Shown here: positions 1 to 64,000 of the stretch, one piece after another | Numbering within the stretch: the first letter of the stretch is position 1 | Layout of the letters: each line of letters starts with the position of its first letter | Source of the DNA: a virus | Length of the DNA: 64,000 bases | IMG/VR virus record: IMGVR_UViG_3300018080_000180 | Span: 1-64,000 of that record | Strand: one strand, 5' to 3' | Position numbers and translations under genes: made by a program | The notes under the pieces: model-generated | Told to the model about the DNA's origin: nothing | Databases searched by the model: none | What the model saw: the letters and a program-made list of their open reading frames with translations, nothing else

Positions 1-484
1 CCTTTTTTGGCTTCCCCCTTTCCCCCATACCCCCTTTTCCCCCAGAAGCAGAAGCAGAAGCAGAAGCATAGATGTCCCGGACACTTTGGGACATTGTCCC
101 ACCTTGTCCCTTTTCTTCGGATAGTTTGGCCTTTTTAGCGCGATATTCGCGTTTTCTTACAGACTCAGGATTCTCAGAGTAATTCCACCGCTCACGGTAT
201 TTGTGATAGTTTACCACGATATATCCGCCATCGATCCTCTTTATCCGGCGGCCATCTTCGGCCATCGACCTGCTGTGTTTATCCGGCGACTCAAGCACCT
301 CTATAGCTGCCATAACCTTCTCAATCGGCATGAAGCACGTTCCAGACAGCACGGGCGCAGAGACTGGAGCAATCCCATCACTCTTACACGCAGCGAGGAT
401 CGCAACAAAAACCTTGAAAACCTCAGCCGATTCCATCATTAAAGAGCTTAAGAGGATATCTGAATCGAGCTTCGTGAACCCCAT
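1..484 (-). CDS. Replication initiator-like protein (3' end outside the window)
   Basis: The ATG at 484 shares one base with the stop of the gene before it (TGATG), so translation is probably coupled. 161 residues are visible and the C-terminus lies beyond the left edge. Residues 1-95 read like the winged-helix N-terminus of phage replication organisers (lambda O or DnaD-like): a helix 'VFVAILAACKSDGIAP', then 'VLESPDKHSRSMAEDGRR' and 'GGYIVVNYHKYRE', an arrangement common in that group. A basic stretch, an Ser-Ala repeat made by four GCTTCT hexamers, and a Gly-rich tail follow. Iteron-like TGTCCC copies and four G5 tracts lie inside the gene, as an origin does inside lambda O. By family it would recruit the host helicase at the phage origin. 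The fold is inferred from motifs only. Confidence 0.65.
   Translation of the reverse strand, partial: MGFTKLDSDILLSSLMMESAEVFKVFVAILAACKSDGIAPVSAPVLSGTCFMPIEKVMAAIEVLESPDKHSRSMAEDGRRIKRIDGGYIVVNYHKYRERWNYSENPESVRKREYRAKKAKLSEEKGQGGTMSQSVRDIYASASASASGGKGGMGERGKPKK
14..110. other. Candidate replication origin inside the initiator-like gene
   Basis: On the minus strand four G5 tracts (14-18, 22-26, 30-34, 39-43 as C on plus) are separated by 3-4 bases, a textbook G-quadruplex pattern. Just beside them TGTCCC or its complement occurs at 73-78, 88-93, 95-100 and 105-110, with the middle two forming the palindrome GGGACATTGTCCC (88-100). In lambdoid phages iterons for the initiator lie inside the initiator gene itself; by analogy this is a candidate origin. 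No AT-rich unwinding element is obvious in the visible part. Confidence 0.35.
44..67. repeat. Hexanucleotide repeat, 4 x AGAAGC
   Basis: Four perfect copies of AGAAGC (GCTTCT on the coding strand) encode an alternating Ser-Ala linker in the replication initiator-like gene. Such a repeat can expand or contract by slippage without breaking the frame. Confidence 0.85.
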
Positions 485-675
485 CACTCGACCTCCTCTC
501 TGGTAGCCTCAAAAATGTAAAAATTATCATCCGTGATGTCTTCACCATGAAGTTCATTCCCGATACTAAGCACCTGATCTTCATAAATCCTAATATCTGG
601 GTACGGGATACTAAACTTTGCCGCAATAAGAGATTTTACCTCTCCAACAGTAAACAGGAGTTTGTTAGTGGGCAC
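484..675 (-). CDS. Conserved-looking 63-aa phage protein, unknown function
   Basis: GTG start at 675, with GGAGG six bases upstream. The sequence is acidic at its C-terminus and looks like a compact alpha/beta domain ('FTVGEVKSLIAAKF', 'IRIYEDQVLSIG'). No motif is recognised. Its stop overlaps the start of the initiator-like gene by one base, so the two are co-translated and it may assist in replication. That role is inferred from position only. Confidence 0.65.
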   Translation of the reverse strand: MPTNKLLFTVGEVKSLIAAKFSIPYPDIRIYEDQVLSIGNELHGEDITDDNFYIFEATREEVE

Positions 676-847
676 AAATAACCTCCAATAGAAAATCCAA
701 CGGGCCGCACCGATGGCGCTCCGGGCAACAACAGAAACCCTTTGCTTTGGTACGACCCGTGGATGTAATTGCGTTCATGGAAGTCCTGTTGTTTGAGTTG
801 GCGTCGGGGCCATTACCTCCCGACACTATCAATCTACCATTGTCCAA
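665..847 (-). CDS. Possible small Cys-rich protein
   Basis: A 60-codon frame with a TTG start at 847; an ATG at 778, preceded by AGGA, would give 36 residues. The C-terminal part has a cysteine cluster (FCCCPERHRCGP) that could hold a metal. It overlaps the start of the next gene by 11 bases and fills an otherwise empty gap between two well-supported genes. The N-terminal half is low complexity and the TTG lacks a clear ribosome site, so the short form is more likely if the gene is real. Confidence 0.3.
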   Translation of the reverse strand: MDNGRLIVSGGNGPDANSNNRTSMNAITSTGRTKAKGFCCCPERHRCGPLDFLLEVICAH

Positions 848-1306
848 TCATCGTGTCAAGTCCGCATCGATTGAATAAAAGTGAATCATCTCGATCTTGG
901 CTACCGGCTCCCAGTCTTGCCAGTCGTCACGATCCCAACGACCACCATACATCGTCACGAACGGAGCTTTATTCAGGCGTACAATCAGGTCACAGTCAAC
1001 GAACCTCACTGCAAGCCACGCCGGCCTGTTGGTAAGCTCTTCAAGCCTCTTTGCTGCCAGCAGCTTGTGCAAAGATATCATGTAGTCAGTGTACTTGGTC
1101 GACGCATTCTTCCGGCACTTGATCTCCATCCATGCCTTGACGTTGTGGTGCTTGTCGACCATCGCCACATCCAGCCCCCACTTAGTTGAGAGCTTGATCG
1201 GGCGCAGGCCGTTTATCTCTCCGAGCTCTACAGCAAACTCCTTCTCCCGGCGAAGATCTTCTTCCTTCTCATACATCCGGCGCCTGCGTTCATGCGGCTG
1301 CATCAT
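848..1306 (-). CDS. PD-(D/E)XK nuclease-like protein
   Basis: 152 residues; the ATG is preceded by AGGAAG. After a basic N-terminus the protein has 'WGLDVAMVD' followed by 'AWMEIKCRK', which fits the Asp ... Glu-X-Lys core of the PD-(D/E)XK nuclease fold (strands two and three), and then a long amphipathic helix. Lambda-type recombination operons often carry such a small structure-specific nuclease (Holliday-junction resolvase or RusA-like role); that role is inferred. It follows the tRNA and SSB in the early operon. The catalytic assignment comes from the motif only. Confidence 0.55.
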   Translation of the reverse strand: MMQPHERRRRMYEKEEDLRREKEFAVELGEINGLRPIKLSTKWGLDVAMVDKHHNVKAWMEIKCRKNASTKYTDYMISLHKLLAAKRLEELTNRPAWLAVRFVDCDLIVRLNKAPFVTMYGGRWDRDDWQDWEPVAKIEMIHFYSIDADLTR

Positions 1307-1325
1307 AGATACTTCCTAATGAAGG

Positions 1326-1399
1326 GGAGACAGACGGGGTTCGAACCCGCGACCGCCGGACCCACATTCCGGTGCTCTACCAACTGAGCTACTGCCTCC
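1326..1399 (-). tRNA. tRNA-His (GTG)
   Basis: A full cloverleaf can be drawn. The acceptor GAGGCAG/CTGTCTC is preceded by G-1 that pairs with C73, the identity signature of tRNA-His. The D arm is GCTC...GAGC, the anticodon stem CCGGA/TCCGG with loop ATGTGGG (anticodon GTG), the T arm GCGGG-TTCGAAC-CCCGT. The 3' end reads C-CCT, so CCA is not encoded and must be added. It lies between SSB and the nuclease gene in the same orientation and is probably cut from the operon mRNA. Confidence 0.95.
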
Positions 1400-1419
1400 A
1401 TAACTGTCTCCACGTTTGA

Positions 1420-1818
1420 TCAGTACCGATCGTCGTATCCACCACGACCACGGTCGTCCCTGCGGCCATAGTCCCGGTCCCGGCCACGGTCATCCCGGTC
1501 GTCGCTTCGAGGGGCAAAGCACTGCTTGTACACAGCCATTGCCGCTATCTCGACGCTCTTCCGGGGGTTGCCGTCACGGTCCTCCCAGCTATTGGTCTGT
1601 TTGCGGCCGTAAACGAGAACGGCGTCGCCCTTTTTCAGATTGGCCATTGCGGCATCGGCGGTGTACTTGAAGCACACCACGTCAGTGTATTCGACCTTCT
1701 GATCATCTCGCGGACCATAGTTGGTAGCGATAGAAAACTTGACGACATTCTTTTTTTCCCCGAAGGCCTCGGGATCTTTGGTCAGTCGACCACCAATGTT
1801 ACAGCTGTTGATGTCCAT
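1420..1818 (-). CDS. ssb: Single-stranded DNA-binding protein (SSB)
   Basis: 132 residues with an N-terminal OB fold of the bacterial SSB family ('MDINSCNIGGRLTKDPEA', 'VVKFSIATNY', 'EYTDVVCFKYTADAAMANLKKGDAVLVYGR'), ending near residue 105. The tail is short and made of Asp/Arg/Gly repeats (DDRGRDRDYGRRDD). It ends GGYDDRY and lacks the usual acidic IPF tip that recruits host partners. AGGA lies before the ATG. It belongs with ERF, the RecB-like nuclease and the NinB-like protein in one recombination operon, and should coat ssDNA during replication and annealing. Confidence 0.9.
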   Translation of the reverse strand: MDINSCNIGGRLTKDPEAFGEKKNVVKFSIATNYGPRDDQKVEYTDVVCFKYTADAAMANLKKGDAVLVYGRKQTNSWEDRDGNPRKSVEIAAMAVYKQCFAPRSDDRDDRGRDRDYGRRDDRGRGGYDDRY

Positions 1819-1828
1819 GATTTTTCCT

Positions 1829-2263
1829 TTACCATTGACTGATTGTTGAAATGTCTACGGCGTTCGGGTCGGGGATGTAAGCCCCGAGCTCTATTGCCGC
1901 CCACGTTTTGATCTCCTCCATCTTTTCCTCCCACTCAGACGTTGTCCACTCTTCGAGCCTCGTGGACCGAACAAACGGCATCCCGTTGTCGTCCAGATAT
2001 ACGAAAAACTTCGCCTGCAGGATTGCATGGACCTGATCGTTTTCGTATGGCGCATATCCGAGCGCATCACCAATAATGGGGACAACCACTCCCCTGTAAT
2101 ATCTGTTCTGCTGGTTGCTCTTTTCCTTCCTCTGTTTACGTATGATACATTCCACGGCCGCATTCTCAGGAAACGTGGCGAGATACGCAGCCAAGCCGGC
2201 TGGATCTTCGGGCACGAATTCCCTGTTGGTGATCGTGCCCGGATATTTCAGATCGAAATTCAT
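1829..2263 (-). CDS. NinB-like phage recombination protein
   Basis: 144 residues. The core 'SNQQNRYYRGVVVPIIGDALGYAPYENDQ' followed by 'HAILQAKFF', 'STRLEEWTTSEWEEKMEEI' and a terminal 'AYIPDPN' matches the pattern of phage proteins usually annotated as NinB/Orf-like recombination mediators or close relatives. Lambda Orf binds SSB and ssDNA and helps load the annealing protein, which fits its place between ERF and SSB. Start and stop overlap the ERF gene by four bases (ATGA). Family assignment is by motif memory and should be treated as probable. Confidence 0.55.
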   Translation of the reverse strand: MNFDLKYPGTITNREFVPEDPAGLAAYLATFPENAAVECIIRKQRKEKSNQQNRYYRGVVVPIIGDALGYAPYENDQVHAILQAKFFVYLDDNGMPFVRSTRLEEWTTSEWEEKMEEIKTWAAIELGAYIPDPNAVDISTISQW

Positions 2264-3102
2264 GACTTCGGTTTCGGAACTTTGTCGTCTTCGACGTCAC
2301 GAAAGATCTTGCCGTAATCGATGATCTTGATATTTACCAGACCATCGTAGCCGTGCTTGTCCTGCAGCCACATACGCCAGCATTCAGGGTCCACGCTTTT
2401 TTCGGTAAGCAGCCCTGCCAGCTTCTCGACGTCCTCGCTCAGGATCAGGCCATAGTGGCGCTGGTATGCGTCGTTGAGCTGCTTCTTGTCGTGGCCGGGT
2501 ACTTCGATGTACCGGGGACCGGGGCCTTGCTCACGAGGCGCGGGAGGATCCTGACGGCGCTGTTGTGCCGGCGGATGATCGTTGCCCATCTCCATGGTAT
2601 CGATCTCGGAGTCGATCTGCCCGGAGAACGGGATGCAGAACACCTGATTCAGGACGTACTTGTAGGCCGAGGTCATGGCCTTGTTGTACGCCTTGTCACT
2701 GGTGTCGTTCCCTGATCCGGTCACCTTGGCTTCGAGGAAGGTGCCGTCGGGACCATAGAAGGTGTAGGTAATCACGAGCTTGACAAACATCATCTTGCCG
2801 CCGTTCGCCCGTGGCTCGGTCCAGTGCTCCTCCTCCTCAACCGTCGGAACGATCAGGACTTGGTGCTTGGCCAGCAGCGGATTCAGGCTGTCGCAGACAT
2901 CGTCGATCGATCGGTAGCTGTAATTCTGATCCTTGTTCTTGTGGCTCTTTTCCACGGGACCGATCTCTCCAAGGATGGAGAGGATTCGCTCCTGAATCGT
3001 TGGCGGCACACGCTTTGCGACGGTCGCCTTCGGTTCGGCCGGCTTACGGCTGCGGGTGGTCTTCGACGCAGCCGCTTCTGTGGTTTCTTTCTTCTTGGTC
3101 AT
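2260..3102 (-). CDS. erf: ERF-family single-strand annealing protein
   Basis: 280 residues. After a basic Lys/Ala-rich leader (1-40), residues about 40-185 show ERF hallmarks: 'NYSYRSIDDVCDSLNPLLAK', 'FVKLVITYTFYGPDGTFLEA', and the helix 'NDTSDKAYNKAMTSAYKYVL'. A Pro/Gln/Arg-rich linker follows, then a C-terminal domain typical of the variable region. ERF proteins anneal complementary ssDNA in phage recombination and genome circularisation. The RecB-like nuclease directly upstream would supply the ssDNA, and SSB and the NinB-like protein follow. Confidence 0.85.
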   Translation of the reverse strand: MTKKKETTEAAASKTTRSRKPAEPKATVAKRVPPTIQERILSILGEIGPVEKSHKNKDQNYSYRSIDDVCDSLNPLLAKHQVLIVPTVEEEEHWTEPRANGGKMMFVKLVITYTFYGPDGTFLEAKVTGSGNDTSDKAYNKAMTSAYKYVLNQVFCIPFSGQIDSEIDTMEMGNDHPPAQQRRQDPPAPREQGPGPRYIEVPGHDKKQLNDAYQRHYGLILSEDVEKLAGLLTEKSVDPECWRMWLQDKHGYDGLVNIKIIDYGKIFRDVEDDKVPKPKS

Positions 3103-3133
3103 GCCTGTCTACTTTCCTTTTCTACGTTCGGGA

Positions 3134-4084
3134 TTAAAGGTTTTTCCCGAAGGGGCAAAATTGTTTCGCATCGCAATAGTCTTCGCAGCGGGTGTTCCTT
3201 CCGGGGCGCTGCTCGACCGAGTGGCCCCTCCCGAGCTCCAGCGCGAGAGCCGTTGCGTCTGCTTCGTCGTTGAACACGCGAACAGCCGTCTTCCTTCCTT
3301 CCTTATTGACGGCGTAGGTTGTAGGTTTCGCCCACCGCTCTTCCGGGGTGCAGAACGGAAGCTCTTCGTCCGCGAGCTTACAGGCATTGAAGTGGACCCG
3401 GGAACGCGCAACAAGATATTCCTCGGTCGCTTCTTGCGTCCAGAGAGGAACCTTGATGCACTGCTGTGATGCTGGAGGGTAGTTCGTGTTGCCGGCCTTG
3501 CTCTTCTGAAAATCACGATAAAAAGTATTGATCTTCAGAGCATTCACCGGGAAGCCGAGCAGTCGAAACGCAAACGCATAGCAGTTCAGCTGACGTTCCC
3601 ACTCGGGCTTGGATCCACCGTCACTGTAAACGATGCTCCAGACCGAGGTGACCTTGTGGTCCTCGACAACACCGTCGACCCCGTCATAACAGTCGGACTT
3701 GCCGGACACGTAATAACTGTTGGGGTCGTAGTTCTCGGTCTCCCAGAACTTTACGTTGCCGTCGACAGTGTAGAGCCGCTGCTTGACAAGGTCATAGAAC
3801 CAGCGCTCTTCGCTGAGGCGCTCGGCGTTCGGGTTACCTTTAGCTGCAAGGCGCTCGACCGTGTTGTGGGCTGCGCTTCCAATGAACAGCCACGTAAACT
3901 CGGTGGCATCCTTAGCAATCTTGTCCCGGTGGCGATCGACGAGGATCTTGGGACGGGGGGCGTCGATAAGCTGTGTTACCGACAGGACGTTGTCTGGTGC
4001 TTTGACCAGATCATACTCTTCGACATACGCCTTGATGGCATCCACCACTGTGGGCGACAGGTTAAAATTGTTGGTGATTATCAT
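3134..4084 (-). CDS. RecB/Cas4-like PD-(D/E)XK exonuclease
   Basis: 316 residues. The nuclease core is visible as 'SGKSDCYDGVDGVVEDHKV' (Asp then Glu-Asp-His-Lys) and 'ERQLNCYAFAFRLLG', a QxxxY-like motif. The C-terminus has three clustered cysteines (RCEDYCDAKQFCPFG), like the iron-sulfur C-terminus of AddB/Cas4-type nucleases. By family it resects duplex ends to make ssDNA, so it is the natural partner of the ERF annealing protein encoded just downstream. It overlaps the ribbon-helix-helix gene by four bases. Confidence 0.75.
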   Translation of the reverse strand: MIITNNFNLSPTVVDAIKAYVEEYDLVKAPDNVLSVTQLIDAPRPKILVDRHRDKIAKDATEFTWLFIGSAAHNTVERLAAKGNPNAERLSEERWFYDLVKQRLYTVDGNVKFWETENYDPNSYYVSGKSDCYDGVDGVVEDHKVTSVWSIVYSDGGSKPEWERQLNCYAFAFRLLGFPVNALKINTFYRDFQKSKAGNTNYPPASQQCIKVPLWTQEATEEYLVARSRVHFNACKLADEELPFCTPEERWAKPTTYAVNKEGRKTAVRVFNDEADATALALELGRGHSVEQRPGRNTRCEDYCDAKQFCPFGKNL

Positions 4085-4302
4085 TGCTCCACTCCTTTGC
4101 GCGAGAGTGTTAAGGGTTTATTTGTGCAATAGGGACATCCCCTCAGCCGCCTCTGTGATCCGCACTTTTTACAGGTTGTCGCTTCCCAACGATCGGCCAT
4201 CATGTCGACCATTCGCGGCTGACTCACCTTGTTTTTGGCAGCCAGCTTCTTTACCCGTTTCTGGGTATCGATGTCGACTGATACGGTTGTCTGGTTGGCC
4301 AT
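4081..4302 (-). CDS. Ribbon-helix-helix regulator with zinc ribbon
   Basis: 73 residues. Residues 4-38 ('TTVSVDIDTQKRVKKLAA', then 'SQPRMVDMMADRW') fit the beta-strand plus two helices of Arc/MetJ ribbon-helix-helix DNA-binding proteins. Residues 43-59 hold two Cys pairs (CKKCG, CPYC), a zinc ribbon. It is the first gene behind the promoter at 4467-4495, whose -35 box lies in the ATTGAC-NN-TCAATTG palindrome shared with two other early promoters. An autoregulatory role is inferred. GGAGG stands before the ATG. Confidence 0.65.
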   Translation of the reverse strand: MANQTTVSVDIDTQKRVKKLAAKNKVSQPRMVDMMADRWEATTCKKCGSQRRLRGCPYCTNKPLTLSRKGVEQ

Positions 4303-4329
4303 CTATCCTCCTTCGTGGTTGTTGTCAGG

Positions 4330-4396
4330 TCAGGCGACAGGGAGTCAAACCCTGCAATTTTTCACAGACACGTCGGCCTGCTACACCTTTCGCCCG
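4330..4396 (-). other. tRNA-like structure in a leader RNA
   Basis: Seven acceptor-like pairs (CGGGCGA with TCGCCTG) enclose a perfect T arm (CAGGG-TTTGACT-CCCTG), and A plus CCT follows, as in the tRNA-His gene. Only about 35 bases lie between acceptor and T arm, and no good five-pair anticodon stem can be made, so it is not a normal tRNA. It lies in the untranslated leader between the promoter and the ribbon-helix-helix gene. It may be a decayed tRNA or a regulatory mimic. Confidence 0.35.
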
Positions 4397-4409
4397 TCGG
4401 TTACTCAGT

Positions 4410-4426
4410 CACGGGGGATTCCCGTG
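4410..4426 (-). other. Leader hairpin CACGGG/CCCGTG
   Basis: A GC-rich six-pair hairpin with a five-base loop lies near the start of the leader RNA, upstream of the tRNA-like fold. No T tract follows, so it is not a terminator. It adds to the impression that this 160-base leader is structured. Confidence 0.4.
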
Positions 4427-4466
4427 TCCCTTACTCCCTTGGATACTGCCCGATAGTCTCAATTAG

Positions 4467-4495
4467 ATTATACTTGATTCCCAATTGAGAGTCAA
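4467..4495 (-). promoter_or_regulatory. Early sigma70 promoter A with palindromic operator
   Basis: TTGACT (4490-4495) and a perfect TATAAT (4467-4472) are 17 bases apart. The -35 box is embedded in ATTGACTCTCAATTG, an inverted repeat ATTGA-N3-TCAAT that also occurs at three other promoter-like sites in the window. It drives the ribbon-helix-helix, nuclease, ERF, NinB-like and SSB genes. A repressor bound at the palindrome would block RNA polymerase. Confidence 0.85.
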
Positions 4496-4501
4496 TAGAA
4501 A

Positions 4502-4762
4502 TCAGACCGGCTGGAACCCTGTCAGACAGAGCCCCAGATCGTCCAGTTCGTACTCGATTTCCTGCCCGACAACCCTGCTCACATCGACTCCGTGTCCCGG
4601 GACAATGCAGCCGAAGCATGCATCCAGCGCCCGGATGAGCGGCCCGTCATCGGCGTGCAGCACCCCCAGCTCTCCGTTGTGGTCCTCGACCACCAGCGTG
4701 GCAATGCCGCTGCCCCAGCTGCCCCAGCTGGCCCTCAGTCCTTTAATAGTTGCGCGTGCCAT
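4502..4762 (-). CDS. Unknown 86-aa protein
   Basis: AAAGGAGGG precedes the ATG. The N-terminus 'MARATIKGLRASWGSWGSGIATLVVEDHNGELGVLHADDGPLIRALDACFG' looks like a small beta-rich domain with one helix; a second part is acidic. No family is recognised. It lies directly downstream of the helicase and upstream of promoter A, so it is the last gene of the helicase transcript. Confidence 0.6.
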   Translation of the reverse strand: MARATIKGLRASWGSWGSGIATLVVEDHNGELGVLHADDGPLIRALDACFGCIVPGHGVDVSRVVGQEIEYELDDLGLCLTGFQPV

Positions 4763-4791
4763 CTCAGCCCTCCTTTTTATGGTTGTTCCCC

Positions 4792-7281
4792 TTATCCGTA
4801 GATCCGGGTGTAAAGTTCCTGCCCTAGCTGCCGGCGGTACTTCTTCAAGATCTTCTTGCCGACAACCGCCTGCTTGGGAGTCAGGCTCAGCTGGTGCGCA
4901 AGACTGTTGCCTATACGTGTATCGCAGCCGTTGTAGCCCACATCGTTGCGGAAGCTGGCATGATCACTGTCGAACCCGGAGATGTACTTCAGGCCCTCAT
5001 GGATTGCCTCTACGTCCGCCTTGGTGAGGCCCACGGCCTCCAGCGTGATCTGCTTCCGGGTCAGGTTGTTGGTGGTCGGCTGAGCGCCCGGGGTGACCGG
5101 CTCGGGCTCGACGACTTCGTCCAGCGCCCTGTCGATGACGGCCTGCTTGTTAACGATCGTCTTGGCAATCGTGCAGTCGAGGCTCTCCTCCAGCACAAGG
5201 TGATAGATATTGACGCTATCCTTCTGGCCGATGCGGTGGCAGCGGTCCTCTGCCTGCGTGACATTCCCGGGAACCCAGTCGAGCTCCGTGAAGATGACCG
5301 TGGAGGCTGCGGTGAGCGTGAGGCCTACGCCGGCAGCCGTGATGGATCCGATGAAGACCTTGACCGCAGGATCCCTCTGGAAGCGATCCACGGCGTCCTG
5401 CCGGTCAGCTTGCGCCGTCTGCCCAGTCAGGACTACCGCAGAATCGCCAAAGGCCTGCTTGAGGCCTTTTACGACGTCATGGTGATGAGCGAACACCACC
5501 ACCTTGTCGATGCTCTCCAGCTGCTCTTTGATGAAGTCGATGCACTGCGGGATCTTCTGGACCGCCGTGTCGTGCCGCAGCCTTGCGATCTCGGTGAAGG
5601 CTGCCGTGGCTGCGTGCCGCAGGAGCCTCACAGCGTCCTTGTATTCGCTTTCGTTGTCGGATGCCTTGGCCAGCTCCACATTGGCCTTGAGCTCCTCCAG
5701 CCGCGCTTCGTTGCGCTTCGAGGCCTCAATCTCGGCCCTGACCGCCCGGGCTCCCTCGCCATCGGCCGACAGCTCGATGACCGTCCGACGCTTTGCCGGG
5801 AGCTCCTTGAGCACGTCCTTCTTGAGACGACGGCAGAGGATGCTCTCGCGCAGCTTGTCCTGCAATTCTGTAAGGTTGCTGGCTTCGCTGAAGTCCCAGC
5901 CATAGCGGTTCTGATGAGCGTTGCAGTAGCGCTTCGCGTAAGCAAAAAAGTTGCTGAACAGGTCAGCCTTGAGGCTGCTCGCAAGAGTCCAGAGCTCAAG
6001 CGGCCGGTTGACGATCGGCGTCCCGGTGAGATACAGCCTCCGACTGGCCCGGATGCCCGGGAAGTGGAAGTTGCTGCGCTTGGTGGACCCAACTACCAGC
6101 TGGGTGCGCTTGGCCTTGCTGTTCTTCAGATAATGAGCCTCGTCAACACAAAGAATTGACCAGACACCCGACTCAGATACATTTCTCCAACTAATGAGTA
6201 TATCGTAATTAATTATCAAAACAAAAACAGGAGAACCACCATGGCCAGACCCGCAAGAGTAAGTGACACGCAACTCAGAAAACACTTTCAGCTTTTCAAA
6301 AAGGGACTGCGCGTACCTGAGGTTGCCAAGATGCTTGGCATCAGGGGAAGCACCTTGAGGTATCACTACTTCAGAATCACGGGCAACAGACTGCGGCTTT
6401 TTAGGCGCCACCAGCCCGCGTTTGCTACCCCGAAGAGTGCCACCACTCTTGCCTACATGGCGGGATTTATCGACGGCGACGGGTGGATTACCATTACCAA
6501 AACTGCCGCCCAAATTGGAATTTCCAGCGTTGACAAATCGGTCGTTGATTTCTTTCTGAAATATGGGGGACTCTATAGTAGCCGACCGGGAAACAGCAGT
6601 GGAACAATCAAAGGGGCTCGAACCCAACACATGTGGAGAATAAGCAGAACCTTGGACGTCCTGAACGCCCTCATAGCCATTCGGCCCTACCTCGTTATTA
6701 AAAAGAGAAAGGCCGCTGAAACAATCCAGTACTGCAGGAGAAGGCTTTCCAGATGCAACAGCAGCAACTAATGGGCGAGTGCTCCACTTGTCCAGCTCGC
6801 GTGCCCAGTTGATCTTCAGGGACGCCGGACAAACCACGAGGACTGTTTTGATCGACTTGTCGAGGTTGATAATTCCGCAGACCTGTATGGTCTTCCCGAG
6901 CCCGGGCTCGTCACCGAGGAGGGTCGAGGGCCGCTGGCTGATGTACTTGATTCCGGCCAGCTGGTAAGGAAGGTAGCTGAGGCCTTCTGGGGATGGGACA
7001 ACGAAGTCGGCGCTGACCGAACGGCTGGCTTCGAGAGCCGCCTGTCGCTCCTCTTCAAGCGCCCTGAGCTCTTCCTGCAGCTCGGGGAGACAGTAGGGCA
7101 GGAGCTTGGCCGCCGTCTTAGGCTCCTTCGTGTACCAGACTCTCGCCTGTGGGTTCCACCAGAAGCCTGCCCCCTTCACGACATCCTTTTCGGAATAGTC
7201 GCTGCGAGCGACGAACACCTCCTGCTCGCTCTTGATGTACTTGGTCCAACCCTTCTGAACCGTTTCTCTGTATACCACCAT
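4792..7281 (-). CDS. SNF2/SMARCAL1-type helicase with a large in-frame insertion
   Basis: 829 residues. Residues 1-60 are a small ssDNA- or branch-binding module ('FWWNPQARVWYTKEP'). Helicase motifs follow: Walker A GDEPGLGKT (123-131), DEAH (about 380), 'LYLTGTPIVNRPLELW' (motif III), and motif VI 'QAEDRCHRIGQ' (about 682). This arrangement is that of SNF2 annealing or fork-remodelling helicases. Residues about 183-345, between 'AAVASGKPSP' and 'VFVLIINYDIL', are Ser/Gly-rich, have no counterpart in helicases, and are the antisense translation of a LAGLIDADG endonuclease gene. Whether the insert is spliced out or tolerated in the protein cannot be told. Promoter B lies just upstream. Confidence 0.85.
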   Translation of the reverse strand: MVVYRETVQKGWTKYIKSEQEVFVARSDYSEKDVVKGAGFWWNPQARVWYTKEPKTAAKLLPYCLPELQEELRALEEERQAALEASRSVSADFVVPSPEGLSYLPYQLAGIKYISQRPSTLLGDEPGLGKTIQVCGIINLDKSIKTVLVVCPASLKINWARELDKWSTRPLVAAVASGKPSPAVLDCFSGLSLFNNEVGPNGYEGVQDVQGSAYSPHVLGSSPFDCSTAVSRSATIESPIFQKEINDRFVNAGNSNLGGSFGNGNPPVAVDKSRHVGKSGGTLRGSKRGLVAPKKPQSVARDSEVVIPQGASPDAKHLGNLRYAQSLFEKLKVFSELRVTYSCGSGHGGSPVFVLIINYDILISWRNVSESGVWSILCVDEAHYLKNSKAKRTQLVVGSTKRSNFHFPGIRASRRLYLTGTPIVNRPLELWTLASSLKADLFSNFFAYAKRYCNAHQNRYGWDFSEASNLTELQDKLRESILCRRLKKDVLKELPAKRRTVIELSADGEGARAVRAEIEASKRNEARLEELKANVELAKASDNESEYKDAVRLLRHAATAAFTEIARLRHDTAVQKIPQCIDFIKEQLESIDKVVVFAHHHDVVKGLKQAFGDSAVVLTGQTAQADRQDAVDRFQRDPAVKVFIGSITAAGVGLTLTAASTVIFTELDWVPGNVTQAEDRCHRIGQKDSVNIYHLVLEESLDCTIAKTIVNKQAVIDRALDEVVEPEPVTPGAQPTTNNLTRKQITLEAVGLTKADVEAIHEGLKYISGFDSDHASFRNDVGYNGCDTRIGNSLAHQLSLTPKQAVVGKKILKKYRRQLGQELYTRIYG
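6241..6771 (+). CDS. LAGLIDADG homing endonuclease, antisense inside the helicase gene
   Basis: 176 residues on the plus strand, the only convincing plus-strand gene. AGGAG lies seven bases before the ATG. Residues 11-45 form a helix-turn-helix ('GLRVPEVAKMLGIRGSTLRY'). Residues 72-83 carry a single LAGLIDADG motif (MAGFIDGDGWI), so it should act as a homodimer, followed by 'QIGISSVDKSVVDFFLKYGG'. Its codons sit exactly opposite helicase codons, and it uses no TTA, CTA or TCA codon, which would be stops in the helicase frame. The 3' end overlaps conserved helicase sequence. By family it cuts insert-free helicase alleles and spreads by repair. Confidence 0.85.
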   Translation: MARPARVSDTQLRKHFQLFKKGLRVPEVAKMLGIRGSTLRYHYFRITGNRLRLFRRHQPAFATPKSATTLAYMAGFIDGDGWITITKTAAQIGISSVDKSVVDFFLKYGGLYSSRPGNSSGTIKGARTQHMWRISRTLDVLNALIAIRPYLVIKKRKAAETIQYCRRRLSRCNSSN

Positions 7282-7306
7282 CTTGTGCCTCCCACCTTTT
7301 TCTTTA

Positions 7307-7336
7307 ATTATACATTGGTGGTCAATTGATTGTCAA
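7307..7336 (-). promoter_or_regulatory. Early sigma70 promoter B with palindromic operator
   Basis: TTGACA (7331-7336) and TATAAT (7307-7312) are 18 bases apart. The -35 box lies in ATTGACAATCAATTG, the motif shared with promoters A and C. It lies at the 3' end of the 81-aa gene and about 25 bases upstream of the helicase start, so it drives the helicase and the 86-aa gene. Confidence 0.85.
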
Positions 7337-7553
7337 TAGTTTTTTCTGGACAGAAGATGTGCTGCAATTCGCCATCGATTATCGTGAACTTCTCACCCTT
7401 GGCAATAGGGGTGTCGCAGTTGGCGCACCCCCACTGCTTCGAGGCAACTAAAATCGTCTTGGCTGTCTTGAAGCGATCAGACACCTCGGCGTGTGTCTTG
7501 AAGAGTATTTTTAGCGTATACTCCTCGATATCGATCGCTGTGTGTTTACGCAT
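7308..7553 (-). CDS. Small zinc-finger-like protein
   Basis: 81 residues. The middle shows 'WGCANCDTPIAKGEKF' and then 'LQHIFCPE', a CxxC ... HxxxC metal-site pattern. The N-terminal 40 residues are helical and basic. The start overlaps the 3' end of the upstream gene by eight bases. Function is unknown; the metal finger would suit a nucleic-acid- or protein-binding adaptor. Confidence 0.65.
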   Translation of the reverse strand: MRKHTAIDIEEYTLKILFKTHAEVSDRFKTAKTILVASKQWGCANCDTPIAKGEKFTIIDGELQHIFCPEKTIDNQLTTNV

Positions 7554-7983
7554 CCCACTCCTCCAGCGGGGTCACCCCGACTTTTTTGAAGACCGTACAA
7601 TCCTTGCCATCGATTCCACCGAACTCGTACCGCGACCCCTCGCCAGCCTCATCCAGCAGCTTCTTCACCTTTGCCGAGCTGGCGTCGGTGAGTTTGATCA
7701 GAAGCCCCTGAGCGCCCACCCGGGTGGCGATACGACACGTCTTATACTTCTTATCCCGAACCACTTCGAACGCATCCTCTGCCTTCAGGGTATCCGCAGG
7801 CTCCCTCTCGCACCACCATGCCGGCTTCCCTGTGGGGTTGCCATCGACATCAAAGATGGGTGTAAAGCACGTCCTGCTCGGGTCCGACAAACTGGCTGAG
7901 CGCCAGTAATTTACACCTCCGCGATCCCGGATCCAGCCACGGATCTTCGGGGCCATGTCAGCTGTGATTGTTATCCTTGACAT
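7546..7983 (-). CDS. Unknown early protein, 145 aa
   Basis: The ATG at 7983 is chosen because GGAGG lies seven bases before it; a longer frame upstream has no ribosome site and an Arg-rich, unlikely sequence. The protein contains 'IRGWIRDRGGVNYWRSASLSDP' and 'KYKTCRIATRVGAQGLLIKLTDASS', looks mainly alpha/beta, and has no motif known to me. It belongs to the four-gene operon behind promoter C. Confidence 0.65.
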   Translation of the reverse strand: MSRITITADMAPKIRGWIRDRGGVNYWRSASLSDPSRTCFTPIFDVDGNPTGKPAWWCEREPADTLKAEDAFEVVRDKKYKTCRIATRVGAQGLLIKLTDASSAKVKKLLDEAGEGSRYEFGGIDGKDCTVFKKVGVTPLEEWDA

Positions 7984-8149
7984 CCTTAGCCTCCTTTGGC
8001 CAGATTGCGTCGGCCAGCGCCTTGTATAAAAGTGAAAGATTCGTCTTGTCTTCTGCCGTGATCTCATCTCCGACGATGGCCCGAGCAACAGCGTGGAAGG
8101 CCGGAATCGCGGCCTTCGAGTCCAGCCACACCACCGTCTCTTTACGCAT
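7958..8149 (-). CDS. Unknown 63-aa early protein
   Basis: The start at 8149 is fixed by a TGATG overlap with the upstream gene; frames extending further upstream are out of phase with it. The protein is helical ('FHAVARAIVGDEITAEDKTNLSLLYKALADAIW') with an acidic tail and no recognised domain. Its 3' end overlaps the next gene by 26 bases. Confidence 0.6.
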   Translation of the reverse strand: MRKETVVWLDSKAAIPAFHAVARAIVGDEITAEDKTNLSLLYKALADAIWPKEAKDVKDNNHS

Positions 8150-9060
8150 CACCCCCTTGCAGTTGCCAGCGCCTCGATCTCTCCGCGCTCGATCTCGTGG
8201 CACCCGATCTTCAGAGTACCGTTCACCGAGATTACGGTGTAGCCACCGATGTCGTAACCGTGGGTCAGCTTGCCACGTTGCAGGAGCTTGTATGCCACGA
8301 TGGCTTCGCGTTCGGTGACCTCGGCGGAGTCGGACGTCTGGACCGCTGACTCTTCGCGCTTCCTTCCGTAACCGTCCTCGGTTACTACCCGCAAGAGCTG
8401 CGGCCTGAGCCCGTAGATTCTGACGTTGCCGCCAGCACGCCACCGCTCGATCTTCTCCTTCAGGGCCTCACGCTTCTTGGCGGCAGCCTCAGCCGCACGC
8501 TTCCGGAGCTTCGCACGGAGCTCTTCGAGGTCGGTTCCACTAAACTTTTCAGCCAGCTCGTCAACTGCCTTGAGATCATCGACCGCCTGCTCGCCAAGCT
8601 CGAATGCTTCAACATAAGCGTGAAACTTGTTTCGTTTGTCTTCAGCATAATTCAGTTTCCACTCGAAGTTCGACCGCGCCCGGGCAGCAGATTCGTACTG
8701 CTCGACACACTGCTGCCTAAACCACTCAATGACATTTTTGTGGCTGGCGGTGTCAGCATAACACGTCCGATAGCTTGCGCCATACCGATCAAACGGGACA
8801 ACGAAGACACAGTAGTTTGCCGGGATTGCACCGCGCACAATGCCCTGATGCTGACTAGTGCTTACCGAATAGCTGGCAGCATTGAACAGGACAACTTCAC
8901 GACCGCTTGGCGTCCGAGTAAACCGTGCGATCGGAAAGTGGCGACCATAAGAGTAGATGACATCACCCTCAAAAAAAATGTTCCCGGCACGCCCCTCTTC
9001 CTGCCTCTTGTTCGCCCAGTAGTGGGCGACCTCTGCATGGTTCCTTAACCTTTTCCGCAT
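8149..9060 (-). CDS. Unknown 303-aa early protein with central coiled coil
   Basis: The first gene behind promoter C. Residues 1-120 form an alpha/beta domain ('HAEVAHYWANKRQEEGRAGN', 'IFFEGDVIYSYGRHFPIAR') that I recall from many phage and plasmid proteins of unknown function. Residues about 130-210 are a charged coiled coil, and a small C-terminal domain ('GYDIGGYTVISVNGTLKIGCHEIERGE') follows. Early expression and the coiled coil suggest an adaptor or host-takeover role; this is inference. Confidence 0.6.
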   Translation of the reverse strand: MRKRLRNHAEVAHYWANKRQEEGRAGNIFFEGDVIYSYGRHFPIARFTRTPSGREVVLFNAASYSVSTSQHQGIVRGAIPANYCVFVVPFDRYGASYRTCYADTASHKNVIEWFRQQCVEQYESAARARSNFEWKLNYAEDKRNKFHAYVEAFELGEQAVDDLKAVDELAEKFSGTDLEELRAKLRKRAAEAAAKKREALKEKIERWRAGGNVRIYGLRPQLLRVVTEDGYGRKREESAVQTSDSAEVTEREAIVAYKLLQRGKLTHGYDIGGYTVISVNGTLKIGCHEIERGEIEALATARG

Positions 9061-9092
9061 ATCAAACCTCCTCGGGTTGTGGTTTTATTTTA

Positions 9093-9122
9093 ATTATACA
9101 TTGATTTTCAATTGAAAGTCAA
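9093..9122 (-). promoter_or_regulatory. Early sigma70 promoter C with palindromic operator
   Basis: TTGACT (9117-9122) and TATAAT (9093-9098) are 18 bases apart, with the -35 box inside ATTGACTTTCAATTG. It stands directly behind the late-operon terminator and starts the early operon with the 303-aa gene. Confidence 0.85.
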
Positions 9123-9133
9123 TAGGTTTATAC

Positions 9134-9161
9134 GAAAAAAAGCCCCGGGAATCCCGAGGCT
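9134..9161 (-). terminator. Intrinsic terminator of the late operon
   Basis: GCCTCGGG-ATT-CCCGGGGC (eight pairs, one G-T) is followed by seven T on the minus strand. It closes the transcript that ends with the lysis genes and separates it from promoter C. Confidence 0.9.
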
Positions 9162-9187
9162 CATAACACATTGATTTTTATGGAGTA

Positions 9188-10174
9188 CTAAACGCAGTCA
9201 ATTCTGTGAAAATCGTCCCGTTCGCAGAAATGAGTGATCAAAGCATGCGGAGACGGCGGCCTCTTGTCCCATTGTTTCGGATAATCCTTGAGTCCGTACC
9301 GTTTACAAACAGTAAATACATTTTCACTGCAGAAGTCACGCTTGGGGTTCTGTCGAACCCACGGGAACCATCGACGTACCGCCGGCACGAAGGGCAGTAA
9401 CCCACGCCAGTCATACTTCCTGCGGTTGCGACGCAGACGGGCAAGGTGCGCCTGTGCTGCATAGCGCACCTCTTCATCGTCAAACCCGTCCCACCGCCAC
9501 ACTGAGTGCATCCTGTCCCAGCGTTTCTTGTATTTGTCAAACGAGCTTTCGACGAATCCACGAGGTGTCGCCTCCGATGCGAAGTACTGCCCGTGATCTT
9601 CGGTGGCAAATCCGGTATGTGTCGGGATGTCCATATCAAACATCTTGTGGATCCCGTTGACAGTCATTCGGATAATCGCACCACTTGGCTTTGCGCTGGT
9701 GGTAAAGAAGACGTCCGTGCCGCGCATCTTGTCAGGGCGCACCGGGAGCTTCTTGTCGATCACCACGGGCGCCTCTACCGGGACCGTGGTGTTTACGTAG
9801 ACCTTGATCATCTCCTGCCGCTGCAGGGTGTCATCGAGAGCCTTGCGGAGCTTGGAAGCCGTAGTCCCGATTGTCACGATACAACCGAGAGATCCGCCCT
9901 TCCCGCCGTCCGGGTGAATGAGATAGTGGGACCACTCTCCCTCGGGGGTCCACATCCGGATCTTCCAGCCTTCACCCTCTTCGACCACCATCCCGGGTTC
10001 GGTCGTATCCACCGACGGCTCCCGAATCGTCCACACTCCGGGGCGAATGACGTTGACCAGCTCGCCATCGGTGTTGATACTTCCACTGCGACAGTCGAAC
10101 GAAAGCCCCTCCATGCAAATGAGCTTACCGAAGCCACGCTCGTCGTATTTAAACTGGATATACTTTTCCTTCAT
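9188..10174 (-). CDS. Endolysin-like protein: transpeptidase-like plus permuted NlpC/P60
   Basis: 328 residues. The N-terminal half has 'HYLIHPDGGKGGSLGCIV' (83-100), the His ... Gly-Cys-Ile signature of YkuD-like or DUF5675-type folds. The C-terminal half reads like a circularly permuted papain-like NlpC/P60 enzyme: 'GTDVFFTTSAKPSG', 'THTGFATE' (His 186), 'FCSENVF' (Cys 282) and 'PPSPHALITHF'. Both folds act on peptidoglycan or related bonds. Its place directly behind a small membrane protein at the end of the late operon, before the terminator, fits a lysis enzyme. No signal peptide is seen. The domain calls are motif-based. Confidence 0.6.
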   Translation of the reverse strand: MKEKYIQFKYDERGFGKLICMEGLSFDCRSGSINTDGELVNVIRPGVWTIREPSVDTTEPGMVVEEGEGWKIRMWTPEGEWSHYLIHPDGGKGGSLGCIVTIGTTASKLRKALDDTLQRQEMIKVYVNTTVPVEAPVVIDKKLPVRPDKMRGTDVFFTTSAKPSGAIIRMTVNGIHKMFDMDIPTHTGFATEDHGQYFASEATPRGFVESSFDKYKKRWDRMHSVWRWDGFDDEEVRYAAQAHLARLRRNRRKYDWRGLLPFVPAVRRWFPWVRQNPKRDFCSENVFTVCKRYGLKDYPKQWDKRPPSPHALITHFCERDDFHRIDCV

Positions 10175-10497
10175 TACTGCCCTCCCCTGCTCGCAAAGAA
10201 GATGATAACACCAATGACAATCTGGATCACGGTCAACCCAACACCGAGGGCAACGGCAGAAACCTTTACCCCTGCCTTCATCTCGTTCTGGCCAATGGCG
10301 AGGTGGTTAATGTTGGTTGTCTGGGTGTCTACAGCGGCAAATATCTTGCCTATGCTTTCCTTGACTTCCACAACTCCCCCCTTGAGGTTTTCCAATTCTA
10401 CGCTTTTTGCTGCATCGCATTTTCCAAACCTAAGAGCAAGGTCGTTAACCTTTGAACCGAGATTGTTTAAGTCAGACTCTGTTGCGAATTCGGCCAT
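10174..10497 (-). CDS. XhlA-like holin-associated membrane protein
   Basis: 107 residues from the ATG at 10497 (a GTG one codon earlier is possible). Residues 1-75 are a predicted coiled coil ('LNNLGSKVNDLALRFG'). Residues about 80-103 form one transmembrane helix ('VSAVALGVGLTVIQIVIGVI'), followed by a short basic tail. That layout matches XhlA-type haemolysin/holin partners. It overlaps the giant gene by one base and the endolysin start by one base (TAATG), forming a lysis pair. Confidence 0.6.
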   Translation of the reverse strand: MAEFATESDLNNLGSKVNDLALRFGKCDAAKSVELENLKGGVVEVKESIGKIFAAVDTQTTNINHLAIGQNEMKAGVKVSAVALGVGLTVIQIVIGVIIFFASRGGQ

Positions 10498-13400
10498 CAC
10501 TGTCCTCTCTTCGATTTAATAACAGCTTCACGGTGCTTCTTCCATAACTTCTTGTACAGCTCCCACTCTTCGTCAACCTTGACAATGCTTGGATGCTTGC
10601 TCCAGTTGGCCTTTTCTTGCGGCGTGAGGTTCTTGTACGCCGCCTCCCTGCGTCTGGCAAACTGGTTCTGCATGCCTCCAGAGTACAGTGCATTGTACCC
10701 AAACTTCAGCTTGCTTGCCGGCAGCTCCTTGGGTTTCTCCAGCAGTCTACCGGAGAAATACTCATTGATCTGTTTGACGTTCTCCGAGGGGTCGTCTATA
10801 CCAGCATTGAACGCCTCGGCCTTGAACGCTTTGCGCCGGTCCTTCGGCAGCTGCTCGTACCAGTTTTTGAAGATGAGGCGCTCGCGCCAGCTTCCGGGCT
10901 TCTTCAGCCGGCTGGTCATGGCACCCTTGAGTGACACGTCTTCCAGAGTCGACTTCGGATACAGGAGGTTTGCCATCCCCTCTCCCTTGGCAGCCCTGAA
11001 GGCCCCCTCGACGGCCCGGATAGCCATGGATGCCGGCAGCCTCGTTGCGATGGCACTTACCTGCGCCCCGGCCTTAAGCGCCTTCTGGGCGGCTTTCCGG
11101 CGCTCTGTGGGCGTCTGAGCCTGAGCAAGATCGGCTACACCACCCATGAACCTGCCGGCGGTTCCGAACACCTCGAAGGCCGTGGGGGTCACGTCGAACC
11201 CGTAGTCCCTGATAGGCTTCTGGCCCCGCATCTCTCGGATCCGGTTGCGAGCGTTGGCCATCATGGAGTTAATGCCCTCGCCAACCACCGGGAGGGTTCC
11301 GGTAACGCCGTTGACGGCGTACATCATCAGCCCCTCTGGGTCCTGCAGCAGGCGCTTTGGGTTGTACCATGCGCCAGTGTCGATCGCGTAGATCCACATC
11401 GCTGCGGCCATCTGGGCGAAGAACATCTTCACAGCCATCTTCATCACCTCGTCGGGGGGCGCCGATGCCGACTTGGCCGCCATCCCGATCATGGCCCACA
11501 TATTCGCGTTCTGGTTGATCTGGTTCTTGAATGCAGTGAAGGCACCAACGACCCCTCGATCGCGGAAGGCTTCTGGCAGATTCACCAGCGAGCTCTCAGG
11601 CTGTGTCCTGCGGATGAGCATGTCAGCCTCGCGCACTGCCCGGGACTGGTTGCCGTGCTTCTTCATACCGTCATCGAACTTGGCCAGCCATATCGACACG
11701 ACGGCGGCCTCGTCGAACGCCCGTATCCCCGCCATGGAAGCATCCGCCAGCTGGGTCATCGCGGGACCGAAGCCAAACGCCTTCTTGACTTCCCGGGATT
11801 CCTGCAACTCCCTGAGCGTCCGCTCCACGTTTCCGTTGCGGGTCTTCATGTATTCGCTCAGCCCGTAGACCATCTTCTGCATGTTCTTCCAGCCACCCGT
11901 GGTGTACTGGGCGAACCGCTGGGTCACGAGGCCGGGAGAGACGAAAGGCATCGCGCCCGTCATCGACGCGAGCTGCTTGGCCATGACGCGCACGTTGAGC
12001 CCGAGGGCATACACGCCGTAGTTCCGGCGAATAAAGTCAGCCCATGTGTTGAGGGCATTACTGTTGATATTGGATGGGCGACCAGCAATCATATCCTGAT
12101 GCCAGCGCCACATCGTCTTGTACGCTGCCTCGCTCCGAGTCTGGATCGCCCGGGAGACAGGGTCGTAATCGAGAATGCGCCGTGTTGTGTTGATCGTTTC
12201 CTCGAAGGCAATGTAGTGCTCGACGTCCCTCATGTGGGCAAAGACAGTCCGAAAGAAGTCGTAGTCCCGGAACGCAGCCTCGCTCTTCACACGACCCTTG
12301 GTGAACTTACGATCGAGGCCGATCGGCCGAGTGGAGTAGCGCTGCATCAGATCGATCATCACAGGGCTCTCGGCACGCTTGCGATCGAGACGCATGATCG
12401 GGAAGTACCGATCGGACTTCGGCATCTCGACTCCGTATACCTTTTTAAAGACCTCGTTCACCCGGGGGTAAACGTCGGTGTCGTAGAAGTCAATGAGCCG
12501 GTCGACCGCATCCTTCACCTCCTGAGGGAGGGCGTCGGTGATGGTCTGGACAGCATCATCGGTGTAACCACTTCCATACAGGTGGCGCAGGTTGTCCTCA
12601 TTCTGCGAGTTTGCATAAACGAACATGGCCTGATTCGCGCTCAGCTTCCGCTGGTACGGGATCCCGGTATCCATGTCATACACTGTCACCTCGAAGTCAT
12701 CGAACTTCTGGTACATCCGGCGCAAATCCAGACCTTTGAAGATCTCGGCAACCTTGTCCTGATGTGCCTTGGCAGCGATGCTCTCCTCGATGGCCTTCTG
12801 GCGGATTGGTTCATACACGAACCGGGACAGCGCTCCGGGTTTCTGTCCGAGCATCTGGAAATTCCCGGTCGCCCATTCCATAAGCAACTCAGGACGAACC
12901 TGCTGCCAGCCAAAGAAGCGGCCGATCTCTCCGAGCGACTTCATCAGGCCCCGGGTCTCATCGTCGAATGCCCGGGCAGCCCTGCGCTCGATGGCCGCCT
13001 GCGAGGTCACCTTACGGACCCCGGCAACCACCGCCTGACGCTTGGCGTTAACCTGTTTCATCTCACGATCGACCTGACGCTTGCGCTCGCTACGGCCAGT
13101 AGTGTAAATCAGGCGCATCTCTTCACTCACACGACGCAGCTGGGCGGCCGACATCTGGTCAAGGCGAGGAGAGGTGTTCTGAATAACGAAGGCCTTCTCC
13201 TCCGGAGTCAGCTCGACATCCTCAGGGCCGTTGATCTTGTCGTAGATCCGAACAAACTCAGCTTCGGCCTCAGTGATCGGATTACCCTGTGCGACCTGCG
13301 ACTTAATCTGGTCGAGATTCAGGCGCGGCCGAGTATCATCGAATGCATCCATGAGAGCTTCGAGCTCAGCTGCGGCCTCCGGGGTAAACACCGATGACTT

Positions 13401-16400
13401 GCGCTTTCCGGCTTTCACTGCATCGATCATGCTGCGATACCGCTTGATCCGATCCTTTGCCTTTTTGTAAAGCATGCGCCTGAGGTTGTTCTGCACGCGC
13501 TGGTCAATCAGGTCCAGCACCTTGTTGAACATATATGGCGTCTTTACCCTTTTAATAAGGGGGTAGATATCCCGAGGGTAACCCACCTGTCGCGCATAAA
13601 GAGAAAGGGTCCGTGCGATATCCTCGCGCAGCTCAGCTTTTTTCTCGGCGAGCTCAGCCTTGGTCATCTCCCGAAAAGCAATAAGGTATTTATCGATCGC
13701 CATGGCTGACCCGGCACGCATTCGCAGCGTTTCCTCGTCCTGCAGGGCACGCAGCCGTGTCCGGGCTTCCTGTAGGTACTCGTATTCCTCTTTAATACGA
13801 TACTTCGAAGCAACCAGATCCGCAGGGCGCACCGGGATCCGCTTAACGACAGCGGAGAGTCCACGGCGCTTCTTCGAGAACGTAAGGCCTGCACCCTTCA
13901 CTGCCTCGGCTACAGCGTCCTCTCGATTACCGGCGGCTGTACTATACTCAATGAACGGCACTCCGGCATTTCTAAGAATCCGGTCAACCATCGGAAAGCG
14001 ATTATCAGGAACAATAGCGAGCTTCGCTTCCCCGATCATTACAGGGCGCGACATCTTTACTTCAAAGTAGTGCTTCGGCATCTCCCGAATGAGGTTGGCC
14101 ATGTCAACGATGTGTTCAACCAGATTGTCAGGAAGCCCCTGAAACCCGATCTCCTGCGCTATCCTGCGGACATCCTCATTACCACGACCGTTTTCGTCAT
14201 AGTATCGCGCAACAAGTCCATGCAGCGTGGCCGAAGACTTCTGGGCATACGGCTCGATATCGGTCATCAGCTTGCTATGAAGCAGCGACGCAAGTCCTAC
14301 CCCGGTATATGGCTCCCGCTCCATGCCACCGGCCTCATACCTGCTAATGACGCTCTTCCAGTCACTAAGGCGTTCGCGGGATCTCCCGGTAAGATACCCA
14401 TATTTTTGCTCTATCCCCTCCATCTCAGCAGATCGCGGATCCTGCCGGGACATTGCTTCGTGGTGGGCCTGCAGTGTGGCCGGAACCGTCTCTCCGCGAA
14501 GAACCATTTCGCCAACACCATACAGCTCGTCAGCGAGCATCCCAAGCCAGTCACGGTATTCGCCATAGCGACCGTTCATTAAATAATGCAGCTTCCCGCT
14601 GGCCCTTTCGTTTGTTTCGCTTATAAAGAGAGACTGTAATCCAACATCCCCCATGGCAAAATCAAAAAAGAGATCCCGATCCTCTTCTTTCATTATTTCA
14701 GCAGAATCGCGAGAGATTATTCCATCATCTGCAGGAAAAAATTTCTTGACCGCCTCTTCGATTTTTCGGGCAGTCGCTCTGGCAACCTGTCTGTTCGGCC
14801 TGTAAGCAACATCCATAATGCGCCGTGCCGTGTAGGCATCTCCGTTGTAAACGAAGTCGATAGACGGCTGAACGGTTTCCTGCGGAAATACCAAAGAAAT
14901 CCCGCCGAACTCCTTCAGCGGACTCTTGGTTGAAGCAATTGCGATAGACACCGCCGGAATCCCGCCGATCGAGTTGATGCGTTCGAGGCTTTCCTCGGCA
15001 AGGTTGTGAACAATGTAAAGGTCTTTCTGCTTTGACCCGGGCAGCTTCTTTTTCGAAAGCGTCTCCCGTGTCGGGCGCCCGAGCAACGTCTCGTCATAGA
15101 CGGCGTAGTTGGTGGTAGCTGGACCATCAGATTCGAATGCGCCGGCAATTCCAACACCAGCCAGAGCGTCAGATGCGGCGATATTGGATTCGAGGATCCG
15201 GGCAACAGTGCGATAAATATCACCACCAGTAACGAAGCCGCCGAGCTGTGCCTTGGTTGCCGAGATAATGCTATCATAGGCCTCGGGATCAGGAACCGCC
15301 TGCCGGCCAAGATCGATCATCTCCTGAGATTCGGGGTTGTTCCAGTCAAGAAAGTTCCCGTTCTCAATGGCCAACTCAGCGGTGTACAGATACGAGGTGC
15401 TCTGGACCTGCACACGGTTCTCTTTGATGAGATCTACCAGCTCTTTTAGCTGCTCTTTACGGAAGGGGTGATCACCCGGGTAGGTCATACCCTTCGCCAT
15501 CTCATCGATTTCCTCGCCACGCCGCCACGCTCGAACCATGTTGGCAACCCCGATGCTGTCAAACATCGGCCAACGTCGATTCATCCCGTCAACGGTGAAT
15601 CTATAGCCACCGAGCTCCTGAGCGTACCATACAGCATTGCCACGGACGTCAGTAACATAGGTGGCCGCACCCATGGCAGAGATCCCCGAGGCGCGTCCAG
15701 CGTTGTTGCGATAGTCGAAGTCGTCGTACTGGGATCCAGACCCGTGATAAACCTTCTTGCTGAAAGCAAGAACCGGATCGTTGCGGTCAGCTTCAGTGAT
15801 TTTCGACTCGTACCATGTATTACCCTGCTCATCAGTAACAGGAGTAACATCTGAGCGAAGCCTCCTGAAAGCTTTCAATGCACCTGACTTATAATTACGA
15901 AGTACCTCTTGCGCAGACTTGTGGATCTTTGTTAAATCATAACCACCCCCTATCGGGGTGTCGCCAGTACGAAACCTTACATGAAAGGTCTGAATTGGAA
16001 ACGGCTCATTTTCCGAGACCCCCATAATGTACCTTGCGTTGTTTACAAAGTCAGCCACCTGCTTTTTCTTTTGATCTGAAAGCTGCCTGTATTTATCCGC
16101 AAACCTTGAACTGGTTGTCCACACAAGGAAGTGCTGGTCACCCTCATCTATTCCACTTTTGTCAACAGACAGGATAAGGTCGCGCCTGCCACTCCTCCTG
16201 TGCTCAAGAGTTGCCCCGGGCTTCGCCTTTTTCAGGATCTCATCGCTGCTTTGATCTGAGCCACCTATTGCAAAAAGTTCATGCTGCGCACGAACGTCTG
16301 CTTCTTTTTTTACGAACCCCTCGACAAGAGCCAACGTCTCCTCGGTTGGCATCCGAATCGTCTCGTACCCACGCACCGCAGCCACCTTGATCGCCTCGCG

Positions 16401-19400
16401 CACCATGCGCTGGGGCCAGAGCTTGTGATAGGCTTCCGTTTGAGTGCGGAGGATAGACGGAAACGTCTTGAACCTTTTCGGGACCATCTGGTACAGCTGT
16501 TGAACAACACCATATTTATAATTCAGATCGGCGGGGGCTGATTCTGTGGCAGCCTGATACAGGCCGGCGTGCATTATTTCTTTGTACCAGTCGGTTTTAT
16601 AAAAATCATGAAAGTGTCCGGTATGTGGACGAAAGTCAAGAGAGTCCAAAACACGACGAGCGGTCTCTTTTTCGTTTAATCCAATCATGTCGTCTTCTGA
16701 CATCGACCCTACTTCAGCGTCGATTGCATCGATAATCTTTTGTGGCTCCCCCTCGCCGACAGGCTTTTCTTCGCGTTCCTCTTCGGACCAGTCAACAAAC
16801 TCATTAATGGCTTCAACATCATAATGCTGAAACAGATCTGACTGGATCTCCATAATGTTGAATGCATTGCCGATTGGAGCAACCCGCAGGTGGCCAAACA
16901 GACCGACCCTGTCGCTGGTGTCTTCTGCGGCGGCTTCCGCCTCATCGATCCACGTATACGCCGCCTCCTTGGACCCAAAGACGCCAAGAACCTTCTCCTT
17001 GTTCTTTTTGTCAACAACCGCATAACTCGGAGGCGCCCAATCCTGAACCTTGAACCCTTCTACTATTTCATACTCAGGAAAAAGCTCTTTTGACAGCTCC
17101 ATGTACTGGTCTGTCCAATGTCCAGCCTGCCCATGATAATACGGAGCATTGAAAATGATCGACTCGCCTTTCGCCAAGCCGGAGTACCCAAGCTCGGGGA
17201 CGCCATACTTTACTTCGTACTCTCCACCAGTGGAACTGATGCGAGTAAGCGGGATAAGCTCGGTATTTACCTCGCGCTTCAGCTGTTCAAGATCGATTTT
17301 CTTCTCACCCTTGTGATACTTGTCAAGCACAAAGCTGACGACATCGGCCTCGATCGGTTTCACTTCCTTGCTTTTCAGCAGACTGTCCATCTGACCACGA
17401 CTGACCATATCCTTGCCAACAAGCTCCCGACGCAAGAATACAGAGGTGGTAAGGAACGGCTTGGTGTCCTCTACCACAACCTTTTTCGAAAGTGTTGCTA
17501 TTTTTCCGGCTCTTCGGTCTGCGTCATATCGCTGGCGGATTGCTTCTGCTTGAGGGCCGTATCGATTAACGATGGACTCAGTGAGTCTGCCGAGGACTTT
17601 TTCATTGTACTGATCGTCGCCCCTTCCCGATATATCGGGGCGTCCTTCGGATACGAGCCGTGAAATGTAGCTGGAGCCATCTGGGTTCTCCTTCCAGTCA
17701 TTGTCGAAATATCCGCCGTCACTGTTGAACCTCCACGTATCAACCTTCTCAACCGGATACGCATTGTCGATCACAGGAGCGATCGCCCTGTGGAAGTCAG
17801 CATTCGACAGTTCTCCGAACGTAAAGTTTATGATCCGGGCGCCGGATGAGTGCCCGATAATTCCAATGCTGTTAGCGTACTTCGGCATGGCAGCCATGAC
17901 CGAGTGCTGCAATGCCAGTGACTGCTCTTCATCGAACGGTCTGCCGGTCAGAACCTCGATGCCGTTGTTATTGGCAGCATCGACGCCCCCGTAGATCGGG
18001 TAGTGGTATGCCACGGCGTCCTGCTTATAGATATAGCCGAATGCGTTTGCAGCTGCATCGAGCTTCGCGGCGACGGCCTTGTCGATCTGCTTAGATCCCT
18101 CGGTAACACCGAGGAGTGCGAGCGCCTGCTGTGATGGATTGCTCGCCAACTCCCATGCGCCGGCCGTGGTGAACTGGGTTGCCAGTGGAAGCTCCAGCAT
18201 GTCGAAGATCGCGTTGGTTCCCCGTGGAGTCTGGACCATCTGCATGAGGTCGCGATGAAGTCGCGCCTTGTCCTCATAAGCCATCTTGGTCATCCATGCG
18301 TACTCGCCGCTGGTTGTCGGGATGGTCTCGTAGGAGAAAAACGACAGGCGCTCGCCGATACGCCGTGCAAAGTCGTCAAGCTCAAGCGTATTGGGATCAG
18401 GAAACTCCATTCGCTCGTGCATACGCTTTAAGATTTTGATCCACGAATCATTATCGTAGTCAATCTCCACACCATTGCGCACTATCTTGGTAAGCTCGCC
18501 CGGAGCAAAGCTGCGAATAACATCGTTGTACTTGTCATTCCACGCCTGCCGGAACGAGCACCAGATCGATGCCTGTAGCTGGTCGTTCGAAAGGTTGAGA
18601 CGCTTCGCCAGCATTCGCATCTCTTTCTGGAGACGGCGCTGAAGCGTGGCGCTTTGAGAGCGCTGCGGAGTAACACCGAACGCTCGATAAATCCATGTGT
18701 CCATGACGGCATCGTAGTCGCCCGGGAAGTCGCTTGACAGGTAGCTGATGAGAGTCTGGTCAAACGGGGTTACCTTGGGTCCGGTAGCCACCTCGGCAGC
18801 CGACGCGCCACGAATCAGCTGCTTGACCTTGTTGCTAACACTGCGATTCTTGCCAAACATTCTGCCAGCCAAAGCTCGCTCGAAATCCTGAACATCCATG
18901 GCGCTGGTCTCGCCAAGAAACTCGATAACATCAAAAACGTAGTCAGTGTTTTTTGCCACTGAAGTCTGGGGGCTGGTGACAGCTGCCACGTTCATGTACA
19001 GCTCTGCCTTGACGGGATCGCCGCCGGCAAGGTACATGGCAGCACGGCTGCTGGAACGATACCAGTTCTTGAAATCCTTCCCCGCCTCGGCATAGCCGGC
19101 AAGATCCTGCACGAGCTTACGCATCTGGCTTGGGTTCCCGATAATCACCCCGGCGCTTTCGAAAATTTCTTGCTCGCGGGTAGCCTTACGAGGTTTTGAC
19201 AGTGTGGGTTTCTGCTTGGCTATCTTGGCAACTCTTTCGGCGATACCCGGGCGCTGCTTCGACATGGCTTCGAGGATCTGCCGACGCAGCTCGATCGCGC
19301 CCTTGGGGTCGAGGTAGCGGGAGTGTTCCTTCGGTGCTTTCTTTACTGCAGCAATGATATCACCGACCATCCGCAGGATCTTCCTGAGGACCTTCGGGGC

Positions 19401-22400
19401 CTTGTCAGCAAGAGTATAGAAGACGCCCCGGGCGGTCCCGATGTCTCCGGAGATATCGGCCAGCAGCTCAGCAATCACGTAGCTTGACACAGGATAACCC
19501 TTATAGGTCGTCATATCTGGGTCGTTCACCCTCAGTTCGGCGAGGTCCTCTGCCCCATAGTTCGCAAGACGTTCAAGCAAGTACTCGCGGTAACCCGCAG
19601 CATCCATTGCCTCAAACAGGGAGAAGAGGAGGTTGTTATAGTCTGACTTGGAATCGTGCTGGATCCGGTGCAGCCCTTCGTGCAGGAACGTGGTAAGGAG
19701 GGGGAGATCCCCCTCGGTGTTGAGCAGCACCACCCCGGGCATGTCCTCCGGGGCGTAGCCGTTGATATCGAGGCCTCCACGCCCATCCTTGAACCACAGG
19801 ATCGTGGTCCCCATGTCAGTCGCAAGAGCCTCAATAGCCTTCTGGTACGCTGTTTCTGACTTTGCGGGGACGGCGCCTGCCTGAGCGTATCTGCCGCCGA
19901 ACTTGCGGAGGCCGGTGACTGCTTTATCAAGCAGCCTGACCTTCTTATCCTGATCTGTAACTACAGAAGGCGCCTTTTTTGGCGGAGCTTTCTCTTCTGT
20001 TAATCGTCGCTGTCCTGCTTCAGTGGCTTTTCCAGCTTCGCCATCTCTTTTCTGTACTGCAGGCCGTTGATCTCGCCGTTTCGATAGCGTTTTATCAGGT
20101 TGAACTCTTTTAGGGAATTCCCGCTCAGCCTCAGCTTGACTTTTTGCTGGTTCACGTTTTTCCTCCAGTTCTCGCGCCGACACAAGGCCGGCTTGTTCAT
20201 AAATGGGTCCGAGGTCTTCTCCTTCAACCCCACTTATATTATACCGTTCCGCCAATTGATTGTCAATGTAAATCGCATTGCGTCGTTTCGACTTGCCTTC
20301 CAGCATGGCTTGATCTGCACCAGCAAGATCGGCCCCGACCCCTATGGTTGCCCCGAGCGGAACCCGCATAACGGTGCCGTTTTTAGCCGTTATCGGAACA
20401 GTTATCGAATTGAGTTTCTGTTGCATTTGCTGCAGCTTTGCGGGAAGTTCGGCCATCTCTTCGTCTGTCAGTTCAGCAATGCCGGCACCTTCATCGCCAT
20501 GGATGTGGTAATAATTAATCCCGACCTCTTCTGCAGCCTCAGCAAGAGCCCTCTGCCCCTTCTTCATGATGTAGTCGCCAGCATTATGGCCTTCAATGGT
20601 CTCGTCATTCCACGGCTTGAATTTATCAAGGTCATAAAAAATGTTTACACGAGTTTTGCCTTCTTCGACAGGTTTCTGCATTGCGCTCTGAAAGTGGGGG
20701 CCGCTCTTGAGCTTGGTAAGCCCATGCCGTTTCGATCTTGATGCGTAGCGAAGTGCCTTGTCACGAGGGAGCTCTGGATCCTCCTCTTGAAGCTCATCTG
20801 CAACAGACTCCAGAGTTTCTGGCTGAACCTCTGCTCCGATGTCCTCCATTATCTTGACTCTGCCCTGAGCCTTCCCGGGCGTAATCGGAGGCGGCTCAAA
20901 ACTCTTTGGGGCTATCTCAAAAATCTCCTCGTCGATAACTTCCAAAGACTCTATTCCGGACTCCGCTGTCGGAAGCTGCCCTTGCTTCTCCGTTGGCTGA
21001 ACCGGCGCCTCAGTGGGCGCTCGCGGCTCCTCAGCGGCAGCTTCCGATGGCGTAGCGGGTTTGGACAGTGTAGGGGGCTTGCGGCCCTCCTCGGCCTCCT
21101 GAGCGGCCAGAGCCTCGATCTGGGCTACGGTCTCGGGATCGTCCGATACAACCTCCTCAATGGTCAGATCTGGGCCTACAGGGGCAGCTGGCGCCTCTCC
21201 GGGTGCTGTGGGGGCCTCTCCGGGCGCTGTGGGGGCTACAGGGGTAGCTTCTTGCCTCAGACGCTCCTGCTCGGCCCTCTCGGTGGCTGCCTCGCGCTGA
21301 GCGGCCTCTATATCAATAGTCTGCGCTGCATCGCTCATTACGGCCTTCTGGGCACTCTCCTGAGCCTTGTCGAGCACCCCGAGTCCCTTCAGCGTCTTGT
21401 GGACGACCTTTACGCCGGCAGCTTTGGCCTGATCAGAGATCTTCTCGACGCCTGCCCGGACGCCAGCTCCGCCCATACCAAGCAGGAACATAGATGGGAA
21501 GGCTGTCGCGTAGGCGGCGGCTCCCTCAACCATGGCATTCTTCAGCTCTTCGAGAATCTTGATCTTCTTGCCCTCTGACATTTTGCCAAGGACCGGAGCG
21601 ATCGTCCCGGTGAGCCACTCCTGAAACATCTCCTCACGGGCTTCGTGGTGGGCACCTTCTGCACGCTTGGCCAGACCTGCAATGGATCCTGATACAAACC
21701 GAGCGAACCGTCCGGTACCAATGCTTTTGCCCATAGCTGTCCGGATTGCGTTCAGGGTCTCCTTACTGAAGACACCCTTGTTCTGCATGTCCTCAACTTT
21801 GGCGTATCCAATACCAATCGGCAGCGCAAAAACTCGCTGCATATCCCTGCTGACACCAGCCTCCTCTAAGGCCCGAGCAGTGCTGCCTGCGCCTTCGAGT
21901 GTCCACATCAGGCCGCCGGCCCCGGGAACCACCATGTTCAGGGCGGTACCTGCCGCCATCCCGGGGAGGATCCGGATGGTAGACGAGATAATATTCTTGT
22001 ACTGATCCTGATCTGTCGCCTCTGTAATCTCGTCGGTCAGAGCCATCGCCTCATCGTAGGCCTCATCATCAAGAGAATAGAGCGCAAGGCCAGTGGAAAT
22101 GCTGGCCGACAAGTCTGCAACCCCAGCCAGAAAAGAAGCAGTGGGGGTACTGAAAAACCCGGGCTTGACATTTTGTAGGTAATCCACAAAGTCTTCGGCC
22201 TCTGCCTTGCGCAGCCATCCCGGAGACAGCTCCTCCATAACATCTTCGGCGTATTTGACGTAGTCCTTTGCCGCTTCCAGCTCCTGTTTCACCTGAGTGT
22301 CGCGTCCTGTTTCGCGGGCGATCGCTTCGCGTCCGGGCTCCAGCTCCTGAAGGGCTGCCTCCCGAGCCTTGAACGCACGATCCCAGCGACCTGCCGCAGC

Positions 22401-23294
22401 GGTCAATCCAGTGACATGCTTTGCAACCGTCTTGCCGACCTCACCAAGAAACCCTTCGCGCCCCTCGATCGGTGTGACCCCAGCCTCTGGCATTTCCAAC
22501 CGTCGGTCTGCTGGGGGAGCCTGTTGCATAACGTCGACAGCCGGGGCCTCCACTGCTTCGGTTGGAGTGTACTCTTCTTCCCTCAAAAGAGCCTTACGCT
22601 CATCCTGAAGCATGCGAATCTGCTCTCGCTTCTGCTCGTCAGTTAACTCAACGGGCGCCTCCCCCGCCTCTCCTGTGATAAGCTCCTTTTCAGTGCGGGA
22701 AAGCTCCTGCTGCCTCTTGCTCCACATCTCGCGTGTCTGCTCGTAGGACTTGCGAACATCAAGACCTTTTGGCTTCGGCTCAAGCGATTTGCGTATCTCT
22801 TTGATCTGCTCTTCGATCTCGGCAAGGCGCTGCTTCTTTGATTTCTCCTCGGCACGGCGCCCACGTTCAGCCTGCAAGGACTGGCGAATAAATCCCTCTG
22901 GCTTCTCCTCGGACTCGCGCTTCAAATAACCAGTAAACCCAAGAATATTTTCGGCTATGCCGGCCATTGGACCTATGACAGGAACACCCCTTAAAAGAGC
23001 TCCGCCAAAACCAGCACCAGCCTCGCGGCGCTCACCCGGGCTTCCTTCCACCGTAGGAGGGGTAACTATCTCGGCCTCGGGATCCTGCATCGTCCTGCCA
23101 CCGGGAGGGGCGGCTGGCTGTGGTGTCGGCTCAGGTTCTGGCTGCTGCTGGGCTGCTCTCGCATCGTCGGAGAGGACTTCGTCGAGCGACAGGCCTATGT
23201 CTTCCGACGGCGGGGTATAGGAAGCCCGTGCCTCGTCGGAAAGAAATTCGTCAATATTCAGGTCGAGGTTTTGGTAGCTGCTGCGTGGGGCCAT
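10497..23294 (-). CDS. Giant 4265-aa polyvalent virion protein
   Basis: AAGG precedes the ATG. Visible modules: a disordered N-terminus with two DE[FV]LSD[ED]ARA motifs (to 60); hydrophobic segments (about 380-620); a GGDEF-like domain (850-1020; DLDKF, HGDEG instead of GGDEF); a zinc peptidase motif HEGLH (about 1208); a domain with 'TSPQTSVAKNT' (about 1445); a large-polyvalent-protein domain with 'NIMEIQSDLFQHYD' (about 2150); an ADP-ribosyltransferase-like domain from 'VYHGSGSQ' to 'NYAVYDE' (2515-2730); a domain starting 'DLYIVHNLAEESL'; coiled coils (3140-3500); and a helical C-terminus. [T/A][L/F]SK occurs seven times at domain borders. Such proteins are thought to be packaged and ejected with the DNA to counter host defences. 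Position after the internal virion genes supports that. Confidence 0.85.
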   Translation of the reverse strand: MAPRSSYQNLDLNIDEFLSDEARASYTPPSEDIGLSLDEVLSDDARAAQQQPEPEPTPQPAAPPGGRTMQDPEAEIVTPPTVEGSPGERREAGAGFGGALLRGVPVIGPMAGIAENILGFTGYLKRESEEKPEGFIRQSLQAERGRRAEEKSKKQRLAEIEEQIKEIRKSLEPKPKGLDVRKSYEQTREMWSKRQQELSRTEKELITGEAGEAPVELTDEQKREQIRMLQDERKALLREEEYTPTEAVEAPAVDVMQQAPPADRRLEMPEAGVTPIEGREGFLGEVGKTVAKHVTGLTAAAGRWDRAFKAREAALQELEPGREAIARETGRDTQVKQELEAAKDYVKYAEDVMEELSPGWLRKAEAEDFVDYLQNVKPGFFSTPTASFLAGVADLSASISTGLALYSLDDEAYDEAMALTDEITEATDQDQYKNIISSTIRILPGMAAGTALNMVVPGAGGLMWTLEGAGSTARALEEAGVSRDMQRVFALPIGIGYAKVEDMQNKGVFSKETLNAIRTAMGKSIGTGRFARFVSGSIAGLAKRAEGAHHEAREEMFQEWLTGTIAPVLGKMSEGKKIKILEELKNAMVEGAAAYATAFPSMFLLGMGGAGVRAGVEKISDQAKAAGVKVVHKTLKGLGVLDKAQESAQKAVMSDAAQTIDIEAAQREAATERAEQERLRQEATPVAPTAPGEAPTAPGEAPAAPVGPDLTIEEVVSDDPETVAQIEALAAQEAEEGRKPPTLSKPATPSEAAAEEPRAPTEAPVQPTEKQGQLPTAESGIESLEVIDEEIFEIAPKSFEPPPITPGKAQGRVKIMEDIGAEVQPETLESVADELQEEDPELPRDKALRYASRSKRHGLTKLKSGPHFQSAMQKPVEEGKTRVNIFYDLDKFKPWNDETIEGHNAGDYIMKKGQRALAEAAEEVGINYYHIHGDEGAGIAELTDEEMAELPAKLQQMQQKLNSITVPITAKNGTVMRVPLGATIGVGADLAGADQAMLEGKSKRRNAIYIDNQLAERYNISGVEGEDLGPIYEQAGLVSARELEEKREPAKSQAEAEREFPKRVQPDKTLSKRRDQRPAVQKRDGEAGKATEAGQRRLTEEKAPPKKAPSVVTDQDKKVRLLDKAVTGLRKFGGRYAQAGAVPAKSETAYQKAIEALATDMGTTILWFKDGRGGLDINGYAPEDMPGVVLLNTEGDLPLLTTFLHEGLHRIQHDSKSDYNNLLFSLFEAMDAAGYREYLLERLANYGAEDLAELRVNDPDMTTYKGYPVSSYVIAELLADISGDIGTARGVFYTLADKAPKVLRKILRMVGDIIAAVKKAPKEHSRYLDPKGAIELRRQILEAMSKQRPGIAERVAKIAKQKPTLSKPRKATREQEIFESAGVIIGNPSQMRKLVQDLAGYAEAGKDFKNWYRSSSRAAMYLAGGDPVKAELYMNVAAVTSPQTSVAKNTDYVFDVIEFLGETSAMDVQDFERALAGRMFGKNRSVSNKVKQLIRGASAAEVATGPKVTPFDQTLISYLSSDFPGDYDAVMDTWIYRAFGVTPQRSQSATLQRRLQKEMRMLAKRLNLSNDQLQASIWCSFRQAWNDKYNDVIRSFAPGELTKIVRNGVEIDYDNDSWIKILKRMHERMEFPDPNTLELDDFARRIGERLSFFSYETIPTTSGEYAWMTKMAYEDKARLHRDLMQMVQTPRGTNAIFDMLELPLATQFTTAGAWELASNPSQQALALLGVTEGSKQIDKAVAAKLDAAANAFGYIYKQDAVAYHYPIYGGVDAANNNGIEVLTGRPFDEEQSLALQHSVMAAMPKYANSIGIIGHSSGARIINFTFGELSNADFHRAIAPVIDNAYPVEKVDTWRFNSDGGYFDNDWKENPDGSSYISRLVSEGRPDISGRGDDQYNEKVLGRLTESIVNRYGPQAEAIRQRYDADRRAGKIATLSKKVVVEDTKPFLTTSVFLRRELVGKDMVSRGQMDSLLKSKEVKPIEADVVSFVLDKYHKGEKKIDLEQLKREVNTELIPLTRISSTGGEYEVKYGVPELGYSGLAKGESIIFNAPYYHGQAGHWTDQYMELSKELFPEYEIVEGFKVQDWAPPSYAVVDKKNKEKVLGVFGSKEAAYTWIDEAEAAAEDTSDRVGLFGHLRVAPIGNAFNIMEIQSDLFQHYDVEAINEFVDWSEEEREEKPVGEGEPQKIIDAIDAEVGSMSEDDMIGLNEKETARRVLDSLDFRPHTGHFHDFYKTDWYKEIMHAGLYQAATESAPADLNYKYGVVQQLYQMVPKRFKTFPSILRTQTEAYHKLWPQRMVREAIKVAAVRGYETIRMPTEETLALVEGFVKKEADVRAQHELFAIGGSDQSSDEILKKAKPGATLEHRRSGRRDLILSVDKSGIDEGDQHFLVWTTSSRFADKYRQLSDQKKKQVADFVNNARYIMGVSENEPFPIQTFHVRFRTGDTPIGGGYDLTKIHKSAQEVLRNYKSGALKAFRRLRSDVTPVTDEQGNTWYESKITEADRNDPVLAFSKKVYHGSGSQYDDFDYRNNAGRASGISAMGAATYVTDVRGNAVWYAQELGGYRFTVDGMNRRWPMFDSIGVANMVRAWRRGEEIDEMAKGMTYPGDHPFRKEQLKELVDLIKENRVQVQSTSYLYTAELAIENGNFLDWNNPESQEMIDLGRQAVPDPEAYDSIISATKAQLGGFVTGGDIYRTVARILESNIAASDALAGVGIAGAFESDGPATTNYAVYDETLLGRPTRETLSKKKLPGSKQKDLYIVHNLAEESLERINSIGGIPAVSIAIASTKSPLKEFGGISLVFPQETVQPSIDFVYNGDAYTARRIMDVAYRPNRQVARATARKIEEAVKKFFPADDGIISRDSAEIMKEEDRDLFFDFAMGDVGLQSLFISETNERASGKLHYLMNGRYGEYRDWLGMLADELYGVGEMVLRGETVPATLQAHHEAMSRQDPRSAEMEGIEQKYGYLTGRSRERLSDWKSVISRYEAGGMEREPYTGVGLASLLHSKLMTDIEPYAQKSSATLHGLVARYYDENGRGNEDVRRIAQEIGFQGLPDNLVEHIVDMANLIREMPKHYFEVKMSRPVMIGEAKLAIVPDNRFPMVDRILRNAGVPFIEYSTAAGNREDAVAEAVKGAGLTFSKKRRGLSAVVKRIPVRPADLVASKYRIKEEYEYLQEARTRLRALQDEETLRMRAGSAMAIDKYLIAFREMTKAELAEKKAELREDIARTLSLYARQVGYPRDIYPLIKRVKTPYMFNKVLDLIDQRVQNNLRRMLYKKAKDRIKRYRSMIDAVKAGKRKSSVFTPEAAAELEALMDAFDDTRPRLNLDQIKSQVAQGNPITEAEAEFVRIYDKINGPEDVELTPEEKAFVIQNTSPRLDQMSAAQLRRVSEEMRLIYTTGRSERKRQVDREMKQVNAKRQAVVAGVRKVTSQAAIERRAARAFDDETRGLMKSLGEIGRFFGWQQVRPELLMEWATGNFQMLGQKPGALSRFVYEPIRQKAIEESIAAKAHQDKVAEIFKGLDLRRMYQKFDDFEVTVYDMDTGIPYQRKLSANQAMFVYANSQNEDNLRHLYGSGYTDDAVQTITDALPQEVKDAVDRLIDFYDTDVYPRVNEVFKKVYGVEMPKSDRYFPIMRLDRKRAESPVMIDLMQRYSTRPIGLDRKFTKGRVKSEAAFRDYDFFRTVFAHMRDVEHYIAFEETINTTRRILDYDPVSRAIQTRSEAAYKTMWRWHQDMIAGRPSNINSNALNTWADFIRRNYGVYALGLNVRVMAKQLASMTGAMPFVSPGLVTQRFAQYTTGGWKNMQKMVYGLSEYMKTRNGNVERTLRELQESREVKKAFGFGPAMTQLADASMAGIRAFDEAAVVSIWLAKFDDGMKKHGNQSRAVREADMLIRRTQPESSLVNLPEAFRDRGVVGAFTAFKNQINQNANMWAMIGMAAKSASAPPDEVMKMAVKMFFAQMAAAMWIYAIDTGAWYNPKRLLQDPEGLMMYAVNGVTGTLPVVGEGINSMMANARNRIREMRGQKPIRDYGFDVTPTAFEVFGTAGRFMGGVADLAQAQTPTERRKAAQKALKAGAQVSAIATRLPASMAIRAVEGAFRAAKGEGMANLLYPKSTLEDVSLKGAMTSRLKKPGSWRERLIFKNWYEQLPKDRRKAFKAEAFNAGIDDPSENVKQINEYFSGRLLEKPKELPASKLKFGYNALYSGGMQNQFARRREAAYKNLTPQEKANWSKHPSIVKVDEEWELYKKLWKKHREAVIKSKRGQ
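20000..20155 (-). CDS. Possible overprinted 51-aa gene inside the giant gene
   Basis: In another frame of the giant gene, GTG at 20155 is preceded by GGAGG at six bases. The product (MNQQKVKLRLSGNSLKEF ... QYRKEMAKLEKPLKQDSDD) is basic, helical and normal in composition, while the giant protein in the same stretch is a low-complexity linker. A promoter with the same operator as the early promoters lies about 80 bases upstream. No family is recognised. Evidence is the combination of promoter, ribosome site and codon content; expression is not shown. Confidence 0.5.
   Translation of the reverse strand: MNQQKVKLRLSGNSLKEFNLIKRYRNGEINGLQYRKEMAKLEKPLKQDSDD
20238..20266 (-). promoter_or_regulatory. 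Internal promoter D with the early operator
   Basis: TTGACA (20261-20266) and TATAAT (20238-20243) are 17 bases apart, and the -35 box lies in ATTGACAATCAATTG, identical in layout to promoters A-C. Here it is inside the giant coding region (encoding part of IDNQLAERYNIS). It would drive the overprinted 51-codon frame under early control. Confidence 0.7.
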
Positions 23295-23308
23295 TTACAC
23301 CTTCCGAG

Positions 23309-24439
23309 TTACTGCGTTGACTGGAAATACTTTTTGAACTTCGGGCTCGCCATGACATTGGAAATTGTTTTCTCGTCAGGATTTTTCAGCCCTTGGTCGA
23401 CCAGCCAGTCTATTGCAGCTTCTCGGTAGGCATCCTGATCGATGCCTTCATCATAATCGGCTTCTATTTGCTGCAGAGAGCGCTGACCACCGCCGGCTCG
23501 TAATTGCTGGGCGATACCTTCTGCTCTGTCAAGCTCAGCCTGTGCGGCCTGAAGCTGATCGCCAAGAGATGACGTAAGCAGCTTTTTGACCTTTGCCTTT
23601 GCTGACTCAAGATCTTTTATTAGCTTGTCCTTTGTCTCGTCTTCAGTATAAGCATTGTTCAGTTGCTGCTGAATTGTCTCAATGCGCTTCTCAGTTTCGG
23701 CAAGTTCTTCGGCCTCCATATCGGCGGCCTTCTTGATTTTATCCCTCTTCATCAATGCATTCTTTGCAGTTGCCTCTGCCTTGCTACGTTCCTGAAGGTA
23801 CTGATCGCGCTGCCTGAGTCCGGAGCTCTGACCCTGCTGCTGACCGCGACGCTTTTCCTGCTGCTGCTGGAGAGAAGTGGGAATGGCACCAATATAGTCG
23901 CCGGCACCGACGCCCTCGGGGAACTGATAATCGGCAGCAGCTCCGCCCTGCTCGATCGCCGTCCTACGATCCTGAGCGCCGGCAGATCCTTGAATGAATT
24001 GCTGGGTACGCTGGCGTTCCGATTCGGCCTCGTGCTGGGCCTTCATACGCTTGTCGTATTCGATGAGACCAACGCTTGCGTGCTTGTACCAGTTCATGGC
24101 ATTGAACCGACCATTGTCATCGTAGTAAAACTCCTTCGGGGGGAGCCATTCGAGAACGCCCTTACCCATGCGCTTAACAGCGTCCTGCTCGAAGAGCTTG
24201 ACACCCTTCATTCCCATTCCGAGAACACGCCTGAATATATTCTCCTGATTCGCTTTTGCCATACTGGCGCCCATTGCGTTACGCATGGCTGCACCAGTGG
24301 CGCGAACCGGATCATCGGCCGGGGCTGACTCTGGTGTATGCGTGGTTGGGCCGATACCCGCCCCGAGATCCTGAGGATCCTCTGACTCTGCTCCACCGGC
24401 AAACTTGCCAATACCTTGATATGATCTCATCGTGTTCAT
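23309..24439 (-). CDS. Internal virion protein with coiled coil, 376 aa
   Basis: The ATG at 24439 is chosen: it overlaps the upstream stop (TAATG) and has GGAAGGTGG before it. An Ala/Gly-rich N-terminus precedes 'FRRVLGMGMKGVKLFEQDAVKRMGK', then Gln-rich linkers, a long coiled coil (about 190-320) and a C-terminal 'YREAAIDWLVDQGLKNPDEKTI'. It lies between two other internal virion candidates and the giant protein, as T7 gp14-16 are clustered. Function as a core or ejection protein is inferred from this order. Confidence 0.55.
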   Translation of the reverse strand: MNTMRSYQGIGKFAGGAESEDPQDLGAGIGPTTHTPESAPADDPVRATGAAMRNAMGASMAKANQENIFRRVLGMGMKGVKLFEQDAVKRMGKGVLEWLPPKEFYYDDNGRFNAMNWYKHASVGLIEYDKRMKAQHEAESERQRTQQFIQGSAGAQDRRTAIEQGGAAADYQFPEGVGAGDYIGAIPTSLQQQQEKRRGQQQGQSSGLRQRDQYLQERSKAEATAKNALMKRDKIKKAADMEAEELAETEKRIETIQQQLNNAYTEDETKDKLIKDLESAKAKVKKLLTSSLGDQLQAAQAELDRAEGIAQQLRAGGGQRSLQQIEADYDEGIDQDAYREAAIDWLVDQGLKNPDEKTISNVMASPKFKKYFQSTQ

Positions 24440-25515
24440 TATGCGGCCACCTTCCACATTGAAGCGATACGATCGCGACGCTTCGCCTTGTTTGACCCGG
24501 CGTTGGCAACGATTGCAGCGAATGCCTGAGATGCTTTTTCTCTGCCCTGCATCCGCTTGTCTTTCTTTCGCTGTTTTTCGTCAGCGATCTGTTTGCCGGC
24601 AGCACGCCGCTGCGTAACCTGTAGAGCAGCAGCATCGCGCTTCTTCGTCTGCCTTTCAAAGTACCATTTCTCCATCATGTTCCAGTATTCTTTGCGAGCA
24701 CGATTAAAGAGCTTCTGGTCGCGCTTTTCGGCCTTGTCATATTTCGCACCGGCAGTAAAGATTCCGGCAACACCCATGACTACGGCTCCGATTATGCCTC
24801 CCCATGGACCGCCGTACTTGAACCCCTCGCCGAAACCCTTGACGGACTCGCGCCACGATTCCTGAGCGACGTAACCGCCTTTCTGCTCGCCCCATGCCAT
24901 CTCGCCAAAAACCTGAGCCGGGTTCTGAGATATGGCAAGACCACGATTCTGTATCGGGCTGCCCTCGGCCAGCATCTCAGTCTCAGTCGGAAGACCATCA
25001 AGAAATTGGTCAAGATTGGGAGAGATGTCGTAGTTGGGATCAAAGTAGAGCTTACCCTGATCCTTCCACGCTTCGAGATCACTTTGGTAATCAAGAGCAG
25101 CCTGCTTCTGGTTGGCGGTAGTAAGTGCATCAAGACCTTGACCAGCCATGTCGAATGCCATCCCGACTGGGTTGACGCCACCCATTCCGCCTTCTCCACC
25201 GCCCATCATTCCAGACATTGCCCCTTCTGTGCCGGCGCCCTTCTCCCCACCAAACATTCCAGAGAGCGTCTGGGCGAGGTCCATGCCTTGACCAATCATG
25301 CCCATCACATCAACATCTTTCTTGGGCTCTTGGCCTATGGCGGTCTGGGTAGATCCAGCAGCAGGAGATGGAGAAGCAACTATGTCAGTTGGCTCGCGTG
25401 CCGGCTGAGACACAGGAGTCGTCTCTTGGTACGAAGTCCTTCTGGTTTCATCCAGAGGATCCCGATAGCTTGTGGTGCCATCAGGCCCAATTGCAGTGTA
25501 CGATCTTGGTGCCAT
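24439..25515 (-). CDS. Internal virion protein with membrane-like segment, 358 aa
   Basis: Residues 75-130 are Gly/Met-rich. Residues about 230-258 form a hydrophobic, glycine-rich stretch ('GGIIGAVVMGVAGIFTAGA') that could insert into a membrane, followed by a strongly basic helical tail with 'WNMMEKWYFERQ'. Phage proteins with this layout are often ejected to help form the DNA channel across the envelope. It is downstream of the 1012-aa protein and shares a TAATG overlap with the next gene. Confidence 0.55.
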   Translation of the reverse strand: MAPRSYTAIGPDGTTSYRDPLDETRRTSYQETTPVSQPAREPTDIVASPSPAAGSTQTAIGQEPKKDVDVMGMIGQGMDLAQTLSGMFGGEKGAGTEGAMSGMMGGGEGGMGGVNPVGMAFDMAGQGLDALTTANQKQAALDYQSDLEAWKDQGKLYFDPNYDISPNLDQFLDGLPTETEMLAEGSPIQNRGLAISQNPAQVFGEMAWGEQKGGYVAQESWRESVKGFGEGFKYGGPWGGIIGAVVMGVAGIFTAGAKYDKAEKRDQKLFNRARKEYWNMMEKWYFERQTKKRDAAALQVTQRRAAGKQIADEKQRKKDKRMQGREKASQAFAAIVANAGSNKAKRRDRIASMWKVAA

Positions 25516-25526
25516 GTTAAAACTCC

Positions 25527-28500
25527 TTATGCAGCCCTCAATGAACTTGCACTGGCGTCATCGAAAGCATCTCCAGCCTTGCCAGCGGTATTGGCAAAAC
25601 CGTACTTAAATCCGGGAGCGTAATAAAAGATCTCCCCCGCATCGTTCTCAAGAACAATGACATCAAAAACAAAGTCGACGTCATTTCTTGTTGCCATCAC
25701 AACATCGCTTTCCACGCCATTGATGGTATATTCAACCCCATTGACAAAAAACGGCTGATTTACAGATCCCTCTATCGCCGACTTCGTGGTCGCATTCATA
25801 TTAACATTGAATGCAGTAGTGTTCCCAGCGCCATTCTTCACGACTGATGGCTTTCCATACACATCGGTATTCCGTTGGAGCTCCACCTCCCAGTCCTGAA
25901 TGGTGCCACTCATTGGAACCCTCTGCTTATATACCTCATAGTCACCCTTTGTGACATACGCAAGATTGGTCGGCTGACTCGGCATATCCCCGAGTCCATA
26001 GTTGTTTTCCGGAGAAAGGTCGGAACGCATCCGGCCGTCATCTCCGTAAAGGTTACTAACCATGCCTGTCGCCGGATCGATCTGCCACCCCTTGCCACCG
26101 TCCCAAATCTGCTGGAATTCTGCAATGTCAAGGACTCCGTCTGCTCCTGCCAAGGGAGTGTCACGCAGAGCCTGATAGAATTGGGTGAAGATCCCGTTGA
26201 TCAGACTCGCCTCGGTGCTCATGTGTGCTTGGTTGTTTTCATCGTACCACACAAAGCTGCCCGGAGGCATATCGGTAACCTGCGTTACCTCGTTTGAAGG
26301 GAGCGCCTCCCAATATTCGCCTTCCAGCGGGGCGTTGGTAAGCAGCGTGTCGAGGTTCACCAGCTCATCAGCCACACCGTTCTCGTTCATCGCGATCGAG
26401 GTGGCCACGCCGCTCTGGCTGTACACCTGTATCTGTGATGGTCCAAAGCGCTCATTGAGAAATTTCCGAGCGTCAAACACACCGTTATCAAAATAGTCAT
26501 ACAGGTCCACGCCCTGAGCATTGAGCTGTGAAATCTTGTCGACTACGTCGCCCTGAGTGACAGGTCGGGTTGTGCCGTCCGGGTTGGTCACATAGAAGTT
26601 GGTTCCATTACCGGGAGCAGTCATCACCTCTTCGCGGTCGTACACCGGGGTGCCATCAGTATTGTACTGGGTGATGTCGGCACCATTCGGCGTGGTGTAG
26701 TCAAAGGCAGTTGCGGGATCGTTCCACGGCCACGCAATGGTTGCATAGTTCGGCGTTCCGTCCTCGTTGATATCGGAGCTGCTGTTACGCCACGAACGAA
26801 TAGAGGTCTGGAGGGCCTCGAAGGTTCTGGCGTTGCTCGGATCGGTGATAGCAGCATCCGGGTTGTCGAAGTACTGCTCATTGATGATGCCGTCATCAAC
26901 GAGATCGATAACAGTCTGTTGAGTCCCGTCACGGTTGAGATAGTCGCGGCGGTTCTCTACCCACGCCTCGATCCTTGCAGCTCCTGTTGGGCTGTCAGGA
27001 TCATCGATCTTCAGCATGTTGGCAACGTATGCTTTGAGGTTCGGATCCTCTGCCAGCATGTCCGTAGCACTCATGCCCGGGTCAAAGTCGAGCAGCGCAG
27101 TGATACGACCATCAGCCAGAGCACCGAACTCTTCAGACTTCTGGGTGCGCATCGAGCTGATCATGTCCCCGATGGCCTGATCAACTATCGGATCACTGGG
27201 GTCTACTCCATAATCGGCCGCGATCTGCGTGCGAAGCGACTCGTTGCCGAGAATGTCTGTCGAGCTGCTTCCGGCATCGAGCATAAGGCCAATGAGATCC
27301 GACGGCGTCTTCTGGCTTTGCGACATCGAGATGGCCATGTAGTCTGCCTCGGTAGCTCCATCAGGCCCGTACTCTTCGAGGAACCTCGAAAGAGACATGC
27401 CGTTGGCAATATCGTTGGCCATACGGCCAAAGGCTTCGTCATCGTACTTCTGAAGTGTCCGGGCGTTCTCGAACAGGTTCTGGGCAGAATCGATCTGCAA
27501 CTTCAGGATGTCCCCGCCGATATCGCCAAGGAGCTTTGACAGCTGACCACTGGTATCCCGGACGGCTGCGGCCATCATCGCCGACATCGCCTGAGGGCTG
27601 ATATTGCCCTGAAGCCCCTGCTGTTTGAGAGCAGCCAGTGCAGCGGCATCGGCCCCGCTCTGGGCGCTTACAAGGCGATTCAGAGTGCTCTGAATGTATG
27701 CCGAGTCTCCGCTCATGAGGCCACGCAGGATGTCCTGAGCCGCTTCCATGTCGGTGTCATACTGATCAGTAGTCGGCGCTGCAGCTGTAACAGTATCAGG
27801 GGTGACACCTATTCCAGCCTGACCACGAGCCTCATCGCTCATCTCAAGGGCAGGTATATCCCCTCGACCAATCGCAGCATCCCGCTCAAGAGCCATCTGC
27901 CGATAGTCGGGAGCGGGGGCTTTCGGTGGTTCAAGTGTGGGAGGCTTTGGAGTCTCGACCGTTTTCGGCGGTGGAGGAGTAACCGTCTTCATCCCAGTGA
28001 TATCAGTTCCCTCGGCCTGCCCCGGAGTGATGTTGTAATTGGCCGGCTGCATGCCAATAGCTTCCATACCTCTACCAATGTCGTATGCCTGCTGTCTGCC
28101 GGCCACATTTTCTGGAAGGTTTGCCTGCTGAATGGCAGTCGGGGTTCCGGTTATTTTGGGCGCAGGCGGCAGTCCTTCGTTATTCTGATCATCGGGAGGC
28201 GGCTGGGTTGCACTGTAGGTTCCCGATTGCAGCCCCATTTTTGGCTGCTGACCGATAGCCGCTCGCATTGCGTTAGGATCAAACCGTCCGCCATGGACTG
28301 CTCCAGCCATGTCTCGCAGGATGTCAGGACCTATGGCGGCCGTCTCGTCGGCACTGAAGACCCACTCGCCCTCGTGCTTGTCGGTTACCGGCGAGCCTAC
28401 CCCGGGAGTACGCCTGTCCTGTTGCACCACCCCGTCAGGGCCGGCGCCGGTATATCCGGAAGGCATGGCGGGGCCTTGACCAACAGCTGCCTCGTTCCTG

Positions 28501-28565
28501 TCAGGCTCTCCGAACACAACAGGAGGAAGGTCCGTCCACCAGTCTCTCACTTTTTTCGTAGGCAT
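25527..28565 (-). CDS. Large virion protein, 1012 aa, EF-hand-like loops
   Basis: The N-terminus has 'DKHEGEWVFSADETAAIGPDIL' and Pro/Thr-rich linkers (to about 260). The middle is helical with Asp-rich loops, and the C-terminal third is beta-rich. Calcium-loop-like segments occur ('SDINEDGTPNYAT', 'GADGVLDIAEFQQIW'). The gene is in the internal-virion block. No catalytic motif is seen. It may be an inner core or tail-assembly protein; the Asp-rich loops suggest bound calcium, which is inference. Confidence 0.55.
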   Translation of the reverse strand: MPTKKVRDWWTDLPPVVFGEPDRNEAAVGQGPAMPSGYTGAGPDGVVQQDRRTPGVGSPVTDKHEGEWVFSADETAAIGPDILRDMAGAVHGGRFDPNAMRAAIGQQPKMGLQSGTYSATQPPPDDQNNEGLPPAPKITGTPTAIQQANLPENVAGRQQAYDIGRGMEAIGMQPANYNITPGQAEGTDITGMKTVTPPPPKTVETPKPPTLEPPKAPAPDYRQMALERDAAIGRGDIPALEMSDEARGQAGIGVTPDTVTAAAPTTDQYDTDMEAAQDILRGLMSGDSAYIQSTLNRLVSAQSGADAAALAALKQQGLQGNISPQAMSAMMAAAVRDTSGQLSKLLGDIGGDILKLQIDSAQNLFENARTLQKYDDEAFGRMANDIANGMSLSRFLEEYGPDGATEADYMAISMSQSQKTPSDLIGLMLDAGSSSTDILGNESLRTQIAADYGVDPSDPIVDQAIGDMISSMRTQKSEEFGALADGRITALLDFDPGMSATDMLAEDPNLKAYVANMLKIDDPDSPTGAARIEAWVENRRDYLNRDGTQQTVIDLVDDGIINEQYFDNPDAAITDPSNARTFEALQTSIRSWRNSSSDINEDGTPNYATIAWPWNDPATAFDYTTPNGADITQYNTDGTPVYDREEVMTAPGNGTNFYVTNPDGTTRPVTQGDVVDKISQLNAQGVDLYDYFDNGVFDARKFLNERFGPSQIQVYSQSGVATSIAMNENGVADELVNLDTLLTNAPLEGEYWEALPSNEVTQVTDMPPGSFVWYDENNQAHMSTEASLINGIFTQFYQALRDTPLAGADGVLDIAEFQQIWDGGKGWQIDPATGMVSNLYGDDGRMRSDLSPENNYGLGDMPSQPTNLAYVTKGDYEVYKQRVPMSGTIQDWEVELQRNTDVYGKPSVVKNGAGNTTAFNVNMNATTKSAIEGSVNQPFFVNGVEYTINGVESDVVMATRNDVDFVFDVIVLENDAGEIFYYAPGFKYGFANTAGKAGDAFDDASASSLRAA

Positions 28566-28580
28566 CGCAAGCTCCCTTAA

Positions 28581-28952
28581 TTAACCGAACAGATTGATCC
28601 GTGTAGCCGTGGTGGCTGCGCTGAGATGGACACGGGTGCAGTGGAACGGCTTGTCCACGCCGGGGGTAAACGACTCAAGAACGTAGTTGTCGTTTGGAAG
28701 GTCCATCTGGACGTTCGCAAGAGCCGCACCGACAACAGAAACCATACGCACCCTGAACCGGGGAATGTAGGTATCTTCGGTAATCGGCCTCGTAGAATCG
28801 TCGTTGTGGTTCTTCAGATACCACGTTGAGCCACTCTTGATGAGCGTCTGGCACCGATAAAGTGGCGTTGCCAGCTTCTCTGCGTCGCTGCCCGTTTCGT
28901 GAACGAACGGGGTCTGCGGCCTGCCCTTTTGATTGTCGTTGTAAAAAGACAC
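28581..28952 (-). CDS. Small structural protein, 123 aa
   Basis: GGAGG precedes the start region. The sequence alternates polar and hydrophobic residues ('RPQTPFVHETGSDAEKLATP', 'PRFRVRMVSVVGAALANVQM') and ends in a beta-rich 'FHCTRVHLSAATTATRINL', so a beta-sandwich is likely. It lies between the repeat protein and the 1012-aa virion protein. No family recognised; a head-decoration or tail-accessory role would fit. Confidence 0.55.
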   Translation of the reverse strand: MSFYNDNQKGRPQTPFVHETGSDAEKLATPLYRCQTLIKSGSTWYLKNHNDDSTRPITEDTYIPRFRVRMVSVVGAALANVQMDLPNDNYVLESFTPGVDKPFHCTRVHLSAATTATRINLFG

Positions 28953-28963
28953 TCGAACCTCCT

Positions 28964-31708
28964 TTAAATGAATACTCCAACCCTTAGTCCGCCGAAGCCT
29001 CCGCCTCCACCTTCCATCGGAACCCCGCCGAGAATCATCGGAGTGCCAACAGATTCACCACTAATTATACCATTTGGAAGCACCACGCCCTCCCGCATGA
29101 CGATAATCGATCCAATGTTTTCTTCTGACGGGATACCGGCAGGCGTAATCGCAACACTCCCGGGAATAATGGTGGGTGATCCCATCGATTCACCAGAGGC
29201 GATTCCATTGGGAGTTATGGTAACTGCACCCGGAACGACAGTAGGCGCCCCGATCGCCTCTCCGGACGGTATTCCGGAAACGCTGATAGTCATGTTAACC
29301 TTGGGTGACCCCATCGATTCGCCAGAAGCTATACCGGACGGATTGACAGTCACGCTCCCAACAATAATAGAGGGGGATCCCATGGATTCGCTTGAGCTGA
29401 TTCCGCTTGGCGTTATGTTTACCGGACCCGCCACCACCGTGGGAGATCCGATCGATTCCGATGACCCTATGCCATTTGGAGATACTGTCACTGCTCCGAC
29501 GGATACGGTAATGCCGCCTGTTACCTCTCCTGACGCAACACCGTTTGGTTCTACGACCTGATCTCCAATAACGGCAGGAGATCCAATTGATTCGCCAGAG
29601 GATATCCCGGACGGGCTTATTGTTACCGATCCCGGAACGACCGTTGGGCTCCCAATGGATTCGCCAGAGGCGATACCATTTGGAGATATGGTAACCGCAC
29701 CTTCAACTACAGTCGGGCTGCCGATCGATTCTGAGGACGCTATGCCATCGGGAGTGACCGTAACCGCCCCGGGGACAACGGTCGGGCCTCCAATCGATTC
29801 TCCGGATGCAATCCCATCAGGAGTGATCGTCACAGATCCGGGGACAACAGTTGGGGATCCAATCGACTCGCCAGAAGCAATTCCGTTTGGAGTAACCGTC
29901 ACAGCTCCGGGTACAACAGTCGGACTCCCAATTGACTCGCTGGAGGAAATACCATTTGGAGACACTGTAACCGTCGTGGTGATCGTGGGGCTTCCCATCG
30001 ACTCGCCTGAAGATATCCCGGTCGGCGTAACTGTCTGTGCGGTTACAGAAAAATCAATAACGAAGTATGAATATTCAGCCGCAACGGATTTAGTACCAAT
30101 TCTATTTACACGCAGATTGGTGGTTGACGTAAAAGAATACCGGCAAAAGGATGATTCAGGCGAATCATTACTTCCCACGCTTGCACCGTAATTAGTATAA
30201 GCGCCACCGGGGAGTATGCAGACCGAATTGGCAAGCGTTATCGCCGAGATGGTTTCATCTGCCTGAGTAGTGGATGAATCCATCGAGATCGTTGAATGCT
30301 GTACGGTTGCTGATATCCCGGTGATCTCGACAACATACACGGTCGCATCCATTGCGTTGCCGGTTACGTCTTTATACCCGGTTACTGTCGTAGAGTTGGT
30401 GAGCTGATACCGCATTAACTTTTGAGCGGCAACATTATATGATCCGTTGTCGGTCTGATATGCTGACCCAACAAGGAAGGTCTTTGAGGTGTCAACGGAA
30501 CTTATAGTATCAGTCCCGGACGTAGCGCCTGACGCAAGTGACAAGTCGGCTTGCTGAACGTCAAACGCTTCACCTTCCATCACCTGCCAGTAACAGGTAC
30601 AGCTACCTCCCGGCGCGGCCCGAACAGATATTTGAAGATTGGTCGTGGATGTCAGTTCTACCATGAACCAAGACTTTGTATGCCACCACGTTTCGCCGCT
30701 ATCTTGTTGTATTCCGATTAGCGGGAAAGAATTAGCAAGCGTCACAGCGTCAATGGTTACATTGGTCGTTGTGGCCGATATGGATTGAGAGCCATGCTGT
30801 ACCTTGAATCCGTCCCCCTCAAACTCCCATATCTCATAGTAGATTGTCCCACTACTTCCCGATATGGCCCCCCGGTAGAACGTGGCTTTAATCGTGGTTC
30901 CATCAATCCAAAGTCGTGGTGCCCAACCTGAACGTCTTGGTTCCTTCTCTGCGTAATTTCCAGTATAGAAAATCACGCTCTTGTTAATGTCAATTATTCC
31001 GTGGGTCGATCCTACGTCAACGGTCTTCGATGTATCGCTATTGGCAAAAGCAACCGACCCTTGAATCTTCTGCACGAAAGCATCGTCACGGGATGGAATA
31101 AGGATGAGCGTGTGGCAGATAGATTGTTTTGAGTCAGACGACCCGAATGTCGTTGCGGCAATAGCACCTTCCGAAACGGTCGTGTTGCTATCGGCTATCG
31201 CAGAGTGAGTTGAATCTTCACGTTCTGTATATCCGCTCCGTGGGGACATTGAGGTATTCGACCCCTCAACACTCATGCAGTCCACAACCCAACAGCCTGA
31301 TGTGGCAGGATGCACCGCGCCAGTATCATGCGTAGTCGCAAAGTCAAGGTCAACGTCTACTGCGGCAGAATCATCAACGGCACCAAACGGAGTCTTATCA
31401 TCCACTCCGCTGTATGCCGATATAATCCCATACAGGTTGTCGCTTGCACAGGCAACGGAAAAGGTGAAATTCGATGCGGCCACATCCCCAGAATCGGCAA
31501 TCTTGTACAGCGTTGTCTGCCCGTGATAGTCAGAATCGCTGTCATACTTTTCTGTCCACCCAGCAAGAGACGCGCTGACTCCAGTCTCGTCTTGACTTGA
31601 GATAACAGCGATCATCAAGTCTCCGACAGTAAGGCCGGACGGCTTGGTAATCGTTATGGACGTACCAGTGGTATCGTTGTGCGCGGATGCTCTGAAGGCA
31701 ATGGCCAT
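28964..31708 (-). CDS. Fibre-like protein with about 15 tandem 20-aa repeats, 914 aa
   Basis: Residues 1-550 are a chain of beta-sandwich-like segments rich in Thr/Ser/Asp ('HNDTTGTSITITKPSGLTVG'). Residues about 560-880 are about 15 tandem units of roughly 20 residues with the core 'TPNGIASGESIGSPTVVPG'. The C-terminus is Gly-rich (GGGGGFGGLRVGVF). Repeats of this type occur in exposed phage and bacterial surface proteins. It is probably a fibre or decoration protein that meets the host surface. Repeat number could change by recombination. Confidence 0.6.
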   Translation of the reverse strand: MAIAFRASAHNDTTGTSITITKPSGLTVGDLMIAVISSQDETGVSASLAGWTEKYDSDSDYHGQTTLYKIADSGDVAASNFTFSVACASDNLYGIISAYSGVDDKTPFGAVDDSAAVDVDLDFATTHDTGAVHPATSGCWVVDCMSVEGSNTSMSPRSGYTEREDSTHSAIADSNTTVSEGAIAATTFGSSDSKQSICHTLILIPSRDDAFVQKIQGSVAFANSDTSKTVDVGSTHGIIDINKSVIFYTGNYAEKEPRRSGWAPRLWIDGTTIKATFYRGAISGSSGTIYYEIWEFEGDGFKVQHGSQSISATTTNVTIDAVTLANSFPLIGIQQDSGETWWHTKSWFMVELTSTTNLQISVRAAPGGSCTCYWQVMEGEAFDVQQADLSLASGATSGTDTISSVDTSKTFLVGSAYQTDNGSYNVAAQKLMRYQLTNSTTVTGYKDVTGNAMDATVYVVEITGISATVQHSTISMDSSTTQADETISAITLANSVCILPGGAYTNYGASVGSNDSPESSFCRYSFTSTTNLRVNRIGTKSVAAEYSYFVIDFSVTAQTVTPTGISSGESMGSPTITTTVTVSPNGISSSESIGSPTVVPGAVTVTPNGIASGESIGSPTVVPGSVTITPDGIASGESIGGPTVVPGAVTVTPDGIASSESIGSPTVVEGAVTISPNGIASGESIGSPTVVPGSVTISPSGISSGESIGSPAVIGDQVVEPNGVASGEVTGGITVSVGAVTVSPNGIGSSESIGSPTVVAGPVNITPSGISSSESMGSPSIIVGSVTVNPSGIASGESMGSPKVNMTISVSGIPSGEAIGAPTVVPGAVTITPNGIASGESMGSPTIIPGSVAITPAGIPSEENIGSIIVMREGVVLPNGIISGESVGTPMILGGVPMEGGGGGFGGLRVGVFI
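29010..30040 (-). repeat. Tandem coding repeat, about 15 units of about 60-63 bp
   Basis: Degenerate direct repeats encode G-I-x-S-x-E-S-[IM]-G-S-P-x-V-V-P-G. Units differ at wobble positions, so the repeat is kept at protein level, not by recent DNA duplication. The adjacent 183-aa protein ends with one further unit (GIQSSEVLGEVAV). Confidence 0.85.
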
Positions 31709-32259
31709 TACGACACCGCAACCTCTCCAAGAACCTCAGACGACTGGATTCCCTGTGGCGATACCAGCTTGTCCCTGACCATGCCGCTCTGAGCCATTAC
31801 AACGAGTGGAGCACCACGCTCTCCGTTGAAGTTGATTGCGTAAAACGGCACGGGAATGGTGGAAACGACCGGAGCTACCAATGCAATGTGCGTGATATTC
31901 TGATACCACCCTGCTGCACGTATGTTTGACACGAGGTCGGGAATATCGATTATACCACTTCCAAGGTCTCCGTCGTATGACCCTATCGCGTCGATGACGT
32001 ATTGCTCGGAATCGTAGCTCCTTGCATGTATGTGCCTATAGGCAAGCCTGCCTTCTTCCTCTGGAGAAACCCAGCCGGAATCGTTAAATACCGAGTAAAC
32101 GGTGGCACCATCATGGAAGTAAGAAAACCTCCACGATCCAACATCGTCCACGCTGACCGGGTTAAAGCAGCTGCCGCACTGCACCTCGTATAGCACGGCA
32201 CCCGGAAACGACCCAGACACGAGCGAGTTCGACTCGCCTATGAGGATAACAAGCGACAT
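31708..32259 (-). CDS. Virion-associated protein, 183 aa, ending in one fibre repeat
   Basis: The protein has a hydrolase-like feel ('LVILIGESNSLVSGSFPG', 'NITHIALVAPVVSTIPVPFY') but no clear catalytic set, and the last 18 residues ('SPQGIQSSEVLGEVAV') are a single unit of the repeat found 15 times in the next protein. Start and stop overlap the repeat protein by one base. It probably docks on, or is an extension of, the fibre. Confidence 0.55.
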   Translation of the reverse strand: MSLVILIGESNSLVSGSFPGAVLYEVQCGSCFNPVSVDDVGSWRFSYFHDGATVYSVFNDSGWVSPEEEGRLAYRHIHARSYDSEQYVIDAIGSYDGDLGSGIIDIPDLVSNIRAAGWYQNITHIALVAPVVSTIPVPFYAINFNGERGAPLVVMAQSGMVRDKLVSPQGIQSSEVLGEVAVS

Positions 32260-32268
32260 GCTATCCTT

Positions 32269-32679
32269 TTACAGCTTGAAAATGTACGGCGTTGACGCCT
32301 GCCACTGCACCGTGATATCGCCACCGTTGGGCGTTACCGGGAGGCCGCTTCCTGTATCGATGTAACAGATAAGCGTGCTGGTAGACTCCGTGCCGGTGTG
32401 CTTGTAAAGCAGAACGCCGTCCGCCGCATCTCCGGTAACCGAAGAAAAGGTGGTGTCGTTCGCATCGCAGGCACCATCGGTGTCGGGTGTCGACTGACCG
32501 GCGAGTGATTCAGTTGCCACACGGGCAGCCCCGGCAATATCGTCGAGGTTCTGATCGGCCGAAAGATTCGGGTCATCGTCGGTTTCGTCGATAAGGATCG
32601 CCTTGATCGTGTCATTGACCCAGTCAATGTTCCCGTTGGCGAACTCGTTTCGACCGTAATCAAACATTCCAGTGGCCAT
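32269..32679 (-). CDS. Phage structural protein, 136 aa (widespread family)
   Basis: The sequence follows a pattern I recall from many phage genomes: 'ANGNIDWVNDTIKAILID', 'DQNLDDIAGAARVATESLAG', 'DTTFSSVTGDAADGVLLYKH', 'LICYIDTGSGLPVTPNGGDI'. It folds as a beta-sandwich by appearance and ends 'TPYIFKL'. In those genomes it is found among tail and head-decoration genes. Exact role unknown. Confidence 0.6.
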   Translation of the reverse strand: MATGMFDYGRNEFANGNIDWVNDTIKAILIDETDDDPNLSADQNLDDIAGAARVATESLAGQSTPDTDGACDANDTTFSSVTGDAADGVLLYKHTGTESTSTLICYIDTGSGLPVTPNGGDITVQWQASTPYIFKL

Positions 32680-32702
32680 TATGGCCCCCTTTCAGAAGAG
32701 GT

Positions 32703-33005
32703 TTAGTATTCAGCACCATCTATAAAAATATAGACCTTGTTTAAAAAGCTGGCGTTTCCACTTACTGAATCGCCAGCATCAAGAACTATGAACGGATCGA
32801 GCTGATATGTCTCTTTTGCGGCAAGCTGCTTCGATGGAATCAGCGATACACCATCGACACTCAGGTTAAATGACTGCGGGTTTGACAGGTCGGTATTGAC
32901 AACCACAATGCTTCTGATAATAGCCTGTCTCCCGGTCGGAACCACGTACACCGAAGATACTCCGGTAGGAATAACCCCGTGGAATAATTTTGCTGCTATT
33001 TTCAT
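32703..33005 (-). CDS. Small beta-sandwich structural protein, 100 aa
   Basis: Strand-rich sequence 'SSVYVVPTGRQAIIRSIVVVN', 'SFNLSVDGVSLIP', 'DPFIVLDAGDSVSGNA', typical of small phage head- or tail-decoration proteins. It overlaps the upstream gene by four bases. No motif gives a precise function. Confidence 0.55.
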   Translation of the reverse strand: MKIAAKLFHGVIPTGVSSVYVVPTGRQAIIRSIVVVNTDLSNPQSFNLSVDGVSLIPSKQLAAKETYQLDPFIVLDAGDSVSGNASFLNKVYIFIDGAEY

Positions 33006-33241
33006 ATCCCCATCAAAATCAGCTCTTCGAGGTTCTGTTGAACCTGCTGCGCAAAGAACCGATTGGTTACAGGATTGAGTTGCCGATTATTCACCGAGCG
33101 CAGGAACTCGATGTCGGTTGTATTTATTGACGCCTGCCGAGCAATGCGATCAATAGACGACTCTATTCCCTCGTTTCTTGCATGCGAGGATTCTCTGTTG
33201 AGAAACCGCTCGGGCCTTGTTATCGATCTGCCTCTCGCCAT
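33002..33241 (-). CDS. Unknown 79-aa protein of the tail module
   Basis: The ATG at 33241 shares one base with the stop of the upstream 376-aa gene; a longer frame upstream has no support. The protein is helical and Arg/Asn/Gln-rich ('SSIDRIARQASINTTDIEF', 'FFAQQVQQNLEELILMG'). It could be a small assembly factor. Confidence 0.5.
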   Translation of the reverse strand: MARGRSITRPERFLNRESSHARNEGIESSIDRIARQASINTTDIEFLRSVNNRQLNPVTNRFFAQQVQQNLEELILMGI

Positions 33242-34371
33242 TATGATACTCCTATGTAAGCGCGACCCTCGTTGTTGTTCATGTCGCGATAGTAGGCAGC
33301 GAGCGCAGAGTCGGATATATGCTTGTTGTAAAGCCTGAAATCGAACCACGACCCGGGCGTGATATTCAGCGCCGGAAGCGATGCACTGCTCTTGGCATAG
33401 TACATCTGCCATCCATTTATCGAATCGCCGTAAGCGGTCAACGGAATCGCAGGACCGCCCTGACCCAACTCGACATCAACCCCGCCCTTCGTCCAGATAA
33501 TGACGGTATAGGCGCCGGCTTGGGGATTGTTCACCATGGGAGTATCGGCAGTCGTCAGGAACGCCGATCCGGATATTTCATCAGGCCCATCAATGGCCGT
33601 GACGTAGGTCCGGGGTAGCTGGTAAGCATTGGCCCGATCATAGAGCAGGAAGCGGTAGCTGGTAACCCACGCCTTCTTGCCTATCGACAGCTCGTCCTGA
33701 TAGCCCCACTCGCTCATGGTGCGCTCGGCAACGGTCCCGAGCTTCGGCTTGATTATTGCATTGTGCTTCCGGGTGGTCAGCCTGAACTCTGAGGCAGCGA
33801 AACGAATAAGGAACTGAGCTCTCTGGGACTCGCATTTAACCCCCGAAAATACGGCCTCAGCCATGTCTGGAAGGTCTTCTGTAATCGCGTCCGGGGTGTA
33901 GCGCTCCCCGTCCATGTAGATCTCCAGATCGACTTCCTGAGCGTTTCTGAGCCCCCGAGAGTTATATCCGGAGGCGCCCTTGTTATCGTCGTCCTGAGGG
34001 CGAATCTGCAACTGAGTCATATCGACCTCGAAGCTGTCGTCCTCCTTGCCCGGGCCGGCATCTTCCTGACGGGTGTGGATCTCGCACTCGATCTCGGTTC
34101 CTGTAGATAAAGCGTCGAAATCGCTCTCATCCTTGTCGGTATAAGCAGGTTTGTTGTGGGTAACGCGATCATACGTCGCAAGCTCCCATACCTTGCGATC
34201 GTTCCTGTCCACCACTATCGAGCGCTGGATCTTGTTTTCGTCGAAAAACACCAGCGTCCCGATATTGGCCATGGGACGAACCCACTCAGGATTCTGATAC
34301 ATGCTCCACCCTATGCCCTGAGACGGCTCAAAGGCATAGCGGAGGCATCTTGCCACCCTTACCAGACTCAT
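33241..34371 (-). CDS. Structural protein with C-terminal LamG-like domain, 376 aa
   Basis: The N-terminal half is mixed; residues about 230-370 read like a concanavalin/LamG jelly roll ('AYTVIIWTKGGVDVELGQGG', 'INGWQMYYAKSS', 'GSWFDFRLYNKHISDSALAA'), a glycan-binding fold common in tail proteins. It lies between the glycosyltransferase and small tail genes. A receptor- or capsid-surface-binding role is inferred. Confidence 0.55.
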   Translation of the reverse strand: MSLVRVARCLRYAFEPSQGIGWSMYQNPEWVRPMANIGTLVFFDENKIQRSIVVDRNDRKVWELATYDRVTHNKPAYTDKDESDFDALSTGTEIECEIHTRQEDAGPGKEDDSFEVDMTQLQIRPQDDDNKGASGYNSRGLRNAQEVDLEIYMDGERYTPDAITEDLPDMAEAVFSGVKCESQRAQFLIRFAASEFRLTTRKHNAIIKPKLGTVAERTMSEWGYQDELSIGKKAWVTSYRFLLYDRANAYQLPRTYVTAIDGPDEISGSAFLTTADTPMVNNPQAGAYTVIIWTKGGVDVELGQGGPAIPLTAYGDSINGWQMYYAKSSASLPALNITPGSWFDFRLYNKHISDSALAAYYRDMNNNEGRAYIGVS

Positions 34372-35300
34372 GCTTCTGTGGGCTCCTCTGCCATCTCAGC
34401 GGGGATGTCCTCGGGGCGCCCGTCGCGGACGGCCTGAAGCATCGCCTCGTACATATCCTTCATCCTTACGACCTTCTCGATCTGGCTGCGAGCCTGATCA
34501 AGACCTCTCTTGTCTGCCATGGCCTTGGCTACCCGGGCAGCGGCGCCGGCCTTGTAGATGCTGTTCTTGCAGCTCTCTATCTGGCCAAGGAGGATAATTT
34601 CCTTGTTCTGCGGGTTGATATCAGGCAGCTCATCCATTAGAAACCTCCCCGGCACCAAGTGCCTTACATGACAATGTGTGTCAACGAATATCTCGAAGCC
34701 GGCCTCTCGGGCAGCAATACAGAACCCGACATCCTCCCCGGTACTGACGCGCATCTTTTTGCCGTCAACCTCGGTCTCAATAATGCGATGATAAAACCAC
34801 GGATACTCGACCTTTTCGAACACCTCTTTGGCAACATACAGGAATCCGGCGCCGCACCAGTCGACCTTCAAGAGTGGCTCGGCAGTTTCGGCGTACTTCT
34901 TTTGGGTGAGAACCTTCCAGTACCTTTCGCCGGCAGCAATATTGCCGTCCATCCACCCGCAGGTGTACTCCTCGTCATCCATATCCATCACGGTCGAATG
35001 ACGGCTCTTGTACATTCCGGAGATTATCTGCTTCCCGCGACCAAGAAGACGCTCTGCCTGTTCAACCGTAAAGGCGATATCAGAATCAACGAACAGAAAG
35101 CCTTCAATGTCTCCCCTGATTTTCTGAATGGCCTCATACGCATGGCCGCCATTCACAAGCGTGTTTCTGCTGTCGGCGACAAGCGTACCGCGAACATTCA
35201 TCCACGTAGCCTTTTTGCCCATGGCAGCTTTGAGCGCCTCAATAGAGTCCATACATTCGGGCTCTATTCGCTCATAGTAAGGGGTGCAGATTTTCAGCAT
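34368..35300 (-). CDS. GT-A glycosyltransferase within the tail module
   Basis: The ATG at 35300 has GGAG five bases upstream. 'LKICTPYYERIEPECMDSI' is the typical first strand of GT-A enzymes; 'EGFLFVDSDIAFTVEQAERL' carries the DxD metal motif, and 'VDWCGAGFLYVAKEVFEKV' and 'GEDVGFCIAAREAGFEIFVD' are the acceptor-side motifs. A charged helical tail follows. It stands alone among structural genes and could glycosylate a virion protein; the substrate is unknown. Confidence 0.75.
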   Translation of the reverse strand: MLKICTPYYERIEPECMDSIEALKAAMGKKATWMNVRGTLVADSRNTLVNGGHAYEAIQKIRGDIEGFLFVDSDIAFTVEQAERLLGRGKQIISGMYKSRHSTVMDMDDEEYTCGWMDGNIAAGERYWKVLTQKKYAETAEPLLKVDWCGAGFLYVAKEVFEKVEYPWFYHRIIETEVDGKKMRVSTGEDVGFCIAAREAGFEIFVDTHCHVRHLVPGRFLMDELPDINPQNKEIILLGQIESCKNSIYKAGAAARVAKAMADKRGLDQARSQIEKVVRMKDMYEAMLQAVRDGRPEDIPAEMAEEPTEA

Positions 35301-35315
35301 GACAACTCCTGTCAA

Positions 35316-36737
35316 TTAGGTGGCTGATTCGTACATGAGCTCGAAGCTCGTAGTTCCAATTTGTGCAGTAACTGTGCCGGCAGCCGTCGGCGAACCGGCC
35401 GAAGCGACTCCATCAGAAAATGCAGCAAAGCGACCGCTGTCGTCCTTCACATCGCCGGTAAACACAAAAGCAGTGTCATCGACCTCCACATAGGTGGTTT
35501 CATAATACCCGCCGATATACAACGTCGCAGTGTTGCCACGAGGGCGAATCTTTGTCGCTTCAAGCCAACGGTCACCATGGATAAGCAGGTTGGCATAGGT
35601 ATTGACAAAACGATCTTCGTCGGTCGTCAGCGCATCGAACGACTGAATCAAAGCAAGACTGCTGGTATCAGGATCCTCGGTCCAGATCTGATACTGGGCG
35701 TATCGATAGGTTGTCTGGGCGGCCTGCCACGCCACGCGAGTTTCAGCTGCGGTGATCATGTCGGTTGTGTTGTACTCTTGCAGGATGTACCGAGTTGCTA
35801 TTCCGTAGCCGTTATCAATCAACGAAGGGTCAACGGCGCCACGCGACATGCTGTGGAACACCTGTGAATCAGATGGAGATGTATCCTGTGACCACGACTG
35901 ATCAAGTATGCCAAGAATATCTACGTCGTTCGGAGGTATCGTCGCGAGCACCTGCCCGGCATCGATTGTTATCCCGGTAGCCTCAAGGAGAATGTTCGTG
36001 CCATTGGCCGTATTCGGGTTGATGTTAACCGTTCCAGAGTCAAGATCAAGGGTTATCCTCGACTGAGTAGCACCCGGTCCACCAATTATGACTTCCTTAT
36101 TCCCGGTAAACTGCAGGCTCCCGTCATAGGACGGAGAGTCGACAACGGTAGAAACGAGAAGTGCCCCGAGGCCAGAGTTGAGGCCCATGTAGCCCCACGA
36201 GTCGGTACGGTAGTTACCGAACCGAATGTAGTTGTCTTCCTCGATCCAGATGTCCTCGACCGTTTCGAGTGGAAGCTGGAGGTCGACAATAACATTGGGC
36301 TCCCCATCGATCAGAATGTCGTCGCCGGCATAAACTTCGATGCCGGTTGCTGCCCTCGTCGTCACAAAAAGGGCAGACCGTGACGTCGAATAGCTCATCG
36401 AAGCCTCGGGTACAGTCGTACTCCCGAAGTTGATGGCCTCATTATCGGGGATATATGCGCCCTTTTCGAGCACCATCTTTGTGCCGTCAATGAACGTAAC
36501 ACCGTCGGTATCGGTGATATTGAACCCATCGCTATCGACCAGCGCAAGTCTGCCGACAGTGAGGCCATGATCACGCGAATTCAATCCATGATAGGTCGTG
36601 CTTCCGATCCTGTGAACCAGCTGCTTGTCATCGGTGCTCAGACCGATCTGATTATCCTGAAGCTCCTTGGTCCCGCCAAGAAGCGTCAGCTCGGAATAGA
36701 GACCATTCTCACGAAGTATTTGTTTGTCGACTGCCAT
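35316..36737 (-). CDS. Tail fibre or spike-like protein, 473 aa
   Basis: Beta-rich throughout, with many Gly/Asp turns ('IGGPGATQSRITLDLDSGTV') in the middle, which resembles trimeric fibre shafts. The C-terminal 150 residues form a separate domain ('WQAAQTTYRYAQYQIW', 'GNTATLYIGGYYETTYVEVD'). It is directly downstream of the nozzle protein, where P22- and T7-like phages often keep adhesins. Receptor specificity cannot be read. Confidence 0.5.
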   Translation of the reverse strand: MAVDKQILRENGLYSELTLLGGTKELQDNQIGLSTDDKQLVHRIGSTTYHGLNSRDHGLTVGRLALVDSDGFNITDTDGVTFIDGTKMVLEKGAYIPDNEAINFGSTTVPEASMSYSTSRSALFVTTRAATGIEVYAGDDILIDGEPNVIVDLQLPLETVEDIWIEEDNYIRFGNYRTDSWGYMGLNSGLGALLVSTVVDSPSYDGSLQFTGNKEVIIGGPGATQSRITLDLDSGTVNINPNTANGTNILLEATGITIDAGQVLATIPPNDVDILGILDQSWSQDTSPSDSQVFHSMSRGAVDPSLIDNGYGIATRYILQEYNTTDMITAAETRVAWQAAQTTYRYAQYQIWTEDPDTSSLALIQSFDALTTDEDRFVNTYANLLIHGDRWLEATKIRPRGNTATLYIGGYYETTYVEVDDTAFVFTGDVKDDSGRFAAFSDGVASAGSPTAAGTVTAQIGTTSFELMYESAT

Positions 36738-36740
36738 TGG

Positions 36741-38852
36741 TTACTCCTCGCAGACTTGTCCGCCGACGTCCTGCACAACGTCGTCGCCTGTTATTGCTGT
36801 GCCGCCATTATCGTTCCAGATATCGCTCCCAGAAAGCTCGGTGCCGCCATTGTCCTGAACAACGTCGTCGCACGCCTCCTCGTTCGTCCAGAACCAGAGG
36901 ATATACCCGTCTTCCTTTGAATAGGTGCTCACACACCTGTAAAACGGATCCATGCGATCGAGGATCTTTTTGATGGCCGAAAGGCTCGTGGATGAATCTA
37001 CCGCATAGTCGGTCGTTCCCCACTTTCTGCCATCATAGGTTCTGAACGAGAATTCAGAGGTAAGGCCAAAGATGAGGTTCGACCGCACCCTCTGGAAGCT
37101 CTCCCAGAATATGATTCCAATGTCGCCATCGTAGACGGTGAGGTCATCGATACGGGCGACGAACTCGCCGATATCCTTGTTGCCGGCGTTGACAACGGTC
37201 TGGAGCGAGGTACCATAAGTTTCATTCGGATGAAAGACCGAGAAGTTACCGGCAAACGCCTCCATGTGGACGACACGCTGGTGCGTCTTGAAATACTGGA
37301 TGTCTCTCCGATAGTAGCCAGCTCTGAATATATTGGTAAGCTGACTGTATCTTGCCTCGTCATCGTTTCGGTTACAAGCAAACATGAATCCGCTGTCAAT
37401 AACTCCACGATCTCCTCCGACCATGGCGTTAAAGAAACGGGCAGGGATGTACAGGTCGCTCTCCGAATTGATTCTGGCGTCGATTGACGGAGAAGAGGAT
37501 CCATCGGTGACAACGTCGGGGAGAACATCAAAGTAGGTACGCTGGAACTCGTAGGTTTTCCCGACAGCGGTATCGGCGACCCCAAGAGTATAGGCGATTG
37601 GCACACCACTGATCGACGTGTCCGCAATGGTAACCCGAGTTGGGCTGACATATCCGGTAATATGAGTATAAGCACCAGTGTGAAAAAAGATCGGTTTACC
37701 AACATCAGTAGCCTCGAATACTTCCAGCGCGGGTCCAGACACCTTGTCAAGGATTCCACCGGATATGTTTGCCATCCCTATGCGTCCGCCACCTATCGCG
37801 ATCGCGTTGTTTCCGGTTGTAATTCCAGTTACCAAGTCTGGACCAACACTCTGAATCGACCCGACAAGGCCATTGATATCCTTGATGGCCGCACCACGAT
37901 CCGGGGCATCAAAGCCTACGCTCCCGAGAATTGGAGAAACGGCGTATGGCGGACCAGCAGGATTAACAGAAACCATCATCACCTTTGCAACCGGAACATC
38001 ATCAACCCACACAACCTGATCGACACGGTTGCCGATCCACTGGCCGGCCGAAAACACCCGACCGGGCTCAGCCCCCTTTGTTCCAATATTCTTGGTCCGA
38101 TAAATAGAAGCAGAGCTGGCAGAGTAGTTTCCAGCAGGAACCTCGATGTTTCCTACCGGAGTGTCGGTAGCGGTTGGGCTGATCTCTGTTGCACGAAACA
38201 CGTCTCCGTAATCTACACTGTCAATCTCTTGACAGGTGCCACTCTCCCACAAAAGCTCGCTGGTTCCATCGGCGCGATTCCCGGTATAATCGGAAAACGG
38301 AAACCTTGACAACGAATAGGTGTACCGATACCCGTAGATCTTTGACGAATCCTCTGGAACTCCAGTGATCAGCGTGGTGGGAACACCCTCGTTGATACGG
38401 TACATATAGTAAAACGATTCGTCAAGAACAATCCGATAGATGGCATCACCGCTGAACAGGTAGGCTTCTTTTTCGTAAACCGCAATGTCGCCGTCGGTGT
38501 CCGATACAGCAGTGCTGCTGAAGTTTTCTACTGGCGTGTAAGTCGTTATCGGCTTGTCAGTTACGTAGACTGTCGAACCGTACTGCCAGATGACAAGGCC
38601 CATATTCTCGTGATCTGCACGGGCATTAAGATCCCCGCTGGGGGTCGCGACGTCCGTGTACAAACGAGATCCCGGGCGTCCTTCGGCCCACGTCCGGTAG
38701 TTGTTTACATTGACACTCTTTTCAGAATATCCAACAGGGATGCCGGACCCGGGAGGAGCCTGCAACATGCCACGCCAGCTCTTCTGAAGTATATCGAAGG
38801 GCTGCTCAGCTCTGGTTATGTTAACCGGACGTTTGAGCTGAATCTTGGACAT
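36741..38852 (-). CDS. Tail nozzle/tubular-B-like protein, 703 aa
   Basis: Long beta-strand-rich protein with repeated blade-like segments ('LVIWQYGSTVYVTDKPITTY', 'DIAVYEKEAYLFSGDAIYRI', 'FAGNFSVFHPNETYG', 'AIKKILDRMDPFYRCVS'), as expected for the beta-propeller nozzle of short-tailed phages (P22 gp10, T7 gp12). It follows the connector gene directly. The C-terminus has two near-repeats (DDVVQDNGG ... DDVVQDVGG). No enzymatic motif is seen. Confidence 0.65.
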   Translation of the reverse strand: MSKIQLKRPVNITRAEQPFDILQKSWRGMLQAPPGSGIPVGYSEKSVNVNNYRTWAEGRPGSRLYTDVATPSGDLNARADHENMGLVIWQYGSTVYVTDKPITTYTPVENFSSTAVSDTDGDIAVYEKEAYLFSGDAIYRIVLDESFYYMYRINEGVPTTLITGVPEDSSKIYGYRYTYSLSRFPFSDYTGNRADGTSELLWESGTCQEIDSVDYGDVFRATEISPTATDTPVGNIEVPAGNYSASSASIYRTKNIGTKGAEPGRVFSAGQWIGNRVDQVVWVDDVPVAKVMMVSVNPAGPPYAVSPILGSVGFDAPDRGAAIKDINGLVGSIQSVGPDLVTGITTGNNAIAIGGGRIGMANISGGILDKVSGPALEVFEATDVGKPIFFHTGAYTHITGYVSPTRVTIADTSISGVPIAYTLGVADTAVGKTYEFQRTYFDVLPDVVTDGSSSPSIDARINSESDLYIPARFFNAMVGGDRGVIDSGFMFACNRNDDEARYSQLTNIFRAGYYRRDIQYFKTHQRVVHMEAFAGNFSVFHPNETYGTSLQTVVNAGNKDIGEFVARIDDLTVYDGDIGIIFWESFQRVRSNLIFGLTSEFSFRTYDGRKWGTTDYAVDSSTSLSAIKKILDRMDPFYRCVSTYSKEDGYILWFWTNEEACDDVVQDNGGTELSGSDIWNDNGGTAITGDDVVQDVGGQVCEE

Positions 38853-38855
38853 CCG

Positions 38856-39542
38856 TTACCTCGAATACCCGAATGAGTCGGCCGGATACACTCTGGCTTC
38901 CTCTTGAATTGGGGTTCTTCCGATCCGCGCCTGCTGGCCTCGGTTCAGCTGGTTGCGTATCTGCCGGCAAACGCGCTCGATGATCACTTCGTCGCTGCCA
39001 TCATCGCCATACTCTTCCGACCGAAGCATGGCGATAACTGCCTTCCGCATGCGCCAGTGGACATGCTGTGGCAACGTGAGCTGAATGTTGATGTCGGTTA
39101 ACGGGGTCGCCTGAATGTAGTATTCAAGGTAATACTTAGTTGTCGTTGAGCCGGGATTGAACGGAAACTCTACAGTGGCAAGCTGCCCATTGTCGGGAAT
39201 TGCATCCCGAGTGTTAACACCAACCTGATAAAATCCCCGGCCATTGAAATAATAGTTCTTACTCCAAGGCCGGGGCAGTGAACGAGAATCGATGCTCGGA
39301 GGTGACTCGGCAAAAACCGCCTTGACCCTTCTGCAGTTCGCGGGACAGTCATACTGGTGTATGTTGTTCTGCGTCACGAGGTAGGGCGGCATCCCGGTAG
39401 AGGGATTAATGTACGTTGTCTGCATGGTATCCTGCTCGTACACGATGGTCTGGATCTCATCGAGAACATTCAGGATCTGCTCCAACGTGTAGTTGCCTAC
39501 CCGCCTGCGGATCATCTCACAGTTATACCGAGTCGATGGCAT
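38856..39542 (-). CDS. Head-tail connector (P22 gp4 / T7 gp11-like)
   Basis: 228 residues. The N-terminus 'MIRRRVGNYTLEQILNVLDE' and the C-terminal helices 'HWRMRKAVIAMLRSEEYG' and 'RVCRQIRNQLNRGQQ' flank a beta-rich insert. This is the layout of the adaptor ring that joins portal and nozzle. Gene order (capsid, unknown, connector, nozzle) supports the call. Confidence 0.6.
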   Translation of the reverse strand: MPSTRYNCEMIRRRVGNYTLEQILNVLDEIQTIVYEQDTMQTTYINPSTGMPPYLVTQNNIHQYDCPANCRRVKAVFAESPPSIDSRSLPRPWSKNYYFNGRGFYQVGVNTRDAIPDNGQLATVEFPFNPGSTTTKYYLEYYIQATPLTDINIQLTLPQHVHWRMRKAVIAMLRSEEYGDDGSDEVIIERVCRQIRNQLNRGQQARIGRTPIQEEARVYPADSFGYSR

Positions 39543-39543
39543 G

Positions 39544-40341
39544 TTAGGCCGTCACTTTCTCCGGTTCGGTCTTGTTGCCGGTTGCTTCGAGAATCGAGTC
39601 AATGACGATAACCTTCGTCGCCTTCGGGTCGAGCTCTATCCCATATTCGTCACGGGCAACCTTTTTGAGCTTCTGGAATTCCATGACCTCAAGAGCCTCG
39701 CGACTGTAATGGGTGTTCAACTCGTTGGACTTGGCGGCTATTGCCTTCTCTTTCTCGCGCAGAAGTTTCTCGCGACGAGCAAGCTCCTGTTCCTTCTTGT
39801 GAAGGTCCATTGACTTCTGCGTAAGATTGAGATTGAGCTTGCTGTCCTCGCTATGAATGGGAACCGGAGCACGCTGCTCACTGACCGTTTCAAAACGATT
39901 GCGATGCATGTCTTCGCGTCGACGATCGTTGAATTCCTTCCATTCGGTCGAAAGGCCTTCTTCGATTTTCTTCGCGAGCACCTCTACCTCGGCCCTGATA
40001 ACCTCGTCGTCGATTTCCCAGAGGCCGTCGTAAAAGTGATGCGCGAGAACAATGAGGTTGTGTCTGGTCTTCGGAACATATGAGAAGTAAAGCCCGAGGG
40101 GGCTCTTCTGCCACTGGGCACATCCGGGCTCCCGATAGGTGATCGTGGGAACACCACGCTCTTTACGAATGATCGCATCCTCGAACCCATGTGACTTCGA
40201 GTTCGGCGTATTCGCTCTGCTGCTGTTCCAGTTCAGCTTGATGAGGGTGAACGGATTGCCATAAGCATCCGGAATGCCCTTAGCAAGCTCGATCCACTCG
40301 TCGGTCGGGTGCTGCTTTGTTGCTCCGTATACGATTACCAT
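39544..40341 (-). CDS. Unknown head-associated protein with C-terminal HeH/LEM-like domain
   Basis: 265 residues. The N-terminal half is alpha/beta ('VIVYGATKQHPTDEWIELAK'); residues about 170-215 are a charged coiled coil; the end 'LKKVARDEYGIELDPKATKV' fits the small HeH/LEM extension domain seen in several phage proteins. It lies between capsid and connector. Function unknown; it may bind DNA or a partner through the terminal domain. Confidence 0.5.
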   Translation of the reverse strand: MVIVYGATKQHPTDEWIELAKGIPDAYGNPFTLIKLNWNSSRANTPNSKSHGFEDAIIRKERGVPTITYREPGCAQWQKSPLGLYFSYVPKTRHNLIVLAHHFYDGLWEIDDEVIRAEVEVLAKKIEEGLSTEWKEFNDRRREDMHRNRFETVSEQRAPVPIHSEDSKLNLNLTQKSMDLHKKEQELARREKLLREKEKAIAAKSNELNTHYSREALEVMEFQKLKKVARDEYGIELDPKATKVIVIDSILEATGNKTEPEKVTA

Positions 40342-40382
40342 AATGAACCTTTCGTCAAATAAGTGACAATAGAAAAAAAGGA

Positions 40383-40523
40383 CTACCGTCCCGGGAACTC
40401 AGTCAGCGGATAAATGCTATCCCGTTTGCCCTTTTTCTTGGGCTTCGTTTTCTTGAGGATAGTACGGCTGTATGTTGGCTCCCCGACGGCAGGCTTGTTA
40501 ACAACCTTTCCCTGAACTATCAT
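40383..40523 (-). CDS. Small basic protein, 46 aa
   Basis: GGAG lies six bases before the ATG. The product is Lys-rich in its middle (KKTKPKKKGKRDS) and ends YPLTEFPGR. It follows the capsid gene and its hairpin. A basic peptide of this size may be a capsid-interior or head-completion component; this is a guess from location and charge. Confidence 0.55.
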   Translation of the reverse strand: MIVQGKVVNKPAVGEPTYSRTILKKTKPKKKGKRDSIYPLTEFPGR

Positions 40524-40545
40524 GATTCACTCCATTGGAATGAAA

Positions 40546-40567
40546 GGGAGGGGTGTTACCCCCTCCC
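40546..40567 (-). terminator. GC-rich hairpin behind the capsid gene
   Basis: GGGAGGGG and CCCCTCCC pair perfectly around a six-base loop. Only a weak TTTCATT follows, so it is a leaky terminator or an mRNA-stabilising structure for the abundant capsid message. Confidence 0.55.
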
Positions 40568-40573
40568 AGTCGT

Positions 40574-41830
40574 TCAGTCGACCGGAGGTGCCGCAAACGG
40601 CACAACGATCGAGCCCTGCTGCTGGAGAGTGGTGCTTCCAGCATTCTCGCCGACATCGTATCCGACCTGCTTGATTCCGCAGCTGCAGAATACGCCCGAG
40701 CCGAAGTACTTGTCGTACTGCTGGTATTCCCATTCCCAGTGGAAACCCTCGGGCATCCACTCGCACAGCGCGGCCTGACCGACAAGGAAGCCGACCTGAC
40801 GCGCTGCAGCGGTCTTGTCCCGGGGATCCGAGGAGCCGTCATCCGCATTACCCATCCCCCGGTAGAGGGCGGTAAGCGAAGCGCCACCGGTCGCTCCGGT
40901 GGCGGTTCCGCCAACGGTGAGCGTGGGATAGCGGGGATCTTCGATGAAACGGATGCAGCCCAGCTGGCCGAGGAATCCCGGATACATGAACCGGATTTCC
41001 TGCGAGAAGGCCTGAGCATCACGCCAGATCGGACCAAGGGCGCCAACCTGCGTGGGGTGCTTCAGCCATGTGGCCTGCGGGGAAGGAATGAAGAACAGGT
41101 ATCCCTCGGTGCCGTCCTCGAACATGATCCGACGGATCAGGCTCTCGGTGCTCGCCCACTCTTCAAGACGCTGGAAGAAACGCACGCTGGCTGCAGCGTT
41201 GGTCCCGGTCCCTGCGGTATTAAGCGCGTTGACCAGAGTCTGCGTCCATGTCGCGTAGCTTGCGTTGTAGACGGGCTGCTGAGCATTGCTCAGGCCGGGG
41301 ATGTACCAGTTCGGGGACCACGACGGGTTCAGGAAGTGCGGTGCGGTTGCAAGGTTCTCCGACGCGCCTTCGAGAAGAGCCTGACGCCGCATCTTGCCGA
41401 AGTACTGCTTGAAGTACCGGCCCAGAAGCGGGACACGCTGCTCGAAGAGCTTGTAGGGGAACTTGTCACGGGCATAGATACCATACGCCTGATTGGTTGT
41501 CGCATGGCTGATGTCCGTGTACTGCATCTTGAAGAACTTGGTCGTGATGTCTTCTTCGTTCAGGCGCTGGTCGCCGTTGGCGCCGAGGGTCGGGGCCTCG
41601 TAGAGATCCTTGACCATCGGAACCTTGACCGTGCGGCCTTCGTCTGCCTTGGCGTCGAGCTTCAGGTAGATGGCATTCGGCAGCGCCGGAGCATCTTCGC
41701 CTACGGAGTAGACGTAGTCGTCTGACAGCTTGTCGAACACTTCCTGAGGAAGCGCCTCTTTTTTGAGATCGGTGAGAAAAATCTCGATCTGCAGTTCAGG
41801 ATCGAGAACACCGGGAGTATTAATCGCCAC
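40574..41830 (-). CDS. Major capsid protein (HK97 fold)
   Basis: 418 residues. 'KVPMVKDLYEAPTLGANGDQ', 'FFKMQYTDISHATTNQAYGI', 'PYKLFEQRVPLLGRYFKQYF' and a C-terminal half with 'RFMYPGFLGQLGCIRFIEDP' match the E-loop, spine helix and A-domain order of HK97-type capsid proteins of N4/P22-like phages. The scaffold gene stands directly upstream and the portal before that. It forms the icosahedral shell. Confidence 0.8.
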   Translation of the reverse strand: MAINTPGVLDPELQIEIFLTDLKKEALPQEVFDKLSDDYVYSVGEDAPALPNAIYLKLDAKADEGRTVKVPMVKDLYEAPTLGANGDQRLNEEDITTKFFKMQYTDISHATTNQAYGIYARDKFPYKLFEQRVPLLGRYFKQYFGKMRRQALLEGASENLATAPHFLNPSWSPNWYIPGLSNAQQPVYNASYATWTQTLVNALNTAGTGTNAAASVRFFQRLEEWASTESLIRRIMFEDGTEGYLFFIPSPQATWLKHPTQVGALGPIWRDAQAFSQEIRFMYPGFLGQLGCIRFIEDPRYPTLTVGGTATGATGGASLTALYRGMGNADDGSSDPRDKTAAARQVGFLVGQAALCEWMPEGFHWEWEYQQYDKYFGSGVFCSCGIKQVGYDVGENAGSTTLQQQGSIVVPFAAPPVD

Positions 41831-41854
41831 GGTGCGGTCCTTTCTTGGATGTGG

Positions 41855-43222
41855 TCACCGCTTCTTCGCTCCGATACCAAACCTGTTCCGAAGAGCATTG
41901 AACTCATCGGACAGATCTTTATTGTTATCGAACCTCGTGACGTTCTGGGCACGCATCTTCGTAAGCTCACGAAGACGGCCGGCAGCCTCCTCATTGGACT
42001 GCGACGTGATGTCCTTCGGGGGTTGACCGTGAACGCCACTTGGAGGAACGGCGACCGATTCTTCTTGGTCGCGTCGGACTTTATCCTGCAGAGACTGTGA
42101 CTCCGCCGGAGAGGGGTGCTTCGACGGAGGCGTTGACCCTTCAACAGGGACGCCCCAGATCTGCTGCTGTTCCTTTATGAGATCCGCCACTGAATCGTAG
42201 CGAAGCTCAGGATACCCCTGTGTAAAATCGGCGAACCGATTGGCGAGAGGTTTGATCCGGTTGAAGGCCTCCATATCGGATTTCGGCAACCGGCTCAGAT
42301 AATCGTTATCCTTTCGGATAATGGCATCGTTGATGGCAGCAATATCAACAGAAGTGTTGATCTTGGCAGTGGTCATGTGCTCCCGGATCTTACCCCAGAA
42401 GCTATCCCACGCTTTCTGCTTCTCGCCTTTGCTCAGATTATCAACGTGCTCGAAAGCGGTCGCTGCCTTCTGCTCAACGTCGGAGATCTTTTTCCGGAGA
42501 CCGGCATTGACTTTGGCCACCTTGGCTGCGTACTCGCCCATTTCGATCATGTACTTGTTCGCAGCCGTCTGGTAGTCATCATCAAAAAGGCCACCTTCGA
42601 AGTCATCAGGCTTCGGTGCTTTCGGCGGCTCACCAACATCGACGTCGGATACGCCGGAGTCGGTCGGTGATTCAGGCGGTTTCCCGGTCTTGATCTGCTT
42701 GTGAAGGTTCTGAAGTTGCTGCTCCAGATCCTTCTTCTGCTGACCGAGCTTTCCGCCACTCTCGTTCAATCTGTCAATCTGCTTACGGAGGTCGCCGACA
42801 TCCGATAGCAGCTTACGGTGAGCCTCCTCCATTGCTTCCTTGGAACCATAGCCGAGGAAATTATCCGAGGACGAACCTTCGGGTGGCTTCTCCGTCGGGG
42901 GTTCACTTCCCTTTGGCGGCGTGGCATCGGGGATCTCGGTCTTTCCGGGCTGCGAAGGCGGATTGGATTCTCCCGGGGGAGTGCTTCCTTCCGAATGCTG
43001 CCCTTCTGCGGGAGGAGCACCCTCCGGCGGCTTCTCTCCTGCAGGCGGATTGTCTGAGATCATCCCGGTGCGAATGTCGCTTCCGGGTGCGGCTGCAACG
43101 AATTTCATGAACTCATCGCGTTCGTCGCCTTTCTTGGGAACCTCGATCTCGTTAGAACGAATCTTCCCGAGTATCTCGGCCTGCGAAAGGTCTTTGATTT
43201 TGACAAGTGTGTCATTAGGCAT
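41855..43222 (-). CDS. Capsid scaffolding protein
   Basis: 455 residues, very polar. Residues 50-135 are Pro/Glu/Gly/Ser-rich and disordered; about 140-190 are a coiled coil ('LRKQIDRLNESGGKLGQQKK'); helical stretches follow, and the C-terminus is basic ('FNALRNRFGIGAKKR'), as needed to bind the capsid protein. The position between portal and capsid genes is the classical one. Confidence 0.75.
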   Translation of the reverse strand: MPNDTLVKIKDLSQAEILGKIRSNEIEVPKKGDERDEFMKFVAAAPGSDIRTGMISDNPPAGEKPPEGAPPAEGQHSEGSTPPGESNPPSQPGKTEIPDATPPKGSEPPTEKPPEGSSSDNFLGYGSKEAMEEAHRKLLSDVGDLRKQIDRLNESGGKLGQQKKDLEQQLQNLHKQIKTGKPPESPTDSGVSDVDVGEPPKAPKPDDFEGGLFDDDYQTAANKYMIEMGEYAAKVAKVNAGLRKKISDVEQKAATAFEHVDNLSKGEKQKAWDSFWGKIREHMTTAKINTSVDIAAINDAIIRKDNDYLSRLPKSDMEAFNRIKPLANRFADFTQGYPELRYDSVADLIKEQQQIWGVPVEGSTPPSKHPSPAESQSLQDKVRRDQEESVAVPPSGVHGQPPKDITSQSNEEAAGRLRELTKMRAQNVTRFDNNKDLSDEFNALRNRFGIGAKKR

Positions 43223-43268
43223 ATTGGTTTCTCCTCAGATCAGAACGCATCTTGATCGTGGAAAAGGT

Positions 43269-43511
43269 TTAGCTCTGGATCTGCGGCTTTGAGCTGCCGG
43301 CCGCAGGGAAGTTGTTCAGGTTCTCACCCTTGCCTGCGAGGTTCACGCCTGCGCGTGCCCGGCTCGCCGGCCCGGATGTCTGCTTGCCACCCGAGGGTGG
43401 GGACTTGCTGCCAGTTGCCGTGTTGCAAGGCTCGCCACCGGCACCCGCCGAAGCACTCCCCGAACCCGACACAGGCATGTTCTTCTTCTCGAACGTGGAC
43501 TTACCGTTCAT
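43269..43511 (-). CDS. Low-complexity 80-aa protein
   Basis: Ser/Gly/Ala/Pro make up most of the sequence. The stop and start regions overlap neighbours by four bases (ATGA with the portal). No fold can be predicted. Position between portal and scaffold suggests a minor head protein. Confidence 0.5.
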   Translation of the reverse strand: MNGKSTFEKKNMPVSGSGSASAGAGGEPCNTATGSKSPPSGGKQTSGPASRARAGVNLAGKGENLNNFPAAGSSKPQIQS

Positions 43512-45607
43512 ACGGCTGCCTCCTGTGGTTGAGTTTGCATTTTTTCGATAAAGTTACCACCCTGAAGCATATTGTCACCCTCCTGCTGGGGAGTGCCTGC
43601 TCCTATTTCTGCCTGTGATGGACTGCCTGCTGAAAATTGCTGCGGGATCTGCTCCTGACCACTTCCGCCCATGGCGCTCTGCTGGCCCTCTTCCTGAGCT
43701 GCCTGCCCAAGACCAATGAGCTTGTTGCGCAACATGAGCACGTTGATCGACGTCTGGTAGCCAGCCTCCATCTTCAGTAGACCAACAGCCTTGCGTATCT
43801 CTTCTTTCTGCTCATCAGGAATCTCTTGGGTTTCAAGAATGGCGCCGGTCATGATGAGACGCAGCAGCCGGTCCTGAGGGTCGGTAAGCACCTGCAGGGT
43901 CTCGGCATAATTTGACCGCAGCTCTGTTCTCAGGTTGATGCCACTGGTCGAAGGAACCAGCACAACCTTCATCATTGGAAGAATACTGATATCATCGAGA
44001 ACAAAGGTGTTTCCATACGAGTCGACAACCCGCTCGTTGATCACAAAGCCGTTGCTGTTCCCAGCGCCGGCAAACTCACGAGGAATCCCTGCGTAGGTGA
44101 TCTTCGACTGGCGAGCATAGGCCAGAGCCTTCTCGCGCTTGTGGGTCTCCCAGAGCTTGGCGTACCATTTCTGCCCCACGAGACCCATCTCGACCTTGTG
44201 ACGGTACAGGATCCCGGTCTCCTGATTTGACTCTGTACGGGCGTCCATGGCCGCAGGAACGAGCGACAGGCGGTCTGCGAGGTCATACCGCCGGCCGATC
44301 TGATTGACCAGATCAGGACGTGCGCTTGCCCCGGGAAGCTCGATAATTCCACCGTTCGGCAGATCCTTGGTCGAACCCTCGTCGAGCCAGATACGAGCTG
44401 CGGGGTCATTCCACCCCTGCTCGATCTCCAGCTCCTTCTGGGAGTCACCGCCAGTCAGGGCACGATCGAGAGCAAAGGCACCCTTTGCCGACCGGGCCTG
44501 AATGTCATCAACGTACATCTCGCCGCGATTGATCGACAGCTGAATGTCATACAGTCTATCAATGACACCCTGATACTGGGAATGAAACTTGAGCCCGAGC
44601 GGATAGATGTTGCAGTTGTTGGTCTGAACCTTGTCCTTGCCCTTGGCGAGGAAAAGCTCCGAGTCGATGGTGGGAACAATCGCTTCGTAAAACTTGATCA
44701 CCCTCTTACGCTTGGTCCACGTAATGTCAAAATTCGGATCAAGTCCTACCTGCTGAATATACCGCTGCTTCGCCTCGCGGTCCTGCTCCGAACCGTTTTT
44801 GAATCCGGTGTCAGGAAAATTGCAGTGGTTCTTGATGTCGTATTCCCAGTCTTCGACTTCCTCTTTTGTAAAGTGGAAGCCGAGAACGCGATGGCGGTCC
44901 CCCCACTTGTGCTCAGTCTCTCGATAGTTCGGGATGTTGGTCGTATTCTGACCGTAATCAACGCCCTCAACCTCTTCGCGCTCTTTGAGCTGCTTCAGAT
45001 AAGATGAGGTGTGTGGGAATTTCTCGGCTATCTCGTAGGCAAAGAGCATCTCTTCTTCGAAATAGCACTTGATGTCGTTGATGTCAGAGGTTTTCCATGC
45101 AGGGTCAAGGAAGATGCAGAGCGGGTTGGGTGACTCCCACGCGCAGTTACCGAAGTCACTGAAGCGATCGGATATCATCATGCGCTCGTAGCCGACCTGT
45201 ATGAAGCAGTCTCGAAGCGCCAGCTGCTCCGGAGTTTCCCAGCCAAGATTGTACTTGTCAGAATAGTACATATCCTGCAGCTTCAGAGCGAGGCTGTCGA
45301 GCTTGCCTATCATAGGCATGTACTTGATGTCGAACGGATTACTCAGGAAGGATCCGCATAAGGTCTCAACCTTCCATGCAGATATGTTGAAGGTCGGAGG
45401 ACGGCGCCCCTGATTGCGCAGCTTCTCGACAGCATACGATGGCCACTGGCCAAAGTTGATCCCCCAGTACATACGGGAGTTGCGGATAAGGCGCTTCATA
45501 TCCGGCTCCCAGTAATCCTGAAACCGCTCAAACTGGCGCTGAATAAATCCAGCCCTGCGAAGGCGAGTCTCGTCCCGGGGAGATGCTATGCTTTTATACG
45601 CTGGCAT
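43508..45607 (-). CDS. Portal protein (P22-like)
   Basis: 699 residues. 'RDYWEPDMKRL'-type start (FQDYWEPDMKRLIRNSRMYW), 'RRPPTFNISAWKVETLCGSF', 'FGNCAWESPNPLCIFLDPAW', a central basic region with 'KRKRVIKFYEAIVP', and 'IDRLYDIQLSINRGE' fit P22-type portals. The C-terminal 80 residues are Gln/Gly-rich ('SAMGGSGQEQIPQQF') and may form the barrel. It makes the dodecameric DNA channel. Confidence 0.75.
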   Translation of the reverse strand: MPAYKSIASPRDETRLRRAGFIQRQFERFQDYWEPDMKRLIRNSRMYWGINFGQWPSYAVEKLRNQGRRPPTFNISAWKVETLCGSFLSNPFDIKYMPMIGKLDSLALKLQDMYYSDKYNLGWETPEQLALRDCFIQVGYERMMISDRFSDFGNCAWESPNPLCIFLDPAWKTSDINDIKCYFEEEMLFAYEIAEKFPHTSSYLKQLKEREEVEGVDYGQNTTNIPNYRETEHKWGDRHRVLGFHFTKEEVEDWEYDIKNHCNFPDTGFKNGSEQDREAKQRYIQQVGLDPNFDITWTKRKRVIKFYEAIVPTIDSELFLAKGKDKVQTNNCNIYPLGLKFHSQYQGVIDRLYDIQLSINRGEMYVDDIQARSAKGAFALDRALTGGDSQKELEIEQGWNDPAARIWLDEGSTKDLPNGGIIELPGASARPDLVNQIGRRYDLADRLSLVPAAMDARTESNQETGILYRHKVEMGLVGQKWYAKLWETHKREKALAYARQSKITYAGIPREFAGAGNSNGFVINERVVDSYGNTFVLDDISILPMMKVVLVPSTSGINLRTELRSNYAETLQVLTDPQDRLLRLIMTGAILETQEIPDEQKEEIRKAVGLLKMEAGYQTSINVLMLRNKLIGLGQAAQEEGQQSAMGGSGQEQIPQQFSAGSPSQAEIGAGTPQQEGDNMLQGGNFIEKMQTQPQEAAV

Positions 45608-45876
45608 TACAGAGTTGTAGCCTTCTCTTCAACCACGCCCTTGAGCGATGTCAGAAACTTGCTGAGATCGGTGAAGGCGACCTCGGGAGACCCGTTCGGG
45701 CACATCGAGTACATCACCTTCTCTTCGCCATCGATGATTTTCTTGCGGATGTTGACGCTCATGTAGACCGACCCGCTTGACTTCTCGTAGGTGGTCGCCG
45801 GAACTGCTCCGAGCTGGCTGTACACCTTTGACTTCGCTGATCGATCCATCGGCATTACTACATTCCCTGCTGCCAT
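45607..45876 (-). CDS. Unknown 89-aa protein upstream of the portal
   Basis: Shares one base with the portal start. It contains 'SGSVYMSVNIRKKIIDGEEKVMYSMC' and 'AFTDLSKFLTSLKGVV', a likely small alpha/beta domain. No family recognised. Late expression follows from its place behind the 46.3-kb promoter. Confidence 0.55.
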   Translation of the reverse strand: MAAGNVVMPMDRSAKSKVYSQLGAVPATTYEKSSGSVYMSVNIRKKIIDGEEKVMYSMCPNGSPEVAFTDLSKFLTSLKGVVEEKATTL

Positions 45877-45877
45877 T

Positions 45878-46162
45878 TTACACCCCTTGCGATGCGGTTA
45901 ATAGACAATCGAATTCGAACTTCCTGTCAAACTTCACCGGCCCTTCCAGTGTTTCGAAAACCGACTGGCCGCCGGGAAGGAAATAGATCTGAATAAACTT
46001 GGTTATCGTAGGACAGGAGGGACAACGCAGTGTCATCTTTTTCCCGGGGTTGTTCTTCAGGGCCTCAATACAGCAGTCCGGGATCCCTACGAGAAATCGG
46101 CTACAGGTGCCTTGGTCTCCACTACCTCTCAGTTTCTCGTTCTCGCACTCTATTCTTGGCAT
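45878..46162 (-). CDS. Cys-rich 94-aa protein behind the small RNA element
   Basis: The ATG at 46162 lies only four bases past the T tract of a terminator and has no ribosome site, so expression would need read-through, or the true start may be internal. Cysteines at about 6, 20, 30, 31, 47 and 50 (IPDCCIEAL, LRCPSC) suggest a zinc site. The C-terminus is beta-rich. It may belong to head genes by position. Confidence 0.5.
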   Translation of the reverse strand: MPRIECENEKLRGSGDQGTCSRFLVGIPDCCIEALKNNPGKKMTLRCPSCPTITKFIQIYFLPGGQSVFETLEGPVKFDRKFEFDCLLTASQGV

Positions 46163-46165
46163 ACA

Positions 46166-46200
46166 TAAAAAAGCCCCGGCAGGGTTACCCCCGCCGAGAC
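46166..46200 (-). terminator. Strong intrinsic terminator
   Basis: GTCTCGGCGGGG and CCCTGCCGGGGC pair over about 11 positions (some G-T) around a short GTAA-like loop and are followed by six T on the minus strand. It ends the small RNA candidate and any transcript from the LicD-like gene. Confidence 0.9.
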
Positions 46201-46279
46201 TTGGCGCAAAAGAGATGTGGAGCTGAGAACGAAAAATGGCGCATCAGGACGAAACCTTCCGGCTTCCCCTTTTGCGCCT
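46166..46279 (-). ncRNA. Candidate phage small RNA, about 114 nt
   Basis: A promoter at 46286-46314 would start RNA near 46279. The first bases form a perfect 10-bp stem with 46203-46212 (GGCGCAAAAG/CTTTTGCGCC), closing a 56-base internal region, and the terminator follows directly. No reading frame of note lies inside. Promoter, 5'-3' closing stem and terminator make a compact independent RNA unit. Possible roles are a regulatory RNA or, because it sits upstream of the late genes, a put-like antitermination leader. Confidence 0.6.
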
Positions 46280-46285
46280 ATAATC

Positions 46286-46314
46286 AGTATACGTATTTAC
46301 TGGCCAAAAATCAA
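46286..46314 (-). promoter_or_regulatory. Sigma70-like promoter before the small RNA and head genes
   Basis: TTGATT (46309-46314) and TATACT (46286-46291) are 17 bases apart in an AT-rich gap. It lacks the ATTGAC-NN-TCAATTG operator of the early promoters, so it belongs to another class. It drives the hairpin RNA and, by read-through, the 94-aa protein, portal, scaffold and capsid. Confidence 0.7.
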
Positions 46315-46333
46315 CCCAATTTTGCGAATTTAG

Positions 46334-47101
46334 CTAAAACGTGGTTTTTGACACTTCCTTGAGCTTCCGGTCCCACTTGGCTTTCCCCTCTGCATGGGCC
46401 TGCTCATAGACTGATTTCCGGCCAAAATCGGCCACACTCTTGAGGTGGACCATATCCGGGGAAATGGCCCCACTCCGGTAATATGACTGCATTTTATCGG
46501 GCTCGGGCTTGTTCCCCTTGACGTTGTACCGCTGGAACTTGTAGGCCCAGCCAATGTAGGTAGTGTCGAGCAGCGTGCCGGCCATGATCGGAACATTAAC
46601 CTTGATCGCCCCATCGATCCCGGGCCACTCGACCATATTGAACAGAGACCTGTCGTCAACGATGTGCTCCGGAACCCCCTTGAACCAGTAGCCGCTCGGA
46701 GGGACGCCAACCTGCCCCGGCTGCATCTCCATCTTCTGGTCGTGGCAGTACCACCGCTTGCCGTTTGCAGGATACCAGAACGACAGGCAGATATGGGCAA
46801 ACTTTTTCTGAGCACCGGAATAGTTGAACCCGCAGTACAGCATATTGCTTTTGTCAACATCGTTCACGATGCCCTTGCTGAGCTTCATCCCCCAGCTGTC
46901 AAACGCTCTCACGATACGCTTCCAGTCTTCGCCATACCGCACGCAGATATCGAAATCGCCATCGGGAATGATGCCATCATTTTTGACAATGCCAAACAGG
47001 CCTCCAAAAGATAGCCAGTATTGGACACCGGCAAACCCGAACACCTCGTTAATCATCTTGACGGTGCGCTCCAACATCGGACTCGGCTTTAGACAACCCA
47101 T
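46334..47101 (-). CDS. LicD-like phosphotransferase / nucleotidyltransferase
   Basis: The ATG at 47101 has GAGG before it and lies directly behind the upstream stop. Residues 20-50 ('YWLSFGGLFGIVKNDGIIPD' and GDFDICV) match the LicD motif GG-LG-R-x-G-IPWDDD, with the Asp residues that bind metal. LicD enzymes transfer phosphocholine or similar phospho-groups to surface glycans. It stands with two sulfotransferases and several glycosyltransferases, so a charged-group modification of a surface glycan is likely. Confidence 0.7.
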   Translation of the reverse strand: MGCLKPSPMLERTVKMINEVFGFAGVQYWLSFGGLFGIVKNDGIIPDGDFDICVRYGEDWKRIVRAFDSWGMKLSKGIVNDVDKSNMLYCGFNYSGAQKKFAHICLSFWYPANGKRWYCHDQKMEMQPGQVGVPPSGYWFKGVPEHIVDDRSLFNMVEWPGIDGAIKVNVPIMAGTLLDTTYIGWAYKFQRYNVKGNKPEPDKMQSYYRSGAISPDMVHLKSVADFGRKSVYEQAHAEGKAKWDRKLKEVSKTTF

Positions 47102-47102
47102 G

Positions 47103-47801
47103 TCATACCTCGCATTTCGTTTTCTTGAGAAGGTCGTCAAACTCCTTCGTATTCAAAGGATCGATACCGACGTACTCAAGGACAGTGTTAAAATAAAGTG
47201 GATCGCTTATCATCCTCTCGAACTTCGCCCTGAACACCCCAACATCTTTGTATTTCCGCGAGAGCTCCAGAGCCATTGGATACTCGTGAATGTACCTGAC
47301 CCTCGGGGATGACATAGCAAAGAGGCGCCCGGAAGACGTGGACCAGCTGGCTCCCTTGCTCCACTTTCGGTGGATGCTGAGCACCCGGGCATTCGGGAAG
47401 ATCTTGAGCCACTCGCCAAGGGTGATGCCGTTGCGTGGATCCTTCCAGCCCCACTGTCCCCCGATCGCCTCCCTTGCGGAGAACGTACACGCTGCCGCCG
47501 CTCTCATCTCAGCTGCATTGGAAAACCTTCCAAGGTCTCCACCGCTGCTCTTCATGATGCTGACGTATTTATCCGCAAGCCTTGCCATGTTTCGGTGGGT
47601 AAGCTCGGTTCCCCACATTGCCTTCTGGATGCCAATGTTGATATCCTTCATGGCCTTTGATTCGTGCCACTTCCGGTCGTCCCTGTTGCCGGCGTCGAAT
47701 CCAACGAACAGGCCGCAGAACCGCAACAGCTTCGTCGCATACGAAGTGCCACCACCGTGCATCCCGCAGATAATAATTGGGCTTGCTTTTTTGAAATTCA
47801 T
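47103..47801 (-). CDS. PAPS-dependent sulfotransferase
   Basis: The start at 47801 has GAGGG five bases upstream (an ATG one codon earlier is possible). 'SPIIICGMHGGGTSYATKLL' is the 5'-phosphosulfate loop; 'WGWKDPRNGITLGEWLKIFP' and 'ARVLSIHRKW' form the 3'-phosphate site. About 232 residues is near the family's usual length. It should transfer sulfate from host PAPS to a sugar. Second of two such genes in this cluster. Confidence 0.75.
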   Translation of the reverse strand: MNFKKASPIIICGMHGGGTSYATKLLRFCGLFVGFDAGNRDDRKWHESKAMKDINIGIQKAMWGTELTHRNMARLADKYVSIMKSSGGDLGRFSNAAEMRAAAACTFSAREAIGGQWGWKDPRNGITLGEWLKIFPNARVLSIHRKWSKGASWSTSSGRLFAMSSPRVRYIHEYPMALELSRKYKDVGVFRAKFERMISDPLYFNTVLEYVGIDPLNTKEFDDLLKKTKCEV

Positions 47802-47809
47802 CATCACCC

Positions 47810-48523
47810 TCATTTGTGCCTGATTGTGTATCCGTTACCAGACTTGTCGTAAGCCTTGAACTTGCTGTGCAGCGGCTTCCCGGTGATGATCCGACCATCG
47901 AAAAGCTGCCACGCCCTGTAGTTAAGAACACCCATGTTTCCGTTGATGTGCGGTTTCACAGTACGCAGGTCGCTTACCATAACCTTCAACAGCCTGACCA
48001 TGTCTGGGCGCCTCGCACCTATGATGCCGGCGTTAAGGGCCACACGATCATCGTAGTGCGTGTGGCCGTAGACCCTGCGCTGCTTCTTTCTGATGAATAT
48101 TCCACGATCACCCTCCGATCCAACACACAGATACCCCGGCCTTATGAGCTTGAACGGGTCTCCGTAAAATTCAATGTCGAAAAGATCGCACAGGAAAATC
48201 TCCATCAAGCTCGGATTGCTCGTAATGTACTGAAGGAAGTGAATGTACCGCTGATCATTAAGAGACTGACCAGTCAGGTTCACCCGCTTAAATAATAGCC
48301 CACTGCCAGCACACCTGTTAATGAACTTGCTTGACAACTGGTCGTGGAATATGACAACAGGAAGCCTATGCTTTGCTGCGGTCTCTACAAAGGTAGATAT
48401 CAGCTGGTAGCTGTCTGGCGGAAATGTATGATCAGGCCTGTAATGCTTGCTTACGGGATCTCCGCCTCTGCGCGGCTGCGGATCCCTCGCGCCTGTGAAA
48501 TACGTTGTCAGAATCGATCTCAT
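47810..48523 (-). CDS. Glycosyltransferase, 237 aa
   Basis: AAGGGTG lies before the ATG at 48523. 'RSILTTYFTGARDPQ' is an N-terminal strand, 'MEIFLCDLFDIEFYGDPF' carries the Asp-x-Phe-Asp metal motif, and 'VALNAGIIGARRPDMVRLL' is the acceptor-side segment. The layout is that of DUF616/GT8-like nucleotide-sugar transferases. Its first 92 bases overlap the end of the upstream GT2 gene in another frame. Confidence 0.6.
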   Translation of the reverse strand: MRSILTTYFTGARDPQPRRGGDPVSKHYRPDHTFPPDSYQLISTFVETAAKHRLPVVIFHDQLSSKFINRCAGSGLLFKRVNLTGQSLNDQRYIHFLQYITSNPSLMEIFLCDLFDIEFYGDPFKLIRPGYLCVGSEGDRGIFIRKKQRRVYGHTHYDDRVALNAGIIGARRPDMVRLLKVMVSDLRTVKPHINGNMGVLNYRAWQLFDGRIITGKPLHSKFKAYDKSGNGYTIRHK

Positions 48524-49250
48524 ATATCACCCTTCCGTTGTGCTTAACTCTCGTGTAGCCGCCCTTCCTCATCATCATGTCTATATAGCCAACACGCCTC
48601 GACAGCTGTTTATCGTAAAACTTACTGTTGGTATGACGATGCCCTATGAACGGAGTGTCCATCTGCGCAACACCAATACCAGCCTTCTTTGCCTTTGCAA
48701 AAAAGTCAAGGTGCTCTCCACCGCACTTCAGGTCGGCATCCCATCCACCCATCTTCCTGATCTTGGCAACGTCACCTACCCAGAAGTTGGGAATCATATC
48801 ACAGTACGTAATGCCGCCGCCCTTGCGGTGGGCACCAGAGCGTCGATCGATCTCGGTCCCGTTGATCCGCAGGACTGTCGTATTCCAGTTGGTAGTCCTA
48901 CCCTCTATCCTGCCGCCAAGAATATCGATATCATCGTGTCGCTCCAGAACATCAACCATCTCTCCAAACGGGAACTGCCTGCGAAAGAAAAAATCATCGT
49001 CGAGCAGCATCATGTACTTCGACCTGACCACCTTAAGCATCATATTCCGCTTGGCCGACAGCCCAGAGTCAAACTTCATGTTGATCAGCCTGCCATTAGT
49101 AAGGTGCAGAACAGGCGGAAGTCGACCGTCATTGACCACGATGACAGGAATCGTCTTGGTTATCTCCCGAATAGACGCAACACAGCGAGCCAGAGCGTCG
49201 TTACGCTCGAATGCGGCTATACATATCGTAAGAGCTTCAGAGAGCCGCAT
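48432..49250 (-). CDS. GT2-family glycosyltransferase
   Basis: 272 residues. 'LTICIAAFERNDALARCVAS', 'IPVIVVNDGRLPPV', 'LSAKRNMMLKVVRSKYMMLL' and the metal motif 'LLDDDFFF' are classic GT-A/GT2 features; 'GGWDADLKCGGEHLDFFAKA' is the ED-like catalytic segment. The last 30 codons overlap the next gene, and the tail 'EGSAAAQRRRSRKQALQA' looks like by-product sequence. AAGGAAGG precedes the ATG. Confidence 0.75.
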   Translation of the reverse strand: MRLSEALTICIAAFERNDALARCVASIREITKTIPVIVVNDGRLPPVLHLTNGRLINMKFDSGLSAKRNMMLKVVRSKYMMLLDDDFFFRRQFPFGEMVDVLERHDDIDILGGRIEGRTTNWNTTVLRINGTEIDRRSGAHRKGGGITYCDMIPNFWVGDVAKIRKMGGWDADLKCGGEHLDFFAKAKKAGIGVAQMDTPFIGHRHTNSKFYDKQLSRRVGYIDMMMRKGGYTRVKHNGRVIYEIDSDNVFHRREGSAAAQRRRSRKQALQA

Positions 49251-50154
49251 GGATAGCCTTCCTTATTTCTGACATTCGGGCAATGTTGTCTGCGGCCGAC
49301 CCGGTCTTACGCCCACCCTGTATTGTCCCCAGAGCATTAGCGTACACGGCATCGATGCCTTTTATCTTGTTGATCATGACGTAGTTATTCACACTGTTTG
49401 GCGTCAACCCGCTTGCACAAAACATGACAACCCTCAACGGGCGATTGGCAACCCTGAAAAGCACATTATGCAGCGCCGAACCATGGCAGCCTATGATTAC
49501 ATCATGCTCGTTCACTGCTGCTATCTGCTGCTCTACGGTCTCCAGCTGGGGGTGCGATATCTTCGCACCTATCGAGCACATGAACTCCTCGATCTGATCC
49601 TCACCATGGACCTTCCTCAGCCGGAGCGGCAGCTTACTCCTGCTGAGGTACAGGGGAGCCTTGCGCTTCCGGTACGGCCCCAGCTCCTTGGCTACACTCT
49701 CAAAGAATGCTGCATGGATGGGGTGACAGGACCGACGATTCTCGAACGATGGCAGCGCTATATGGGCCTTCTTGATGGTGGTCCTGCCTGTAGGTGCTTG
49801 AATCTTTGACAGGTGCTTCCGGGTCATTGGACTGATCTTCATGACGCGCAGGACGTTAGTCGAGATCCCCCGGCGTCCGATCACAAGACTCCTCGTTTCC
49901 CCGAAAGCCCATATCCTACTCGATCCCTCAGTGAGAAAATGGCCCCAGTGCGACAGGTCCATAGGAATGAATACTGCATTGCTTACGTGGTTCGACAGAC
50001 CTCTATACAAGCACGCCCGGGGAACCTTAATCTCACCATCTCCGCGAACGAACGTGGATTCCATGATCAACCTGTCATTTGAGCTATAAAGGCGCGGAAT
50101 CCCCTTACCCGGATAATAAACATCCCTTGCAGTGACGAAGCCCGGATTACCCAC
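49237..50154 (-). CDS. GT61 (DUF563)-type glycosyltransferase
   Basis: A GTG at 50154 is chosen, with GGAGG seven bases upstream, giving 305 residues; a TTG at 50232 would add 26 but overlaps the upstream gene by 86 bases. 'LYLSRSKLPLRLRKVHGEDQ' and then 'HPQLETVEQQIAAVNEHDVI' with 'GCHGSALHNVLF' are the conserved GT61 segments. By family it adds xylose or a related sugar. It is part of the carbohydrate block. Confidence 0.7.
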   Translation of the reverse strand: MGNPGFVTARDVYYPGKGIPRLYSSNDRLIMESTFVRGDGEIKVPRACLYRGLSNHVSNAVFIPMDLSHWGHFLTEGSSRIWAFGETRSLVIGRRGISTNVLRVMKISPMTRKHLSKIQAPTGRTTIKKAHIALPSFENRRSCHPIHAAFFESVAKELGPYRKRKAPLYLSRSKLPLRLRKVHGEDQIEEFMCSIGAKISHPQLETVEQQIAAVNEHDVIIGCHGSALHNVLFRVANRPLRVVMFCASGLTPNSVNNYVMINKIKGIDAVYANALGTIQGGRKTGSAADNIARMSEIRKAIHAAL

Positions 50155-50893
50155 GGAGTTGCCTCCGAATGAACCGGGAAACGGTGTCCACCTGATAGGG
50201 GATCTCGTGGTACTCTTCCCCAGCTTCTGCAACCATCCTCTTGAAGACTGGATGCTCCGATACGTGGTTCCATTGCCGATAGAACTCGGGCTTTATCATT
50301 GCTGACAGCCTCTTGAATATCACGGCGTCGCCCTTGTCCTTGCGTTTGCGGATCTCGCCGAGGTGGATCCCGTGGTGGCGCACCTGCCCGGGAGAGTAGT
50401 TCCTGCTGACCTTCAGGCCGGACTCTTCGACCACGCTACGAATTGCCATCTCGTCGTCGTAGTGTCCGTGACCTATCTCGCCGGCAGCCAGCTTGTGCAT
50501 GTACTTGCGCCGTGCATTGAGCGTCTTGGCGTACCACTGGGCATTGACAAAGTTGAGGCCACGCAGGCGCTTGTGGTGATCCCTGCATCGACCCATGATC
50601 GCGTTGCTGTAAGGAAGCCCGGACTGTTTCATCTCCCTGAGGTGGAACGACAGCAGGTCCACCGACTCCTCCATGACCATGATATCGATATCGGTGATCC
50701 ACACATAGTCGTAGTTCCCGGTGACCGTTGCGAGGTGGCGGTACGATGCGGCAGCATACTTCGGCATTCCATCGGGAGGAAGCATTATCTCTATCGTGTA
50801 GTTCGGATATGCTCGCTGAGCACAATACTTGAAAAGCGGAATGTATGCCTTGTACACTCCGCTCGCCGATGTAAGAATAGCTACCTTGGGCAC
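50147..50893 (-). CDS. GT-A glycosyltransferase-like protein
   Basis: Start uncertain: GTG at 50893 is favoured because the N-terminus then reads 'VPKVAILTSASGVYKAYIPL'; a GTG at 50953 would overlap the 54-aa gene. 'GNYDYVWITDIDIMVMEESV' holds the DxD motif, and 'HYDDEMAIRSVVEESGLKV' and 'HHGIHLGE' the acceptor side. About 248 residues. It is in the same block as GT61 and GT2 enzymes. Confidence 0.6.
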   Translation of the reverse strand: MPKVAILTSASGVYKAYIPLFKYCAQRAYPNYTIEIMLPPDGMPKYAAASYRHLATVTGNYDYVWITDIDIMVMEESVDLLSFHLREMKQSGLPYSNAIMGRCRDHHKRLRGLNFVNAQWYAKTLNARRKYMHKLAAGEIGHGHYDDEMAIRSVVEESGLKVSRNYSPGQVRHHGIHLGEIRKRKDKGDAVIFKRLSAMIKPEFYRQWNHVSEHPVFKRMVAEAGEEYHEIPYQVDTVSRFIRRQLRG

Positions 50894-50900
50894 GGATCTT

Positions 50901-51065
50901 TTAAGCGCGAGATTTACGTCTCGCAGGCTTCCGCATTCCGCCCTTCTCGACACCCTTGATCGTCCCCTTGTTCTTTGAAGCGTAGAAGACTCTCTCGCCT
51001 TTCTTCGGGCCGTATTCCTTCTTCATGGACCCCATGATCTTCTTTCCCTTTTTGGTCATCGGCAT
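50901..51065 (-). CDS. Small basic phage protein, 54 aa (common family)
   Basis: GGAG lies seven bases before the ATG. The sequence 'MPMTKKGKKIMGSMKKEYG', 'KGERVFYASKNKGTIKGVE', and a basic tail match a family of 50-60-aa proteins I recall from many phages, function unknown. It is completely overlapped in another frame by the 3' part of the sulfotransferase gene (50914-51065). Its strong match to a known pattern shows that this frame is the real one here. Confidence 0.8.
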   Translation of the reverse strand: MPMTKKGKKIMGSMKKEYGPKKGERVFYASKNKGTIKGVEKGGMRKPARRKSRA

Positions 51066-51681
51066 CGCCATTCTCCTCTGTTAAAAGCTTACGGGCTGCA
51101 GCTACCTTCGAACGGGAAACATTCTTGTAGGCTTCAAGGATATTCCCGGCCAAGGTGCCGGCGTCAGCCCCGTATATAAAATGCATTAAGCTGACAATAA
51201 AGAGCGCAGGCTTTTCAATGATAAAATTGTACTGGGCAATGAAATGATCGTCGGGCTTGTGTTCCTTCAGCCAGTTCGAATACATCATTGTCTTCAGACA
51301 ATAGTTCTGCTTTGCGTTGTCCGGGTTAATAAGGCTGCTGAGGGCCGGAACACCCTTGCCCATAGTCACCCTGCTCTCGACGGCCTCTTCAAGGTTACGG
51401 ACGCACAGGATCGCCTTCCATACCCGCTCTGGCGGGGTTTTCTGCAGAGCCTGAGCAGATACCTTGAGAGCCTTTCCATCGTACTTGCCCTCCGGCAGGC
51501 CGCCCCTGTTCGTGCCATCGGGAAACTCATAGTACCCGAGGGGATTATACTGCTTGAACTCTGAGTTGCCGGCACAGAACTTCGAAGGAGCCACGGGGAA
51601 CCCGAGCAGGTCCAGAGTCTGCATCATCATCGACGTCCCGGTCCTCGGTGCCCCGCATACGATCAATGCGCCCTTAGCCAT
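50914..51681 (-). CDS. Sulfotransferase-like protein with overprinted tail
   Basis: 255 residues. 'KGALIVCGAPRTGTSMMMQT' is the 5'-phosphosulfate P-loop; 'PERVWKAILCVRNLEEAVES' the 3'-phosphate strand and helix. The last 50 residues ('GDADDQKGKEDHGVHEEG ...') are the out-of-frame reading of the 54-aa gene and have no fold of their own. Either the gene has lost its old stop and runs on, or the tail is tolerated. It forms a pair with the sulfotransferase at 47.1-47.8 kb. Confidence 0.7.
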   Translation of the reverse strand: MAKGALIVCGAPRTGTSMMMQTLDLLGFPVAPSKFCAGNSEFKQYNPLGYYEFPDGTNRGGLPEGKYDGKALKVSAQALQKTPPERVWKAILCVRNLEEAVESRVTMGKGVPALSSLINPDNAKQNYCLKTMMYSNWLKEHKPDDHFIAQYNFIIEKPALFIVSLMHFIYGADAGTLAGNILEAYKNVSRSKVAAARKLLTEENGDADDQKGKEDHGVHEEGIRPEERRESLLRFKEQGDDQGCREGRNAEACET

Positions 51682-51877
51682 ACACGGCCTCCTGTACTGC
51701 CTCTTTAAGATTACCTATCGGGAACAGGTTCCTGCTGATTGCATGCGCCAACCTCGGATCCTTCTTGCGAAGCTTCTCGATCAGGTCGCACTGCATCGGA
51801 ACCGGCAGATTCTTCCAGTCTTTCACAGTCGCAGTCAGGCGCCTCACAAAACTCTCTGAGCTCTTCTTCGAGTTCAT
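51674..51877 (-). CDS. Unknown 67-aa helical protein
   Basis: ATGA overlap with the upstream gene and eight-base overlap with the sulfotransferase. Sequence 'RLTATVKDWKNLPVPMQCDL' and 'AHAISRNLFPIGNLKEAVQE' is helical, with no known motif. The tight overlaps support it as a real co-translated gene. Confidence 0.55.
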   Translation of the reverse strand: MNSKKSSESFVRRLTATVKDWKNLPVPMQCDLIEKLRKKDPRLAHAISRNLFPIGNLKEAVQEAVYG

Positions 51878-52167
51878 TCGAAATCCTCCCCTCCTGCTGC
51901 GTCTGGATCAGGACCAAGCTGGCGAGCACTTTCCCTCTCGTGCAGCTCCTTTTCAATTTCCTCAGCCTCTCTTCTTGCGCGTTCACCCTTCTCCTCCTCT
52001 ACGGCAGCCTCCACGATGCGCTTCAGATCAACCATCTCCTCGATTAATTTGACTTCGCGGAACCGTGGCTCGGCAAACTGGATAAAGTGCCTCAGTGCCC
52101 TGAGCATGTTGACAGGGTCAATTTCGTACTGCTTGCGACAGCCCTCAGCCCTTAACTTCACGTTCAA
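51874..52167 (-). CDS. Unknown coiled-coil protein, 97 aa
   Basis: The start may be TTG at 52167 or GTG at 52161 (GGAG nine bases upstream of the latter). The second half is a Glu/Arg/Lys coiled coil ('VEAAVEEEKGERARREAEEI'). It overlaps both neighbours. Function unknown; a terminase- or head-accessory role is possible from location. Confidence 0.5.
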   Translation of the reverse strand: MNVKLRAEGCRKQYEIDPVNMLRALRHFIQFAEPRFREVKLIEEMVDLKRIVEAAVEEEKGERARREAEEIEKELHERESARQLGPDPDAAGGEDFE

Positions 52168-52810
52168 TCGCTCCCTTCAGATCAGAAAACATCTTCTGCA
52201 GAAACCCGGGATCCTTCTGCTCGATGTCATCAAGGTCGAGCTTCAGCCCGTGGTTCTGCCAGAGTATCGCACCCTTCTTCTCGATGAAGCCGCAGCCAAG
52301 CAGCAGCGCACGCCCCTCAGGGGAGCTCTGCTTCCAGCTGGAGACGATATACCGCACGTTGCCGTTGAATAAGGTCTTGGCAACATTCACCAGCTTCTTC
52401 ATGCGGCCCTCTTTGCGATTCTTCGGGCGGGTCCACATATTGTGGATCTCCAGCACACAGTACGGCTTGATCGTCTTCGGCCGAACGAATACGGCGTTAA
52501 GGAACAGGGAGGCAACGATCGTCCCGTTGATGTAGTCGGTAATGTACAGTGGATCGCCCTGATGCGGCTCGATGAAGATGCCATTCTGGCTGGCGAGGGC
52601 CTTCTGGGTACTGGCCTGAATGAGCGGACACTTGTCTGGAAACCCGCCCTTGCTGTTGGCTTTCGTGATGATGTCCTCGCCACCGTCGTCTGCCTTGGGG
52701 TGGCCACACACCAGCTTGTCGCTTGGCATCTCTGTGTAGTGCTCACATTTGCGACACTCGGTAATGAGCTTGTCGCCGTCGACTACCTTTACTTTGCCAT
52801 GTACTCCCAT
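52145..52810 (-). CDS. GNAT-like protein with N-terminal zinc site
   Basis: 221 residues. Residues 18-70 hold four cysteines (CRKCEHY, VCGHP, KCPL), a zinc knuckle. Residues about 85-190 have the strand-helix pattern of GNAT acetyltransferases ('YCVLEIHNMWTRPKNRKEGR' with 'MKKLVNVAKTLF', 'RALLLGCGFIEKKGAILW'). The start has AGGAGG five bases upstream and overlaps the large terminase gene by 22 bases. Substrate unknown. Confidence 0.55.
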   Translation of the reverse strand: MGVHGKVKVVDGDKLITECRKCEHYTEMPSDKLVCGHPKADDGGEDIITKANSKGGFPDKCPLIQASTQKALASQNGIFIEPHQGDPLYITDYINGTIVASLFLNAVFVRPKTIKPYCVLEIHNMWTRPKNRKEGRMKKLVNVAKTLFNGNVRYIVSSWKQSSPEGRALLLGCGFIEKKGAILWQNHGLKLDLDDIEQKDPGFLQKMFSDLKGAIEREVKG

Positions 52811-54831
52811 TCGCTCCTCCTCGGTGCTACGTTCATGCGGCCGCCGCGCATCTTCTCGCGCACCTTGACCTTCCTCTGTGAATATGGTGGCAGCGGGGTC
52901 GGTGAGTCAAATTCACCAGCACCCCGGAGCTCGTTAACAACTATCGCAAGGGCTATACAGTGGGGGTAGCCGTCAGCCGGTATACGCCCATCATACTCCC
53001 AGCCACGATACTGCAGGTCAGTAGCTATGCAGTCGGTATGGACCACGACCCGATTCTCCACAAAGAGCTCACGGGCAAACATGATCGCCGCATTGATGTC
53101 GTACTGCTTGGCCTCGCGGATCCTCATTCTGCGCTTCCGCATCAGCTTTATGGTATTCTCCCCCTTGCTGAACATCTCGCTGTTTCCGAGGATCTTGGTT
53201 GTTTTGCTGAATCCCTTGCCAGCAGCAGCCCTAATCTGCCCTATGATTATCTCAGGCACCGGCCGATCACTTCCAAACTCAGAAACGACAAACAGCTTCC
53301 GGCTGCGCTTCCCCCAGAAGAACCAGTTCCCATGGATCCCGGTGTCCTTCTGCTGAATGACCACACTGTAGAAGTTGAACATATCCGGCTCGACCTCAGT
53401 CCAGTCCAGATCGAAGTCCTTGAACAGCTCACCACTATACTGTGGCCAAACCGACTTCTGGCCAACGAGGAGCTTGTACGCCCCAGACACAGCGTCTATC
53501 TGGTCACGCTTGTTGAGCGGGAATGATCCAGCCTCAGCAAGAAACGCCCTGTTCCATTTACCCCTGACAATGTATACGTGCCCCTGCTCTGCCTTGGCAG
53601 CCCATGTCTTTGCCCTGTCGATCTTACTTCCAGTCGGCCTGTCAGCGTGGAATTCGTACCCATGCAAGAGGGCTCTGTAATGATCCACAGACTCGATGCC
53701 GGCAGACCCGGGCTCCTGCTCTATACCTATCGGGGTATCATGACCGTCCATGGCAGCGTTCTGCTTGACCTTGGCCTCAGTCTTTGCCGGCGTAAGTCTA
53801 AACCGCTCCATGTGGCGTATGTAGAGATCAGGACCATCGAGGCCGCACTTGGCCCCGGCCGTGTAGTCCGGGTCGTCGTCTTCCTTCTCGGGCTCAGTCC
53901 CAGCCTTGTCCCAGTACCTGATCCAGCGAATGCCGCCCGGAACCTCATTCTCCTCGATGATCTTGAACCACAGAGGGTTGAGCATGCCGCCCTTGTAGCT
54001 GATATTCCAGTTACCGTTGAGAAGCCGCTCGCGGTCCACGGCAGCCATGGCCATGAGTGTCGACTTGTAAAAGGGGTCAGCTATCTTACCGAGCGGATTG
54101 TCGTCGATGGTTGATGGAATAAACGTAAGGCTCTTTGGTCCATTCCCTTCGCTGTCCTTCCAACTCTCTTCTACCCATACAATCTCATCATTTATCCGGG
54201 TAAAATACCGAAGAACCCCAGATCGCTCCTGTATGGGCAACCCGGTCTCGTCATCTATCCACCAATCAATAAGATCCCGAACCCACGAGTCTGCGTCGGG
54301 GTTTGTCGTGGCACGCATGTATGGCTTCGCGCCCTTGAACCCTGCCGGCGGACGATTGCGTGACATGAGATAAAAGAACTGACCTTCGGTGAAGTGGGTA
54401 AGCTCATCAAAGCCAATAAACACGTACTGTGCGCCCTGATGATCGAGCTTCGTTTTTTCGTGCTGCATGTGGCTGAACTTTATAAAGCTGTCTGCCGGGA
54501 ACTCCCACTTGAGAAAGTGACCAATAGGGGTGGCGCCGAGCTTCGAGTAGATCTGCGAGGACGTATCCCATAGACCGCCACCAGACGTGATCTGGGGTGA
54601 AGTGCGACGAAAGATAATGCCATTGTAGTTTGGAAGATGAGAATATCTGGCAGCATCAAGCAGGAGCCCGTAGCTCTTCCCGCCATAGGCAGCCCCACCA
54701 TAGATAACTATGTCAGCGGGAGACGCAAGAAACTCTGACTGTGGCCCGGGCTGTGGCGACAGTACGTCAACCCCGCGCTTGGCCGCCTCTACGGCAGCCT
54801 CAGTCATCGATGCATCAAGGGGGGTTGGCAT
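52789..54831 (-). CDS. terL: Terminase large subunit with C-terminal extension
   Basis: 680 residues. Walker A 'YGGAAYGGKSYGLLLDA' (about 43-60), Walker B 'YVFIGFDELTHF' (about 140), then a nuclease domain with 'RYWDKAGTEPEKEDDDPDYT', 'IGIEQEPGSAG' and 'PLNKRDQIDAVSGAYKLL'. A normal terminase would end near residue 470. Here about 200 more residues follow ('GNWFFWGKRSRKLFVVSEFG', 'YRGWEYDGRIPADGYPHCIA') that look like a second, changed RNase H-like nuclease fold. It packages DNA into the prohead. Confidence 0.85.
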   Translation of the reverse strand: MPTPLDASMTEAAVEAAKRGVDVLSPQPGPQSEFLASPADIVIYGGAAYGGKSYGLLLDAARYSHLPNYNGIIFRRTSPQITSGGGLWDTSSQIYSKLGATPIGHFLKWEFPADSFIKFSHMQHEKTKLDHQGAQYVFIGFDELTHFTEGQFFYLMSRNRPPAGFKGAKPYMRATTNPDADSWVRDLIDWWIDDETGLPIQERSGVLRYFTRINDEIVWVEESWKDSEGNGPKSLTFIPSTIDDNPLGKIADPFYKSTLMAMAAVDRERLLNGNWNISYKGGMLNPLWFKIIEENEVPGGIRWIRYWDKAGTEPEKEDDDPDYTAGAKCGLDGPDLYIRHMERFRLTPAKTEAKVKQNAAMDGHDTPIGIEQEPGSAGIESVDHYRALLHGYEFHADRPTGSKIDRAKTWAAKAEQGHVYIVRGKWNRAFLAEAGSFPLNKRDQIDAVSGAYKLLVGQKSVWPQYSGELFKDFDLDWTEVEPDMFNFYSVVIQQKDTGIHGNWFFWGKRSRKLFVVSEFGSDRPVPEIIIGQIRAAAGKGFSKTTKILGNSEMFSKGENTIKLMRKRRMRIREAKQYDINAAIMFARELFVENRVVVHTDCIATDLQYRGWEYDGRIPADGYPHCIALAIVVNELRGAGEFDSPTPLPPYSQRKVKVREKMRGGRMNVAPRRSEWEYMAK

Positions 54832-54838
54832 CCGAACT

Positions 54839-55030
54839 CTACCTGTTCCTCACGATGTCTTCTGAGATGCTCCTCAGCTCATCAGCCTTGCGCTGAAAAG
54901 CAGACTCACCATAGGATAAGCTGTGTCCCTGCATGGACCGAGAAGCATTCTCTGCCCTCATCCCATCTACCTCAACCATTATGGCCGACGCCTCTATTTT
55001 GCGTGCGTATAACCAACCGATATCCGCCAT
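54839..55030 (-). CDS. Unknown 63-aa protein
   Basis: GAGGGGG lies before the ATG. Helical sequence 'LYARKIEASAIMVEVDGMRA' and 'AFQRKADELRSISEDIVRN'. No known family. It directly precedes the terminase gene, eight bases apart. Confidence 0.55.
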   Translation of the reverse strand: MADIGWLYARKIEASAIMVEVDGMRAENASRSMQGHSLSYGESAFQRKADELRSISEDIVRNR

Positions 55031-55033
55031 GAG

Positions 55034-55204
55034 CTACCCCCTCGCTATATCAAGAGCCGTGTTCATCCAGCGCTCTACGTCTTCTGTGTGCTGCTTCCTC
55101 ATCGACTTGATCATACGATTCTGCATGATGATCACATCGATCAATTCCTGCCGGCTCATTTCCGTTTCCGGCTTGCCCATCCATGTGAACTGGGGGTGTT
55201 CCAT
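55034..55204 (-). CDS. Unknown 56-aa protein
   Basis: The ATG at 55204 has GGAG at eight bases. 'PETEMSRQELIDVIIMQNRM' and 'HTEDVERWMNTALDI' are a likely helical pair, a pattern seen in several small phage proteins. The 5' two thirds overlap the end of the upstream gene in another frame. Confidence 0.55.
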   Translation of the reverse strand: MEHPQFTWMGKPETEMSRQELIDVIIMQNRMIKSMRKQHTEDVERWMNTALDIARG

Positions 55205-55385
55205 TTTCAAGACTCCTGATGATGGTTTCGATATCTTCGAGCACGGGGAAGCCCCGCGCCACACAATTCTGAACAGTCCGCAGGAGGGACGCCAGCACCT
55301 GATGCATGGCTGTTACATCACTCACCAAGTAGTACGCCCCCTGCGGACGCTCTCTCATTTTGCATGTGTTCTGAAAACGCCTCAC
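55050..55385 (-). CDS. Unknown 111-aa protein with overprinted C-terminus
   Basis: A GTG at 55385 overlaps the upstream stop (GTGA); an ATG at 55358 is an alternative. Residues 10-65 are protein-like ('GAYYLVSDVTAMHQVLASLL', 'GFPVLEDIETIIRSLENG'); the remainder is read out of frame from the 56-aa gene and becomes His/Glu/Arg-rich. It follows the Acb2-like gene. Function unknown. Confidence 0.5.
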   Translation of the reverse strand: MRRFQNTCKMRERPQGAYYLVSDVTAMHQVLASLLRTVQNCVARGFPVLEDIETIIRSLENGTPPVHMDGQAGNGNEPAGIDRCDHHAESYDQVDEEAAHRRRRALDEHGS

Positions 55386-55702
55386 GTCTCGTGAGTGCCC
55401 TCCACGTCGCGCTCTTCGCGATCCTTGGTCCGGTTGTTGAGATACTCCATAGCAAGCTCAAGGTGATGAAGAGCCTCAGCGTTGTCCTGACACCTGAACC
55501 GCGACTCCTGATAATACCGGATCCTGTCAGCTGCCGCATCGATGATATCCTCAACGAATGCGCCGTTTGGCTCCTTGCGCCCCTCACCACGACCGAGCGG
55601 ACCATTCTGCCAGCCGATAGCAAAGCCACGACCAAACGTGGTGCCGCCGGCAGGGTTGCCATTGGCATCATCAAAGTGCATGCTGCTGATACCCATTCTC
55701 AT
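55382..55702 (-). CDS. Acb2/Tad1-hairpin-like protein (candidate anti-CBASS sponge)
   Basis: 106 residues; GGAGG lies five bases before the ATG, which overlaps the previous stop (ATGA). The order 'FAIGWQNGPLGRGEGRKEPN', 'FVEDIIDAAADRIRYYQESR', 'NAEALHHLELAMEYLNNRT' and final RDVEGTHE matches the pattern NGP-x-G-x-NG ... L-x-x-[FY]Q ... N-x-x-A-x-x-x-L-E-x-A-x-x-WL-x-x-RT-x-x-R-x-x-x-VEGTH of small phage proteins with the Acb2/Tad1 hairpin. Members characterised so far bind cyclic oligonucleotide signals and block CBASS or Thoeris immunity. Activity here is inference. Confidence 0.6.
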   Translation of the reverse strand: MRMGISSMHFDDANGNPAGGTTFGRGFAIGWQNGPLGRGEGRKEPNGAFVEDIIDAAADRIRYYQESRFRCQDNAEALHHLELAMEYLNNRTKDREERDVEGTHET

Positions 55703-56010
55703 CTCTTCCTCCTATGATATTCGATCAGCTTCGTGCCGACCGAGGTTGTACATTTGACCGTGTGCGGCTCGTTGATCGGAGTGGTCAGGCCGTGCTGCTC
55801 GGTGACCCGCGGGCTGCAGCCAGTAAGCCAGAAGACAATCACACCGGCGACAATCAGTATCACATATCCAGTGATCGTGGCCACCCAGAACCTGCGCTTC
55901 TGCTCCAACTGGTAACAGCGTCGGCAATCAATGCGTATCGATACGTTCGGGCCAACATCCGTGACCTTCCCGTGCTCACCGTTGCAATCCGGGCAGACGT
56001 CACCCCTCAT
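55699..56010 (-). CDS. Zinc ribbon protein with one membrane helix
   Basis: 103 residues. Two Cys pairs (CPDC, CRRC) stand at residues 6-9 and 29-32; residues about 43-63 form a transmembrane helix ('VATITGYVILIVAGVIVFWL'), then a small tail. Overlaps of four bases on both sides show tight co-translation. Possibly a membrane anchor or inhibitor of a host envelope function; no known family. Confidence 0.55.
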   Translation of the reverse strand: MRGDVCPDCNGEHGKVTDVGPNVSIRIDCRRCYQLEQKRRFWVATITGYVILIVAGVIVFWLTGCSPRVTEQHGLTTPINEPHTVKCTTSVGTKLIEYHRRKR

Positions 56011-56108
56011 GATTTCCTCCCGGTGCCTTTGCAGTCCTCTGGAGTATCCGACTCATTTTCGGCGCAGTGACGGTTGACAGCACTTTCTATTTCTGATAGC
56101 AACGACAT
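56007..56108 (-). CDS. Tiny protein, 33 aa, truncated copy of a phage family
   Basis: A textbook GGAGG lies before the ATG and the stop overlaps the next start (ATGA). 'LLSEIESAVNRHCAENESDTP' resembles the N-terminus of a frequent longer phage protein (…ENxSDTPD-x-ILA…), cut short after 25 residues. It lies immediately beyond the cassette pair, where the second copy of CGTTGTAAGAAAT is found, so its leader was the probable insertion point. Confidence 0.5.
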   Translation of the reverse strand: MSLLSEIESAVNRHCAENESDTPEDCKGTGRKS

Positions 56109-56139
56109 AGCAAACCTCCTATAAATTCAAAGAGAAAAC

Positions 56140-56219
56140 ATTTCTTACAACGTCTGATAAATGGTGAAGTTGCAAAGCAATTTGGCGAAGCCCGGAACGA
56201 AGTGGAGCACCATTTATTT
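56140..56219 (-). other. attC-like folded junction, distal to cassette 2
   Basis: On the minus strand the inverse core GCCCAAC (56220-56226) is followed by ATAAATGGTG (56208-56217) ... CACCATTTAT (56157-56166), ten perfect pairs around about 41 bases, and a closing core GTTGTAA (56145-56151). This is the R''-L''-L'-R' layout of an integron attC site. A 13-bp inverted repeat AGCCCGGAACGAA (56189-56201 with 56250-56262) adds a second fold. Confidence 0.5.
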
Positions 56220-56268
56220 GTTGGGCGCTGTAAACCGGTGACTCCATATTTCGTTCCGGGCTCACCAC
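56220..56268. repeat. Terminal inverted repeat of cassette 2, left copy
   Basis: Begins GTTGGGCGC, continues TAAACCGGTGA and ends GGGCTCACCAC; the right copy at 56480-56525 matches as its reverse complement except for a variable loop. Within the repeat, GGTGA and TCACC can form a local hairpin. Confidence 0.75.
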
Positions 56269-56274
56269 GGGTTG

Positions 56275-56454
56275 TTACCGACTAACCCGCGTATTATCGG
56301 CAGGTGCAGAGCGGTCGAGCTTTTTCAAATTCGGCTTTGCTCGTGGCACCATTTTGTACTCAGGGAACTCCTTTGCGATAATTTTCTTTGCCTCGGATAC
56401 CGTAACATCTTTAAACCTGTCCACTTTTCGCGGAATAGAATTGCGAATAGGCAT
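56275..56454 (-). CDS. Cassette 2 protein, 59 aa
   Basis: AAGGAGG lies before the ATG. Basic product: 'MPIRNSIPRKVDRFKDVTVS', 'EAKKIIAKEFPEYKMVPRAK', ending in a Lys/Arg-rich tail. No known family; its AT-richer codons differ from the flanking phage genes, suggesting transfer. The stop lies just inside the left terminal repeat. Possibly a DNA-binding or toxin-like peptide; function unknown. Confidence 0.6.
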   Translation of the reverse strand: MPIRNSIPRKVDRFKDVTVSEAKKIIAKEFPEYKMVPRAKPNLKKLDRSAPADNTRVSR

Positions 56455-56479
56455 ATAGCCTCCTTGTTAAGAAAATGTA

Positions 56480-56525
56480 GTGGTGAGCCCCTATAATAAA
56501 GACTCACCGGTTTATTGCGCCCAAC
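56480..56525. repeat. Terminal inverted repeat of cassette 2, right copy
   Basis: Reads GTGGTGAGCCC, a 10-16-base variable loop with ATAATAAAG, then ACTCACCGGTTTA and GCGCCCAAC. It lies in the leader of the 59-aa gene. GGTGAG/CTCACC can form a hairpin near the likely transcript start. Confidence 0.75.
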
Positions 56526-56576
56526 GTCCCGGCCCACTCGCCCGAAGTGCGGTACTCCGCATTTTGGGCTGGGCCT
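56526..56576 (-). other. attC-like folded junction between cassettes 1 and 2
   Basis: On the minus strand: GTACAAC (inverse core, 56577-56583), then GGCCCA-GCCC ... TGCGG-AGTA-CCGCA ... GGGC-GAG-TGGGCC, a long imperfect hairpin with unpaired bases, and GTTGGGC (core, 56519-56525). The core fits GTTRRRY exactly. Only the ends are conserved with the other junction, while the middle differs, which is how attC sites behave. Confidence 0.5.
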
Positions 56577-56617
56577 GTTGTACGAAGTTTTGCCGGATCC
56601 CATATTTATTCTTCCGG
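56577..56617. repeat. Terminal inverted repeat of cassette 1, left copy
   Basis: Begins GTTGTACGAAGTTTTGCCGG, then a loop, then TTCCGG. It matches the right copy at 56885-56925 in reverse complement over 19 of the first 21 bases and again at the CCGG arms. The stop codon of the 86-aa gene lies inside its loop. Confidence 0.7.
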
Positions 56618-56866
56618 TGCAAACTCAGCAACATCTACGTCCAGGCATTTAATATTATCACGCGAATCTTCGAGACAAATTAGCGTTACCATACAATCAC
56701 GAAGCGCATTCATTTCATCGCGAATATCACCGACACACAAAGGATCGCCGTGCTCGCGTGAATCGCTAATGGTTGAATCGCCGTGAATGCGTCCGTTGAG
56801 TTCAGCACAAAGCTTATTAAATGCCGTAACGCCCTTCATGCGAAAACTGTCAAAGTCAATTTGCAT
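56606..56866 (-). CDS. Cassette 1 protein, 86 aa
   Basis: AAGGG lies before the ATG. The acidic, helical product ('FDSFRMKGVTAFNKLCAELN', 'DIRDEMNALRDCMVTLICLE') has no known family. Its DNA is AT-richer than its surroundings. A leader hairpin, part of the right terminal repeat, precedes it and may hide the ribosome site or contain the promoter. Function unknown; position between terminase genes with other accessory genes suggests a host-interaction role. Confidence 0.6.
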   Translation of the reverse strand: MQIDFDSFRMKGVTAFNKLCAELNGRIHGDSTISDSREHGDPLCVGDIRDEMNALRDCMVTLICLEDSRDNIKCLDVDVAEFAPEE

Positions 56867-56884
56867 AGATACCCTTTATTTTGC

Positions 56885-56925
56885 GCCGGACTACAATAAA
56901 GCTCTCCGGCAAAATTTCTTACAAC
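56885..56925. repeat. Terminal inverted repeat of cassette 1, right copy
   Basis: GCCGGA, a 14-base loop with ACAATAAAG, TCCGGC, AAAATTTC and TTACAAC. With the flanking TTTTGC at 56881-56884 it can form a long hairpin in the leader of the 86-aa gene. Confidence 0.7.
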
Positions 56926-56933
56926 GGTTCGCG

Positions 56934-57299
56934 CTACAGATGCCGTAGCACGATATTTTGCCAATCGGCACGGATATGGTCAAGCGTTATGTCGCTGATC
57001 TGCTCCCACTCTTGTTTGAGGCCACGCCGATCAGAAATGTCTTTTTCAAGTGCCGCTACAATTTTAAGTGCTATGGCAATCTTAGCGCTGTTGTCGGCTC
57101 GTTGCTCGACATTAGATCGCTGAGGTTTGTCATGCACGAATTGCCGATTGCACACATACACATCAAACGATGGAATGTAGACTGCGCGGCGTTCTCCGCA
57201 TGCTCTCACCTCTTCCGCTGTGGACAAAAACCCACCGAGCCTGACCACCACGTTCTTTTCGTTTTGCAAGAGAGAACGCGCTTCGTTTTGTTCCTGCAT
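56934..57299 (-). CDS. Unknown 121-aa accessory protein
   Basis: The ATG at 57299 is chosen because GGAGG lies six bases before it. Residues 18-50 are compact ('VVVRLGGFLSTAEEVRAC', 'RRAVYIPSFDVYVCNRQ'), followed by a long helical half ('AKIAIALKIVAALEKDISD'). No family recognised. It precedes cassette 1 and its 3' end runs into a small hairpin (GCTAC/GTAGC) next to the core CGTTGTAA. Confidence 0.6.
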   Translation of the reverse strand: MQEQNEARSLLQNEKNVVVRLGGFLSTAEEVRACGERRAVYIPSFDVYVCNRQFVHDKPQRSNVEQRADNSAKIAIALKIVAALEKDISDRRGLKQEWEQISDITLDHIRADWQNIVLRHL

Positions 57300-57467
57300 G
57301 ACAAACCTCCAATAATTCAACTGGCAATGGCCGACAACTCGTTCTATGCGGTCATTAATGGGGGTAGGATGCGGCATAGTGGTCGATGGTTCATCGTGTC
57401 TGGAGCTACCATAATTCCCACTATTAACGATATACTTTCCATCGTATCGTTGCACACACCACTACCC
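57300..57467 (-). other. 168-base gap between small terminase and accessory genes
   Basis: No gene is seen on either strand. It contains an imperfect hairpin AACGATATAC/GTATCGTT (57426-57451) and AT-rich stretches; no promoter with good boxes could be defined. It may carry the promoter or a processing site for the accessory genes. Confidence 0.4.
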
Positions 57468-57974
57468 CTATTCTGTCCCCCTCTGATTATCCGGCAGGAT
57501 CAGCAGTGGCCTCTGGATGTCCTTGCCGCCCGAGGTGATGTCCTTCTTGATCGGAGCATAGTTGCCGACCATCTTGTTGAGCTCCTGTATGTAGCTAAGC
57601 TGGATCCTGCGATCATTGTACATGCGCTTGACCATATCGATCACCTTTTCGTCCATGACCCCTTCGGCACTATCAGCCTCCTGAAACAGCTTGACCACGC
57701 GCTCGGTGAGCTGCTGCCCATGCTCAATACCCTCAACGATCCTCTGCACGAGCTTGGCCTTCGGCATGCCGGCCTTCACGAACATCTTCTCGGTGTCGCC
57801 CATGATCTTTTCTTCGATCTGGTCTGCGAGCCTGCCCTTCTTCCACTTCTTGTTGGCGACACGTTTATGTATCGTCACCGCTGAAATTTTATACTTCTTT
57901 GATATATCTGCTACAGACGTGCCCATCTCGTAGGCAGCCTTGCACTTGGCCCAAAGTACCGCAGAATAAGCCAC
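57468..57974 (-). CDS. terS: Terminase small subunit
   Basis: 168 residues, GTG start with GGAGG upstream. Residues 8-45 form a helix-turn-helix ('YEMGTSVADISKKYKISAVT', HKRVANKKWKKG) that would bind the packaging site. The middle is helical and would oligomerise, and the C-terminus is flexible ('GGKDIQRPLLILPDNQRG'). It is 2.6 kb upstream of the large subunit, separated by accessory genes, whereas the two are usually adjacent. Confidence 0.75.
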   Translation of the reverse strand: MAYSAVLWAKCKAAYEMGTSVADISKKYKISAVTIHKRVANKKWKKGRLADQIEEKIMGDTEKMFVKAGMPKAKLVQRIVEGIEHGQQLTERVVKLFQEADSAEGVMDEKVIDMVKRMYNDRRIQLSYIQELNKMVGNYAPIKKDITSGGKDIQRPLLILPDNQRGTE

Positions 57975-58265
57975 TTACAGTGCCTCCGGACCCGGGTCAG
58001 GTTCGAACTCTGGGGCATGAAACATACCCTCGACTTCTCTGCCGCCTTCCTGCTCCAGCTCCTTGAGCAGTATAGCCATGGTGGCGCCTATTGCATGGTG
58101 GAGATACCGCATGCCGTTGTCTCCAGCTGAGGCTACCACCTGTGGAGCTATGCCCTGCCTTGCGTACATGGGGATACCCGGAGCGTCAGGCCCTGAGGTA
58201 GATATCTCGATGACATACGGAGCCCCGGGCTCATCGACCCTGCTGAGATCAACGGTGAGCTTCAT
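57975..58265 (-). CDS. Unknown 96-aa protein
   Basis: Overlaps the upstream gene by four bases and abuts terS. 'MKLTVDLSRVDEPGAPYVIE', 'YLHHAIGATMAILLKELEQE' suggest a beta-strand pair and one long helix; the tail is acidic and Pro-rich. No family recognised. Co-transcribed with terS. Confidence 0.6.
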   Translation of the reverse strand: MKLTVDLSRVDEPGAPYVIEISTSGPDAPGIPMYARQGIAPQVVASAGDNGMRYLHHAIGATMAILLKELEQEGGREVEGMFHAPEFEPDPGPEAL

Positions 58266-58486
58266 ACGTCCCTCATTCCCAGATACTTGAATACCCGCTG
58301 GCCCTCGGCGCCGTCATGGTCAACACCGTAAACGTGGACCCGTGGCTTGACTTCGGTATCGTCCTGAACCTTTGACGGCACGGGCAGCGGCTCGGCAATG
58401 TAGATCTGGTATTTACCCATCTCAGCCATGATCCTCAGGCCGTCGAACTTGCCCCCGGACAGCTCAACCTTCATCTCTTCTACCAT
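58262..58486 (-). CDS. Unknown 74-aa beta-rich protein
   Basis: GGGAGG lies five bases before the ATG. Sequence 'MKVELSGGKFDGLRIMAEMG', 'YQIYIAEPLPVPSK', 'RVHVYGVDHDGAEG' looks like a small beta-barrel. It overlaps both neighbours by a few bases, so it belongs to the terS operon. No known function. Confidence 0.55.
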   Translation of the reverse strand: MVEEMKVELSGGKFDGLRIMAEMGKYQIYIAEPLPVPSKVQDDTEVKPRVHVYGVDHDGAEGQRVFKYLGMRDV

Positions 58487-59127
58487 GACGGCCTCCCGGT
58501 TTTCGAGGATCTCCCCCGGCTCATGTTGGCCTTCTCAATGACCAGCACGCGACCGTATAAGGTCATCGAATATGCCGTTCTGGTGAAATAGCCCTTCTCG
58601 CCGGCCCACCACCCGTTCATTCTATCGATCAAGGTCTTTGCATACTCGATCATTGTCCCGGGCCTCCTTAGGCCACCGCCGTACCGTGGCAGGTAGCTGG
58701 TCTGAAGATCCTCCACAAGGTAGATGCCGCCGATCTTGACCGATCGATACATGCCCTCGAACGTGGCGATCTGCTGCTCCATCCTGTGGCCGCCGTCATC
58801 GATCAGGATATCGATAGGTCCGACAACACCGCAAACCTTCTTCAGGAAGGCCGGGTCAGCCTGATCTCCGATGAGCACCTTGATCCCGGGTTCGGCAGCC
58901 ACCTTGCACTTCGGGTTCTTGTCGACGCCGAATATCCGCGCCCCCGGGCCGAAGTATGACTTCCACATCTGCAGGGATCCACCATGGCTCACGCCGAACT
59001 CGATCACGGTCGGCTTCTTGTTCCGGAACTTTTTGAAGTGCCGGTGATAGATGGCGAAGTAGTCCAGCCATTTATGGATCAGCCGACCCTTGTTGTGGCG
59101 AAAGTATTCGCTGAGCGGGTTACTCAT
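58480..59127 (-). CDS. Class I SAM-dependent methyltransferase (CmcI/MycE-like)
   Basis: The ATG at 59127 overlaps the GroES stop by eight bases. 'PTVIEFGVSHGGSLQMWKSY' is the SAM-binding glycine loop, 'ARIFGVDKNPKC' the acidic second strand, 'IDILIDDGGHRMEQQIATFE' the catalytic/metal region and 'GGIYLVEDLQTSY' the next strand. These features match sugar- or antibiotic-type O-methyltransferases. It might act on the surface glycan made by the transferase block; substrate inferred. Confidence 0.7.
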   Translation of the reverse strand: MSNPLSEYFRHNKGRLIHKWLDYFAIYHRHFKKFRNKKPTVIEFGVSHGGSLQMWKSYFGPGARIFGVDKNPKCKVAAEPGIKVLIGDQADPAFLKKVCGVVGPIDILIDDGGHRMEQQIATFEGMYRSVKIGGIYLVEDLQTSYLPRYGGGLRRPGTMIEYAKTLIDRMNGWWAGEKGYFTRTAYSMTLYGRVLVIEKANMSRGRSSKTGRPSW

Positions 59128-59389
59128 CGCTGGCGTACTTCCCGACAATGTGCTCGGCCTTGACACAGAGCAGCGTCTCCACCCCGACCACCACGTCGAT
59201 GCCGGCCTTCCGCAGGGTCACGATCACATCTCCGACCGATACACCCTCGACCTCTGGGCCGACGGCCAGCACCTCCATGCGGTTGTCAGACTCCCGGACA
59301 GTGTCTGGGATGATGATCCCGCCCGGGGTCTTCTTTGCCGCCTCGACCCGACGAACCAGCACCATGTCCTTATACGGTACAAACTTCAT
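59120..59389 (-). CDS. groES: Co-chaperonin GroES homologue
   Basis: 89 residues, near the family's usual 95. 'FVPYKDMVLVRRVEAAKKTP' with GGIIIPDT matches the cpn10 N-terminal strand and mobile loop, 'MEVLAVGPEVEGVSVGDVIV' the core, and 'LLCVKAEHIVGKY' the C-terminus. As in T4 gp31 and some other phages it would cap host GroEL to help fold the capsid or other large virion proteins. It lies in the same operon as terS. Confidence 0.8.
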   Translation of the reverse strand: MKFVPYKDMVLVRRVEAAKKTPGGIIIPDTVRESDNRMEVLAVGPEVEGVSVGDVIVTLRKAGIDVVVGVETLLCVKAEHIVGKYASDE

Positions 59390-59699
59390 TTTTCGCTCCC
59401 TCCATTATTCTTTTGGCGATCCCAGACTCAAACAGGAACCCTCCGCCGTTTTTGGTGTGTACCTCAAGCCATCCGCCGAAGTGTTGGCGTATTCTGCTCA
59501 CCACGCACTCGCCATTGGATAACTCATAAAACGATTCCTTTATCTGAGATAACTTGTTCTGATAGTCGTCCCACATTCTGATCAGACCGGAGCGCTCATT
59601 GATTCGGCGAGCATACATGAGCTCGGCAGACCCGTACTCTCCCCACGAGTAGGGCTCAGAGTAAAACCACACCTCGCAGTGGTCGCAGCCAAGGCGCAT
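59370..59699 (-). CDS. Unknown Trp/Tyr-rich protein, possibly N-terminally frameshifted
   Basis: From the ATG at 59699 the product is 109 residues: 'GCDHCEVWFYSEPYSWGEYG', 'INERSGLIRMWDDYQNKLSQ', 'VHTKNGGGFLFESGIAKRI'. Upstream, the same frame stays open and protein-like ('RPQRYYPQFEWELTEYEKKQ') but has no start codon. A GGAGG and ATG at 59797 open another frame (MSDLTLGQNLTRALRDIIRS). A one-base shift near 59750 would join them into about 140 residues. No family recognised. Confidence 0.55.
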   Translation of the reverse strand: MRLGCDHCEVWFYSEPYSWGEYGSAELMYARRINERSGLIRMWDDYQNKLSQIKESFYELSNGECVVSRIRQHFGGWLEVHTKNGGGFLFESGIAKRIMEGAKNEVCTV

Positions 59700-59822
59700 G
59701 CTCTGCTTCTTCTCGTATTCGGTAAGCTCCCATTCAAACTGCGGATAATATCTCTGAGGGCGCGAGTGAGATTCTGCCCGAGAGTCAAGTCTGACATATT
59801 GGCAACCTCCTATGATATTATA

Positions 59823-60278
59823 CTATACGGCTTTCTGCTCTGCAACCATCGCGACGTTCCACGCATTGATCATGAAGTCGACCAGCACTGAAAGGTTCGT
59901 CGACTCACGAAGCTCAACCGAAGGCATCGTCCTGCACTTGCATCCGATCGCAATCTTCTGCTCGTGCGTCGTGGTGATCTCGCTCATTATCATGGGCAGA
60001 TACCCACACTTCGGACATCGCACCCCCCGGACTCTTAGCCTCCTCAGTATCTCCCGGTGCTGGTTGGATATCCTGTACGTGGCCTCATCGAACGGCAGCG
60101 GGTTATTCCGCAGCCGATCGAGAACCTCCTGTGGCCGCTGGCCAACGTCGGCCCGAACAGAGCTGAAGGTATCGTCCTCTTCCTTCTTCTTCTGCCGTTC
60201 AGCATGGAGATTCCTGAGCCATGGGAAGTAGATCCATACCAGCACGGCAGCCGCAACGACCACAAAGATGCCGGTCAC
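59823..60278 (-). CDS. Membrane-anchored zinc ribbon protein, 151 aa
   Basis: Residues 2-20 are a transmembrane helix ('GIFVVVAAAVLVWIYFPWL'); a charged linker follows; residues about 90-120 hold CPKC and CKC, a zinc ribbon. The helical C-terminus may bind a partner. The gene overlaps the upstream one by four bases. No known family; function unknown. Confidence 0.55.
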   Translation of the reverse strand: MTGIFVVVAAAVLVWIYFPWLRNLHAERQKKKEEDDTFSSVRADVGQRPQEVLDRLRNNPLPFDEATYRISNQHREILRRLRVRGVRCPKCGYLPMIMSEITTTHEQKIAIGCKCRTMPSVELRESTNLSVLVDFMINAWNVAMVAEQKAV

Positions 60279-61276
60279 GAGAGGGGCTCTCTTAACTTGA
60301 GCGTCGTCGATCGAAGCTGCCTTAAAAACCTATCGGTTTCGCTGCGTGGAGTTGGCGTCATGAGCCCGACTTCCCTGTCAAGGGTCATCGTTAAGTCCTC
60401 CAGACCCTCAACCATCCGCAGATAATCATCCCGGCGCCACACAACGTGATCCTCGCCCAGAGCTTTCCGGGATCGGTCGATTAGCCTCCGAAGTCCTTCC
60501 GGGTTTGATTTTTTCAAATAGCCGACAAGCACCTTCTCGTTTTCGTCGGCAAGCAACCGTTCCATCTCTGCAATATTTAATGCGATCTCATTCTGAAATG
60601 AAGGAGAATGAAGAGACAGCATCTTTTTCGCGCCGGCAATCTCGAACACCTCCCCGGGCTTGTGCTTTGGGTCAGCCTTCATGAAGACACCGTCAGGGAT
60701 GTCCGTCTTCTTGCACGTGTAACTTTTGAACGTCGGGACACTGATGTCATAACCAGTGCCATCGAACATCTCCTTGAGGTCCTCGGCGCTGAACTTCCGC
60801 AGAATCGCGTGGATAGTATCCCGGGCAATGTACTTGTCCCGGTGCGGGTCGGGCAACTCCTTGATGATAACCTGCGGATCGACGGGCTCACCAGCCTTCC
60901 CGTTTTTGAGGCTCTCCATGGACTCGTCCATCATCTTAAGGGTGCGCTCCGAAACACTGTCATCCCTATTATGGTCCCACTGCCCGGGAACACTGTCAAT
61001 TCCGGGATCAGAGCCGGCCCTGACGTGATCCTTGACGCTCGGCTCCTCCAGCCGTTCGACACGCTCGCTAAGGCTCATCATGGTCTGACGGTGGGTCAGC
61101 AGGGCGTTGTCCATGGTTTCTAGGCGCTTGAGCACCTTCCCGAGCGTCTCGCTCATGGTGTCCACCCGGGCAGTGAGCTCAGTGACGCTATCGTCGTGCG
61201 CCCTGTACCCATCCAGCTTTTCAGATAGCTTGGCTATTCTGTCACACAGATGTGCGTATTTTTCCTCCACAGTCAC
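60275..61276 (-). CDS. Coiled-coil protein, 333 aa
   Basis: GTG start with AGGAGG before it. Residues 1-85 are a long coiled coil ('LCDRIAKLSEKLDGYRAHDD', 'MSETLGKVLKRLETMDNALL'). A linker and an alpha/beta C-terminal part follow ('TIHAILRKFSAEDLKEMFDG', 'YLKKSNPEGLRRLIDRSRKA'). No catalytic motif. Could be an assembly or host-interaction scaffold. Confidence 0.55.
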   Translation of the reverse strand: MTVEEKYAHLCDRIAKLSEKLDGYRAHDDSVTELTARVDTMSETLGKVLKRLETMDNALLTHRQTMMSLSERVERLEEPSVKDHVRAGSDPGIDSVPGQWDHNRDDSVSERTLKMMDESMESLKNGKAGEPVDPQVIIKELPDPHRDKYIARDTIHAILRKFSAEDLKEMFDGTGYDISVPTFKSYTCKKTDIPDGVFMKADPKHKPGEVFEIAGAKKMLSLHSPSFQNEIALNIAEMERLLADENEKVLVGYLKKSNPEGLRRLIDRSRKALGEDHVVWRRDDYLRMVEGLEDLTMTLDREVGLMTPTPRSETDRFLRQLRSTTLKLREPLS

Positions 61277-61353
61277 CTTCTCCTCCTGTGCGGATAAGTT
61301 GTGAATTACTGCACCTCGCCGTCGTCTTCCTGAGCCGTGAAAAGAGGAATCAT

Positions 61354-61680
61354 CTACTCAAAGGCCTTCCCGCCCGGAATATCGTGGACAACCTCAGCCA
61401 AGCCATCCCCGAATATTGGCCGGATCCTGAGCTCTCCCTTTGATGGACCCCTGTGTTCGATCTCGGGAGCCCCATTACACTGGGCGTCACCTTCGGCCCG
61501 TTTACGGGCCTCTATGGAGCTCTGAAGGGTATCGACCAGATTCACGATCTGCTGCTCCATGGCCCAGATCCACTGGGTGAGCTTCTCAATCCCTATATCT
61601 CCTTGATTTACCGTGTCTTTCACGAGGCCACGAATAGCATCGGTGGCCTGATCGTCGCTCAGTTCGAACTCGGCCGGCAT
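61354..61680 (-). CDS. Unknown 108-aa helical protein
   Basis: The helical core 'KLTQWIWAMEQQIVNLVDTL' is flanked by polar segments, and the start overlaps the upstream gene by 22 bases. The next 77 bases downstream (61277-61353) hold only a 15-codon frame. No family recognised. Confidence 0.5.
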   Translation of the reverse strand: MPAEFELSDDQATDAIRGLVKDTVNQGDIGIEKLTQWIWAMEQQIVNLVDTLQSSIEARKRAEGDAQCNGAPEIEHRGPSKGELRIRPIFGDGLAEVVHDIPGGKAFE

Positions 61681-61883
61681 ATATCGCCCCTTTCTGATTC
61701 CCTGTTCTGGGAGGGCGCCGGGACGCCAAAGGCTTCCATCTTGAGCATTCCGGCCTTGGCTACCTCCATGAGCCCGTAGATCCTCAGGCGATCATCTGCC
61801 GTGGTTTCACGGAGGTCGTACATGACCGTTATGTTCCCGGTTCCATCCCGGAAGATATTAACCAGAGAACGCCCCTCGTTCAT
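61659..61883 (-). CDS. Unknown 74-aa protein
   Basis: ATGA overlap with the YopX-like gene. 'GTGNITVMYDLRETTADDRL' and 'RIYGLMEVAKAGMLKMEAFG' suggest a beta-hairpin and helix; the tail is read through the next gene's start. Small operon member of unknown role. Confidence 0.55.
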   Translation of the reverse strand: MNEGRSLVNIFRDGTGNITVMYDLRETTADDRLRIYGLMEVAKAGMLKMEAFGVPAPSQNRESERGDICRPSSN

Positions 61884-62242
61884 AGCGCCACCCTTTCAGG
61901 GTTATTGTGGATGTTGCCGACAATGAAGCTGTTCTTGCCGGCGAACATTGCCACGGGATACTGACGCAGGAAAGCACCGGATCTGAAGCAAGCAAGCATT
62001 ATCCCGCGCTCAAACCTCACCACGGCATCGACATCGAACTGGTCTGTTTTGATGTGGATGATATCACCTTCGAATATCTCACAGCCCTTCGAGTCGTGAA
62101 TTGAGGACCCGAGCTCAATCAGTAGATCCCGGGGACTGTCTTTGTGGTTGGCCATAGCTTCGAATATCACCATGGACATACCAAACGGCTGACACCATGC
62201 CATGCGGCGTTTGTTCCATGCGCGAAACGACTTGACCGGCAT
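61880..62242 (-). CDS. YopX-family protein
   Basis: 120 residues. 'KSFRAWNKRRMAWC' at the start, 'LGSSIHDSKGCEIFEGDIIH' in the middle, 'VVRFERGIMLACF' and 'GNIHNNPE' at the end match the YopX domain widely found in phages and prophages. The fold is an SH3-like barrel; biological role is not established. Confidence 0.8.
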   Translation of the reverse strand: MPVKSFRAWNKRRMAWCQPFGMSMVIFEAMANHKDSPRDLLIELGSSIHDSKGCEIFEGDIIHIKTDQFDVDAVVRFERGIMLACFRSGAFLRQYPVAMFAGKNSFIVGNIHNNPERVAL

Positions 62243-62436
62243 CAGAACTTCCCCATAACCTGCCGGGACAGTATCCCGCGCTGGATGTCAATCTTCTGCT
62301 CCGGGGCCGGGGTGTCCAGCTCGAACTGGTGCTGACACGCCTGATCCATGCAAACCATCTTCCGAATCTTCCCGTCACGACCATAGCACCGTATCGGGTG
62401 ATATCCGCACTTCGGACAGACTTCTATATCTGCCAT
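62242..62436 (-). CDS. Zinc ribbon protein, 64 aa
   Basis: The ATG at 62436 has GGAG five bases upstream. 'ADIEVCPKCGYHPIRCYG' and 'KMVCMDQACQHQFEL' give a CxxC ... CxxxxC zinc ribbon. A structured RNA element lies directly upstream of its ribosome site and may control it. Function unknown; possibly an RNA polymerase or nucleic-acid adaptor. Confidence 0.65.
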   Translation of the reverse strand: MADIEVCPKCGYHPIRCYGRDGKIRKMVCMDQACQHQFELDTPAPEQKIDIQRGILSRQVMGKF

Positions 62437-62454
62437 ACCCTCTCCCTTGAAAAA

Positions 62455-62538
62455 GGAGAAAGCCCCGGAACGCTTAAGCGGAAAGTGAAAGTAGGTATCC
62501 GGGTTAAGCGTGGGCCTGCGGCTCCGGGGCTCCTCTCC
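62455..62538 (-). other. Long structured RNA element before the zinc ribbon gene
   Basis: GGAGAGGAGCCCCGGA pairs with TCCGGGGCTTTCTCC over about 15 positions with one bulged A; inside, CGCTTAA pairs with TTAAGCG, leaving an asymmetric loop of about 12 bases and a 25-base terminal loop. The 3' side is followed by TTCTCCTTTTTC. It may act as a terminator/attenuator or a riboswitch-like control of the gene whose ATG is at 62436. Confidence 0.5.
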
Positions 62539-62566
62539 ATTGTATTCAGCGGTTTCATCTATGTAA

Positions 62567-62596
62567 AATATATTCATTTTCAATTGATGATGCCAA
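62567..62596 (-). promoter_or_regulatory. Possible promoter before the structured element
   Basis: TTGGCA (62591-62596) and TATATT (62567-62572) are 18 bases apart in an AT-rich stretch that also holds TCAATTGAAAAT, part of the early operator. The full ATTGAC-NN-TCAATTG palindrome is not present. It would start the transcript that carries the hairpin element. Confidence 0.35.
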
Positions 62597-62681
62597 TTAA
62601 TTTCCAAGCTGCAGCATAAACGACAACGATGACAAGTATGAACGCCGTGGCGACTACCCCTCCCCAGACGTCTCCAACCAT
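62580..62681 (-). CDS. One-helix membrane microprotein, 33 aa
   Basis: ATG at 62681, GAGAG weakly placed upstream, overlapping the nuclease gene by 28 bases. The product is almost entirely one hydrophobic helix ('VVATAFILVIVVVYAAAW'). Such peptides in phages include lysis inhibitors, superinfection exclusion proteins and holin partners; nothing more can be said. Confidence 0.45.
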   Translation of the reverse strand: MVGDVWGGVVATAFILVIVVVYAAAWKLIGIIN

Positions 62682-63091
62682 ATTCTTATACTCTCTGCAC
62701 GTTTCTTGAATGTCGCAATACTCGCAGAGACCCGACCTACGGAACGAGCAACAACCCATGGAACCCTCCTCGAATTTGTCACCTGCTTACCATGCAGCTT
62801 ACCGCTCTTGCTCTTGAGCTCAAGGTTCATGGCCAAGCAGAATTGCTCATCAACAGGTATCAAACACAGATTGTCCGGGCGCCCACGAAGCTCGCTGAAC
62901 ACAATCTTCTTCTCAAGGACCGTAAGCCGGCGCTCCAAGATCTTGAAGACCTTGTCCGGGATCCTGAAGTTGAATATTCCCCGCAGCGTCAGCTCATCGT
63001 CGGCGTAACTCTGAAGCGGCGCCTCAGACGCAACCTGATTCTTTTCCTTGTCGACCCACTTCTTTTTTGGCAGGAGCATCAGCTCCACCAT
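62654..63091 (-). CDS. VRR-NUC-like nuclease
   Basis: 145 residues. 'FSELRGRPDNLCLIPVDEQF' with 'LAMNLELKSKSGKLHGKQ' gives G-x-PD ... E-x-K ... G-K-L-x-x-x-Q, the VRR-NUC motif set, and 'VPWVVARSVGRVSASIA' fits the next strand. VRR-NUC enzymes cut branched DNA such as Holliday junctions. Its start overlaps the preceding microprotein by 13 bases. Confidence 0.7.
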   Translation of the reverse strand: MVELMLLPKKKWVDKEKNQVASEAPLQSYADDELTLRGIFNFRIPDKVFKILERRLTVLEKKIVFSELRGRPDNLCLIPVDEQFCLAMNLELKSKSGKLHGKQVTNSRRVPWVVARSVGRVSASIATFKKRAESIRIWLETSGEG

Positions 63092-63183
63092 CCGTTAAGA
63101 ACACCGAGCAAGACAATCACGACCCCGGCTATCGATCCGAGCGTAATTGCCACCATCCATAACTCCAGCTCCCTGTCGGTCAT
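63079..63183 (-). CDS. One-helix membrane microprotein, 34 aa
   Basis: GGAGG lies six bases before the ATG at 63183, which overlaps the upstream stop (TGATG). A short polar head (MTDRELELW) precedes a helix 'VAITLGSIAGVVIVLLGVL' and a Gly-Trp-Trp end. The strong ribosome site supports it. Function unknown. Confidence 0.6.
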   Translation of the reverse strand: MTDRELELWMVAITLGSIAGVVIVLLGVLNGWWS

Positions 63184-63431
63184 CAGTACCCTCCGTAGGT
63201 TTCTGCAGGCTTAATAGCCGCCATACGTTTCCGCCGCCCCGCCTCGCTCTCGATCCTTCCGCACTCGTCGCACCGATGACTTGCGACCTCACACCTTCTT
63301 GTTTTTTCGTTTCGCCTTTGCCGGGGGGTGCTGAAGAACGTGTCCACCCCGCACCCGAGACAGTTGAGTCTTACTTCCCCCGCCGACGTTAATGTGTGGG
63401 GTTGTATCTTCGAAGTCGTTGAAGAGCGCAT
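63183..63431 (-). CDS. Cys-rich zinc-binding protein, 82 aa
   Basis: GAGG lies six bases before the ATG, coupled to the upstream stop by TGATG. CLGC and CDEC pairs with a further Cys and His ('RRCEVASHRCDECG') make a zinc site. The C-terminus is basic. Its 5' 143 bases overlap another plausible gene in a different frame (63289-63531). Confidence 0.6.
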   Translation of the reverse strand: MRSSTTSKIQPHTLTSAGEVRLNCLGCGVDTFFSTPRQRRNEKTRRCEVASHRCDECGRIESEAGRRKRMAAIKPAETYGGY

Positions 63432-63531
63432 CAGTAACCTCTCGATCCTCCAGCGGAGTGATCAGGCTGATGTACCGGCTCGTTTTCGGCCTGATGTTCT
63501 TGTACGTGTGCCACGCCTTCAATATCGGCAT
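63289..63531 (-). CDS. Overlapping 80-aa gene in a third frame
   Basis: GGGAG lies ten bases before the ATG. The product is well balanced ('LKAWHTYKNIRPKTSRYISL', 'EVTDALFNDFEDTTPHINVG', basic tail AKAKRKNKK) and more protein-like than the overlapping parts of its neighbours. It overlaps the end of the 146-aa gene and the start of the Cys-rich gene, so it is entirely overprinted. No family recognised. Confidence 0.5.
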   Translation of the reverse strand: MPILKAWHTYKNIRPKTSRYISLITPLEDREVTDALFNDFEDTTPHINVGGGSKTQLSRVRGGHVLQHPPAKAKRKNKKV

Positions 63532-63871
63532 ACTTTGTCATCTCCCTTCTTTCGTCGGCCTTTCGACAGTAGTCCGCATACCACGGCTCATTTGCAAGCA
63601 GCTTCTTGTGCCACTCCGGAGCAATAATCCGGAACTTGTCTTCCTTGAACTCATCAAGAAATGCAACATAGTCCTGCTCTTTCTCGTGATCCATGGTTGT
63701 CCACGTCAGGCCCATGCCACTGTTGAACATGAGAAGGGCTTCGCCGGCAGGGTATCCCATCGCATACGCTTCGTCCTGAAGCCTACGGAGGAATTCAATA
63801 ACGTCCTGCGCTTCGTCGGGCAGCTTCCTGCTCCGGAGCTCGTCTTGGCTGCAGCAATCAATCAATCTCAT
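63431..63871 (-). CDS. Unknown 146-aa protein
   Basis: ATGA overlap with the upstream gene. Residues 1-110 are helical and coherent ('EAQDVIEFLRRLQDEAYAMG', 'FLDEFKEDKFRIIAPEWHKK'); the last 34 ('EGVAHVQEHQAENEPVHQPD') are low complexity and overlap the 80-aa gene. Function unknown. Confidence 0.6.
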   Translation of the reverse strand: MRLIDCCSQDELRSRKLPDEAQDVIEFLRRLQDEAYAMGYPAGEALLMFNSGMGLTWTTMDHEKEQDYVAFLDEFKEDKFRIIAPEWHKKLLANEPWYADYCRKADERREMTKYADIEGVAHVQEHQAENEPVHQPDHSAGGSRGY

Positions 63872-64000
63872 AGCGGCACCTCACCTATCTTTCCCGTAGC
63901 CAATTTGAAAGACCTCCTGAATTCAGCCAACTCCTCATCGGTCATCCGCTCCTCTGGGGTGGGCGCAGGGGCTTTGGGTGCCGGCGGCCGACGTTCTGAG
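63868..64000 (-). CDS. C-terminal part of a gene entering from the right edge
   Basis: Forty-three codons before TGA are visible: a Pro/Ala-rich linker ('RRPPAPKAPAPTPEER') and a short helix 'MTDEELAEFRRSFKLATGKI'. The start lies outside the window. The stop overlaps the next ATG. Not enough is visible to name it. Confidence 0.6.
   Translation of the reverse strand, partial: SERRPPAPKAPAPTPEERMTDEELAEFRRSFKLATGKIGEVPL

Follow-up and report, generated by a model that had tools for sequence, protein, structure and literature searches.

Mobile genes residing in essential genes are thought to require an intron or an intein in order to avoid harm to the host. Sense-strand, out-of-frame insertions of HNH endonuclease genes that leave the host frame open were published in 2025 for phages ShiLan and Pacc40 (PMC11855218). 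Such hidden HNH insertions sit in phage methylases (PMC11855218), and they are also found in Pacc40 gp60 and in Applejack (PMC12613952). Free-standing homing endonuclease genes (HEGs) are present inside the coding genes nrdA of phage Aeh1 (mobE) and gene 60 of T4 (mobA), and in both cases the host gene is split (PMC2988022). HEGs oriented antisense to their hosts are known in group I introns of nuclear rDNA (PMC9548176).

The locus described here lies in a 64,000-nucleotide stretch of viral DNA, hereafter the window, and is likely an unspliced homing gene inserted antisense in a loop of an SNF2 helicase and transparent to the translation of the host gene. Like the ShiLan-type insertions, it comprises a homing gene without an intron or intein, an open host frame, a patchy distribution and an insert predicted to form a disordered or looping extension; the insert is missing from homologues and no intron or intein splicing elements were recognised in it. 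The ShiLan-type genes encode HNH enzymes, share the strand but not the frame of their hosts and lack a recognisable ribosome-binding site, whereas the window gene encodes a LAGLIDADG enzyme and lies on the opposite strand, codon-aligned and with a Shine-Dalgarno (SD) sequence, in a helicase. Because of the opposite strand and the LAGLIDADG family, we consider the window insert a variant and not a member of the ShiLan type. PMC11855218 nowhere uses the words antisense, opposite or reverse, and an antisense LAGLIDADG gene with an SD inserted in an open host frame was not found in the literature searched. The window gene is, like mobE and mobA, a free-standing HEG inside a coding gene, but the hosts of the latter give two polypeptides whereas the window helicase is one frame. 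It shares its orientation opposite to host transcription with the HEGs of rDNA introns, which, however, are His-Cys genes in self-splicing rRNA introns without a host reading frame. Free-standing LAGLIDADG genes of actinobacteriophages (Karhdo, Estave1, Navo, Sushi23) belong to the same endonuclease family, phrog_5046, but are located between genes, in sense, and as a group do not avoid antisense stops.

The helicase gene (4792-7281, minus strand) is, as a reading of the sequence alone had claimed, one continuous frame of 829 codons encoding 829 aa. It matches the Pfam models SNF2-rel_dom and Helicase_C and phrog_62, and a search of the 64,367-bp virus record revealed no second SNF2 helicase. 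The helicase motifs are intact: the N-terminal part (6743-7281, minus strand; residues 1 to ~180) contains the Walker A motif GDEPGLGKT and continues to ...LVAAVASGKPSP, and the C-terminal part (4792-6227, minus strand; VLIINYD...) contains the DEAH box and Helicase_C. The insertion site is a variable surface loop of the helicase. When the ORF was modelled with the insert by AlphaFold, the core reached pLDDT 85-97 and residues 196-313 stayed below 50; most of the antisense-encoded residues are thus modelled as disordered.

The same sequence-only reading had identified the foreign part of the helicase as the antisense of a plus-strand LAGLIDADG gene with its own ribosome site, which proved correct: a gene of 176 aa (6241-6771, plus strand) is codon-aligned and antisense to the helicase, its ATG being 7 nt downstream of an SD-like AGGAG (6229-6233, plus strand). 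Its 29 Leu and Ser codons include, as had also been stated, no TTA, CTA or TCA. A promoter-like sequence TTGACC-16-TACATT (6156-6183, plus strand) is present 45 nt upstream of the SD; it is weak, with 0.5 such matches expected by chance. The protein contains an HTH (residues 9-47) and a single-motif LAGLIDADG core (67-174; motif YMAGFIDGDGW, 72-82) with the alpha-beta-beta-alpha-beta-beta-alpha arrangement of the family; it is assigned to phrog_5046 with E=1e-12, with Pfam LAGLIDADG models staying under cut-off. Its AlphaFold model (pLDDT 88) has I-CreI, I-CvuI and I-MsoI as best PDB matches (Foldseek E=5e-6), and the fold is accordingly predicted to be of I-CreI type. The core fold and the single motif are common to I-CreI, I-MsoI and the window endonuclease at ~19% identity; the latter differs in its extra N-terminal HTH and in the lack of an intron. 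A search of genome contigs gave no more than weak archaeal matches. In a phmmer search, residues 54-120 matched a PDB chain named VopV (E=3e-12), perhaps through repeats or composition.

The insert (6236-6742, or equivalently 6228-6734 owing to an 8-bp repeat) is 507 bp long, a multiple of three, and corresponds to 169 host-frame codons and not to the 163 that had been claimed for an otherwise correctly recognised foreign stretch. It is not present in the ~100 helicase homologues examined, those of L087/L088 (see below) excepted; in homologues from viral contigs the residues that flank the insert are joined directly, with a variable loop of 2-23 residues between them. No endonuclease-free homologue was found to carry the same insert in sense. 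The endonuclease gene starts 5 nt inside the insert and occupies all of it but ~13 nt, while its last codons and stop (6743-6771, plus strand) are the antisense of host helicase sequence, the stop TAA being opposite the host Leu codon TTA. The direct repeat CAGGAGAA is found at 6228-6235, where it includes the endonuclease SD, and, 507 bp away, at 6735-6742 (both plus strand); the chance of an in-frame 8-mer common to two random border regions is ~0.006. Deletion of one repeat unit in silico gives ...ASGKPSPVFVLIINYD..., equal in length to the corresponding region of, e.g., L007. A target duplication was rejected as the origin of the repeats, since there are none at the L088 inserts, and for the same reason the window repeat may be due to chance or to reuse of the SD. 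The joined empty site was also searched for a palindromic target, and the best candidate (7/11) was unconvincing. No near DNA relative of the window helicase turned up, and its empty site is therefore deduced from homologues of ~50% identity.

The absence of stops from the host frame was evaluated by a simulation in which synonymous codons were resampled with the endonuclease protein and the third-base composition held fixed. The host frame of the window insert contains no stops where 4.5-4.9 are expected (P=0.003-0.005), and in the other four frames the same simulation gives no deviation from expectation. With the codon usage of neighbouring genes as the yardstick, 2.8 stops are expected and the result is borderline (P=0.05), and it is for this reason that a second, independently found case matters. 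Among full-length relatives, the one nearest to the endonuclease (~31% identical), retrieved on sequence irrespective of its context, is encoded by L087 and L088, which are identical, come from two samples and represent a phage distantly related to the window phage. There, too, the gene is antisense, codon-aligned and stop-free, inside a 1010-aa helicase ORF and in the same loop; a clear SD was not found for it. Its host frame has 0 stops versus 6.7 expected (P=0.0005), and the remaining antisense frames are at expectation. The L088 helicase contains a second insert, an HNH gene (2707-3204, minus strand; phrog_3322, E=6e-34) in the ShiLan-like form, i.e., in sense and out of frame; this insert, too, leaves the reading of the helicase uninterrupted, with 0 stops versus 7.5 expected (0/6000 simulations), some non-host frames deviating too. 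Both L088 sites are empty in more than 20 homologues that are 75-90% identical in conserved parts. The published ShiLan HNH gene, used as a control, is likewise depleted of stops in the host frame (P=0.009). The host frame is kept stop-free by selection. Between the window and L088, the antisense residues agree only to the expected degree (identity 0.21 versus 0.20), and therefore it is openness alone that is kept; the possibility that the antisense protein is a functional domain was rejected on the same ground.

The alternative that survives best, though we consider it unlikely, is an inactive or dispensable helicase whose frame has remained open through luck, high GC or the recency of the insertion. 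In high-GC genes it is common for codon-aligned antisense frames to be open (e.g., L083 and L134), and the value obtained with neighbour codon usage for the window alone is borderline. The frame-specific simulation, however, rejects high GC as the sole cause, and the intact helicase motifs, the two independent cases at the same site and the third insert, the HNH gene, all argue against a dead helicase or luck.

It is somewhat less probable still that the insert is spliced out as an RNA intron, of group I or another kind, with its open host frame being incidental. Such HEGs are typically carried by mobile introns, and the sequence-only reading had pointed out that introns and inteins usually carry them in sense; antisense HEGs are nevertheless known in introns, both those of nuclear rDNA (PMC9548176) and, as described below, those of phage capsid genes, including the probable group I intron of L166. 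Against an intron, no Rfam intron was found in the window region at E<=10 or in L088 at the gathering threshold, the latter absence being weak by itself because Rfam gathering also missed the L166 intron. Moreover, the endonuclease fills the insert and so leaves no room for a ribozyme, and the host frame is selectively stop-free; the earlier proposal of an intron that is still readable when unspliced is not supported. A hammerhead-like Rfam match at 6715-6779 (E=1.1) was rejected as chance.

Removal of the insert after translation, by an unusual intein or by proteolysis, is just as improbable. The host frame is translated through the insert in this scenario, and true inteins do occur in homologous helicases (L064 and L012), but the host-frame insert matches none of the intein splicing models and lacks the splicing blocks and the Cys/Ser/Thr at the junctions, whereas such models do recognise the controls L064, L114 and L158; the host-frame sequence is also unconserved between the window and L088. 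Two of these inteins themselves contain LAGLIDADG genes in sense and out of frame, at 2835-3500 of L114, in a glycosyltransferase-like gene, and at 3815-4498 of L158, in a DUF2201 (VWA/metallopeptidase) gene. Both hidden genes leave the intein frame open, and it is this frame that is depleted of stops.

Least probable of all is that stop avoidance serves ribosome transit on the host-strand transcript (polarity/Rho, RNA pairing) and not the helicase protein: antisense HEGs of capsid-gene introns avoid the same codons even though their host exons are joined by splicing, but no helicase splicing was seen, an open frame is required to make the protein at all, and the sense inserts (L088 HNH and ShiLan) keep whichever frame is the host's open. 

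The capsid-gene HEGs are related LAGLIDADG genes that run antisense to a phage capsid-like gene within its introns (L198, L195, L142, L196, L191, L153, L194, L127, L137, L148, L166, L139, L146, L164, L140 and L239-L265), and they avoid TTA, CTA and TCA very strongly. Fifteen such genes use CTA in 1/257, TCA in 2/173 and TTA in 6/92 cases, A-ending codons being common elsewhere, and 20 mostly additional genes have 18 host-strand stops versus ~311 expected, the other antisense frames being undepleted. Most of the residual stops are upstream of an ATG opposite the C-terminal VHKLN motif of the HEG, where the antisense ORF begins. Some 80 other relatives show no such avoidance. The L166 intron matches group I RF00028 with E=9e-6, short of Rfam's own threshold, and is probably a group I intron. 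Preservation of the host frame was rejected for the capsid genes, in which stops are present between exon and HEG and the exon frames differ. Because these intron HEGs avoid stops with no need for an open host frame, the integrity of the host protein may not be the sole cause of stop avoidance, and host-strand translation through antisense HEGs could matter more widely. It is possible, and we propose it tentatively, that selection generally keeps antisense LAGLIDADG genes within transcribed phage genes transparent to translation on the host strand, which would replace splicing in the helicases and maintain a ribosome-read antisense ORF of ~280 codons in the capsid introns.

If the window insert is an unspliced antisense homing gene, the endonuclease would be read from the plus strand with an SD and probably a promoter of its own, and would cut insert-free helicase genes, whereupon repair from the carrier copy would install the gene together with flanking donor helicase DNA. 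An insert that is a multiple of three, with selection against TTA, CTA and TCA, would allow ribosomes to pass through the antisense strand and yield a functional helicase without splicing, with ~169 extra residues that are unconstrained in sequence and mostly disordered. Of the meanings considered in the sequence-only reading, it is thus the tolerated, self-sparing insert that gains support, from the selectively stop-free host frame, the presence of the same arrangement in the corresponding helicase loop of a second phage and the modelled, mostly disordered loop; its description as a new mode has to be qualified, as the sense HNH insertions of ShiLan and Pacc40 were already published (PMC11855218).

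Homing is further suggested by the DNA around the insert. The helicase codons beside it (6132-6227, minus strand) are low in GC3 (10 of the first 30 codons, p=3e-8), as are those on the other side (6743-6774, minus strand; 1/10, p=1e-5), compared to ~0.74-0.78 elsewhere, and the outer edges of these tracts are sharp. The DNA identity of L088 to insert-free relatives is 0.42-0.6 beside both inserts and 0.75-1.0 farther out. Both patterns would be expected if donor flanks were co-converted during homing, and the tract at 6132-6227 is likely donor-derived, a reading based in the window on GC3 because the collections hold no close relatives of the window phage. Patchy distribution and apparently co-converted flanks, the signs of mobility in the ShiLan type, are thus indicated here by sequence comparison.

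The DNA of one gene would in this way be constrained on both strands, with the parasite being a mere extra loop in a host protein. The ShiLan observation of 2025 is thereby extended to antisense insertions and to a second family of endonucleases. Since the longer ORF alone is called, automatic annotation overlooks such genes, but the missing TTA, CTA and TCA provide a measurable signature, and it becomes directly testable how HEGs initially establish themselves in genes before they capture an intron or intein.

Inteins are present at other sites of homologous helicases (~4800-5840 in L012 and ~4900-5560 in L064), and the helicase is therefore a hotspot of mobile elements. Separately, inserts that break the helicase frame were observed in L027 (~5286-5803), L038 (~5204-5788), L045 (~6147-6953) and L032 (~5656-5824), those of L027 and L038 being HNH or AP2-like; these are possibly introns that Rfam fails to recognise. 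The window phage also contains a single ORF of 4265 aa (10497-23294, minus strand).

What the first reader, a model, noticed from the sequence alone, without database searches (positions are those of the whole stretch)
46166..46314. Compact small RNA gene at the head of the late operon
A sigma70-like promoter (17-base spacing), a transcript whose first ten bases pair perfectly with 46203-46212, and a strong terminator lie within about 150 bases, with no reading frame. This is the layout of an independent small RNA, about 114 nt. Since portal, scaffold and capsid genes follow without another visible promoter, the hairpin may also act on RNA polymerase in cis, like the put RNAs of HK022, to permit read-through.
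Basis: partly seen in the sequence, partly recalled or inferred. Interest (0 to 1): 0.7.

Follow-up and report, generated by a model that had tools for sequence, protein, structure and literature searches.

The report
Terminated leader before phage late genes
Just before its capsid-building genes this uncultured phage carries a promoter that is followed about 110 bases later by a strong stop signal, a layout also found in three distant relatives, and it probably works as an on/off gate for late genes, much like a well-known switch in phage lambda, rather than as a free-standing regulatory RNA gene.

Summary
On the minus strand the window has TTGATT-17-TATACT (46314-46286), a start near 46279, a 10-bp perfect 5'-3' stem (46278-46269 with 46203-46212) and the strongest intrinsic terminator on that strand (46202-46171, U6). 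In the window alone the promoter match is not above chance, so I searched for relatives. Three syntenic phage contigs (capsid 56-61% identical) all have, between the same LicD-like gene and the same Cys-rich small gene upstream of the portal, a sigma70-type promoter, a 105-205 nt leader, and a 13-14 bp terminator ending 8-27 nt before the start codon. In two of them it is the best promoter on the strand. Sequence and the 10-bp stem are not conserved, and in the window the stem competes with a local 42-nt hairpin that forms first. In two relatives the promoter lies inside a possible small ORF. The layout therefore matters more than the particular RNA. Best reading: a lambda PR'-tR'-like late promoter whose transcript stops early unless polymerase is made termination-resistant. 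The antiterminator was not found, and no known Q family was detected. A trans-acting sRNA remains possible. A put-like RNA is not supported.

The parts
46286..46314 (-). sigma70-type promoter: TTGATT (46314-46309), 17-base spacer, TATACT (46291-46286); start of transcription expected at 46279/46278
   Evidence: rank 7 of 63,960 on the strand; promoter at the same position in three relatives
46166..46279 (-). predicted terminated leader transcript, about 114 nt
   Evidence: fold -58.6 kcal/mol, z -6.1; promoter-leader-terminator layout in 4 of 4 genomes
46238..46278 (-). local 5' hairpin (GGCGCA/UGCGCC, internal loop, 10 bp, GGAA tetraloop) that forms first during transcription
   Evidence: -24.7 kcal/mol for 42 nt, z about -5; dominates for transcripts of 42-72 nt
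46269..46278 (-).
46203..46212 (-).
   Evidence: alternative to the local hairpin, not seen in relatives
46167..46202 (-). intrinsic terminator: 14-bp hairpin 46202-46171 with GUAA loop; six U, two of them in the stem
   Evidence: terminator at the same place in three relatives
45878..46162 (-). first gene after the terminator: 94-aa Cys-rich (CxN...CxRxL...RCPxC) small protein, conserved in all four genomes
45607..45876 (-). 89-aa conserved small protein
43508..45607 (-). P22-like portal protein
   Evidence: PF16510 3.8e-13, phrog_156
46334..47140 (-). LicD-like gene that borders the element upstream in all four genomes
   Evidence: PF04991; orthologs at 35-46% identity

Best explanation
It is a late-operon leader gate that works like the PR'-tR' region of lambdoid phages. 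A host sigma70 promoter, probably active throughout infection, fires just upstream of the portal-capsid operon. The transcript folds and stops at the terminator after about 114 nt, giving a small abortive RNA comparable to the lambda 6S/late leader RNA. When a phage factor makes RNA polymerase resistant to termination, the same promoter drives the small Cys-rich gene, portal, scaffold, capsid and the rest, including past a second conserved terminator behind the capsid gene. Shown by computation: promoter, terminator, and their conserved order and position in four genomes. Inferred: that the promoter is used, that the terminator blocks early expression, and that a trans-acting antiterminator exists.
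For: Four syntenic genomes carry promoter, then a 105-205 nt leader, then a 13-14 bp terminator (-20.6 to -26.2 kcal/mol), then the ATG of the same gene 8-27 nt later. The promoter is ranked 1st of 39,450 and 1st of 55,403 positions on the strand in two relatives, 7th of 63,960 in the window and 23rd of 58,542 in the third. Of 242 gene starts examined in the four contigs, only the three leaders of the relatives combine promoter score 10 or more with a terminator of -20 kcal/mol or stronger. The window's own leader was dropped from that scan by an overlapping ORF but meets both limits by its separate scores, 14.9 and -26.2. Promoter before terminator is the wrong order for simple insulation of neighbouring operons. 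A second intrinsic hairpin stands behind the capsid gene in 4 of 4 (U-tract weak in some), so the operon contains further stops to be passed. The layout of lambdoid late promoters, with terminator downstream and Q acting on RNA polymerase at PR', is described in PMC6606751 and PMC7171158. AlpA shows that an unrelated protein can do the same with terminators 26-54 nt from the start (PMC7969949).
Against: No Q homolog was found by Pfam profiles: PF03589 and PF06530 in the window record and two relatives, with PF06530 also in the third. PF06323 is uninformative because its control stayed silent. No NusG-like protein was found in three records. No -10-like pause element is evident at +1 to +25 of the window leader. 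Promoter use is not shown by any transcript. Read-through from the upstream terminase/sugar genes could supply some late transcription.
Confidence: 0.55

Rival explanations
1. An independent, stable small RNA that acts in trans on phage or host mRNAs (5' hairpin, U-rich single-stranded linker AUUUUUCGUUCUC, terminator with U tail, as in Hfq-type sRNAs).
For: Compact layout and strong fold; 5' hairpin plus U-rich linker plus terminator; noncoding in the window and in the third relative.
Against: No sequence or structure conservation of the leader body among relatives; two relatives have possible ORFs there; best predicted phage targets are no better than for shuffled linkers, and the pairing with the downstream gene is not significant (16% of shuffles); no Rfam family.
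Confidence: 0.2
2. A leaky terminator/attenuator that merely sets a lower, constant level of late transcription and blocks read-through from the terminase/sugar-modification cassette, with the promoter giving a basal supply; no regulated antitermination.
For: All genes run in one direction, so the terminator also stops transcription arriving from upstream; a further terminator-like hairpin behind the capsid gene is the sort of element that tunes expression.
Against: The terminator is among the strongest of each contig, and a near-consensus promoter placed before it would be wasted.
Confidence: 0.2
3. A put-like cis-acting RNA that makes RNA polymerase resist the terminator without any protein.
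For: A structured hairpin at the very 5' end, as for HK022 putL just downstream of its promoter (PMC9378689); strong local hairpin z about -5.
Against: put RNAs are ~70 nt with two adjacent stem-loops and shared sequence (PMC9378689). Here there is one hairpin plus the terminator itself; relatives lack a significant 5' hairpin, except a moderate one in G002; no DNA similarity to any phage record.
Confidence: 0.05

Closest known systems
Lambda/21/82 late promoter region PR'-tR' with Q antitermination (lambda 6S late leader RNA)
   Same: sigma70 promoter, short terminated leader, intrinsic terminator, then the late genes
   Different: No Q gene detected by two Pfam families (the third uninformative); no sigma-pause -10-like element recognised; upstream neighbour is a LicD-like gene, not Q; the first late genes are portal and capsid rather than lysis genes; leader about 114 nt (lambda's is about 190 nt, from general knowledge)
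AlpA-controlled leaders of Pseudomonas aeruginosa (PMC7969949)
   Same: Promoter with intrinsic terminator a short distance downstream, gated by a processive antiterminator unrelated to lambda Q
   Different: Bacterial programmed-death operon; AlpA itself known; no AlpA homolog was looked for here
HK022 put RNAs (PMC9378689)
   Same: Structured RNA close to the 5' end of a phage transcript upstream of terminators
   Different: No two-stem-loop ~70-nt element, no sequence similarity, hairpin not conserved in relatives, late instead of early operon

Membership tests
Lambdoid PR'-tR' late leader under Q control | sigma70 promoter directly upstream of late structural/lysis genes | tested here: met
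   Promoter at the same position in 4 of 4 genomes, top-ranked on the strand in two; in silico only
Lambdoid PR'-tR' late leader under Q control | Intrinsic terminator in the leader, before the first late gene | tested here: met
   13-14 bp hairpin with U tract in 4 of 4
Lambdoid PR'-tR' late leader under Q control | Phage encodes a Q protein (PF03589, PF06530 or PF06323) | tested here: inconclusive
   No match for PF03589 (three records) or PF06530 (four); PF06323 not informative because its control did not ring; Q families share no sequence with one another, so an unknown analog is possible (PMC7171158)
Lambdoid PR'-tR' late leader under Q control | -10-like sigma-pause element in the initial transcribed region and a Q-binding element between -35 and -10 | tested here: inconclusive
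   No -10-like hexamer seen by eye at +1 to +25 of the window leader; window and third relative have a second -10-like hexamer directly after the -10 (GATTAT / CATAAT); spacers share no obvious repeat
put RNA (HK022) | ~70-nt RNA of two adjacent stem-loops with shared sequence, upstream of the terminators it suppresses | tested here: not met
   One 42-nt hairpin, then linker, then the terminator; not conserved in relatives; no nucleotide match to phage records
Independent trans-acting sRNA | Conserved RNA sequence/structure with compensatory changes | tested here: not met
   Leaders cannot be aligned beyond promoter and terminator; only three relatives found, so no covariation test was possible
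Independent trans-acting sRNA | Stable transcript of ~114 nt that acts on other RNAs | not testable with these tools
   Needs RNA-seq or northern blot of infected cells

The most novel reading that the evidence does not exclude
The leader RNA is a bistable switch: the local 5' hairpin (46278-46238) and the 10-bp 5'-3' stem (46278-46269 with 46212-46203) use the same 5' strand, and which one forms as polymerase approaches the terminator decides, with a factor or unaided, between termination and read-through into the whole late operon. This would be an RNA-based late-gene switch without a Q protein.
Probability: 0.08. Interest if true: 0.75.

Novelty: new member of a known kind. Interest (0 to 1): 0.36.

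Why it matters
It suggests that gating late genes by a terminated leader, known best from lambdoid phages, is also used by an uncultured phage lineage with P22-like portals and no recognisable Q. If so, these genomes should hold an unknown antiterminator, and the four leaders give a defined reporter for finding it.

Tried and rejected
Rfam scan of the window and of the element: only the tRNA-His far away; one sub-threshold antisense-RNA match that is just the terminator. Phage record searches with DNA, portal and capsid: no match. Exact-pattern scan for the stem in viral contigs: none. Covariation test of the 10-bp stem: impossible, because the leaders of the four genomes are not alignable. 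Pairing of the linker with the start of the downstream gene (12 bp with one G-U): not better than shuffles. Trans targets among phage gene starts: not better than shuffled linkers. The 19-codon frame ending in the terminator loop as a leader peptide: not conserved. Simple 'terminator of upstream operon plus promoter of downstream operon': the order is reversed in all four genomes. Pfam scans of most of the small proteins in search of an antiterminator: none.

Full report
What was checked. The window is 64,000 of the 64,367 bases of an uncultured virus record. Nearly all genes run on the minus strand. Around the finding the order, in the direction of transcription, is terminase (52789-54831), a cassette of sugar-modification genes ending with a LicD-like gene (46334-47140), the 171-bp gap of interest, two small genes (94 and 89 aa), a P22-like portal (43508-45607), a scaffold-like gene and the capsid (40574-41830).

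TTGATT and TATACT stand 17 bases apart at 46314-46286, GGCGCAAAAG at 46278-46269 is perfectly complementary to 46203-46212, and a 14-bp hairpin with a run of six U ends the unit at 46167. The 114-nt RNA folds at -58.6 kcal/mol, z -6.1. Most of that z comes from the terminator (z -6.1 alone); the 77-nt head gives about -3. A 10-bp stem joining the two ends of the head appears in 0.005% of shuffles. As a bare consensus count the promoter is no better than chance in this window, so relatives were needed.

It uses the same 5' strand as the 10-bp stem. Folding transcripts of growing length shows the local hairpin from 42 to 72 nt, and the 10-bp stem mostly only after about 78 nt. At full length the model prefers the 10-bp stem by about 4.5 kcal/mol, 30.5 against 26.0 for the head. 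Two alternative folds are therefore possible; which one exists in cells is unknown.

Relatives. Portal and capsid found nothing in 50,697 phage records. Scans of viral and genome contigs with the capsid alone and with alignments gave three syntenic contigs: G001 (L006; capsid 61%), G002 (L010; 56%) and G003 (L013; 59%, a contig binned in a Thermoplasmata MAG). In each, a LicD-like gene ends and an ortholog of the 94-aa Cys-rich gene begins 152-306 bp later (242 bp from the stop of the next small ORF in G002), followed by the portal. Each gap contains a promoter and then a terminator: TTGACA-17-TATAAT and a 14-bp hairpin in G001, TTGACA-17-TATACT and a 13-bp hairpin in G002, TTGTTA-18-TATATT and a 14-bp hairpin with U8 in G003. 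By weight matrix these promoters rank 1st of 39,450, 1st of 55,403 and 23rd of 58,542 positions on their strand, and the window's 7th of 63,960. Among 242 gene starts scanned in the four contigs, only the three leaders of the relatives pass both limits of promoter score 10 and terminator -20 kcal/mol. The window's gene was displaced from that list by an overlapping ORF, but its scores of 14.9 and -26.2 pass.

What is not conserved. Apart from promoter and terminator the leaders cannot be aligned. They have 5' hairpins of very unequal strength: z about -5 in the window, about -3 in G002, near zero in G001 and G003 at 45 nt. In G001 and G002 the promoter lies inside a possible small ORF (63 and 54 aa) that matches no family above chance. 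The conserved object is the layout, not this RNA.

Mechanism. A near-consensus host promoter placed before a strong terminator, both just ahead of the structural genes, is the design of the lambdoid late region: RNA polymerase starts at PR', stops at the leader terminator, and reads on only when Q has modified it (PMC6606751, PMC7171158). I judge the same logic most likely here (0.55). A second intrinsic hairpin behind the capsid gene, at 40567-40546 in the window and at the same place in all three relatives (with a weak U tract in some), means that late transcription must pass further stops. The responsible factor was not found: no match to PF03589 or PF06530, PF06323 uninformative because its control was silent, no NusG-like protein, and no Pfam clue in most of the small proteins. 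That is weak evidence against, since the Q families share no sequence with each other (PMC7171158) and AlpA, an unrelated protein, does the same job (PMC7969949). A trans-acting sRNA (0.2) or a leaky attenuator (0.2) remain open. A put-type RNA is unlikely, since put RNAs are ~70 nt with two adjacent stem-loops and shared sequence (PMC9378689), which fails here.

Limits. Only four genomes were found. Start-site positions are inferred from the promoter hexamers.

Noticed in passing
window 40546-40567 (-): Terminator-like 8-bp hairpin with U tract just behind the capsid gene; a hairpin lies at the same place in all three relatives.
   Followed up: partly
window 46334-51681 (-): Cassette of sugar-modification genes (LicD-like, sulfotransferase-like, glycosyltransferase-like ORFs) inserted between terminase and portal; similar cassettes lie there in all three relatives, with different gene content.
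   Followed up: partly
window 10497-23294 (-): Giant 4265-aa protein with PBECR5 nuclease-like, GGDEF-like and DUF7178 matches.
   Followed up: no
window 9140-9162, 9093-9122, 7307-7336, 4467-4495 (-): Intrinsic terminator followed by three near-consensus sigma70 promoters before the helicase, exonuclease and Erf-like genes; likely early promoters.
   Followed up: no
window 20238-20266 (-): A perfect TTGACA-17-TATAAT inside the giant gene, the best promoter match on the strand.
   Followed up: no
G002 (L019-L021), reverse-oriented 38318-39271 (-): The exonuclease gene of this relative also has a strong promoter (TTGACA-17-TATATT) and a terminator (-18.6) in a ~243-nt leader, so terminated leaders may be used more than once per genome.
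   Followed up: no
L013 (G003:C66): A phage contig with sigma70-like promoters is binned in a MAG called Thermoplasmata archaeon; the bin assignment may be wrong.
   Followed up: no
L006 5452-5643; L010 2771-2935: Possible small ORFs (63 and 54 aa) that contain the promoter in two relatives; they share a G-x-I-x-L-H-like stretch, no family match.
   Followed up: partly
window 45878-46162 (-): Cys-rich 94-aa protein with its start codon 8 nt behind the terminator stem and no Shine-Dalgarno sequence except inside the hairpin; the hairpin may also limit its translation.
   Followed up: partly
G001 10295-12373, G002 47935-50013 (re-oriented coordinates): Terminases of two relatives match the window's only over the C-terminal third, suggesting exchange of the N-terminal part.
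   Followed up: no
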